Source of the DNA: Sedimentisphaerales bacterium | GTDB taxonomy: Bacteria > Planctomycetota > Phycisphaerae > Sedimentisphaerales > Anaerohalosphaeraceae | Assembly (NCBI GenBank): GCA_016926155.1 | Contig: JAFGPC010000031.1 | Span: 1 to 34,026 of the forward strand | Reading direction: 5' to 3' | Length of the DNA stretch: 34,026 nt | Shown: piece after piece, positions 1-34,026 of the stretch | How the letters are laid out: every line of letters starts with the position of its first letter | How positions within the stretch are numbered: the first letter of the stretch is position 1 | Notes under the pieces: generated by a model | What the model was told of the DNA's origin: nothing | Seen by the model: only the letters and a program-made list of their open reading frames with translations | Databases searched by the model: none | Position numbers and translations under genes: made by a program

Positions 1-99
1 CAGAAATTCGCCGTAGTTCGCCTTCGGAGCAAACCACGTACTCTGCCAGGGCAGCGTGATTCCCGTTCGAAACCCGATTGGCGATGTTTTTTGACCCAT
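1..99 (-). CDS. rpsC: 30S ribosomal protein S3, N-terminal fragment (cut by window edge)
   Basis: Only the first 33 codons are inside the window. The start ATG is at 99-97, and the translation begins [14 protein letters not shown], which matches the conserved S3 opening (MGQK-x-x-PIGFR-x-GI). A GGCAGGAAAT ribosome-binding stretch sits just upstream. S3 lies at the mRNA entry side of the 30S head; its KH domain would be beyond the edge. It follows rplV by 44 bases on the same strand, the canonical S10-operon order. The reading is secure despite the short length, because start motif, Shine-Dalgarno and gene order all agree. Confidence 0.9.
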
Positions 100-143
100 A
101 ATTTCCTGCCTATGATACTCTGTTTAACTGCTTACCTTTTGCC

Positions 144-692
144 CTATTCTTCGGTTACCGATACATGAATATGGCTGGCTTCTTTGCGAATAGGATGGGC
201 ACGACCACGATCTTTGGCGATCCAGCCCTTTGTGCCAATCCGACGACCGGCCCCGTCTACACGAGCTTCAATCACATATAAATTCTCCACGTCCGCCGCC
301 GCTTCATCGGCATTGGCAACCGCACTTTCGAGTACTTTTCGGATAAAGGATGCCGCCCGACGATGTTCAAATTTCAGCAGATCGAGAGCGTCCTGTACAT
401 TTCTCCCGAAAATCAATTCCGTTACGAGACGGGCCTTTCGCGGTGAAGAAGGAGCATACCGATAGGATGCTCGCCACTGGGATATCTCATTGGCTTCCAC
501 ACCCAATGCTCCCGCCAATCGATCCACTTGATCCATTGTTGGAGCCGGTTTAAACAATTTCTTCTGCCAGTTACGAATGGCACGCACGGCATCATCACGA
601 TTAAAACCGCCATGAGCCAAGTGCCCCGCCAGTTCATCAACGCTGACGTTTCTTTCTTTACAAATTCGGTTGAATTTTTCAACACACAACAT
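144..692 (-). CDS. rplV: 50S ribosomal protein L22 with an N-terminal helix-turn-helix-like extension
   Basis: Residues from about 77 to 182 are a full L22 core: YAPSSPRKARLV at the start, the AASFIRKVLESAVANA helix, then the KDRGRAHPIRKEASHI loop and C-terminus that line the exit tunnel. The first ~75 residues are not part of ordinary L22. They read like an XRE-type helix-turn-helix (VSVDELAGHL, then AVRAIRNWQK, then MDQVDRLAGALGV). The ATG at 692 has AGGA seven bases upstream and lies 38 bases after rpsS. An in-frame GTG at codon 66 also has a GGGAG upstream and would give a standard-length L22, so a second start cannot be excluded. The L22 identity is certain; the function of the extension is unknown. 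Confidence 0.95.
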   Translation of the reverse strand: MLCVEKFNRICKERNVSVDELAGHLAHGGFNRDDAVRAIRNWQKKLFKPAPTMDQVDRLAGALGVEANEISQWRASYRYAPSSPRKARLVTELIFGRNVQDALDLLKFEHRRAASFIRKVLESAVANADEAAADVENLYVIEARVDGAGRRIGTKGWIAKDRGRAHPIRKEASHIHVSVTEE

Positions 693-730
693 CGTTCTGT
701 CCTATGTCTATGTAACGGATCGACCGTTTC

Positions 731-1000
731 TTACTTCTTCTTACTGCCGGCATGCCCCTTAAACGTTCGAGTCAGAGAGAACTCGCCCAGCTTGTGGCCT
801 ACCATATCTTCCGTTACGAACACCTTGTTGAAGATCTTCCCATTATGCACCATGAACGTAAAACCCACGAACTCGGGAATGATCGTACAACTTCGCGCCC
901 ATGTCTTAATCGGATCGCGAGCACCGCTTTCGTTCTGCCGCATCACTTTCAGATACAGCTTCTCGTTTACAAATGGCCCTTTTTTCTGAGATCGTCCCAT
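731..1000 (-). CDS. rpsS: 30S ribosomal protein S19
   Basis: 89 residues, normal for S19. It opens [11 protein letters not shown] and carries the family signatures [16 protein letters not shown] and [14 protein letters not shown]19 binds 16S rRNA in the 30S head beside S13 and contacts the A-site finger region. It sits between rplB (44 bases upstream) and rplV (38 bases downstream) in standard S10-operon order, so it is cotranscribed with them. Nothing unusual is visible. Confidence 0.97.
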
Positions 1001-1044
1001 CCTGTTCCTTCAGCCCTTCCGCTGTTAACACCTTCCGGCACTGC

Positions 1045-1899
1045 CTAGAGCACCAACTGACCGTTACGTTTGTTTTTTCGCCGTCGAATAATCCATCGAT
1101 TATTCGGGTTGCGAGGATTTCGGGTCTTTCCACCCTTGGCCGGTACGCCTGTCGGTGAACAGGGATGTCGTCCACCGTTGCTGCGTCCTTCGCCCCCACC
1201 CATGGGATGCGCTACCGGATTCATCGCCTTGCCACGTACATGAGGACGCCGACCCATATGCCGCTTGCGTCCGGCTTTACCTATGCTTACATTCTGGTAA
1301 TCGCTGTTGCCCAATTGACCGATTGTCGCTCTACACTCCCTGCGTACCATTCGCATTTCGCCGCTGGGCAAAACCAATGTGGCCCAATCGCCTTCCTTGG
1401 CCATGAGCCGAGCTACACCACCTGCCGTACGAACCAGCTTGCCTCCCTGACCGGCCCGCATTTCAATATTATGAATCTCCACCCCCACTGGAATCGAACT
1501 GAGCGGCATGGCATTGCCGGCCTTGGGCTCGACTTCCCGTCCGCTTTCCACCCTATCCCCCACTTTCAAACCTTCCGGAGACAGAATGTATCGCTTCTCT
1601 CCATCCTGATAATGCAACAGGGAAATAAAGCAATTCCGGTTCGGATCATATTCAATCGTGGCCACCTTGGCCGGAACTCCGTCCTTGTCTCTTTTAAAAT
1701 CGATAATCCGGTAGATCTTTCGCGCACCGCCGCCACGAAATCTCACAGTAGTCCTGCCATGATGGTTCCGACCACCCGATTTCTTGATTCGCACACAGAG
1801 CGATTTCTCAGGCTTGTCAGTGGTCAAAACCGACTTATAATCGATCACCGATGCGTTTCGGCGACCGGCACTGGTTGGTTTGTATATTTTAATAGCCAT
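1045..1899 (-). CDS. rplB: 50S ribosomal protein L2
   Basis: 284 residues, close to the usual ~275. The N-terminal OB-like domain has the expected NHHGRTT and FRGGGARK motifs, and the C-terminal SH3-like domain has [15 protein letters not shown]2 binds 23S rRNA near the peptidyl-transferase centre and is needed for subunit joining. The normally near-invariant loop NPVDHPHGGGEGR reads [13 protein letters not shown] here: the His corresponding to E. coli His229 is kept, but the neighbouring Asp and the second His are replaced by Ala and Met. The end ([18 protein letters not shown]) is also somewhat longer than in E. coli. It follows rplW by 33 bases. Confidence 0.97.
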
Positions 1900-1932
1900 C
1901 TGTCTGCCTCGTATAGATCAAAACCGCCGATA

Positions 1933-2211
1933 TTAAAATACGTCAATATGGAAATCCTCGTGGAGCACCACGACGGCTTTTTTCCAGTTTTTGGTCCGTC
2001 CAAAATGCCGCCCCCGGCGACGGGGTTTTCCTCTGACATTAGCCGTTCTGACTTCCACGACTTTGACGTTATAAAGTTTTTCCACTGCGTTGCGAATCTG
2101 GACCTTGTTGGACTTTGGATTTACCTCGAACGTGTAGGCATTGCGCGTACTGGCAAAATGCATACCCTGTTCTGTCACTAACGGTCGAATTATTACGTTA
2201 TAGTTATCCAC
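1933..2211 (-). CDS. rplW: 50S ribosomal protein L23
   Basis: 92 residues, typical length. Family features are IIRPLVTEQGM near the N-terminus, FEVNPKSNKVQIRNAVEKLYNVKV in the middle (here quoted only as the start FEVNPKSNK and end YNVKV) and a basic GKPRRRGRHFGR loop. L23 lies at the exit of the ribosomal tunnel and is the docking site for trigger factor and the signal recognition particle. It is 18 bases after rplD and 33 bases before rplB, in standard operon order. Confidence 0.96.
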   Translation of the reverse strand: MDNYNVIIRPLVTEQGMHFASTRNAYTFEVNPKSNKVQIRNAVEKLYNVKVVEVRTANVRGKPRRRGRHFGRTKNWKKAVVVLHEDFHIDVF

Positions 2212-2229
2212 GCCAGCACCTGTCGGACT

Positions 2230-2874
2230 TTATTCCTGTTCTCGGTTTATCAACGCCAGAAACGCATCTTTCGTAAACAACATCTTCTGTCGATTGCAGA
2301 TATCTCCGGCATTCAGTTCCGCCACTGGCATGATAGCCACCTTGGGAATATTGCGAATGGATTTGTACAGGTTCTCATCGCAGACAGGAACCGTCACCAG
2401 ACAACTCCGCTCAATCTTGAGGTTGTTCAGGACGCTCGCAAAATCGCGCGTTCTGGGAGCATCAAATTTCAAGTCGTCAATGAGAATTACATTTCCGCTT
2501 CGCAGCTTGGCCAGAATCGCGCTATCCCGGGCCAAACGGCGTTGCTTCTTGGGCATATCCTTGCTGAAATCGCGTGCAACTTTCGCAAACGTCATGCCGC
2601 CACCGACCCGCTTACCGGTCCGACTATTGCCTACACGGGCATTTCCGGTGCCTTTCTGGCGAAACAGCTTTTTGCCGGAACCGGCGACCATGCCGCGGCC
2701 CTTGGTCATCGCTGTACCCACATGCTTATTAGCATGGTACATAACAATCGCCTGCTTGAGCAGCGGATAACGGATCACTCCTCCGAGCACATCTTCATCC
2801 ACGCGAAGCGTCTCTATTTCTTTACCGTCTCGATTGTATACGGGTACGTCGATCATATCCGTATTCCGATCCAT
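2230..2874 (-). CDS. rplD: 50S ribosomal protein L4
   Basis: 214 residues, normal for L4. The extended tunnel loop is visible as GSGKKLFRQKGTGNARVGNSRTG, part of which (FRQKGTGNAR) is the family hallmark, where macrolide-resistance changes occur in other bacteria. L4 binds 23S rRNA and narrows the exit tunnel together with L22. In enteric bacteria L4 also represses its own operon, but no such leader mechanism can be claimed here. The start ATG is two bases after the rplC stop, so translation is probably coupled. Confidence 0.96.
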   Translation of the reverse strand: MDRNTDMIDVPVYNRDGKEIETLRVDEDVLGGVIRYPLLKQAIVMYHANKHVGTAMTKGRGMVAGSGKKLFRQKGTGNARVGNSRTGKRVGGGMTFAKVARDFSKDMPKKQRRLARDSAILAKLRSGNVILIDDLKFDAPRTRDFASVLNNLKIERSCLVTVPVCDENLYKSIRNIPKVAIMPVAELNAGDICNRQKMLFTKDAFLALINREQE

Positions 2875-2876
2875 GA

Positions 2877-3539
2877 TTATTTCTCTTTCTGCCTGTGGGT
2901 TTTAGAGCGGCGGATTTCCACATATCCACCCGCCGGGCCCGGCACCGAACCCTTGATCACCAGCAGGTTATTTTCTTCATCGATAAACAAAAGGCGGTGG
3001 TTCTTGCTGGTCACGCGAACTCCGCCCAACCGTCCGCTCATGCGCTTGCCTTTTTTAAGATTGCCGCCGTGTCCGCGGTCGCTGGCATGGCTGGCGATCG
3101 AACCGGGCGCACGATGCTTTCGCTCGGTACCGTGCGAACCGGGAAAACCGCCAAATCCATGACGCTTCATTACACCGGCATAACCTTTTCCCTTGCTGGT
3201 GCCCGCGACATCCACATATCTAACATCTTGAAAAATTGACACCTTTACATCGTCACCAGGGCCAAGCTCAACCTGATCTTTCTCACCCAGTCGCCACTCA
3301 CAAACAAATCGTTTTGCGGTAGATTCGACTTTGCCGGCATGTCCCGCCGCAGGTTTCTTGACACGAGATTTTTTGACATCGTCATATCCAAGTTGTAGCG
3401 CGGAATATCCGTCCGTCTCCGGCGTTTTAACCTGCATGACTTTGCACGGACCGGCCTGAAGCACCGTCACAGAAGTCATCCGACCTTCTTCGTCGTAGAC
3501 CTGTGTCATCCCTATTTTTTTACCTAGCAACATACTCAT
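2877..3539 (-). CDS. rplC: 50S ribosomal protein L3
   Basis: 220 residues. It opens LLGKKIGMTQVYDEEG and contains the core signature FGGFPGSHGTERKHRAPGSI and the RMSGRLG motif, all diagnostic of L3. L3 is a primary assembly protein of the 50S subunit that reaches towards the peptidyl-transferase centre. The Gln methylated in E. coli (GGQ-type context) is not evident here. The first ATG is preferred because AGGAAA lies six bases before it; a second ATG two codons later is possible. It is 96 bases after rpsJ and abuts rplD. Confidence 0.96.
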   Translation of the reverse strand: MSMLLGKKIGMTQVYDEEGRMTSVTVLQAGPCKVMQVKTPETDGYSALQLGYDDVKKSRVKKPAAGHAGKVESTAKRFVCEWRLGEKDQVELGPGDDVKVSIFQDVRYVDVAGTSKGKGYAGVMKRHGFGGFPGSHGTERKHRAPGSIASHASDRGHGGNLKKGKRMSGRLGGVRVTSKNHRLLFIDEENNLLVIKGSVPGPAGGYVEIRRSKTHRQKEK

Positions 3540-3635
3540 CGTCGATTTCCTCGTCGTCTCGGCCGACCTCGATCACTTTCCTAGGACGGCTTCGATTGTC
3601 ATTGCGTCATCGCAATAAAGACACCGACAGTCCTT

Positions 3636-3950
3636 TTACGCCTTAATCTTTACAAAAACGCCCGCAGGAACCACCAGCCTGTTTAAGGCTTCGACCGTGC
3701 GGGCGTTGGCTTCATGAATATCGATCAGACGCTTGTGCGTCCGCATTTCAAATTGCTCACGCGATTTCTTGTCAATATGAGGGCTGCGCAGCACCGTATA
3801 ACGCTCAATCCGCGTCGGAAGCGGTACAGGCCCGCTAACCCGTGCGTTGGTGCGCCGTGCCTGCTCTACGATCTCCTTGGCCGAGGCATCCAGGGCCTTG
3901 TGATCATAAGCTTCCATTCGGATCCTGATTCGTTCGGTCTCCGTGGCCAT
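3636..3950 (-). CDS. rpsJ: 30S ribosomal protein S10
   Basis: 104 residues, the usual length. The S10 signatures are [14 protein letters not shown] near the start and the [19 protein letters not shown] loop, whose start [10 protein letters not shown] is nearly invariant. S10 packs in the 30S head, and as NusE it joins NusB in antitermination complexes. It is the first gene of the S10 group, preceded by a 380-base leader with its own promoter candidate. The ATG has AGGA six bases upstream. Confidence 0.97.
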
Positions 3951-4330
3951 GTCTTGTCCTCAAAACCTTACGATTCAATTCGCTGTTTCCCAGCGATTCA
4001 ATACGTCAATTGACACTTCTACCAACACGTACTATTGAGAAGTCTTGAAACAGCCTCAAAAGCCGCGTTTCCCGTTCAAAAAGGCAGGAAAGACTTGATC
4101 GCTTCCCTTACATTCCCGCTTGTATCGTCTCAACCCGTCCCCCGCCGCCACAGGCTCAAGTACCTGTCAAATAGACACTGCGGGCCAGCCGATTCCTGCA
4201 GGGGCTTACTCTGTCATCCGTGTACAACATATACAACGAAGTGAACAGCCCAACTAGATACGCGTGATTTTCCTTTCCACGCTCGCTTCGGCCGTGAAAA
4301 CAAGGCTTTTAACACAGTAAAACAACCTTG
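3951..4330 (-). other. Long non-coding leader between fusA and rpsJ
   Basis: 380 bases with no convincing gene on either strand. It holds a promoter candidate at its upstream end, a small hairpin with flanking direct repeats near the rpsJ start, and the rpsJ Shine-Dalgarno. From the promoter the untranslated leader would be roughly 350 bases, long enough for ribosomal-protein feedback control. No known leader family could be recognised by eye. Confidence 0.6.
3971..4002 (-). repeat. Hairpin flanked by 9-bp direct repeats just upstream of rpsJ
   Basis: CGATTCAAT occurs at 3971-3979 and again at 3994-4002. Between and partly within them is an inverted repeat, TCGCTG (3980-3985 on the plus strand) with CAGCGA (3991-3996), giving a six-pair stem and a five-base loop. 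It lies about 25-50 bases before the S10 start codon in the leader RNA, a place where a protein-binding site could control translation. Its function is not established. Confidence 0.4.
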
Positions 4331-4334
4331 TCAA
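4306..4334 (-). promoter_or_regulatory. Sigma-70-type promoter candidate for the rpsJ (S10) operon
   Basis: On the minus strand there is a perfect TTGACA (4334-4329), a 17-base spacer, and TAAAAG (4311-4306; four of six matches to TATAAT). The -35 box overlaps the fusA stop codon, whose TGA is part of TTGACA. This would let the S10 group be transcribed independently of the rpo/str genes upstream. Confidence 0.6.
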
Positions 4335-6415
4335 TAGTAGTTTGCTAAAATTTTTTCAGAAATTTGCTCAGGCACTTTTTCATAGCAGAAAGGTTCCATA
4401 GAAAAGCTGCCTCGTCCTGCCGTAGCGCTTCGCACTTCCCCGGCATAACCAAACATTTCCACCAGTGGAACCTGGGCATCAATAACCCGCATGGCGGCAT
4501 GGAGTCGGGTATCGGTTATAATCCCTCTTTTAGCGATAAGTTGCCCCTGAACAGGCCCATAACAGGCCTCCGGAACCACCGCTTCAACCCTCATAATGGG
4601 TTCCAGCAGAATAGGCCTGGCCTCTTTAATCGCCTCGCGAATTGCCAAAGAAGCAGCCTGCTCAAAGGCCATTTCGGAAGAATCGACCGAATGGTAAGAA
4701 CCGTCCAGGAGGGTTACTCGGACACCTACTACAGGATATCCCCAAAGTGCCCCACTGGTCAATCCGGACATGGAGCCATGCTCCACCGCAGGGATATAAT
4801 CCCGGGGAATACTCCCACCAACTAGGGCGTTAGCGAACTCGTTCTCCCTGGCATAATGCCCTTTTTCATCAAATATCGGTTCTACCGACAGAATAACATG
4901 GCCGTACTGCCCCCGCCCACCAGTTTGTTTTATGAATTTCCCTTCCCCCCGTCCGGTCGAGGAAATCGCCTCCTTGTACGCCACTCGGGGTCTTCCTACA
5001 CGGATATCTACTCCCATATCCCGTGTCAACTTATGTTGCAGAATCTCCAGATGCAACTCACCCATCCCGCTGATCAGGGTTTGTCCCGTCTCTTCGTCGT
5101 ATTTACAGCTAAATGTAGGATCTTCTCGGCGCAATTTCTCAAGCGACTCGGCCAGTTTGTTTCGATCCGCACTGGTTCGCGGCTCAATCGACATACTGAT
5201 CACCGTTTCAGGGAAAGTGATGCTCTCCAACTCAACTGGCTTTTTTGTATCGCAAATCGTATCCCCGGTAAGGGTGTCCTTAAGTCCTACGACAGCTACA
5301 ATATCACCGGCCTGGGCCTGATCCCGTAATTCTCGGGAATTTGCATTCATCTCAAAAATGCGAGTAACATTCTCTTTACGATCCCTTGTACTGTTTAGAA
5401 CACGACTGCCCTTACGCAATTGCCCTTGATATAGGCGTAAAAAGTATAAATCCCCGTGTTTGTCTCCGGTGATTTTAAATGCCAGGGCCACCAGGGACTT
5501 ATCCGGATCGCATACAATTTCGATTTCCTGATCCTTTTTCCCTGGTTTGTGCCCTTTGACAGGAGGACGATCCAGAGGAGAAGGCAAAAAATCCGTCACA
5601 GCATCCAACAATCGACGAATCCCCATATTTCGTAAGGCCGCCCCGACGAAAACCGGATTTAACTTGCACGCAAGCGTTCCTTTACGAATCCCACGTTTGA
5701 GTAATTCCGGCTCGATTGGTTCATCATGGACAAAAGCTTCCATGAGCGATTCATCATACTCGGCGGCCGTTTCAATGAGCTGTATACGAGCGTTTTCCGC
5801 CTGTTCAAGTAACTTTGCAGGAATATCCTGTTCGATAAAACTGGCGCCTAACTGTTCCTGGTGAAATAATACTGCCTTCATGGAGATCAGATCCACTAAA
5901 CCGGAAAACCCCCCCTCGGATCCAATCGGCAGTTGCACAACTACCGGATGGGCCAATAATTTATTTCGGATGCTCTGAATTGACATCTCGAAGTCAGCGC
6001 CGGTTTTATCCATTTTATTGATAAAACACAAGCAGGGCAGATCGTATTTTCGGCCCTGCCGCCAGACGGTTTCACTCTGGGCCTGAACTCCTTCACTGGC
6101 ATCAAAGACGGCCACGGCTCCATCCAGAACGCGGAGGGATCGTTCGACTTCGGCGGTAAAATCCACATGTCCGGGGGTGTCGATCAGATTTATTGAAAAA
6201 TCCTTCCATGGACAGCGCGTGGCGGCCGAGGTGATTGTAATACCTCGTTCCTGCTCTTCCTCCATGAAATCCATCACAGCTGTTCCTTCGTGCACTTCCC
6301 CGATCTTGTACGTCTTGCCCGAAAAGAACAATATCCGTTCGGTAACGGTGGTCTTTCCGGCATCAATATGCGCCATAATGCCGATATTTCGAATTGTATT
6401 CAGATCCCGCGTCAT
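4331..6415 (-). CDS. fusA: Translation elongation factor G
   Basis: 694 residues, full length. The GTPase motifs are in order: AHIDAGKT (residues 15-22), the switch [18 protein letters not shown] and NKMD. Domain IV has GGRGQYGH and domain V ends normally. EF-G drives translocation of tRNA and mRNA and works in ribosome recycling. Sequence details near the N-terminus ([21 protein letters not shown]) differ from the most common EF-G I type, and Planctomycetes are known to carry divergent EF-G subfamilies (spdEFG), so this may be one; a tree is needed. It is 125 bases after rpsG, with a terminator-like hairpin in the gap. No clear Shine-Dalgarno precedes the ATG, which is odd for so highly expressed a gene. 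Confidence 0.96.
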
Positions 6416-6488
6416 GATTCGTTATACCGGTTTTTCGGATCGGCTTACATGAAACCGACCTGCAACACACACAATGCAGCGTCGATAT

Positions 6489-6523
6489 AAAAAAACCACG
6501 GATTTTCCGAAGAACCTCCGTGG
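6489..6523 (-). terminator. Rho-independent terminator or attenuator between rpsG and fusA
   Basis: On the minus strand a seven-pair perfect stem CCACGGA (6523-6517) / TCCGTGG (6502-6496) is followed directly by seven T. It begins 17 bases past the rpsG stop codon. This is a textbook intrinsic terminator, yet it sits inside the str gene group, so it probably gives partial termination or ends the beta/str transcript before fusA. Confidence 0.75.
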
Positions 6524-6540
6524 CAACATTTCAATCAAAA

Positions 6541-7017
6541 TTACTTCCAAGCGAAATGCGCAAAAGCCTTGTTGGCTTCAGCCATTCGATGCACATTCTC
6601 GCGTGTAGTCATTGCCGTTCCTTCTTTTTTAAAGGCGTCCATCAGCTCCGATGCCAATCGCGTAGCCATCGGCTTGCCCTTCTTGGCACGAGCAGCGGCC
6701 AAAATCCAGCGAAACGCCAGCGACTGTTGACGTTTAGGCCTTACTTGCATCGGCACCTGATAACTGGCCCCTCCAACACGACGGCTGCGAACCTCCAGCA
6801 TGGGTTTGACATTATCCACAGCCGTTTCAAATACTTCCAAAGGCTCGGTATCTTTGACCCGTTTTTTAATGATGCCCATCGCATCATAGAACACCTTTTG
6901 GGCGGCACTTTTTTTACCTTCCCACATGAGGCAGTTGATAAACTTGGCTACCAGTTTACTGTTATACACCGGATCAGGCTTGAGTTGCTCGGCCGATGCC
7001 GTGAATCGCTTTGCCAT
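6541..7017 (-). CDS. rpsG: 30S ribosomal protein S7
   Basis: 158 residues, typical for bacterial S7. Signatures include [17 protein letters not shown] near the N-terminus, [14 protein letters not shown] (the family hallmark is GGASYQVP) and [13 protein letters not shown]7 nucleates assembly of the 30S head and contacts the E-site tRNA; in E. coli it is also a repressor of the str operon. AAGGGAT lies just before the ATG. It follows rpsL by 36 bases and ends just before the terminator hairpin. Confidence 0.97.
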
Positions 7018-7053
7018 TTCAATATCCCTTTTCAGTCCTCAACTAGACCGATT

Positions 7054-7419
7054 TTACGATTTTTTTGCGCCGTATTTACTGCGACCCTGTTTACGATTGG
7101 CCGTACCGGCCGTATCCAGCACGCCGCGCACAATATGATACCGCACACCGGGAAGGTCGCGAACACGACCGCCGCGAATTATGACGGTACTGTGCTCTTG
7201 GAGGTTATGGTCGATTCCCGGAATATAAGCAGTTACTTCCTTACCGTTGGTCAGACGAACACGGGCGATCTTCCGCAAGGCGGAGTTCGGTTTCTTGGGA
7301 GTCTGCGTTCTCACAATCAGGCACACCCCGCGTTTCTGCGGACACCCGGTAATGTCCGAGATTCTCTTTTTGCTCTTTTTACTACGCCCCTTACGGACCA
7401 ATTGATTGATCGTCGGCAT
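7054..7419 (-). CDS. rpsL: 30S ribosomal protein S12, with Arg at the streptomycin-critical Lys88 position
   Basis: 121 residues from the ATG at 7419 ([12 protein letters not shown]), chosen over an upstream start at 7431 because GGGAG lies five bases before it. The decoding-centre loop [11 protein letters not shown] is intact. The second loop reads [14 protein letters not shown], where E. coli and most bacteria have [14 protein letters not shown]: the residue aligned to Lys88 (E. coli numbering with Met) is Arg (residue 87 here, codon 7161-7159). Lys88Arg is an established streptomycin-resistance substitution elsewhere. S12 controls decoding accuracy in the A site. It opens the str gene group, 77 bases after rpoC. 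Confidence 0.96.
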
Positions 7420-7496
7420 AACTTCTCCCAACGTGTTATATAGTTATCGATTTTTGCCTTTTGGCGCTTTCACTGTTCGAATTCAAATCCGGGCGA

Positions 7497-10400
7497 CTAT
7501 TCCAATCCCAGAGCCGCTTTGACTGCCTTATCTGCTGCCGCTTCGGCCTCCTTGGCCTCACGCAGTTCTTCGAGCTGTTTGGGCACGGGCGGCTCGGCCA
7601 GATGTTTGACCCGTACTTCCAGATGAGGCCGGAAACCGGTCCCTGCCGGAATCAGATGTCCCAAGATTACATTTTCCTTCAAACCAAGTAAATTATCCAC
7701 TCTAGCCCCAAGAGACGCTTCCGTCAACACTTTTGTTGTCTCCTGGAAACTGGCCGCGGATATAAAGCTGTCCGACTGCAGGGAGGCCTTTGTTATACCT
7801 AGAAGGAGCGTGTTAGCTGTAGCCGGACGTGGTTTTTTACCTTTGGCAGGGGTTCCGGACAGCATTTCCACTTTCTCATTGGCCGCCTCCAACTCCTCCT
7901 TCGTCATCAACTGGCCGATTTCCAGACCCGTATCCCCCGCATCGGTAATCCGAATCTGCTTGGATAATTCGTCGTTACTTCGACGGAACTCGAGACGATC
8001 CACAACCTCACCGGGCAGATAAGAACTGTCTCCAATCGACTCAATTTCAACCTTTCGCATCATCTGCGAAAGGATGATTTCGATATGCTTGTCGCTGATA
8101 TTAACACTTTGAGCCCGATAGACGTTTTGAATCTCACGCAGGAGATATCGCTGCAGAGCTTCCTCTCCTTTAATCCGAAGGATATCGTGCGGCACCAACG
8201 GACCATCTGTCAGAGCGTCACCCGCTTCAACCCGGTCTCTTGTATGAAAGTTCAGATGACGGTCACGCGGAACATGGTGCTCTTTTTCCATGCCGCTTTC
8301 ACTGCGGACGATAATCGTCATCTTGCCACGACGTTTGTCGCTTTTCAACTCAATAATACCGCTGATTTCGGCCATGGCGGCCGGCTCTTTGGGCTTACGG
8401 GCTTCAAATATTTCCGTCACTCGTGGAAGTCCACCAGTAATATCCTGTGTTCCACCGGAACCACGAGGCAGGCGGGCCAGCAATTGCCCGGCCGCCACAT
8501 TCTGACCTTCATCGACTTCGATTCGAGCCTTGGCGGGCAGGTAGTGTACATCCAGAATTTTACCATCAGCATCCTCAATGATCACCTGCGGATGCTTGTC
8601 CCCCTTATGTTCAATAACGACAGGGTGGCCTTTTTGTCCCTTGCGTTCTTCCTCGATACGCATGGTCTCACCTTCGATGACATCGACCAGGCGAACCAGA
8701 CCGTCGACTTCGGCCAAAATCGGGATTCGGTGTGGATCCCATCCGAATAACACTGTGCCTTTCTTGACCTCTTGGCCGTCCTCTACCGTAATCACGCCAC
8801 CATAAGGCACTTTGAACCGTTCCAGTTCCCGGCCTTTAGCGTCGACGATTGTGATCTCTCCGCTTCGTTTCAGCGCTACAATATGGGTACCGCCTTCATC
8901 GCTCTTGACTTTAACCGCATTCAGATCCTCAAACCGGATAATACCGTCGCGCGGCGCAACTTGCTGCGTTTCAAGAACATTGATTGCCGCAATACCGCCC
9001 GTATGGAAGGTACGCATCGTCAATTGCGTCCCCGGTTCACCGATGGATTGAGCGGCAATAATCCCGACAGCCATTCCTTCTTCGACAACTCGACCGGTAC
9101 TTAAGTCCCAACCATAACACTTGGCACAGATACCCATCTGGCTTTCGCAGGTCAACGAACTGCGGACTCGGATTGCATCCAGACCGAGAGCCTCGATTTT
9201 GTCGGCGGCTTCGGACGTAATGACTTCGTTTTCACGAACGATCATCTCATCGGTAATCGGGTTGCGGATATTGTCCCGAGCGGTCCTTCCAATAATCAAA
9301 CTCCGCAACGGCACATCAACAGTCTCCCCTTTATACACGGTGCTTTTGGTGATTCCCTGTAAAGTACCACAGTCCTGTTCGGTAATCATCACATTCTGTG
9401 CCACATCGGCCAGCTTTCGTGTCAGATATCCGGAGTCGGCCGTCTTCAGCGCGGTATCGGCCAGTCCTTTTCGGGCACCGTGCGTAGAACTGAAGTATTC
9501 CAACACATTCAAGCCTTCCCGGAAGTTGGATTTGATCGGGGTTTCAATGATCTCGCCGCTGGGCTTAGCCATCAAAGCCCGCATACCCGCAAGCTGCTGG
9601 ATCTGATCAATACTTCCACGGGCGCCGGAATGCCGCATTACCCAGATCGGATTCAAATAGGGCTTCCCGTCTCTGGTGTCGTTTTCCATTGCATCCATCA
9701 TGGCCTCTGTTACAGCCACGCGGGCATGGGTCCAGGCATCAATCACCTGATTATATCGCTCGCCATCCGTCAACACACCATCGTGAAAATTCTTCATGAT
9801 GCGGTCGATACGCTTTTGTGTCACATCGATGATTGCCTGTTTCTGGGGTGGAATCTGAAGGTCTATCAATCCGAAACTGATCCCGGCCAGTGTGGCCCGT
9901 TTGAATCCGAGTTCCTTGACGTTATCCAACAGATCAATGGTACTGGCACTTCCGCAAATTTCATGGCAGTCCTGAATGACCTTACCAAGTTGCTTCTTAT
10001 CCATGACAACATTATAGAACGGCATGGCATCCGGAAGAATATCATTGAACAGACAACGTCCCGGCGTCGTTTCAATCAGCCCACCCTCTTGTCCCCCACG
10101 GATCCCTCGTACCTTTTTGGTCTTCGGCAGGCGGACCTTCACACGGGCATGCATATGCACCTTACCCATCTCGCAGGCAGTGATCGCTTCCGTCGGGTCG
10201 CGGAAGAGCATCCCTTCGCCCTTCTGTTGATCTCGCATGGCTGTGATATAATAGTTGCCCAGAACAATATCCTGGCTAGGTCCCAGCATGGGGGCGCCGC
10301 TCTGCGGCGAGAAGATATTGTTGGTAGACATAATCAGGGTGTGGGCCTCGACCTGGGCCTCAATGCTCAACGGCAGATGAACCGCCATCTGGTCTCCGTC

Positions 10401-11768
10401 GAAGTCCGCATTAAAGCCCTGGCAAACCAGCGGATGCAACATAATGGCGTTGCCTTCCACCAAAACCGGCTCAAACGCCTGGATGCCCATCCGGTGCAAT
10501 GTGGGGGCGCGGTTTAACAATACCGGGTGCTGGTGAATGACTTCCTCAAGGATATCCCAAACATGCTCCTCGCGTCGCTCCAACATGCGTTTGGCACTCT
10601 TGATAGTGTCGGCCAGCCCACGATCCTTGAGCTTGCGGATAATAAAAGGCTGATATAATTCAAGAGCAATCTTCTTGGGCAGACCGCATTGATACAGTTT
10701 CAGATGCGGACCCACTACAATCACCGATCGAGCGGAATAATCGACTCGCTTGCCGAGCAGATTTTCGCGGAATCGCCCCTGTTTGCCCTTGATCATGTCT
10801 GTCAGGCTCTTGAGAGGCCGATTATTGCTGCCGAGAACCGGACGACGGCAGCGACCGTTATCCAGCAGGGAATCGACGGCCTGCTGCAGCATCCGTTTCT
10901 CGTTGCGGATAATTACTTCCGGCGCATTCAAATCGATCAGCTTCTTGAGCCGGTTGTTCCGGTTGATAATCCGGCGATACAGATCATTCAAATCGCTGGT
11001 GGCAAAGTTTCCGCTCTCCAGCATGACCAGCGGACGCAGGTCCGGCGGGATCACCGGAACGACTTCCATGATCATCCATTCGGCCTTGTTTTCGCTGGAG
11101 CGGATGCTGTTGACGATCTTGAGCCGTTTGGTAAGATCCTTGATCTTTTGTTTGCTGTTGGTTTTTGTAATATCGGCTTTTAATTCACCGCTCAACTCGA
11201 ACAGATCCAGTTTGGCCAGCAGTTCCTTGACGGCTTCGGCACCCATGGTCGCACGGAAACAGTTGCCATATTTGCCAACTGCCTCGCGATATTCGTCTTC
11301 GGTTAAAAGCTGTTTTTGTTTGAGGGGACTTTGCCCGGGATCGGTTACGACATAATCCTGGAAATAGATAATTTTTTCCATATCGCCGGTTTTCATTCCC
11401 AACAAGGTACTGAGTCGACTGGGCATCGCCTTGAAGAACCAGATATGCACAACGGGAGCGGCCAGATTGATATGGCCCATCCGCTTACGGCGAACCCGGC
11501 TATGGGTGACCTTGACCCCACACCGGTCGCAGATAATTCCCTTGAATTTAGTCCCCTTATATTTTCCGCAGGCACATTCCCAGTCCCGCTCGGGACCAAA
11601 AATCCGCTCACAGAACAAGCCGTCTTTCTCCGGCCTGTAGGTACGATAGTTGATCGTTTCCGGTTTACGGACCTCGCCGAAGGACCAGCTTCGAATATCA
11701 TTCGGACTGGCCAGCGTGATCTTCACCGAACCGTAGTCATTGATCCGATCATAAATCGATTCAACCAT
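7497..11768 (-). CDS. rpoC: DNA-directed RNA polymerase subunit beta'
   Basis: 1,423 residues, the length of a complete single-chain beta'. Visible landmarks are the N-terminal zinc site with CACGKYKG and CDRCGV (residues ~64-85), the catalytic magnesium motif NADFDGDQM (near residue 453), the trigger-loop region with the signature [16 protein letters not shown], and the second zinc cluster with CGT, CES and CAKCYG. It forms the clamp and active centre of RNA polymerase with RpoB. The ATG has GGAG eleven bases upstream. It is 90 bases after rpoB and cotranscribed with it. The C-terminus ends in an Ala/Glu-rich tail ([18 protein letters not shown]) of no known function. Confidence 0.98.
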
Positions 11769-11858
11769 CTTACTTTTTACTCCGCTCTGTTCTGAACTAT
11801 TGTATCGACAATCCTGTCGTCATTCTCATCCCGTAGAGACGCCCTAAACGGCAGATCG

Positions 11859-14800
11859 TTATAACGGGGCCCCGATCCGTTTCTTTTCCAACTGAATATT
11901 CAGCCCCAGACCGCGAATCTCGTTACACAACACATCGAACGATACCGGCGTTCCCGCTTCGAGGGTATTGTCCCCTTTGACCATCGACTCATAAATCTTG
12001 GTGCGGCCTTCGATGTCGTCACTCTTGACCGTCAACAGTTCCTGCAGGGTATACGCGGCGCCATACGCCTCCAGGGCCCATACTTCCATTTCGCCGAATC
12101 GCTGGCCTCCGGTCCGCGCCTTGCCGCCCAGGGGCTGCTGGGTGATCAAGCTGTACGGACCGGTTGCCCTGGCATGAATCTTGTCATCCACAAGATGGTG
12201 CAGCTTGAGCATATACATATATCCAATGGTTGCTTTCTGCTCAAACGGCTCCCCCGTGCGGCCATCATAGACCGTTGTCTTGAGCGTAGGAGGCACGGTG
12301 ACAAACAATTCATCCACCAGGGGCGCCTGCTTGTCTTTCTCGATCTCTTTGGCGCGGTTGAGAACATGCTGATTGGCTTCCTCGGTTACTGCTTTGATGT
12401 CTTCTTCAGTGGCCCCGTCAAATACCGGCGTGACACCGGTAAAGCCAAGCACTTTGGCGGCCCAGCCCAGATGCGTTTCCAGGATCTGCCCCACATTCAT
12501 TCGGCTCGGGACACCAAGCGGATTCAGACAGACATCTACCGGCGTTCCATCTTCCAGGAACGGCATATCTTCTTCCGGCATGATTTTGGCAATGACGCCC
12601 TTGTTCCCATGGCGTCCGGCCATTTTGTCTCCCACGGAGAGGGTTCGCTTGGTCGCCACATAGACCTTAACCATTTCCAACACACCGCTTGGAAGTTCAT
12701 CCCCATGCTTCATGCGATCCAGGGTGCCTTGTTTTTCTTCCTGGATCTCTTTGATTTTCGGCCACCATTTCTGGATGACAGGTTCGGCGTCGGAACGCAC
12801 TTTGGCGGGCTTAATCCACGCAGGATCAAAGTTCTCGATTTGTTCATAAATGACATCATTGTCGTCGCTGATGCCCACCTTCTGGCGCGTGGACGGGTCC
12901 ACTACCTCAATGCCCAGTTTTTCTGTGAGCTCGGCCATCATCTGACGAAACAGCATACATTCCTTGGCGGTCATTTCGGCCCGTATCCGGGCGATCTGCT
13001 CTTTCATTTTCTTTTTCTGCTCATCACTGCCGGCGCCACGACGGGTGAATCGTTTGGTTTTTATGACCACACCCTCATATCCGCTTGGAATTTCCAGCGA
13101 ATCATTCTTCACATCCTCACCGGCCCGACCAAAAATCGCATGTAACAGCTTTTCCTCGGGAGTTAATTCGGTCTTGCTTTTAGGCGAGACCTTGCCCACC
13201 AGAATATCTCCCGGGGCGACACGAGTTCCTTCGCAAACAATCCCGTGCTCATCCAGATTGCGAAGCGCTTTTTCACTGACATTGGGGATGTCTCGTGTAA
13301 ACTCTTCCCGACCCAGTTTTGTCTCGCGCACTTCCACACTGAATTCGTCGATGTGAATGCTGGTAAATGTGTCTTCTTTGACAAGACGCTCACTGATCAG
13401 AATGGCGTCCTCAAAGTTGTAGCCGTCAAATGGAACAAAGGCGACAAGAACATTCTTACCCAATGCCAAAGATCCGTTGCTCGTTGCGCCGCCATCAGCG
13501 ATAATCTGTCCTTTTTTTACCTTTTCGCCAAGTTGCACAATCGGTCGTTGATTCAAACAGGTACGTTCATTCAAACCTTCGTATTTGAGCAATTTGTATT
13601 CATCGGTATTGTCAAGGATGATCCGATTGCCATCTACTGCTGTCACCACGCCGCTGCTTGCAGCCCTGATAACCATGCTGCAATTGGCCGCGACCGGATC
13701 TTCCATTCCCGTACTTACTAATGGTCGCTCCGTCACCAGCAGCGGGACGGATTGACGCTGCATGTTTGATCCCATCAGGGCCCGGTTGGCATCGTCATGT
13801 TCGAGGAACGGAATCAAGGAAGCGCTGACTCCGACGATCTGCTTGGGGGATATATCCACATAATTCACCTCACCGCTGTCAACCTGAGTCAGATCCCCTT
13901 CCTTTCGGGCCAGAACCAATCCTTTTCGTAATTCTTTGCTTTTCGGCTCGACCATACTGGGCGGAGCAAAGATGGCCTCCAATTCCTGGTCGGCTCGAAG
14001 GTATTCGACTTCTCCGGTCAGCTTACCTTTTTTAACCTTCTGATACGGAGTAATCAGGAAGCCGTATTCATCCACGCGAGAAAAAATTCCCAAGGAAACG
14101 ATCAGGCCAATGTTTGTGCCTTCCGGCGTCTCAATCGGACATACCCGTCCGTAATGGCTGATATGCACATCGCGCACCTCAAAACCGGCCCTTTTGCGGT
14201 TTAAGCCACCCGGCCCCAACGCACTGAGCCGTCTTTCATGGGTAAGCTGACTCAGGGCATTGGTCTGATCAACCACCTGACTCAGCTCACCGCGACCGAA
14301 GAAGTAATCGATACTCGATGAAACGCTCTTGGAATTGACCAGGTCGGCAATTCGAGCCACCTCATCCTGGCCCTTCATACTCATTCGTTCCTGCACCGTT
14401 CTTCGCAGTTTCAACAATCCCTTACGAATCTCTCCGGCGGCCAGTTCGTCAATCGTTCGCAGACGACGGTTGCCAAGGTGGTCGATATCGTCCACAACGC
14501 CCTCGTTGGCACGCAACTTGAGAATATAATGCATGGTATTGATAAAATCTTCAGGACGAAGGGACATTTCATCTTCAGGCACATCCTGATTGAACTTGCG
14601 ATTCAGACGAAACCGCCCTACTTTACCCAGGCGATACCGGTTGGTATCGTAAAATTTCTCCATAAATAAGGTGCGGGCCTTTTCGATCTGGGCCGGATTA
14701 CCGGGACGCAAACGGGCATAAATCTTGAGCAGGGCCTCTTCATGGCTTTCACAGTCGTCTTCGGATATGGTGTTCAAAACCAGCGGATCGACGGCCTTGC

Positions 14801-15611
14801 GCACCACTTCCACCGAATCCAGACTGCTGCCCTGAATAGCTGTCAGCGCATCGCCCAACTGCACTCCTGCTTCCACCAGAATCTCGCCGGTTTTGGTATC
14901 GACAATCGGTCCTACCGCCCACATTGTCTGCGTCAGTTTATTGACCTTGACCTTCTCGGTCTTATAAAACATTCGGATCAGGTCTTCGGTCTTGCCATAT
15001 TTTTCACTCATGGCCCGCAGGAACACCGTTGCCGGTATGCGGCTGGATTGATCGATACGGATGACCAGTACATCCTTTTTGGAAACGGACATCTCAATCC
15101 AGCTTCCTCGCTCGGGAATAATCCGGCTGCCGTGCAAAATCCGGTCTCCGTCCCGACTGTCAATCACGAAATCCACACCCGGACTGCGATGGAGCTGATT
15201 GACGATCACACGCTCGGCTCCATTGATGATAAACTCCCCACCCCCGATCATTACGGGCATTTCACCCAGATAGATCGCTTGTTCAGGGATATCCTCGGCA
15301 TCTTTTCGCTTCAGACGGCAGTGAATCTTCAACGGATAACCGTACGTCAAGCGCAGCTCACGACACTGCTGGATTGTATACCGGGGATTTTCCATCTCAT
15401 ACCCCAGATACTCAAGCTCCATCGTCTTATCATAACTGATAATCGGAAAGACCTCGCGAAGCAGTGCTTCAAGCCCATCGTCCTTTCGTTTATCCGGAGC
15501 TACATCAAGTTGCAGAAATCGAGCATAGCCCTTTAACTGCACCTCTTGTAGATCAGGCACCGATAAGGCATCGCCGATCTTACCAAAATTTCGAATGGGT
15601 CGCGCCTTCAT
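11859..15611 (-). CDS. rpoB: DNA-directed RNA polymerase subunit beta
   Basis: 1,250 residues, complete. Landmarks are the lobe region with the rifampicin cluster (residues ~434-465), [11 protein letters not shown], the catalytic-side motif [12 protein letters not shown], and the C-terminal clamp with ESMVKG. In the rifampicin cluster the contact residues aligned to E. coli Q513, D516, H526, R529, S531 and L533 are kept, but F514 and M515 are both Val, P520 is Ala, E523 is Gln, and P567 is Thr ([11 protein letters not shown]). Whether this lowers rifampicin binding cannot be told from sequence. GGAGAG lies seven bases before the ATG. It follows rplL by 85 bases. Confidence 0.98.
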
Positions 15612-15696
15612 TCAATCGCTCTCCGCTGTCCCGTGTTTCAGGTTTGGTCCAGAAACGAGATCGTATCGTATGTCTCGCACGTTATCTTGGAAAAGA

Positions 15697-16110
15697 CTAC
15701 GCAATCTCGACCGTCGCACCGGCGGCTTCCAGCTTGGCCTTGGCATCCTCTGCCTCGTCCTTGCTTACCCCTTCCTTGACCGGCTTAGGTACGCCGTCTA
15801 CCAGTTCTTTGGCTTCTTTAAGGCCCAGACCTGTCAAGCCGCGTACTTCCTTGATTACCTGGATCTTCTTGTCGCCAAAGCTCTTTAATATCACATCAAA
15901 ACTGGTTTTTTCTTCGGCGGCCGCCCCCTCAGCTCCACCGACTCCGCCCATCGGCCCGGCCATCATCACCGCACCACCTGCGGCCGGCTCAATCCCGTGA
16001 ACGTCTTTAAGGTAATCAGCCAGCTCTTTGGCTTGCATCAGAGTTAAGGCCACAATCTTGTCACCGAGTTGCTTTATTTCGGTACTGAATTCTTTGGTTT
16101 CTTCCGACAT
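15697..16110 (-). CDS. rplL: 50S ribosomal protein L7/L12
   Basis: 137 residues, slightly longer than E. coli (121). It has the three expected parts: an N-terminal dimerisation helix region (about 1-40), a flexible hinge rich in Ala, Gly and Met (about 41-67; [14 protein letters not shown]), and the globular factor-binding domain with [30 protein letters not shown] (GLGLKEAK is the hallmark) and a C-terminal GATVEI. The stalk protein recruits EF-Tu, EF-G and IF2 and is present in several copies per ribosome. GGAG lies nine bases before the ATG. A strong RNA structure separates it from rplJ. Confidence 0.97.
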
Positions 16111-16134
16111 CTGCTACATCTCCCGATTTTCTTT

Positions 16135-16196
16135 TGTCCGCGGGTGCCAAAACTCCGCTGTCTCGTTTAACCCCTCGGGGGGACAGCCGCCGGACA
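16135..16196 (-). promoter_or_regulatory. Nested RNA stem structure between rplJ and rplL
   Basis: An outer stem pairs plus-strand TGTCCG (16135-16140) with CGGACA (16191-16196), extended by a few more pairs with one bulge. An inner stem pairs GCTGTC (16157-16162) with GACAGC (16182-16187), and a third small stem is CCCC (16171-16174) with GGGG (16177-16180). The structure is followed by ~25 bases to the rplL start and no T run, so it is not a terminator. It could stabilise or expose the rplL message, which must be translated more than rplJ. Confidence 0.55.
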
Positions 16197-16222
16197 AGTG
16201 CAATTCATTATTTGAAAGCCGT

Positions 16223-16753
16223 CTAGGCGGCCTCTTTCTCCATTTTCTCAATATGACTCTTAAGACATCCGGCAATACGGCTTCCCGGACCGACAATCGC
16301 ACCGGCAACATTGGAGCCTGGTGTAAGGGCAATCTGAACCAATTGCCCCTGCAATTCCACTCTCGTGGGCATTTTCGCCAGTTCTTCGGCGCCTTTCTGA
16401 GGCACTATCTGCCCTTCAACATAGGCCCCTTTTACTTCTACAACAGGAAGCTTTTTGGCCCAACCAACCAATTCCTTGGCAACATCGACAATGCTATCTC
16501 CTCCATACGCAACAGTGCATGGACCTGTGCTGAACAAGCCTGCGGCAGACCCATGGCCCATGGACTCGAGGGCCTTTCGCATCATCGAATTTTTAACGAC
16601 GGTCAATCGGATGCCCTTGGATTTCAAAACGCCTCGCATCTCATTGTTATCGATCCCGCCGATCCCTTTAATGCTTACTACCAGAAAATCCTCCATTCCG
16701 GCAAAACGCCGTTCCAGATCTTTCTGTAGGAATCCTTTAATTACCCGACTCAT
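16223..16753 (-). CDS. rplJ: 50S ribosomal protein L10
   Basis: 176 residues. It has the L10 layout: an N-terminal globular rRNA-binding domain (IDNNEMRGVLKSKGIRLTVVKNSMMRKAL region, of which LTVVKNSMMRKAL is typical) and a C-terminal helix that anchors L7/L12 dimers. L10 forms the base of the ribosomal stalk. AAAGG precedes the ATG by a few bases. The gap from rplA is only 61 bases, too short for the long L10-binding leader seen in many bacteria, so if autoregulation exists it works elsewhere. It is followed by the structured spacer and rplL. Confidence 0.96.
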   Translation of the reverse strand: MSRVIKGFLQKDLERRFAGMEDFLVVSIKGIGGIDNNEMRGVLKSKGIRLTVVKNSMMRKALESMGHGSAAGLFSTGPCTVAYGGDSIVDVAKELVGWAKKLPVVEVKGAYVEGQIVPQKGAEELAKMPTRVELQGQLVQIALTPGSNVAGAIVGPGSRIAGCLKSHIEKMEKEAA

Positions 16754-16814
16754 ATGTTACCTTTCAGGTTGTTTCTATTCCTGCAAATGTTCATTCCATC
16801 CGATGCAAGACGGA

Positions 16815-17492
16815 TTACTCTACGTTGACAATTACGCTGGGACTCATGGTCGCACTGAGACAAACCTTCTTGATATAAGTCCCTTTCATGGCGGACGGCT
16901 TCATTTTCTTAATATGCCCAACAAAGGCACGGATATTGTCTGCAAGTCTTTCTTCACTGAAACTAAGCTTGCCGACTATCGCGTGCACATTTCCACCTGC
17001 ATCATTGCGGAATTCCACCTTGCCTGCGGCAAATTCCTGAACCGCCTGGATCACATCCATAGTAACCGTCCCGTTCTTGGGAGAAGGCATCTTGCCCTGC
17101 GGACCGAGAATCCGCCCTAGTTTTCCAACTTTCCCCATCACTTTCGGGGAGGCGATTGCCACATCAAAATCAGCCCAGCCACCCTGCACTTTTTCAATTA
17201 AATCGTCACAACCCGCCTCCAGGGCGCCGACGCCTTTAACGTTCTCTGCCTCGCTATCTTCACAAAATGCGATAACCCTTCGATTTTTCCCAATTCCGTG
17301 CGGAAGACTGATGGCCCCACGCACCATCTGATCGGCCTGTTTGGGGTCGATTCCAAGATGCATTACACATTCGACCGTTTGATCGAACTTCGTGGACCCG
17401 AACGATTTGACCTTTTTGACAGCCTCGGAGATTGGAAACACCTCTTTGGTCGCTTTCTGTGCTTCCTGGTTATAGCGCTTACTTCTTCTCAT
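16815..17492 (-). CDS. rplA: 50S ribosomal protein L1
   Basis: 225 residues, typical. The L1 signatures are the N-terminal AVKKVKSFGSTKFDQTVE, the LPHGIGK motif, the LGRILGPQGKMPSPKNGTV stretch (hallmark ILGPQGKMPSPK) and a C-terminal return to the first domain ending PSVIVNVE. L1 forms the mobile stalk at the E site and represses the rplKA message in E. coli. A perfect GGAGG lies five bases before the ATG. The 151-base gap from rplK is wider than the others in this set. Confidence 0.97.
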   Translation of the reverse strand: MRRSKRYNQEAQKATKEVFPISEAVKKVKSFGSTKFDQTVECVMHLGIDPKQADQMVRGAISLPHGIGKNRRVIAFCEDSEAENVKGVGALEAGCDDLIEKVQGGWADFDVAIASPKVMGKVGKLGRILGPQGKMPSPKNGTVTMDVIQAVQEFAAGKVEFRNDAGGNVHAIVGKLSFSEERLADNIRAFVGHIKKMKPSAMKGTYIKKVCLSATMSPSVIVNVE

Positions 17493-17643
17493 GAATACCT
17501 CCGCGAAACTCTTTTACGTATTCGCTCCCACTATTCTCGCCGTGGTCAGCAATTCCAATTCGAACTCAAGTACAATCCACACCTCCTGCCCACCATCCCT
17601 ATTTCCATTGTTTATGACAAAACAACGGTTCGGCTTTTCCGGA

Positions 17644-18072
17644 TCACCCTTCTTCCACTTCAATGCCCATGCTGCGAGCGGTCCCTTCAATAATCCGATC
17701 AGCTTGATCCAGATCGAACGCATTTAAATCTTCAAACTTGGTCTCGGAGATCTTGCGAATCTGACTTTTAGTCACTTTGCCAACTTTGTTTTTATTCGGT
17801 TCTCCGCTCCCTTTGGCCAGACCGGCCTCTTGTTTTAAAAGAACTGCCGCCGGCGGGCTTTTGACAATAAAATCAAAACTCCTGTCCGCATAGACGGTGA
17901 TCTCGACAGGCACTGTCATACCGTTAAGGTCTTTGGTTCGCTCATTAAACTGGGACACGAACTGGCCGATATTTACTCCATGCTGCCCCAGAGCCGGACC
18001 GATCGGCGGGGCCGGAGTAGCCTGTCCACCCGAGGCCTGAAGTTTGATCTTACCTGTTATTTCTTTGGCCAT
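17644..18072 (-). CDS. rplK: 50S ribosomal protein L11
   Basis: 142 residues, the family length. It has the N-terminal [23 protein letters not shown] motif ([11 protein letters not shown] is the hallmark) and the C-terminal rRNA-binding domain with KTPP-type [14 protein letters not shown] and [14 protein letters not shown]11 is part of the GTPase-associated centre and the site of thiostrepton binding and RelA activation. It is 27 bases after nusG. The Shine-Dalgarno is weak (GGAAAAC). Confidence 0.97.
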
Positions 18073-18099
18073 ATTTGTTTTCCGATCTTCTCTTCGTTC

Positions 18100-18645
18100 T
18101 TACACCTTCTCAATTTGCCAGTATTCAATATCCAGCGGGGTACTGCGACCGAAAATCGTCACAATCACCCGTACAATCCCGCGTTCTTCATCGATCGAAT
18201 CGACGCTTCCTTCAAAGTTCTCAAACGCCCCCTCCCGGATCTTGACAACATCGCCTTTGTCAAACTCCACTTTGATATTGGGCGTATCTTCCGGTTTTTC
18301 CACTTCCTTGAGCATTTTGGCTACATCAGTGTCGCGCATCGGCGTAGGAACGCCCTCGGTGCCGATGAAATCACCGACACCCATAGTTTCCTTGATAATA
18401 TAGAACGCCTCATCCGGAATCCGCCCGTCGTCTTTGGGCTCCAATTCCATAAATACATATCCCGGATACAATTTGCGTTTGTGTACTCTTTGCTTACCTC
18501 CACGAATCCGTTTCACCGATTCGGTCGGGACCATAATCCGCCCTACGCTTTGCACTCCCTCGACGTCCATTTTATGCGCGAGGGAATCGCGTACCTGCTC
18601 TTCCTTATTGGACGCTACTCGCAATACATACCATTGCATCGCCAT
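18100..18645 (-). CDS. nusG: Transcription termination/antitermination factor NusG
   Basis: 181 residues. The N-terminal NGN domain begins MQWYVLRVASNKEEQV and contains KLYPGYVFMEL; the C-terminal KOW domain is KGDVVKIREGAFENFEGSV with GRSTPLDIEYWQIEKV at the end. NusG binds RNA polymerase across the clamp and couples it to Rho or to S10 on the ribosome. The first ATG is kept; an in-frame ATG two codons later (MQWYV) is equally plausible, as neither has a strong Shine-Dalgarno. It lies 30 bases after secE, in the classic secE-nusG-rplK order. Confidence 0.96.
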   Translation of the reverse strand: MAMQWYVLRVASNKEEQVRDSLAHKMDVEGVQSVGRIMVPTESVKRIRGGKQRVHKRKLYPGYVFMELEPKDDGRIPDEAFYIIKETMGVGDFIGTEGVPTPMRDTDVAKMLKEVEKPEDTPNIKVEFDKGDVVKIREGAFENFEGSVDSIDEERGIVRVIVTIFGRSTPLDIEYWQIEKV

Positions 18646-18675
18646 CTCGCTGGATTCCCCGTCTGCTAAAAAATG

Positions 18676-19092
18676 TTACCTGGGTGAAACATCACTCAAA
18701 TTATAAATGTTCAGCGCACTGACATCGGTCAAAAACCATGCAAAAACCGTATCCGCCACCGTTAACATGATCCCAAAACAGATTACAACAATAATTACAA
18801 TCGTCGTGGAAGAAACGATTTCCTTGCGGCTGGACCAGCTTACCTTTTTAATCTCTCCCTCCGAAGCAATCAAAAAATCAGCTACGCTGGGACGATTGCT
18901 CAGCCAGGAAATAGCGAGTGCCGCAACGGCCGCCAATCCCGCCGGTAAAAAGTTCTGAAGCCACGGATTATTGAATGCGGCTAATTCCTCATGCAGCCGG
19001 TAACATCCTGCTGCGACAATCGCAAACAGAATAATCGCACTCCACAACCGCGTGTTGTGTCCCTGTCCCCGTTTGTATATCTTGAATTCCAT
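18676..19092 (-). CDS. secE: Preprotein translocase subunit SecE (three predicted membrane helices)
   Basis: 138 residues. The conserved SecE core is at the C-terminal side: the amphipathic EIKKVSWSSRKEIVSSTT segment (around residues 80-97) followed by a hydrophobic helix (VIIVVICFGIMLTVADTVF). Two more hydrophobic segments lie upstream (about 16-30 and 50-65), so this is the longer, three-helix form rather than the single-helix form of many bacteria. SecE clamps the SecY channel. It lies 67 bases after tRNA-Trp and 30 bases before nusG. The Shine-Dalgarno is weak. Position and core motif make the call secure. Confidence 0.93.
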   Translation of the reverse strand: MEFKIYKRGQGHNTRLWSAIILFAIVAAGCYRLHEELAAFNNPWLQNFLPAGLAAVAALAISWLSNRPSVADFLIASEGEIKKVSWSSRKEIVSSTTIVIIVVICFGIMLTVADTVFAWFLTDVSALNIYNLSDVSPR

Positions 19093-19159
19093 TCCGTCAC
19101 CGTCAGCCCTGTGTCCGCCAGTCTAGTTCCGGCAAAACCAATACCCGCCAGTCCGCTAC

Positions 19160-19232
19160 CAGGTCAGGAGGGGCTCGAACCCCCAACCTGCGGTTTTGGA
19201 GACCGCTGCTCTACCAATTGAGCTACTGACCT
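19160..19232 (-). tRNA. tRNA-Trp (anticodon CCA)
   Basis: Read 5' to 3' from 19232: acceptor AGGTCAG pairs with CTGACCT over seven pairs, discriminator G at 19160. The D arm contains AGCTCAATTGGTAGAGC, the anticodon stem GCGGT/ACCGC encloses loop CTCCAAA (anticodon CCA), and the T arm has GGTTCGAGCC. No 3' CCA is encoded. Its first two bases are also the last two of the rpmG stop codon. A tRNA-Trp between tuf and secE is a common bacterial arrangement. Confidence 0.96.
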
Positions 19233-19398
19233 ATTTGCGCCGAATCTTGTGGACCGTACGTTTTCGTTCCACTTTGCAGAATTTTTTCAATTCCAGTTTC
19301 GGAGTGCCGCCCTGCACGTTCACTTCCGTGCGATAGTTACGGCTGCCACAGTCTTTACACTCCAGCCAGACATATTCCCGTTTTTGTGCTTTGGCCAT
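19231..19398 (-). CDS. rpmG: 50S ribosomal protein L33, one zinc cysteine replaced
   Basis: 55 residues, too short for many ORF callers but clear: MAKAQKREYVWLECKDC, then SRNYRTE and LELKKFCKVERKRTVHK. This is the L33 pattern. The first cysteine pair (CKDC) is intact; in the second pair the usual CPRC is CKVE, so one of four zinc ligands is Glu. The stop codon TAG overlaps the first two bases of tRNA-Trp, so RNase P cleavage at the tRNA 5' end would cut the message at the stop codon. GAGAG lies close before the ATG. It follows the tuf terminator hairpin. Confidence 0.92.
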   Translation of the reverse strand: MAKAQKREYVWLECKDCGSRNYRTEVNVQGGTPKLELKKFCKVERKRTVHKIRRK

Positions 19399-19457
19399 TT
19401 CGCTCTCACATCAAAAACAAAATCCCCTGTCGCATCGGTCCGTGCGAAGAGGTATAA

Positions 19458-19481
19458 AAGGCGCCGCATCTGCGGCGCCTT
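19458..19481 (-). terminator. Rho-independent terminator after tuf
   Basis: A near-ideal hairpin, GGCGCCGC (19479-19472) / GCGGCGCC (19467-19460) with a four-base loop AGAT, flanked by AA and followed by TTTTAT on the minus strand. It is 17 bases past the tuf stop codon. Since rpmG has no obvious promoter of its own, readthrough probably feeds the downstream genes while most transcripts end here, matching the very high demand for EF-Tu. Confidence 0.85.
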
Positions 19482-19498
19482 CTTCATTCGGTTCCAAT

Positions 19499-20713
19499 TT
19501 ACGCAAGAATCTTCGTGACAACACCGGCGCCGACGGTCCTGCCGCCTTCGCGAATGGCGAAACGAAGCCCTTCTTCCATGGCGATCTTGGAGATGATTTC
19601 CACTTCCATCTCAATGTTGTCGCCGGGCATGCACATCTCAACAGCCTTGCCTTCACGGCTCTGGATTTTGTTCACTGCCCCCGTGACATCGGTTGTACGG
19701 AAGAAGAATTGCGGACGATACCCCGCAAAGAATGGAGTATGACGTCCACCTTCCTCCTTGGTCAGCACGTATACCTCAGCAATAAATTTGGTATGAGGCG
19801 TAATCGTTCCCGGAGCCGAAATGACCTGACCGCGTTCCAAGTCCTTCTTTTCGACGCCTCGCAGAAGGATTCCGACGTTATCACCGGCTTGCCCCTGATC
19901 CAGAGTCTTGTTGAACATCTCGACGCCGGTTACGGTGGTCTTTCGAATTTCATCGGAAAGCCCGACCACATCCACCTGATCGCCCACCTTTACGACACCA
20001 CGTTCAACACGACCTGTCCCGACGGTGCCTCGCCCCTTGATGCTGAACACGTCTTCGATCGGCATCAGGAACGGCTGGTCGACAGCACGTTCGGGGATGG
20101 GAACATAATCGTCCACTGCCTGCATCAATTCATCGATACATGCACAAGCGGCGTCGTCCTTGCCTTCCGATTCCATTGCCGCCAAGGCGGATCCCTTGAT
20201 GATCGGGATCTCATCACCCGGAAACTCGTACTTATCGAGCAGTTCCCGAAGCTCCATTTCTACCAGTTCGAGCAGTTCCGGATCGTCCACCTGATCGACT
20301 TTGTTTAAAAAAACCACGATCTTGGGCACGTTCACCTGACGGGCTAACAGGATATGCTCCCGGGTTTGGGGCATCGGGCCATCGCTGGCGGCTACTACCA
20401 GAATCGCACCGTCCATCTGGGCGGCTCCGGTAATCATGTTCTTCACATAGTCGGCGTGACCCGGACAGTCCACGTGAGCATAATGCCGATTGTTCGTCTC
20501 ATACTCAACGTGTGCGGTGTTAATCGTAATGCCGCGCTCCCGTTCTTCCGGGGCATTGTCGATTTCCTCAAACTTTTTCACTTTGCCGGAGCCGGCCTTC
20601 TGTGCCAGACGCATGGTAATCGCCGCTGTGAGGGTCGTTTTACCATGGTCAATGTGTCCAATCGTCCCAATGTTTACGTGGGGTTTGGTCCGCTGAAATA
20701 CATCCTTTGCCAT
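19499..20713 (-). CDS. tuf: Translation elongation factor Tu
   Basis: 404 residues. All GTPase motifs are present: GHIDHGKT (residues 19-26), [22 protein letters not shown] and SAL. Domains 2 and 3 follow with the expected VGTGRVERG and GGRHTPFF motifs. EF-Tu delivers aminoacyl-tRNA to the ribosome. AGGAGG lies nine bases before the ATG. Its place at the head of the secE/rpo set, directly behind tRNA-Thr, rather than after fusA, is notable: the usual tuf slot between fusA and rpsJ (3951-4330) is empty. A short insertion-like stretch rich in Asp/Ala/Cys ([11 protein letters not shown]) lies near residues 190-200. Confidence 0.98.
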
Positions 20714-20849
20714 TTGTCAGTAACCTCCTGGCTCTTATGCCTTCAATTTCCTGCCAAGCCTTATTCTTGCTTTCTATTGTTTAAGGTTAAAGCTCACGTT
20801 TCATGACCCGATCCACCACAGGCCGGACCAATCCTTATTATGATCACCT

Positions 20850-20922
<73 letters not shown>

Positions 20923-21362
20923 AGTTCAATACGGCATCTTTCTGAACGACACAAGACACACAATAAAGTCATAGGCAACTCCCTGCCGATTTAACGGTAG
21001 GGATTCCCTGCCTGTCTACCTGTAGCAAAACGCAAAGTATATAAAGACCCGAAGCTATGTGCAAACCCAAAAAATGCAAAAAAAATAAATAAATTCATCT
21101 TTTTTTGTCGTCCTCAGCATAAAGGGCTTCTAAATTGAGCTTACTGAAGAAGAAAATTCTAGATACCGGAGACTCTTAGAGAAAAAAAAACGACATTTGA
21201 TATCCACAGATTGATGGGGGAAAATGAAAAACCAAGCCAATTTTCGTCGCATTTTCCAGGGAAATATGACCTTGCAGGTACACAGGTGACCGGATATGCT
21301 CGTACATATTAAAGATATACGCATCCATCCGTTTTAAAATGGGTAAAATACAAGGCACCATC
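20923..21362. other. Divergent intergenic region between tRNA-Thr/tuf and the glycoside hydrolase
   Basis: 440 bases without a supported gene. The tRNA-proximal part has the promoter candidate at 21036-21064 and repeated GGCAGGGA words between it and tRNA-Thr. The part from 21070 is AT-rich with A and T runs. On the plus strand a weak promoter-like pair (TTGCAG, 17-base spacer, TATGCT, near 21270-21300) could serve the hydrolase gene, which has AAGG seven bases before its chosen ATG. Confidence 0.5.
21036..21064 (-). promoter_or_regulatory. Promoter candidate for tRNA-Thr-tuf and the downstream translation genes
   Basis: Minus strand TTGCAC (21064-21059), 17-base spacer, TATACT (21041-21036; five of six to consensus). 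The -35 match is modest, but an A/T-rich tract lies just upstream (21070-21110) and could act as an UP element, as at strong stable-RNA promoters. Transcription would begin about 110 bases before tRNA-Thr. Confidence 0.6.
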
Positions 21363-23399
21363 ATGAACCATATGAATCGTCGAACCTTTTTGGCATTGTC
21401 AGGAGCAGCCTCGTCCGTTTTACGATTGACTCCATCGCTCTTTGGACAAACTATTCCCATCTCGAATGCTCAGGCTTTTCTTGACAATTGGGCTAACCAA
21501 CCTCGCGAATTCTCCCAGGCCCCCTTCTGGTTCTGGAATGATACATTGACGGAAGCAGAGCTGGCTCGGCAACTCGATGATTTCTGTGCCCACGGCGTTT
21601 ATGCCTTCGTGATTCACCCGCGGGCCGGGCTTCCCAAATCCATCGGCTGGATGAGTGACCGTATGATCCACTTCATGCGATATACCATCCAAGAAGCCCA
21701 AAAGCGTGACATGTGGATCATTCTATATGACGAAGGCATGTACCCCAGCGGCTCATCCAGCGGGCAGGTTGTTGAAGCCAATCCTGCCTATCGCACACGA
21801 GCATTGTTTGCCGTCGATCTGGAGGAATCCGAACCCAACACTGAACGATATGGCATTCGTATTGGAACCGATGGTAATCCGGCTCTCAGCGATGGACAAA
21901 CTCTCGTCGCCATTACAAAGCGAAAGAAGGACGGCCACCGGATCGCCATAGTCGATCGTGCAGCACGTCCCGGCTCTTCCCATATCCGCGGTTTACATTT
22001 TACACAGGAGGATCCTCCGCGACGATCCAACCATCGGGAAGTCCCCGAAAATCGGCCGCCCGGCGGGGATATCCTCAATCCCGAATCGGTCCAGTGCTTT
22101 ATTAAGCTGGTCTATCAGCGGTTCTATGATGAATTCAGTGACTATTTTGGTACGACCATCAGGGCGATCTTCACCGACGAGCCATCCATTCTGGCCCGAG
22201 GCGCCGAACGCGGCGCTGTGCCGGGCACAACCGGCATCCTGGAACACGTCAACGAGATCCTCGGTTACGACTTTACTCCCTATCTGCCTACCCTGTGGTA
22301 TGGGGATGAACCGGAGGCGGCTCACTACAGAAAGGAATGGGCTCGTGCCTTGCAGGCTCGGCTGGAAAAGACCTTTTATGAGCCGATTTCGACGTGGTGT
22401 GCCGAGCACGGAGTTGCCCTGACCGGCCACCCTGCCGCTCCGGACGATATCGGACACCTTCGCCACTTCCAGATCCCCGGCCAGGACATCGTCTGGCGAT
22501 ACATCGAGCCGGGCAAGCCTTCCGCCCTGGAAGGATCTCAGTCCACTCAGGCCAAGTGTGCTTCCTCGGCCATGATCCACCTGAGCCGGCGGCGCAACGG
22601 CAATGAATTCTGTGGGGCCTATGGGCATAATTTCACATTCAAGGAAATGAAGTGGCTTACTTACTGGCTTATTGCTCGTGGCTGCAATCTGCTGATTCCG
22701 CATGCTTTCTATTATTCGATCCGCGGACCCCGCATCGATGAGCGACCGCCGGATGTCGGACCCAACAATGTCTGGTGGAACCAGTACAAACCCTATGCCG
22801 ATACATCGCGCCGACTCTGCTGGCTCAACACCGATAGCAAGCATATCTGCCACCTGGCGATCCTGGGACGAAACGATTATCTCCCCTGGCGGGCAGCCAA
22901 GGTCTGCTACCAGAATCAGCGGGATTTCAACTATCTCGAGGCCCGTCACCTTTGGGAGGATGCGAGGGTGGATACATCCGGAATTACCATCGCCGGGATG
23001 CAGTATAAAGCCCTTTTGCTGGAGGACGATCCTCCCGCCAAGGCCCAACAAGCCATCGATACCCTGGAAAAGGCAGGTCGGATTATCCGGTATACTCCCG
23101 ATATGAAAGACGAAGCCTTGATCGTAAAAATCGATCATCTGATTGAGCCGGATGTCATAATCGATCCCCCCTCACCCGATCTGCGCCTCCGTCATGTTAT
23201 AAAGAACGGCACCCATGCTTATATCCTATTCAACGAAGGCGAAAACGAAGTTAAAACACGGCTGAAAACAAAAACCAAGGGCTCCTGTGCCTTGTTAAAC
23301 CTAGAAAACGGCAAATACAGCCCAATACCGATTGACAGAGAACTTGCTTTTCTACCCCATGAACTGAAAGTTTTATTCAATCCGCTTGATGATATCTGA
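21363..23399 (+). CDS. Tat-exported glycoside hydrolase related to GH106 alpha-L-rhamnosidases
   Basis: 678 residues from the ATG at 21363, chosen because AAGG lies seven bases upstream and it puts the twin-arginine motif (NRRTFLAL) at residues 5-12, followed by a hydrophobic stretch. The mature part opens APFWFWND, then VIHPRAGL and ILYDEGMYPSG, then FTDEPS (about residue 270) and ERPPDVGPNN, a pattern seen in the large, loosely annotated glycosyl hydrolase group around GH106. The Glu in TDEP and the Asp/Glu in YDEG are catalytic candidates. At under 700 residues it lacks the C-terminal beta-sandwich modules common in longer members. It likely acts on plant or algal polysaccharide outside the cytoplasm. 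The exact substrate is unknown. Confidence 0.7.
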   Translation: MNHMNRRTFLALSGAASSVLRLTPSLFGQTIPISNAQAFLDNWANQPREFSQAPFWFWNDTLTEAELARQLDDFCAHGVYAFVIHPRAGLPKSIGWMSDRMIHFMRYTIQEAQKRDMWIILYDEGMYPSGSSSGQVVEANPAYRTRALFAVDLEESEPNTERYGIRIGTDGNPALSDGQTLVAITKRKKDGHRIAIVDRAARPGSSHIRGLHFTQEDPPRRSNHREVPENRPPGGDILNPESVQCFIKLVYQRFYDEFSDYFGTTIRAIFTDEPSILARGAERGAVPGTTGILEHVNEILGYDFTPYLPTLWYGDEPEAAHYRKEWARALQARLEKTFYEPISTWCAEHGVALTGHPAAPDDIGHLRHFQIPGQDIVWRYIEPGKPSALEGSQSTQAKCASSAMIHLSRRRNGNEFCGAYGHNFTFKEMKWLTYWLIARGCNLLIPHAFYYSIRGPRIDERPPDVGPNNVWWNQYKPYADTSRRLCWLNTDSKHICHLAILGRNDYLPWRAAKVCYQNQRDFNYLEARHLWEDARVDTSGITIAGMQYKALLLEDDPPAKAQQAIDTLEKAGRIIRYTPDMKDEALIVKIDHLIEPDVIIDPPSPDLRLRHVIKNGTHAYILFNEGENEVKTRLKTKTKGSCALLNLENGKYSPIPIDRELAFLPHELKVLFNPLDDI

Positions 23400-23409
23400 A
23401 AACAAATAA

Positions 23410-23431
23410 ACAAATATCAATCCTTATTTGT
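23410..23431 (-). terminator. Weak AT-rich terminator candidate after the HEPN-like gene
   Basis: Seven-pair inverted repeat ACAAATA (23410-23416) / TATTTGT (23425-23431) with an eight-base loop, in the gap between two convergent genes. On the minus strand it is followed by a T-rich run (TTATTTGTTTT). Stem strength is low. Confidence 0.35.
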
Positions 23432-23457
23432 GTCACTGAAAGGAAAAATACTTGATG

Positions 23458-24000
23458 TTATTCGTTATCATATTTCGCTTGAGCGTCAGCTACAAGCCTT
23501 ATCGATATTTCCTCAAGCATCTTCTCGCTTAATCCTAACTGTTTCCCAAACTCGTCAACGATTGGTTCAATTTTATGATCCGCTTCTGAAAATATTTGGA
23601 TTGCATCTTGGAGCTCCCTTATCATCCCAAGACGGCCTTTGTCAGAGAACCAATATTCGGCATAATCCCAGAAAAACTGATGAATCAGGTAATTGCGCAC
23701 CTTTAAGGCCTTTTGCAATATTAAACGAAGATCAGCCGAAAGTGTCATATCTTTAGAAACATCCTTTAAAATTTGTCCAAAGGTTCGCCTTGATAGAACA
23801 TCATATACTTGGTCATAGCTGATCCGTCTTTTTTGCTGGGCAATCTGAACGCGTATGTGTAATAGGATTGCAAGTTGCAGAAGTCCCTTCTCAACAACCT
23901 GTGCATTATAGGCAGCAAGTCCGTAGAAGGAATATACTTCTTTCTCATCACCAATTTCAGGATCCGGAACGTTTGGAATATTATCATCAAACTTGTTCAT
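23458..24000 (-). CDS. Uncharacterised protein with a HEPN-like R-x4-H motif
   Basis: 180 residues, no family named with certainty. It looks all-helical. Residues 101-110 read VRNYLIHQFF, giving R102-N-x3-H107, the R-x4-H form of the HEPN nuclease motif, preceded by a long helix. The N-terminal part (VYSFYGLAAYNAQVVEKGLLQLA) resembles the opening helix of small accessory HEPN-like proteins. HEPN proteins are often RNases of toxin-antitoxin or abortive-infection systems, but no antitoxin-like gene (such as a MNT nucleotidyltransferase) is adjacent. The gene is visibly richer in A and T than its neighbours and lacks a Shine-Dalgarno, suggesting transfer. It lies 56 bases after the rhomboid gene on the same strand. 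Confidence 0.6.
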   Translation of the reverse strand: MNKFDDNIPNVPDPEIGDEKEVYSFYGLAAYNAQVVEKGLLQLAILLHIRVQIAQQKRRISYDQVYDVLSRRTFGQILKDVSKDMTLSADLRLILQKALKVRNYLIHQFFWDYAEYWFSDKGRLGMIRELQDAIQIFSEADHKIEPIVDEFGKQLGLSEKMLEEISIRLVADAQAKYDNE

Positions 24001-24056
24001 AGAAATTAAATAATAGATGGCTATATAATCTTTTCTTAAACAGAAAAAGTATTAGC

Positions 24057-24914
24057 TTACAAATCAAAGGAATTTCTGTCTAAACGCTTACTAATCGTTT
24101 TGAGTTTTCGTCTCTCCCGCCAGGACAGACTGTGAAGGCCGGACTTAGATACCTTATCCAGTAAACGGTCCAGTTCCTTCTGATCGGCCTGGCGTTTACT
24201 AGCATTCTGTTTTTGTCCCTGTCGAGGTCTACGGATGAATTGTCGCATTCCTCCGGGCAGGTACATCGGCCATTTCAGACAGAATACAAGCAAACCCGCT
24301 GTGATTGCCATTACCGCTGCATACAAATACGGGCTGGCCCGCACAATGGACGGATGCAGAGCCGTTGCAACCAGCAGACCCACAATCGCCCCGCCCAGAT
24401 GCGCATCATGCCCGATATTGCCAAGCTGCTTCCGCATCCCGTAAAATGAAAACAGCAAAAATGCAATCGCATACACCCATGAAGGCATCGGCACCGGCAG
24501 CATGAACAGTATGATCGATCCGCCCGGCAGCAGAAAAATAGATGCATAGATCACACCACATACACCACCCGATGCGCCCAGCGCCCGGTATTCATGATGC
24601 CGATGCAGGTATAGCGAAAGCAGGTTGCCGCCGATAATGCCGGAAAAGTAAATCAGCAAAAAGGTTTTGATTCCGACATATTCCTCAATATAGCGCCCGA
24701 ACGCATAGAGCGAATACATGTTGAACAGCAGGTGTATCCCGTCTGCATGCAAAAAGCCACTGGTCACCAGACGATAATATTCCTTATCCCGCAGGATTCG
24801 CGCCGGCTCGAACAGGTACTGATCCATTAGTGATGGGTACATTAAACCGCGATAGGACACGACCACGGTGATCGCGATAATCCCCAGATTCCAGATGGCC
24901 GTCGGTCCCTGCAT
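24057..24914 (-). CDS. Rhomboid-family intramembrane serine protease
   Basis: 285 residues from the ATG at 24914, chosen over an upstream TTG at 24944 because the latter overlaps folP and the ATG has GAGG/AGAGGA just before it. At least six hydrophobic helices are visible. The catalytic motif GASGGVCG places the nucleophile near Ser115, and the second residue of the dyad is the His in GHDAHLGG (near 171). HLLFNMYSLY supplies the conserved HxxxN oxyanion helix. Rhomboids cleave membrane proteins within the bilayer. A basic, Gln/Lys-rich cytoplasmic tail of about 70 residues follows the last helix. The gene starts 10 bases after the folP stop, so it is probably coupled. Confidence 0.9.
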   Translation of the reverse strand: MQGPTAIWNLGIIAITVVVSYRGLMYPSLMDQYLFEPARILRDKEYYRLVTSGFLHADGIHLLFNMYSLYAFGRYIEEYVGIKTFLLIYFSGIIGGNLLSLYLHRHHEYRALGASGGVCGVIYASIFLLPGGSIILFMLPVPMPSWVYAIAFLLFSFYGMRKQLGNIGHDAHLGGAIVGLLVATALHPSIVRASPYLYAAVMAITAGLLVFCLKWPMYLPGGMRQFIRRPRQGQKQNASKRQADQKELDRLLDKVSKSGLHSLSWRERRKLKTISKRLDRNSFDL

Positions 24915-24924
24915 TCCTCTGTCC

Positions 24925-25791
24925 TCAGGAAGTCTGTCTCTCAATGGCTGTTATCATTCGGACCACATCCACCGCCCCCGCCACATCATGCACCCGCACG
25001 ACAGCCACTCCCCTGCCCGCACAATGCGCGACTGTCGCAGCCGTACCGAATATACGGTCGGCCGTCTCCTTGCGTCTGGTGATCTCGCCGATAAATCGCT
25101 TTCGGCTGGTCCCGGCCAGCACCGGATACCCCGATCCTGTAAAACGGTCGATATCATGCAGCAATTGCAGGTTATGACGGGTTGTCTTGCCGAATCCGAT
25201 CCCCGGATCGATGAAAATCCGCTCAGGAGGGATGCCCGCCTGTTCGGCCTTCTGCGCCCGGGTCAGCAGAAAGTCCAGCACCTCCGTCGTCACATCCTCA
25301 TAATGAGGATCGGCCTGCATAGTCGCCGGATCGCCCTGCATGTGCATCAACACAACCGCCGCTCTGCGATCCGCCGCCAACGTTGCCATTGTATCATTGC
25401 CCATCGCTGTGATATCGTTGACCATGGCTGCCCCTGCATCCAGGGCCGCCCGGGCCACTTCGGGCAGATACGTATCGATGCTGATCGGCACAGTTATCTG
25501 ATCTGCAAGCTTTTCGATGATCGGTACGGATCGGCGGATCTGCTCTATGGCTTCCACACGCCGTGAGCCGGGACGGGACGACTCTGGACCGATGTCAATG
25601 ATCCCGGCCCCCTGCTCGACCATCTCCAGCCCACGCATCACTGCCGCATCGGTTTCAAAATACATCCCTCCATCACTGAACGAATCGGGAGTGACATTCA
25701 GCACGCCCATCACCACGGGACCATGAGAAAAATCCAGCGTTCCCAAAGGCCATTCCAGAATTGTTCCATACCGATTCATTTCAATGTTCAC
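24925..25791 (-). CDS. folP: Dihydropteroate synthase
   Basis: 288 residues. DHPS motifs in order: MGVLNVTPDSFSDGG (residues 28-42), DIGPESSRPG (67-75), DPGIGFGKT (195-203), SRKRFIG (229-235) and VRVHDV (266-270). It joins p-aminobenzoate to a pterin in folate synthesis and is the sulfonamide target. The loop usually written DIGGESTRPG has Pro for the second Gly and Ser for Thr, conservative but uncommon. The start is taken as the GTG at 25791, which overlaps the pdxB stop by four bases (GTGTGA); an ATG four codons later is the alternative. It sits between pdxB and a rhomboid gene. Confidence 0.94.
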   Translation of the reverse strand: MNIEMNRYGTILEWPLGTLDFSHGPVVMGVLNVTPDSFSDGGMYFETDAAVMRGLEMVEQGAGIIDIGPESSRPGSRRVEAIEQIRRSVPIIEKLADQITVPISIDTYLPEVARAALDAGAAMVNDITAMGNDTMATLAADRRAAVVLMHMQGDPATMQADPHYEDVTTEVLDFLLTRAQKAEQAGIPPERIFIDPGIGFGKTTRHNLQLLHDIDRFTGSGYPVLAGTSRKRFIGEITRRKETADRIFGTAATVAHCAGRGVAVVRVHDVAGAVDVVRMITAIERQTS

Positions 25792-26936
25792 ACTTTCACT
25801 TGAAATCCGATCCCAGTCAGTTTCTTCTCAAGGGAATTATCGACTGATGGAAGAGCAACGGTTGTATTTTGAAACTCGCGGCGGATGGGGTAATTTTTCC
25901 GAAGGTCGTCGAACCATTTGCTCCGCTGCTCGGGGGGAATGATCAAAATCTCGCGCATATTGAAATCGTCGCGATTGATTGCATACACCTGCTGCACGAT
26001 ATCATGAATGAGCCTCTCTTCATTCTCGATCGGCCCATCGATTCGAATCTCAGGTACTTCCGGCGCCGGCAAAAAATCATGAATCGTATGCTTGACAGGG
26101 ATGCCAAAGTGGCGGCATGCCGCTTCGTATATCATGATCATTCCCAGGACCTTGCCATCGAAAGAATACCCCGCGATATGCGGTGTAGACAACTGGGCCT
26201 TCAAGAGCAATTCCTCATCCACCCGCGGCTCATTCTCCCACACATCCAGAATACAGCCGGCAATCTGTTGATTCTGAATCGTCGCCTTCAATGCCGCTGT
26301 ATCATGTACCCCGCCCCGTGAACTGTTGATAAAATAGGCACCCGACTTCATCGCCGTAAAGAATTCGACATCGGCCAGATGGGCCGTTTTATCAGGCCCT
26401 TCCTTTGTCAAGGGCACATGCATCGTCACAAAATCACAGGTCAGTGCTTCCGACAAAGGGCGGTATTTGGCATCACCGGTTTGCCTTTCCAGCGGGGGAT
26501 CGTTAAGCACGACTTCCATTCCCAGAGCTCGGCACTTGGCCTCGACTTTGCTGCCGACATTCCCCACGCCGACAATACCGATACTCTTTCCTTCCAGAGA
26601 AAAACGCTGCTTTTTCCCCAGGGCCAGCAGCGCGGCGACCACCCACTCGGCCACGCTGTTGGCGTTGGAACCCGGAGCCGAGGCAAACCCGATCTTTTCT
26701 GAAGCCAGATAATTCAGGTCGATATGATCGGTCCCGATCGTGGCCGTCGCCACAAACCGGATTTTGCTGCCGCCAAGCAACGCCGCATTGACCTTTGTAA
26801 TGCTCCGTACCAGCAGGATGTCCGCATCGGCTATCCGCTCGGCAGTCATTTCCCGCCCGGACATTGTTGCCACCTCGCCGATCGAACCGAAACACTCGGC
26901 CACGAATGGAATATTCTGATCCGCAATAATCTTCAC
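25788..26936 (-). CDS. pdxB: Erythronate-4-phosphate dehydrogenase
   Basis: 382 residues, close to E. coli PdxB (378). It has the D-2-hydroxyacid dehydrogenase fold: NAD motif GIVGVGNVGSK (residues 120-130), and the catalytic set Arg207 (SSRGG), Glu236 (DVWENEP) and His253 (TPHIAGY). The PdxB-specific C-terminal dimerisation domain (LPAPEVPEI, then LRKNYPIRREF) separates it from general family members. It oxidises 4-phosphoerythronate in the DXP-dependent pathway to pyridoxal phosphate. The start codon is GTG with GAGAGG five bases upstream. It overlaps folP by four bases. The 162 bases upstream hold no clear promoter or terminator. Confidence 0.92.
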   Translation of the reverse strand: MKIIADQNIPFVAECFGSIGEVATMSGREMTAERIADADILLVRSITKVNAALLGGSKIRFVATATIGTDHIDLNYLASEKIGFASAPGSNANSVAEWVVAALLALGKKQRFSLEGKSIGIVGVGNVGSKVEAKCRALGMEVVLNDPPLERQTGDAKYRPLSEALTCDFVTMHVPLTKEGPDKTAHLADVEFFTAMKSGAYFINSSRGGVHDTAALKATIQNQQIAGCILDVWENEPRVDEELLLKAQLSTPHIAGYSFDGKVLGMIMIYEAACRHFGIPVKHTIHDFLPAPEVPEIRIDGPIENEERLIHDIVQQVYAINRDDFNMREILIIPPEQRSKWFDDLRKNYPIRREFQNTTVALPSVDNSLEKKLTGIGFQVKV

Positions 26937-27098
26937 GCTATCCTCTCCGTTTGATTACTCAATCTGACAAGGATGGATTCTACTCGAAGAATCGTGCGAA
27001 GGAAATGTAAAACTCCTGATTCAACGCTTTGACCAGGCTCTTGCCGGAACAGTTCATCGCTTCTGAACAGACAGGATCACAAAGCATGAAATTCTTTA

Positions 27099-27941
27099 TC
27101 ACAAAGGCAAATGGAGACGGTAACCTACAGGACATTCAACAAACTCTGATCGAAATGCGTTTTTCAATGCCACCGATGCTGAGAAACCCGTACAATGCAT
27201 GGGAGCCATCATTTCGATGTTAAAGTCGTTCAAAAAAGAAACGGTTTTTTTCACTCTTGACTCGGAAGCATTGGAAAGATGCATCCCCCCAATCACCGCT
27301 GAAATTCTCTTGGATGTGATCGTTCTGATGTATTGAAGTGTATTAATGATTCCCGCATGACAACAGCCCAATACAACAACTGCACCGTTATCCAAATCCA
27401 GAACCATGGCCTGATCGTCCATCAGAGAATCCTCCGTCCGACACGGCCTATCCAGATAGAAATCCCCTGAATAGTGTTCAAATTCAGATATCCTTGGGAT
27501 CTGTCCAGTAACTGTGACGCCCGGAAATACGACGGTTGGCCTCTCCGTTTCCACTGCGGTTTTTTCCCGTACTCTTTCCAGGAGAGTATGTCTCGTAGAA
27601 GATTGCATTCCAATTTCCCTGATCCGTCCGTCTTTCTGACTGAATTTGCGATCGAGGGCCTTTGGATGCAAATACACCCTCGCATCAGGGACTATTTTTA
27701 GAAAACGATTCAATCCTCCTGTATGATCATAATGGCCATGGCTTAGAATCACCGCATCGGCCTTTGTCAGATCCACATCGAGCAATCCGGCGTTGGAAAA
27801 TAACAGGTTGCTCTGACCGGTATCGAAAAGGATTCTCTTCCCGCCATATTCAATCCACAACGATAGGCCGTGTTCGGCCTTGAATTTTGGACCAAAAACT
27901 GTGTTTGTAACCAATACGGTGATTGAGATATCCCGTTTCAC
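27099..27941 (-). CDS. Metallo-beta-lactamase-fold hydrolase, MJ0301-like
   Basis: 280 residues from a GTG at 27941, chosen because GGAG lies eight bases upstream; an ATG at 27959 (six codons longer) has no Shine-Dalgarno. The zinc-binding motif SHGHYDHTGG is at residues 67-76, with later metal ligands in GCCHAG and GGMHL and a final PMHCTG. This is the subgroup annotated as 7,8-dihydropterin-6-methyl-4-(ribofuranosyl)aminobenzene phosphate synthase-like; the true activity of bacterial members is not settled. Close relatives often lie near NifX/DUF134-type clusters, and here it is divergent from one across a shared palindromic site. No signal peptide is seen. Confidence 0.85.
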   Translation of the reverse strand: MKRDISITVLVTNTVFGPKFKAEHGLSLWIEYGGKRILFDTGQSNLLFSNAGLLDVDLTKADAVILSHGHYDHTGGLNRFLKIVPDARVYLHPKALDRKFSQKDGRIREIGMQSSTRHTLLERVREKTAVETERPTVVFPGVTVTGQIPRISEFEHYSGDFYLDRPCRTEDSLMDDQAMVLDLDNGAVVVLGCCHAGIINTLQYIRTITSKRISAVIGGMHLSNASESRVKKTVSFLNDFNIEMMAPMHCTGFSASVALKNAFRSEFVECPVGYRLHLPL

Positions 27942-28056
27942 CTGTGATTCTCCAATCATAAATTCTTGAAAAAACTTTATTTTATCGGACCTGACACGAT
28001 GCCTTCTTATGCGTATATAATTTTTTTTCGGATTTTACCAGGTTTTTGTTGAACTT

Positions 28057-28076
28057 TTATGAGCATATGCCCATAA
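28057..28076. promoter_or_regulatory. Near-perfect 20-bp palindrome, operator candidate between divergent genes
   Basis: TTATGAGCAT followed by ATGCCCATAA. The two halves are reverse complements at nine of ten positions. It lies just before a TATAAT box (28078-28083) on the plus strand, filling the space where a -35/-10 spacer would be, and it is in the 200-base gap between the divergent hydrolase gene and the DUF89-led cluster. A dimeric regulator, perhaps the DUF134 protein of the cluster, could bind here. Confidence 0.6.
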
Positions 28077-28160
28077 TTATAATTGAAGCCGATCTGGATC
28101 GTATGTCCTGGGGCTTACCACTGGATTCCGGCACTTTGAACCAATATAAGGAAATAGATT

Positions 28161-29084
28161 GTGCATACGTACCTGGATTGTATTCCGTGTTTTTTACGGC
28201 AAACAGTGGATGTGATCTCGACGGTGACAGACGATCCGTTGCTCCATGAGCAGGCAGTCCGCCAAGCGCTTCGGGCTACTGCCGAATTGGACTTTCAAGC
28301 GACCACTCCGGCAGCCATGGGACAGCGGATCCATCGGATGATCCGGGAATTATCAGAAAATCCGGATCCCTATCGCCTTATCAAGGATCGCAGCAATCGG
28401 ATCGCCATGACATTATTGCCGGAACTAAACCGGTGGGTATCCGACTCGCCGGAACCGTTTTCGACCGCGCTTCGCCTGGCCCTGGCGGGGAATGTGATTG
28501 ATTTCGGTGTGGATCATTATACCGATGTATCGGAACAGGCCATTCGGAAAAATTTGCGGGAGGCTATGCACGCAAATATTTCACCGGAGGCAATTCAATC
28601 CCTGCGTTCTAAAAGCCTTCAATCCAGAACCATTTTATATCTCTGCGACAATGCAGGAGAAATCGTATTCGATCGCTTACTTATCGAACAACTGGGACCG
28701 GAAAAAATAATCGCTGCTGTTCGTGGAGGTCCGATTATCAACGACGCTACTCTGGAAGATGCGCGGCAAACGGGGCTTGATAAGATTGTTCCAGTGATTT
28801 CGAATGGGTCTGATGCTCCCGGAACCATCCTGGAACAATGCAGTGATCCGTTTTGCAGGGCTTTTCATAAAGCCGATCTCGTGATCGCCAAAGGACAAGG
28901 CAACTTTGAATCACTAAGTAGTGTACAGACTCGTATCTTTTACCTGCTCAAAGCAAAATGCCCTGTGGTGGCACGACATATCGGCTGCACAATAGGACAA
29001 TATATGATTTTAGACGGCGACAAAAACAATAGGCACGTGGAGCCGCAAGGTAATGCCGCAAGAAAGGAGGTATACGATGCCTAG
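28161..29084 (+). CDS. DUF89 (ARMT1-like) metal-dependent phosphatase-family protein
   Basis: 307 residues. It opens with the CxxC typical of the prokaryotic subgroup (LDCIPCFLRQ, Cys7 and Cys10), and has GNVIDFG (110-116), LCDNAGEIVFD (161-171) with the metal-binding Asp/Asn, and AKGQGNFE (243-250). DUF89 proteins are described as damage-control phosphatases that remove harmful phosphometabolites using Mn, Co or Ni; the substrate here is unknown. The start is GTG with AAGGAA seven bases upstream. Its last eight bases overlap the start of the next gene, whose AGGAGG Shine-Dalgarno is inside this coding sequence. First gene of the accessory cluster. Confidence 0.9.
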   Translation: MHTYLDCIPCFLRQTVDVISTVTDDPLLHEQAVRQALRATAELDFQATTPAAMGQRIHRMIRELSENPDPYRLIKDRSNRIAMTLLPELNRWVSDSPEPFSTALRLALAGNVIDFGVDHYTDVSEQAIRKNLREAMHANISPEAIQSLRSKSLQSRTILYLCDNAGEIVFDRLLIEQLGPEKIIAAVRGGPIINDATLEDARQTGLDKIVPVISNGSDAPGTILEQCSDPFCRAFHKADLVIAKGQGNFESLSSVQTRIFYLLKAKCPVVARHIGCTIGQYMILDGDKNNRHVEPQGNAARKEVYDA

Positions 29085-29298
29085 AGGCGACGGCACAGGC
29101 CCGACAGGAATCGGTGGCGGTGGTGGTGGCCGAAGACGCCGCTTTGGACGAGGCGGTCGTAGCGGAGGTTCATCATCTCCCCGTAATGATGGTGTCTGTA
29201 CCTGTCCGAACTGCGGGTACAAACAACCGCACATCATGGGCAGTCCATGCAATCAGCAAAGTTGTCCACAATGTGGGATACAAATGATAAGAGAGTAA
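29077..29298 (+). CDS. Small Gly/Arg-rich protein with a C-terminal zinc ribbon (DUF5320-related N-terminus)
   Basis: 73 residues from the ATG at 29077, set by a perfect AGGAGG six bases upstream. The N-terminus MPRGDGTGPTG is the DUF5320-type opening, followed by a poly-Gly run and an Arg/Gly-rich stretch (RRRRFGRGGRSGG). The C-terminal half has cysteine pairs CTCPNCG and CPQCG with an intervening Cys (GSPCNQQ), a rubredoxin-like zinc or iron knuckle. Its role is unknown; similar small proteins recur in anaerobes beside NifX-like and DUF134 genes. It overlaps the DUF89 gene by eight bases, so the two are probably translated together. Confidence 0.8.
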   Translation: MPRGDGTGPTGIGGGGGGRRRRFGRGGRSGGSSSPRNDGVCTCPNCGYKQPHIMGSPCNQQSCPQCGIQMIRE

Positions 29299-29326
29299 AT
29301 TCTTTTCCAAGAAGGGAGGTATAACA

Positions 29327-29665
29327 ATGCCAGGTGGAGATCGAACAGGTCCGGCAGGAATGGGACCCATAACAGGTAGAGCGGCAGGTTTTTGTGCGGG
29401 ACACCCCGTTCCGGGGTATATGAATCCAGCACCCGGGCGAGGTTTCTGGGGCGCAGGTCGTGGCTTTGGGCGCGGACGAGGTATGGGACGCGGATGGGGA
29501 TTCCGTGGATCCGGCTGGGGCGGCTGGTATGGCCCCGGAATCGTACCGCCGGCAACATTGTCGACCGAACAGGAACTTCAGATGCTTCGACAGCAGTCTG
29601 AAAACCTGCAGCAGACCCTGAATGAAATCAACGAACGGATTTCCGAGATTCAAAATCAGAAATAA
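29327..29665 (+). CDS. DUF5320 domain protein
   Basis: 112 residues. It begins MPGGDRTGPAGMGPITGR, the hallmark of DUF5320, continues with a low-complexity Gly/Arg/Phe/Trp stretch (RGFGRGRGMGRGWGF) and ends in a predicted coiled coil (TEQELQMLRQQSENLQQ then INERISEIQ; about residues 76-112). A GGGAGGT Shine-Dalgarno lies six bases before the ATG. The function of DUF5320 is not established; it recurs with NifX-like cofactor proteins, suggesting a scaffold or carrier role. It shares its N-terminal motif with the preceding small protein, pointing to duplication. Confidence 0.85.
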   Translation: MPGGDRTGPAGMGPITGRAAGFCAGHPVPGYMNPAPGRGFWGAGRGFGRGRGMGRGWGFRGSGWGGWYGPGIVPPATLSTEQELQMLRQQSENLQQTLNEINERISEIQNQK

Positions 29666-29677
29666 ACAAGGAAAGCT

Positions 29678-29708
29678 ATCGGGCCGGGCCAATCTTGTCC
29701 GGCCCGAT
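29678..29708 (+). repeat. Perfect 10-bp inverted repeat between the DUF5320 and NifX-like genes
   Basis: ATCGGGCCGG (29678-29687) pairs with CCGGCCCGAT (29699-29708) around an 11-base loop. No T run follows, so it is unlikely to be a simple terminator. It is 21 bases before the next start codon and could protect or process the message so that upstream and downstream genes are expressed at different levels. Confidence 0.55.
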
Positions 29709-29729
29709 GTCTAAATGAAGGGGTGTCTC

Positions 29730-30104
29730 ATGAAGATTGTTGTTACTGCTCGAGAGCCGGATTTGAATTCCGACGTGGATCCCCGATTTGGACGGGCCGC
29801 ATTCTTTCTCTTGGTGGACACAGAAAGCTCGCAATGGCAAGCAATAAACAATAATGCCACAAATGCTTCCAGCGGGGCCGGAATCGCAGCCGCCCAGGCA
29901 GTGATAGAAGCAGGTGCCGGGGCCGTGCTTACCGGCAATTGCGGGCCCAATGCATTCCGCACACTCCAGGCAGGAGACGTACAGGTGTACACGGACGTAG
30001 TGGGAACAGTTGAGAAAGCCGTTAAGGATTTCAATGACGGACTCCTTCAGCCGGTAAATGAAGCCAATGTGGATTCGCATTCCGGCACAGGATTACAGGG
30101 ATAA
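29730..30104 (+). CDS. NifX/NifB-like cofactor-binding protein (dinitrogenase Fe-Mo cofactor family), copy 1
   Basis: 124 residues from the ATG at 29730 (MKIVVTAREPD), preferred over one at 29715 because GGGGT precedes it. Family marks are DPRFGRA (metal-cluster region), NNATNASSGAGIAAAQ and GNCGPNAFRTL. The fold is the RNase H-like NifX/NafY domain that binds metal-sulfur cofactors or their precursors. In non-diazotrophs such proteins include the Mo/Cu orange protein of sulfate reducers. No nitrogenase genes are in the window, so a nitrogen-fixation role is not implied. It lies in the middle of the plus-strand cluster. Confidence 0.88.
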   Translation: MKIVVTAREPDLNSDVDPRFGRAAFFLLVDTESSQWQAINNNATNASSGAGIAAAQAVIEAGAGAVLTGNCGPNAFRTLQAGDVQVYTDVVGTVEKAVKDFNDGLLQPVNEANVDSHSGTGLQG

Positions 30105-30115
30105 CGAAACCTCAA

Positions 30116-30222
30116 ATGATTGCAGTCATCAACGGTAAAGGAGAAACGGGTAAGACTACAGTAGCTACAAACCTTGTGCTGTATCTTGCCCGATCCGGAA
30201 AAGATGTCTGATCGATTGCATC
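30116..30222 (+). pseudogene. Frameshifted N-terminal stub of a MinD/ParA-type P-loop ATPase
   Basis: From the ATG at 30116 the frame reads MIAVINGKGETGKTT, then VATNLVLYLARSGKDV, and hits TGA at 30209-30211. This is the first ~31 residues of a MinD/ParA ATPase, with the Walker A written GKGETGKTT instead of GKGGTGKTT. Shifting by one base after GTC restores LIDC (30211-30219 and the codon before), the next conserved strand of the family (VLLIDCD). The rest of the usual ~250 residues is missing: only about 75 bases remain before the next gene. So a one-base deletion and a large deletion have removed this gene. Clusters of this kind normally keep one or two such ATPases. Confidence 0.7.
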
Positions 30223-30294
30223 AAAAACCATACAACGGAGGCAAGCCATACTTAAGGTTTGATATAGGAAAATTATCAACAACAGGAGAATGAA

Positions 30295-30633
30295 ATGAAG
30301 ATTGCAATACCATTATATAATGGACGTTTATCGGCACATTTCGGCCATTGTCAACAGTTCGCTGTCGTCGATGCAGATCCGGAAACCAGGACCATCGGGC
30401 AGGTCGATTTGCACAATCCCCCCGCTCATGAACCGGGCGTCCTGCCGCGCTGGCTGGCCAAACTGGGTGTGGATCTGGTCATCGCAGGAGGCATGGGGCA
30501 AAGAGCACAGCAGCTTTTTTCCGCCAATGGCATTGACGTATTGACCGGTGCTCCCGACAATACCCCCGAGCAACTGGTTGAATCGTACCTAGCAGGACAA
30601 CTGGCCTGCGGACCAAATGCATGTGATCATTGA
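30295..30633 (+). CDS. NifX/NifB-like cofactor-binding protein, copy 2
   Basis: 112 residues. It has the conserved HFGHCQQF (residues ~15-22), LGVDLVIAGGMGQRAQ and a C-terminal CGPNACDH motif, typical of the shorter members that end in Cys and His. It would bind a metal-sulfur cofactor as copy 1 does, but the two are not close copies: copy 1 lacks the C-terminal Cys/His tail. ACAGGAGAATGAA before the ATG gives AGGAG at good distance. It follows the ATPase remnant and is 15 bases before the DUF134 gene. Confidence 0.9.
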   Translation: MKIAIPLYNGRLSAHFGHCQQFAVVDADPETRTIGQVDLHNPPAHEPGVLPRWLAKLGVDLVIAGGMGQRAQQLFSANGIDVLTGAPDNTPEQLVESYLAGQLACGPNACDH

Positions 30634-30648
30634 CGTATAGAATCAATA

Positions 30649-31041
30649 ATGCCCAGACCGAAACATTGCCGACGCGTAGGAATCATGCCCCAATGCGGCT
30701 TCTTTAAGCCGCAGGGTGCTCCCATGCGTTTCCTGGAACATGTGGCTTTAACGATAGATGAATTCGAAGCCGTTCGCCTGGCCGACTGGGAAGGATTGTA
30801 CCAGGCCGACGCCGCCGAACAGATGAACATCTCCCGGCAAACGTTCGGCCGTATTCTTGATTCCTCTCACAAAAAGATTGCCGATGCTCTGGTCCATGGA
30901 AAAGCGCTGCGCATCGAAGGCGGAGAATTTAAGATCTATGAACGCAACGATGGCACAGGTCCGAAAAGCCTGCCCCCACTCCCACAATCCTGTGGGCGGA
31001 GGAGACGTTTCGGCCATAGACGTGGGCAATCCCGTTCATAG
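30649..31041 (+). CDS. DUF134 (UPF0251) helix-turn-helix protein
   Basis: 130 residues. It begins [11 protein letters not shown], has the conserved FKPQGAPM and [13 protein letters not shown] segments, then a sigma-70-region-4-like helix-turn-helix ([16 protein letters not shown], around residues 54-70). The C-terminal tail is basic and Gly/Arg-rich ([15 protein letters not shown]). DUF134 proteins are probable DNA-binding regulators that travel with NifX-like genes and sometimes fuse to them. No clear Shine-Dalgarno precedes the ATG, so translation may depend on the upstream gene. It is the only regulator in the cluster, hence the candidate for the 28057-28076 palindrome. Confidence 0.9.
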
Positions 31042-31096
31042 GTAACCAGACAAGAGGCAAAACCAAAAGACTGCAACCTGAAAAGAGAGACGATTC

Positions 31097-31447
31097 ATGG
31101 AAGAGGTCCAGGACGAATTTTTTGGACGTATGAATGATCCCACCGCAGGCGCCTGGCTCACCGGTCCCTGTGGCGACACGATGGAATTCTATCTGGTCAT
31201 AGAGGACCAGCGCATTACGTATGTACGATATCATACGGACGGCTGCGAATACACCCGCCTATGCGGGCGGACTGTCTCTCGATTCATCCTGGATAAATCT
31301 CTTCAAGAAGCTCTGACAATCAGTGCCACAGATGTGCTTACCCAAGTCCCTGACCTGCCCCCGGAACATCGCCATTGCGCCATCTTGGCTATCAGCACCT
31401 TCTACAAAGCCATCGCCCAGTTCTGGCTGGAACAGGCCCGTTCCTGA
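31097..31447 (+). CDS. IscU/NifU-N-like iron-sulfur scaffold protein
   Basis: 116 residues. The three cluster-ligand cysteines of the IscU family can be placed: Cys25 in GPCGDTMEF (with the adjacent Asp27), Cys50 in TDGCEYTRLCG, and Cys94 in HRHCAILA. The usual GCxxSxAS motif of IscU is altered to GCEYTRLC, with an extra Cys56. IscU scaffolds build Fe-S clusters from a cysteine desulfurase, but no desulfurase gene is seen in the window. It is the last gene of the plus-strand cluster, 55 bases after DUF134, and converges on the AmrS gene 13 bases away. Confidence 0.85.
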   Translation: MEEVQDEFFGRMNDPTAGAWLTGPCGDTMEFYLVIEDQRITYVRYHTDGCEYTRLCGRTVSRFILDKSLQEALTISATDVLTQVPDLPPEHRHCAILAISTFYKAIAQFWLEQARS

Positions 31448-31460
31448 ATTGTACTTCCGA

Positions 31461-32510
31461 TCACAATCCAAAACCGGGAATCTCCGCATCACACTGCGGA
31501 CAGCGGCCGTCGTGGATTACATTTTTCTGAATCGTATAGCCCATCCGTTCGACAAGCAGCGTCCCGCATGAAGGACAGAATGTGCTCTCGGCCCGCGTTC
31601 CCGGTAGGTTACCGATATAAATGAACTGGAGTCCCTCTTCCTTACCGATATCGTATGCCCGTTCCAGCGTTTTCACAGGCGTCGGCGCCGTATCTTCCAT
31701 ATGGTACTGCGGATAAAATCGACTCACATGCCATGGCACACCCTGCCCGGCTTCGGTAGCGATAAAACGGGCAATCTCGCGTAGCTCCTCGTCTGAATCA
31801 TTCTGCCCCGGCACAATCAGCGTCGTCAGTTCCATCCAGATATCCGTCTTTTTCGCAATGTACCGAATCGTATCCAATACCGGCCCAAGCCGGGCGTGAC
31901 ATAGACTTTTATAATATTCCTCCCGAAACGACTTGAGATCGATATTGATCCCATCCAGCCACGGTCGTGCAAACTCGATCGCCTCGGTCGACATATACCC
32001 ATTACTCACAAACACATTGGCCAACCCTTCCTTGCGGGCCAGCCGGGCACATTCGGAAGCCAGTTCCATAAAAATCGTCGGTTCGGTATACGTATACGCG
32101 ATGCTCTTGCACTGCCCGTGAATCGCCGAAATCACTATATCCTTCGGGCGGATCGACCGGCCGTACAGGTCGCCGTCGGCCTCGGCCATCTGGCTGATCT
32201 GCCAGTTCTGACAGAAATCGCAGCGGAAATTACACCCCGGCGCCGCGATGGAAAAGCTCTTGCTGCCCGGCTGGAAATGGAACAGTGGCTTTTTCTCAAT
32301 CGGATCGACATTGGCCGCACACACCCGATGATAATTGAGAGATTGCAGCCGTCCTTTCACATTCCTTCTCACGCCGCAGCGCCCCAGCCGCCCTTTCGCG
32401 ATCACACAACGGAAGTTGCATAGAAAACACTGCACCTTGCCCCCTTCGCTGGGCCCCCACATAACCGCCTCGGCCGTCCGATTCTTCTCGATATCCATCG
32501 GTTCTTCCAT
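31461..32510 (-). CDS. amrS: AmmeMemoRadiSam system radical SAM enzyme
   Basis: 349 residues. The radical SAM cluster is CNFRCDFC (Cys93, Cys97, Cys100). An N-terminal cysteine set (CFLCNFRC, then GRCGVR; Cys28-Cys45) and a C-terminal zinc-ribbon pair (CPSCG and CPQC) flank it; the core also has TYTEPTIF and NIDLKSF. This is the AmrS partner of the three-part AmmeMemoRadiSam system with AMMECR1-like and Memo-like proteins. Neither partner is in the window. The reaction is not firmly known. The start at 32510 is taken with GGGG upstream; an ATG four codons later is possible. It is convergent with the IscU-like gene. Confidence 0.9.
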   Translation of the reverse strand: MEEPMDIEKNRTAEAVMWGPSEGGKVQCFLCNFRCVIAKGRLGRCGVRRNVKGRLQSLNYHRVCAANVDPIEKKPLFHFQPGSKSFSIAAPGCNFRCDFCQNWQISQMAEADGDLYGRSIRPKDIVISAIHGQCKSIAYTYTEPTIFMELASECARLARKEGLANVFVSNGYMSTEAIEFARPWLDGINIDLKSFREEYYKSLCHARLGPVLDTIRYIAKKTDIWMELTTLIVPGQNDSDEELREIARFIATEAGQGVPWHVSRFYPQYHMEDTAPTPVKTLERAYDIGKEEGLQFIYIGNLPGTRAESTFCPSCGTLLVERMGYTIQKNVIHDGRCPQCDAEIPGFGL

Positions 32511-32837
32511 GCCCGAATTCCCCTTCTCTACAGGCCGCCTCAGCCCGTCCTGCCGATTTCAATATAACAGAAAAGAATTTCCTTTTGAAATTCCAAATGG
32601 AAAAACGAAAATCGAAAATCCTGTAGGGCCTTTTGTCGCCATTATGATGTGTATTGTCAATACCTTATCTTGGACAAGAGTGATTTGAGCGAAGGAACCA
32701 ACCACGATTGTGCAATCCTTGTCAAACTCAACATTTGCTTGCCTCAAAGATAAAAACCTCGTATGATTCCGGGACTTTTTAGGTTGCCAAGCGATATTTG
32801 CGCCGTATTCAGATGATAAACAATGGGAGACGATTGG
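32511..32837. other. Divergent intergenic region between amrS and asnA
   Basis: 327 bases with no supported gene; a 62-codon minus-strand reading frame (32559-32747) has no recognisable features and no Shine-Dalgarno. It contains the asnA promoter candidate near its right end and the word CCTGTAGGGCC (32620-32630), which recurs just after asnA. Confidence 0.5.
32739..32767 (+). promoter_or_regulatory. Promoter candidate for asnA
   Basis: TTGCCT (32739-32744; four of six to TTGACA), a 17-base spacer, and TATGAT (32762-32767; five of six). Transcription would start near 32774, leaving a short leader of about 65 bases before the chosen asnA start. Confidence 0.5.
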
Positions 32838-33878
32838 ATGTCGAATCTGGTTTTGAATGGAGATTACAAGCCGCTGTTAACACTGCGGGATACCGAAAGA
32901 GGGATCAAATACATAAAGGACTTCTTTCAGGACAATCTGGCCGATGCGTTAAATCTGCAGCGGATCTCAGCCCCTCTGTTCCTGCGTAAGGGCTCAGGGA
33001 TCAACGACGATCTGAATGGTATCGAAACCAAGGCGGCTTTCAAAATCAGGGACGACAGTTACAGCGATGTCGAATGCCTTTTTTCGCTGGCCAAGTGGAA
33101 ACGGATGGTTCTGGCCGACTATGGTTTCGAGAACGGCGAGGGGCTCTATACGGATATGAACGCGATTCGGCCGGACGAGGAATGCCTGGACAATCTGCAC
33201 TCGGTGTACGTCGATCAGTGGGACTGGGAGAGGGTCATCAGCGCCGATGAGAGGAATCTGGATTTCCTGAAGGTCATTGTGCGGAAAATCTATGATGTCC
33301 TAAAGAAAACGGAAGCGGCGGTTGACAAGAAATATCTGCACGTTAAGCCAATGCTTCCGAAGGAGATTACATTTATCCATTCCGAGCAACTTCTACAGAT
33401 GTATCCTGATCTTGATCCGAGAGAGCGTGAGAACAGGATCACGCAGGAACGGGGTGCGGTCTTTGTAATCGGCATCGGCGGCGAATTGGCGGATGGGACA
33501 ATGCACGATAACCGCGCGCCGGATTACGATGACTGGACGACACCTACGAGCGAGGGCGCCAAGGGGCTCAACGGGGATATCCTGTTGTGGTATCCGCTGC
33601 TGAATCGGGCGATGGAGATGTCCTCAATGGGCATACGGGTCGACCGCGAAGCCATGCTCCGGCAGTTGGACATACGGGGTGTGCCGGAACGAAAAGAGAT
33701 GACATGGCACCGCCGGCTTCTAAACAACGAACTGCCGCTGACCATCGGAGGCGGAATCGGTCAATCGAGGCTGTGTATGTACTTTCTGCGAAAACTGCAT
33801 GTCGGCGAAGTGCATGCAAGCGTTTGGCCCGAAGAAATGGTAAAGCGCTGCAGGGACGCAGGGGTAATGTTGCTCTAG
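32838..33878 (+). CDS. asnA: Aspartate-ammonia ligase (asparagine synthetase A)
   Basis: 346 residues from the ATG at 32838, favoured over one at 32823 because GGGAG lies eight bases upstream. AsnA is a class II aminoacyl-tRNA-synthetase-like enzyme that makes asparagine from aspartate, ammonia and ATP. Visible landmarks are RISAPLFL near residue 45, KWKRMVLADYGF, DQWDWERVI, EITFIHSEQL, and the C-terminal motif GGGIGQSRLCM characteristic of motif 3. The length fits the family (E. coli 330). It uses free ammonia, unlike glutamine-dependent AsnB, fitting an ammonia-rich anoxic habitat. It stands alone, with its own promoter and an 11-base repeat on either side. Confidence 0.95.
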   Translation: MSNLVLNGDYKPLLTLRDTERGIKYIKDFFQDNLADALNLQRISAPLFLRKGSGINDDLNGIETKAAFKIRDDSYSDVECLFSLAKWKRMVLADYGFENGEGLYTDMNAIRPDEECLDNLHSVYVDQWDWERVISADERNLDFLKVIVRKIYDVLKKTEAAVDKKYLHVKPMLPKEITFIHSEQLLQMYPDLDPRERENRITQERGAVFVIGIGGELADGTMHDNRAPDYDDWTTPTSEGAKGLNGDILLWYPLLNRAMEMSSMGIRVDREAMLRQLDIRGVPERKEMTWHRRLLNNELPLTIGGGIGQSRLCMYFLRKLHVGEVHASVWPEEMVKRCRDAGVMLL

Positions 33879-33912
33879 CCCTGTAGGGCCGGCTCCGCCA
33901 ACGCTTTTTTTT
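33878..33912 (+). terminator. Possible terminator after asnA
   Basis: A short hairpin GCCCT-GT-AGGGC starts on the last base of the asnA stop codon, and a run of eight T lies at 33905-33912. They are separated by about 15 GC-rich bases, so this is not a classic layout. From 33913 to the window end nothing else is recognised. Confidence 0.35.
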
Positions 33913-34026
33913 ACTATCACCCCGGATTTGTTTTCAGGTACCGTCATCTCTGAAAGCACGCCATGTGTCAAGCCGGATTATTGGCTTGGTTGTCTCTTTG
34001 TTATACTGTGGATTTCATCCAAGTCA

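Follow-up and report, generated by a model that had tools for sequence, protein, structure and literature searches.

A predicted Cro/C1-type helix-turn-helix domain fused to ribosomal protein uL22 in Sedimentisphaerales and a second planctomycete clade

Around the tunnel exit, ribosomal proteins of bacteria are typically compact, and such extensions as they have are mostly tails. L22 enlarged by a terminal extension is known from chloroplast uL22c and from NF008917, a fusion of L22 with an unknown domain; unlike the extension described here, neither is reported as a helix-turn-helix (HTH) domain. HTH domains of the Cro/C1 (XRE) type are found in P22 c2, 434 Cro, and SinR; repressors of this family are normally dimeric, and a glutamine in helix 2 is typical of them. 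Action of a cro/C1 HTH on the ribosome has been described for EDF1/Mbf1 and archaeal MBF1 (PMC7486125), which the extension resembles by shared fold. However, these are separate factors that act at the small subunit in eukaryotes and archaea. The L22 extension does not belong to the Mbf1/EDF1 group, which is marked by an MBF1 domain alongside the HTH and by small-subunit binding: Pfam shows no MBF1 domain, and the L22 HTH belongs to a protein of the large subunit. We found no paper on an L22-HTH fusion in open-access PMC; the fusion, which involves a universal ribosomal protein and is clade-defining, is apparently undescribed in the open literature searched.

The window (the whole 34,026-nucleotide stretch analyzed) encodes rplV on the minus strand at 144–692, an open reading frame of 182 amino acids that begins with ATG and is uninterrupted by stops; the frame is single and continuous in nearly all members of the order Sedimentisphaerales. 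Ribosomal_L22 (PF00237) matches residues 75–179 at 4.2e-27 (94.8 bits against a cut-off of 28; profile positions 1–103 of 104), rplV_bact (TIGR01044) matches at 2.4e-24 (85.6 bits against a cut-off of 73.65), and the nearest solved chains are bacterial uL22. The product is therefore a uL22 by curated profile scores over the entire core. It is also one by position: the S10 operon on the minus strand reads S10, L3, L4, L23, L2, S19, and L22, followed by the start of S3 at the contig end (readable at 1–100, minus strand), so that the gene lies between S19 and S3 as in other bacteria. As elsewhere, L22 is single copy; one gene per genome was found among the order genomes examined, and no HTH-less paralog was seen.

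Two features set this uL22 apart from its bacterial homologs. The first is a 72-residue N-terminal domain (477–692, minus strand). By alignment, an E. coli-type L22 start would fall approximately two residues before W73, and residues 1–72 are thus additional to the core (residues 73–182 plus stop; 144–476, minus strand); no linker separates the domain from the first L22 strand. The second is a variant of the tunnel hairpin found in this order (residues 144–170; 144–260, minus strand), which reads VDGAGRRIGTKGWIAKDRGRAHPI against the usual VDEGPxxKRFQPKDRGRAHPI, with VDGAGRRIGTKGW replacing VDEGPxxKRF; it is approximately three residues longer than usual, with a different tip. The usual hairpin is kept in two further families of the class that carry the N-terminal domain (f10 and f25, below), so the variant does not track the fusion.

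The earlier note, made from the window's letters, had proposed an XRE-type domain ahead of the L22 core, and family matches, structure prediction, and structural comparison all bear this out. The window's own extension, searched as 76 residues, has no significant Pfam match (best 0.14); the assignment to HTH_3-like families comes through its relatives. Seventeen close relatives match Cro/C1-type families (HTH_19, best 9e-8; HTH_3, 2e-4; HTH_31, 6e-4; HTH_26, 2e-3), and f10 members, from outside the order, match HTH_31 at 3e-5. An alignment of 18 members shows the pattern LA, then A..A..NWxKGLYKPxPTxEDVERLAxALGVE, closing with I..W. AlphaFold, which the note had suggested as a check, predicts an HTH fold of five helices for the isolated domain (3–13, 18–25, 32–43, 53–63, and 67–75; mean pLDDT 82), with the HTH at helices 2–3; the full-length model has the same first four helices, then a strand at 73–79. 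Foldseek E-values were weak (0.3 upward), as is usual for domains so short, with probabilities up to 0.99 and matches almost all to HTH regulators or HTH-containing proteins. VIA-align gave Z scores of 7.3–8.6 over approximately 60–68 residues to cyanase, P22 c2, 434 Cro, DdrO, and SinR, and also to ribosome-bound Mbf1/EDF1 (7o81, Z 7.5; 9f9s, Z 7.3); among the top rows, almost every entry is a Cro/C1-type HTH or a cyanase HTH-like domain. With P22 c2, 434 Cro, and SinR in particular, the predicted domain shares the five-helix fold, the signatures W-x-x-G-x-x-x-P and LAxALGV, and Z scores of 7.3–8.4 over approximately 64 residues; it differs in being fused to a ribosomal protein and in its helix 3, predicted to span 12 residues (32–43) after a longer loop. 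These data identify residues 1–72 as a Cro/C1 (XRE) HTH at the level of sequence families and predicted structure.

The fusion itself is real and clade-wide by profile searches, and the survey across Planctomycetota that the note had called for found it in Sedimentisphaerales and in families f10 and f25. Matches within the order come from 139 of 148 genomes; almost all span the full length, in open frames of mostly 182–200 amino acids. One of the relatives (L033) is an Anaerohalosphaeraceae MAG (Sedimentisphaerales, Phycisphaerae). Among 397 genomes of the class, the extension profile finds 91 order genomes, 44 of f10, and 3 of f25, and no other sampled family carries the domain; in the loci inspected from those families, L22 begins with Met right at the core. 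One weak match excepted, the frames containing the class matches are as long as L22 or a little longer, and all matches inspected directly are L22. The 91 carriers come from 95 sampled order genomes; the other four lack the front of L22 in the assembly (no L22 match at all in G037, G052, and G090; a C-terminal fragment only in G073). An apparent loss of the HTH in G144 was rejected, as the contig ends within the gene. Every order member with an assembled L22 front has the domain, and the checked exceptions are missing or contig-cut genes. In 294 genomes sampled across the phylum, L22 matches to the profile are confined to the order and f10; five weak matches lie in other places. The full-length profile matches listed agree with this distribution, and a scan of genome contigs returned three Phycisphaerae loci. 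The L22 survey as a whole covers samples from Planctomycetota.

A FastTree phylogeny of ten other ribosomal proteins places the carriers in two clades, the order on the one hand and f10 plus f25 on the other; the latter belong to a group that also contains f20, f22, and f24, all three without the domain. The tree of the L22 core gives the same picture, indicating vertical inheritance of L22 itself. When a profile is built from order HTHs alone, it finds those of f10 and f25 at 3e-7 to 5e-19 per genome, whereas no HTH outside L22 in 32 genomes scores better than E 0.059; the carrier HTHs are therefore specifically related, and an origin from a paralogous HTH was rejected on the same 32 genomes. 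The HTH tree separates the order from f10/f25 with support 0.80 and shows no sign of nesting, and on these grounds we rejected the idea that the order passed the domain to those families recently. Support for the backbone of the tree is weak. The domain may descend from one ancient fusion lost approximately six times, or from an ancient second acquisition with loss in f24.

Conservation was assessed over 57 order sequences and 15 from f10/f25. N41 and W42 are invariant in all 72, with A22, G29, A35, A38, P49, L59, and A60 nearly so; position 40 is Arg or Lys in 55 of 57 order members, and W73, at the fusion point, is invariant in the order and Phe in f10/f25. In the XRE signature W-x-x-G-x-x-x-P, the fixed residues correspond to W42, G45 (Lys in the window), and P49. 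In three close pairs, dN/dS is 0.04–0.38 for the HTH and 0–0.08 for the core: the HTH is under purifying selection, weaker than that on the core. Helix-3 positions 31–34, 36, and 37 are variable; entropy reaches 2.5–2.7 bits at 36, 37, and the helix-2 position 18. By our own mapping onto this alignment, we take the base-reading residues of the 434 repressor to correspond to about 36, 37, and 41; hydrophobic or small residues are frequent at 36 and 37, and Asn occupies 41 in every sequence. Unlike the DNA-binding repressors, then, these proteins vary at most of the base-reading positions and do not keep the helix-2 Gln, whereas N41 and R/K40 are conserved. This pattern fits a conserved contact patch other than one for classical operator reading.

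These observations bear on the idea that HTH-L22, when free and in excess over rRNA, represses its own operon by binding its DNA or leader RNA. P22 c2, 434 Cro, and SinR have this same repressor fold, and feedback by free ribosomal proteins on their own expression is well established, acting through RNA; DNA binding and autoregulation by HTH-L22 are possible. However, operator binding is made less likely by the variation at base-reading positions and by the loss of the family's helix-2 Gln, no dimer partner or other evidence of dimerization was seen, and 12 order members share no common palindrome 5′ of S10, a weak test. A hairpin near −50 upstream of S10 occurs in a few genomes and is not conserved. 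Overall, we regard autogenous regulation as unlikely.

The earlier note had also pointed to an internal GTG preceded by GGGAG, from which both long and short L22 forms might be made. Both elements are present in the window, with the GTG (498–500, minus strand) at codon 65, counting the ATG as 1, and not at codon 66. In this account, the internal start, or proteolysis, would supply short L22 to ribosomes while the HTH form or the freed HTH works elsewhere. The comparative data speak against it: GTG stands at codon 65 in just 12 of 57 order sequences, where it encodes the conserved Val of LGV, and 27 of 57 members have no in-frame ATG or GTG anywhere in codons 55–76. The long ATG, by contrast, is invariant; in the window an SD-like AGGA lies 5′ of it (700–703, minus strand; cataggacagaacgATG), and an SD-like core occurs within 18 bases upstream in 39 of the 50 sequences shown. 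A conserved dual start is therefore unlikely, the proposal of two forms is not supported, and we consider a division of labor between two products improbable. As a practical matter, the L22 start codon in these genomes should not be trimmed in annotation.

We favor a different reading, in which the gene yields one long uL22 whose HTH stays on the 50S subunit as a permanent accessory domain, likely binding rRNA or a neighboring protein and not serving as a DNA regulator (probability approximately 0.55). L22 is located at the tunnel exit site (PMC5071890), and the HTH form is the sole L22 found in the genomes, which makes a fixed 50S domain the most economical interpretation. A domain so consistently kept is probably a permanent part of the ribosomes of these bacteria, with a function that is probably structural or ribosome-associated. 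Once incorporated, the HTH would be expected, from its linker-free passage into the first core strand, to stay beside the globular part of L22 on the solvent side, close to where the nascent-chain tunnel has its rim. The conserved patch R/K40-N41-W42-K44 and the following KP loop could then contact rRNA or a neighboring protein, and such contact would stabilize the subunit or shape the exit surface. The cro/C1 HTH of eukaryotic EDF1/Mbf1, which binds between 18S rRNA helices 16 and 33 (h16/h33; PMC7486125), is a direct precedent for ribosomal use of this fold.

The charge of the domain tempers this picture. Mean net charge is +2.9 in the order and +4.4 in f10/f25, and at only about +3 strong rRNA binding is not obvious. 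This modest charge would suit an HTH that recruits a protein factor to the tunnel exit (a chaperone, SRP, an enzyme, or the translocon) in place of contacting rRNA, and such factors dock on exit-site proteins, of which L22 is one (PMC5071890). However, no candidate partner emerged, and trigger factor occurs in genomes with the fusion as well as in those lacking it; we hold such a docking role to be as doubtful as autogenous regulation. A working nucleic-acid-binding module at the tunnel exit, which would let every ribosome of these bacteria bind DNA or mRNA next to the nascent chain, seems to us about as improbable as the two-product scheme; if true, it would link translation with the nucleoid or with the fate of mRNA.

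Changes elsewhere in the ribosome that might accompany a 50S accessory domain were also sought. Along the E. coli map, no insertion or deletion in 23S rRNA tracks the fusion among 7 carriers and 6 non-carriers, and lengths of L23, L24, L29, L16, and S19 overlap between the two groups. Replacement of the neighbor bL32 was rejected, since all 110 class genomes searched have it, as was replacement of trigger factor, which occurs in 108 of the 110; carriers are included in both counts. This absence of companion change counts against the favored 50S accessory reading. Separately, the 23S gene of one complete order genome (G003, L134) carries an insertion of approximately 290 bases near E. coli position 1861–1875, for a total of approximately 3170 nt, which is absent from the other genomes compared.

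The wider interest of the fusion is that a whole transcription-factor-type domain appears to be an obligatory part of uL22 across one order and a second clade. It offers a clear, testable case in bacteria of an HTH domain whose place has shifted from DNA regulation to the ribosome, parallel to Mbf1/EDF1.

Upstream of S10, window positions 4331–20922 hold fusA (4331–6415), rpoC (7497–11768), and rpoB (11859–15611), along with EF-Tu, NusG, L1, L10, and two tRNAs. The genes from EF-Tu to fusA share the strand of S10, forming one long transcription and translation cluster that continues into the S10 operon. Between fusA and rpoC, and opposite to both, lies an ORF of 307 amino acids (6520–7443, plus strand) with no NCBIfam match, which is possibly spurious. 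Toward the far end of the window are genes for an AmmeMemoRadiSam-system radical SAM enzyme (31461–32510, minus strand) and the aspartate–ammonia ligase AsnA (32823–33878, plus strand).

Follow-up and report, generated by a model that had tools for sequence, protein, structure and literature searches.

The closest described systems are the ORP (orange protein) gene clusters of Desulfovibrio vulgaris. In their description (PMC6345978), the operons are under sigma-54 control and several of their products resemble proteins considered here. The single-domain dinitrogenase-cofactor (Di-Nase) protein Orp8 is similar to the product of a gene we call NifX1, and the Di-Nase domain of Orp9/MrpORP is similar to that of a second gene, NifX2. 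Orp3 and Orp4 can be likened, by description, to the tandem ferredoxin-bearing ATPases MinD1 and MinD2 that relatives of our bacterium carry at a site where it has only a stub.

We analysed an entire contig (C75, 34,026 bases; hereafter the window) from a genome assembly of 222 contigs and 5,015,080 bases in total, which is 95.89% complete and 1.08% contaminated. The gene order is ARMT1, zinc-ribbon, DUF5320, NifX1, stub, NifX2, DUF134 and NifU-like, followed by a convergent AmmeMemoRadiSam gene (Table 1). In contrast to the Desulfovibrio cluster, there is no ATPase pair of the Orp3/Orp4 type (only the stub is left in the window, and the pair is found on contig C187) and no sigma-54-type regulator; DUF134 is adjacent, and the ARMT1, DUF5320 and NifU-like genes are extra. 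NifX2, whose ATG is preceded by AGGAG, covers only one stretch of the model for the iron-sulfur carrier MrpORP, which has a cut-off of 450 bits. The Mrp P-loop domain is absent from the window, and the genome's own MrpORP lies on contigs C187 and C27.

Table 1. Features of the ORP-like cluster in the window
Feature	Position	Strand	Evidence
ARMT1-like damage-control phosphatase	28161..29084	+	PF01937
Small zinc-ribbon-like protein, belongs to these clusters	29053..29298	+	weak Pfam match; conserved neighbour in relatives
DUF5320 protein	29327..29665	+	profile match
NifX1, single-domain Di-Nase protein, Orp8-like	29715..30104	+	PF02579, E=1.5e-21; likely start 29730
MinD1-type ATPase remnant, 31 codons then TGA, P-loop NGKGETGKTT	30116..30211	+	PF01656
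LIDC strand of the remnant, other frame than the stub, overlaps the stub's TGA	30209..30219	+	read from sequence
NifX2, Di-Nase protein like the MrpORP C-terminal domain	30295..30633	+	NF041136 positions 265-365, 126 bits
DUF134 helix-turn-helix protein	30649..31041	+	PF02001
NifU_N-like scaffold protein	31097..31447	+	PF01592
AmmeMemoRadiSam radical SAM enzyme, convergent neighbour kept in several relatives	31461..32510	-	TIGR04337, above cut-off

An earlier note on this DNA had seen a broken MinD/ParA-type ATPase gene between NifX1 and NifX2, and such a gene is indeed there, with its LIDC strand out of frame and the rest missing. The stub begins with the ATG at 30116 and its frame is closed by the TGA at 30209-30211. 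Residues 2-31 align with positions 1-30 of the PF01656 (CbiA/MinD/ParA family) profile (E=1.2e-8; score 35.4 bits, curated cut-off 25.4). When the whole genome was searched in six frames, the stub came up again, with the TGA inside the match, as one of 17 PF01656 matches (E=5.2e-7). These two E-values place the similarity well beyond chance. Both the profile and the best MinD1 match put the N-terminal P-loop NTPase sequence in the stub. Its best relative is the MinD1 N-terminus of locus L116, with 70% identity over 30 residues. MinD2 and Mrp were tried as parents and scored below MinD1; in this comparison one row labelled Mrp is really the MinD1 stub of genome G029. By its sequence, then, the stub is the 5' remnant of MinD1, the leading member of a tandem pair of ferredoxin-bearing MinD-type ATPase genes in ORP-like clusters of Planctomycetota. 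It amounts to the first ninth of such a gene. The remaining 250 or so codons are gone, and with them both 4Fe-4S motifs and the remainder of the NTPase fold.

What is left has also changed. The P-loop was first read as intact, and this holds for the generic pattern GxxxxGK[ST]. The MinD signature SGKGG[TV]GK, on the other hand, is lost, the stub having NGKGETGK. SGKGG occurs in all 223 P-loops read in relatives (70 MinD1, 91 MinD2 and 62 Mrp rows, where a place that occurs in two loci counts as two and 23 further ORFs showed no P-loop), against NGKGE in the stub. The frame break had been described as a one-base deletion. The distance from the valine to the DC of the LIDC strand is three codons in most MinD1 relatives and five bases in the stub, so that there is certainly a net break of the frame, but not certainly one of a given size; one base is only one reading. 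Past LIDC, local alignment of the tail against 63 MinD1 segments found no MinD1 similarity: the best score was equalled by 248 of 300 shuffles and by 153 of 216 other pieces of the window. This gave no support to a MinD1 gene continuing beyond LIDC with small insertions or deletions. A scan for promoters and terminators, a repeat search and inspection of the ORFs around locus L151 revealed nothing bearing on the stub.

The same site was compared in 113 loci from genomes of the same family or wider: the window, two loci of its own genome, 30 stretches from 22 relatives, and the best 80 of 496 further confirmed loci. Loci were picked by NifX2 similarity and the sample is therefore non-random. 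ORFs near NifX2 were classed with profiles built from these loci's own proteins. There were 109 places with NifX2, 104 of them distinct, and the main count leaves out 18 distinct places with less than 3 kb of upstream sequence, giving 86. At 80 of these 86 an ATPase ORF lies on the same strand no more than 4 kb upstream, and at 84 the locus contains an ATPase at some position. The two without any are the window and L091 (G014:C35). Among the places with less than 3 kb upstream, L100, L109 and L122 show no ATPase in the available sequence. If the count is limited to distinct sites where DUF134 follows NifX2 and 3 kb or more of upstream sequence is available, ATPase genes are upstream at 13 of 14, the window being the sole exception. 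The order at the site in relatives is NifX1-MinD1-MinD2-(Mrp)-NifX2-DUF134. The full-length gene looked for at this place is present in relatives (for example in G006, G049 and G050), and the early picture of a single ATPase finds no support, two or three being usual at this site in relatives.

The relative whose gene order comes nearest to that of the window is G006 (locus L103), with DUF5320-NifX1-MinD1-MinD2-NifX2-DUF134 and the convergent radical SAM gene. It shares with the window this order, this neighbour and a stand-alone NifX2. It differs in that both ATPases are intact and its gap between NifX1 and NifX2 is 1831 bases against 190 in the window; furthermore, no NifU-like gene was recognised between its DUF134 and radical SAM genes, where the window has one. 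In G049 and G050 the order is ARMT1-DUF5320-NifX1-MinD1-MinD2-MrpORP-DUF134, with a J-like gene between the MinD genes of G050. The window's NifX2 clusters with those of G029, G049, G050 and G006 (tree support 0.95), and its NifX1 with those of G006, G049 and G050 (0.94). All four genomes have open MinD1 and MinD2 genes. NifX2 is fused to Mrp in three of them and unfused in G006. The AmmeMemoRadiSam gene recurs convergent to the NifX2-DUF134 end in the window and in L103, L121, L123, L124, L127, L138 and L146.

The following scenario would account for these observations. The difference between gaps of 190 and 1831 bases, together with the ATPase genes at 13 of 14 sites, indicates that MinD1 has been lost for the most part, MinD2 entirely and an Mrp domain perhaps as well. 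They would have been taken by a deletion of some 1.6 kb or more, which would have joined the start of MinD1 to the region just before NifX2. Whether it also took the Mrp half of an MrpORP fusion we leave as a possibility, since NifX2 is fused in three of the four nearest relatives and unfused in G006. Small changes, namely the frame break and the P-loop substitutions, would have built up in the remnant later. The ATPase gene would then be dead and the stub itself most likely functionless, while NifX1, NifX2, DUF134 and the NifU-like protein would still be in use. ATP-dependent loading or maturation of metal-sulfur clusters would most likely be provided in trans by MinD1 and MinD2 of C187 and by MrpORP of C187/C27. 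We consider this account as a whole highly probable.

Ferredoxin-bearing MinD-type ATPases are indeed present elsewhere in the genome. Three of the 17 genome-wide PF01656 matches are on C187, which has a complete MinD1 (C187:2700-3551) and a complete MinD2 (C187:602-1501), both with 4Fe-4S ferredoxin motifs. Of the other matches, those whose proteins were inspected look to us like ParA-type, FlhG-like, BioD-like and SRP-type proteins. MrpORP is split by contig ends, the Mrp half being at C187:1-407 (L018, minus strand) and the Di-Nase half at C27:2-574 (L037). We infer that these are halves of one gene, with about 80 positions of the MrpORP model unassembled between them. The C187 cluster is adjoined by a PAS/sigma-54 regulator, an arrangement similar to that of the ORP operons in Desulfovibrio with their sigma-54 control (PMC6345978). 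Two short contigs, C129 (L035) and C153 (L036), hold partial clusters with a sigma-54 regulator, two NifX genes, ARMT1 and DUF5320; their regulator and NifX proteins share 65-91% identity with the C187 counterparts. The earlier note had left three options, namely that the system works without an ATPase, uses one elsewhere, or is decaying. With complete MinD1 and MinD2 genes on C187 and a split MrpORP in the same genome, the second is favoured: judging by the genes present, supply in trans is the likeliest. NifX2 occurs in 18 of 39 genomes of the family, and all 18 have a full-length MinD1. The same holds for each of the five examined genomes whose loci are unusual (G014, G043, G029 and the genomes containing L122 and L151). 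The presence of MinD1 in all these genomes fits supply in trans without proving it.

The gap appears to reflect an ordinary loss of genes from one of several copies of an ORP-like gene set, and as such indicates no new ATPase-free design. A natural deletion of this kind makes a question testable: do the MinD ATPases of ORP-type operons serve the Di-Nase proteins of their own operon only, or those of another operon too? One can also suggest that the Di-Nase proteins, DUF134 and the NifU-like scaffold form an ATPase-free ORP-type module, a stand-alone carrier loaded by the ATPases of a second locus. We put this forward tentatively, as possible and somewhat unlikely. If correct, repeated independent ATPase loss would mark a general split in which one set of ATPases works for several Di-Nase operons.

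Another suggestion is that the whole cluster of the window is dying, the ATPases having gone first and the C187 cluster having taken over. There are redundant clusters in the genome, and the stub region is A+T-rich, with G+C dropping to 40% at 30100-30299 compared to 54-57% on both sides. The terminal branches are long: NifX2 ranks 94th of 104 in length, NifX1 24th of 28 and DUF134 24th of 28. Long branches could mean relaxed selection; a lone genus also yields them. Against general decay, the NifX1, NifX2, DUF134, NifU-like, DUF5320 and ARMT1 genes are all open, and of the columns at least 95% conserved the window keeps 36 of 36 in NifX2, 15 of 15 in NifX1 and 27 of 28 in DUF134. The idea of decay in the remainder of the cluster, raised at the start, runs against the conserved residues of these three proteins, and we consider it rather improbable.

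The gap could also be an artefact, the true genome having a whole MinD1 and MinD2 here that were dropped or mis-joined by the assembler. The genome is a draft in many contigs and short of completeness, and the paralogous clusters on C187, C129 and C153 could confuse an assembler. A chimera with the genome's other MinD1 is nevertheless contradicted by the DNA, as only 46 of 75 nucleotides (61%) are identical. No other piece of MinD1 was found in the genome, and the long genes of the same contig, which we take from their sequences to be rpoB, rpoC, fusA and tuf, are single open frames. Together these three observations make misassembly unlikely. Moreover, three distinct lesions can be told apart: the frame break, the two signature substitutions and the missing portion. 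We would give such an artefact very little credence.

Finally, the 31-residue peptide might serve as a small protein in its own right, or as a leader translated between NifX1 and NifX2: its frame is open and starts with ATG, and G029 too has a MinD1 stub after NifX1. This is scarcely credible, given that no clear ribosome site precedes 30116, that the G029 stub breaks at another point and continues into the 3' half of a gene for aspartate decarboxylase, which makes it a separate scar and not a conserved peptide, and that among 318 redundant hits (locus-end copies aside) closure before 200 codons is confined to the window, G029 and one frame in L195. What looked like short MinD1 pieces in L168, L152 and L192 turned out to be ferredoxin-like ORFs of their own that lack the MinD N-terminus; in view of these and of the G029 stub, we reject a recurrent conserved mini-protein.

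If the window's stub is a deletion scar, as we prefer to think, it is not the only irregular site of this type. In G029 (L111:5670-5922), the aspartate decarboxylase 3' half (PF02261, E=5.1e-13) is entered out of frame, and a complete set of genes lies downstream. At L122:111-1980 a DDE/IS4-type transposase gene stands directly before what, read by eye, is the last part of an Mrp domain joined to NifX2, and apparently interrupts an MrpORP-like gene. At L151:3136-3978, in a member of the Phycisphaerales (UBA2218), a MinD1 that lacks the ferredoxin part forms an in-frame fusion with NifX2, and no MinD2 was recognised at this locus. It may represent a new fusion of P-loop and Di-Nase domains or one more copy in decay. 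From these three cases it follows that ATPase loss or rearrangement has happened at such loci more than once, with complete copies elsewhere. Orphan NifX2 genes without an ATPase were also seen at L091:968-1306 (7.7 kb of upstream sequence seen) and L100:5092-5430 (1.7 kb seen), in genomes that have complete clusters elsewhere.
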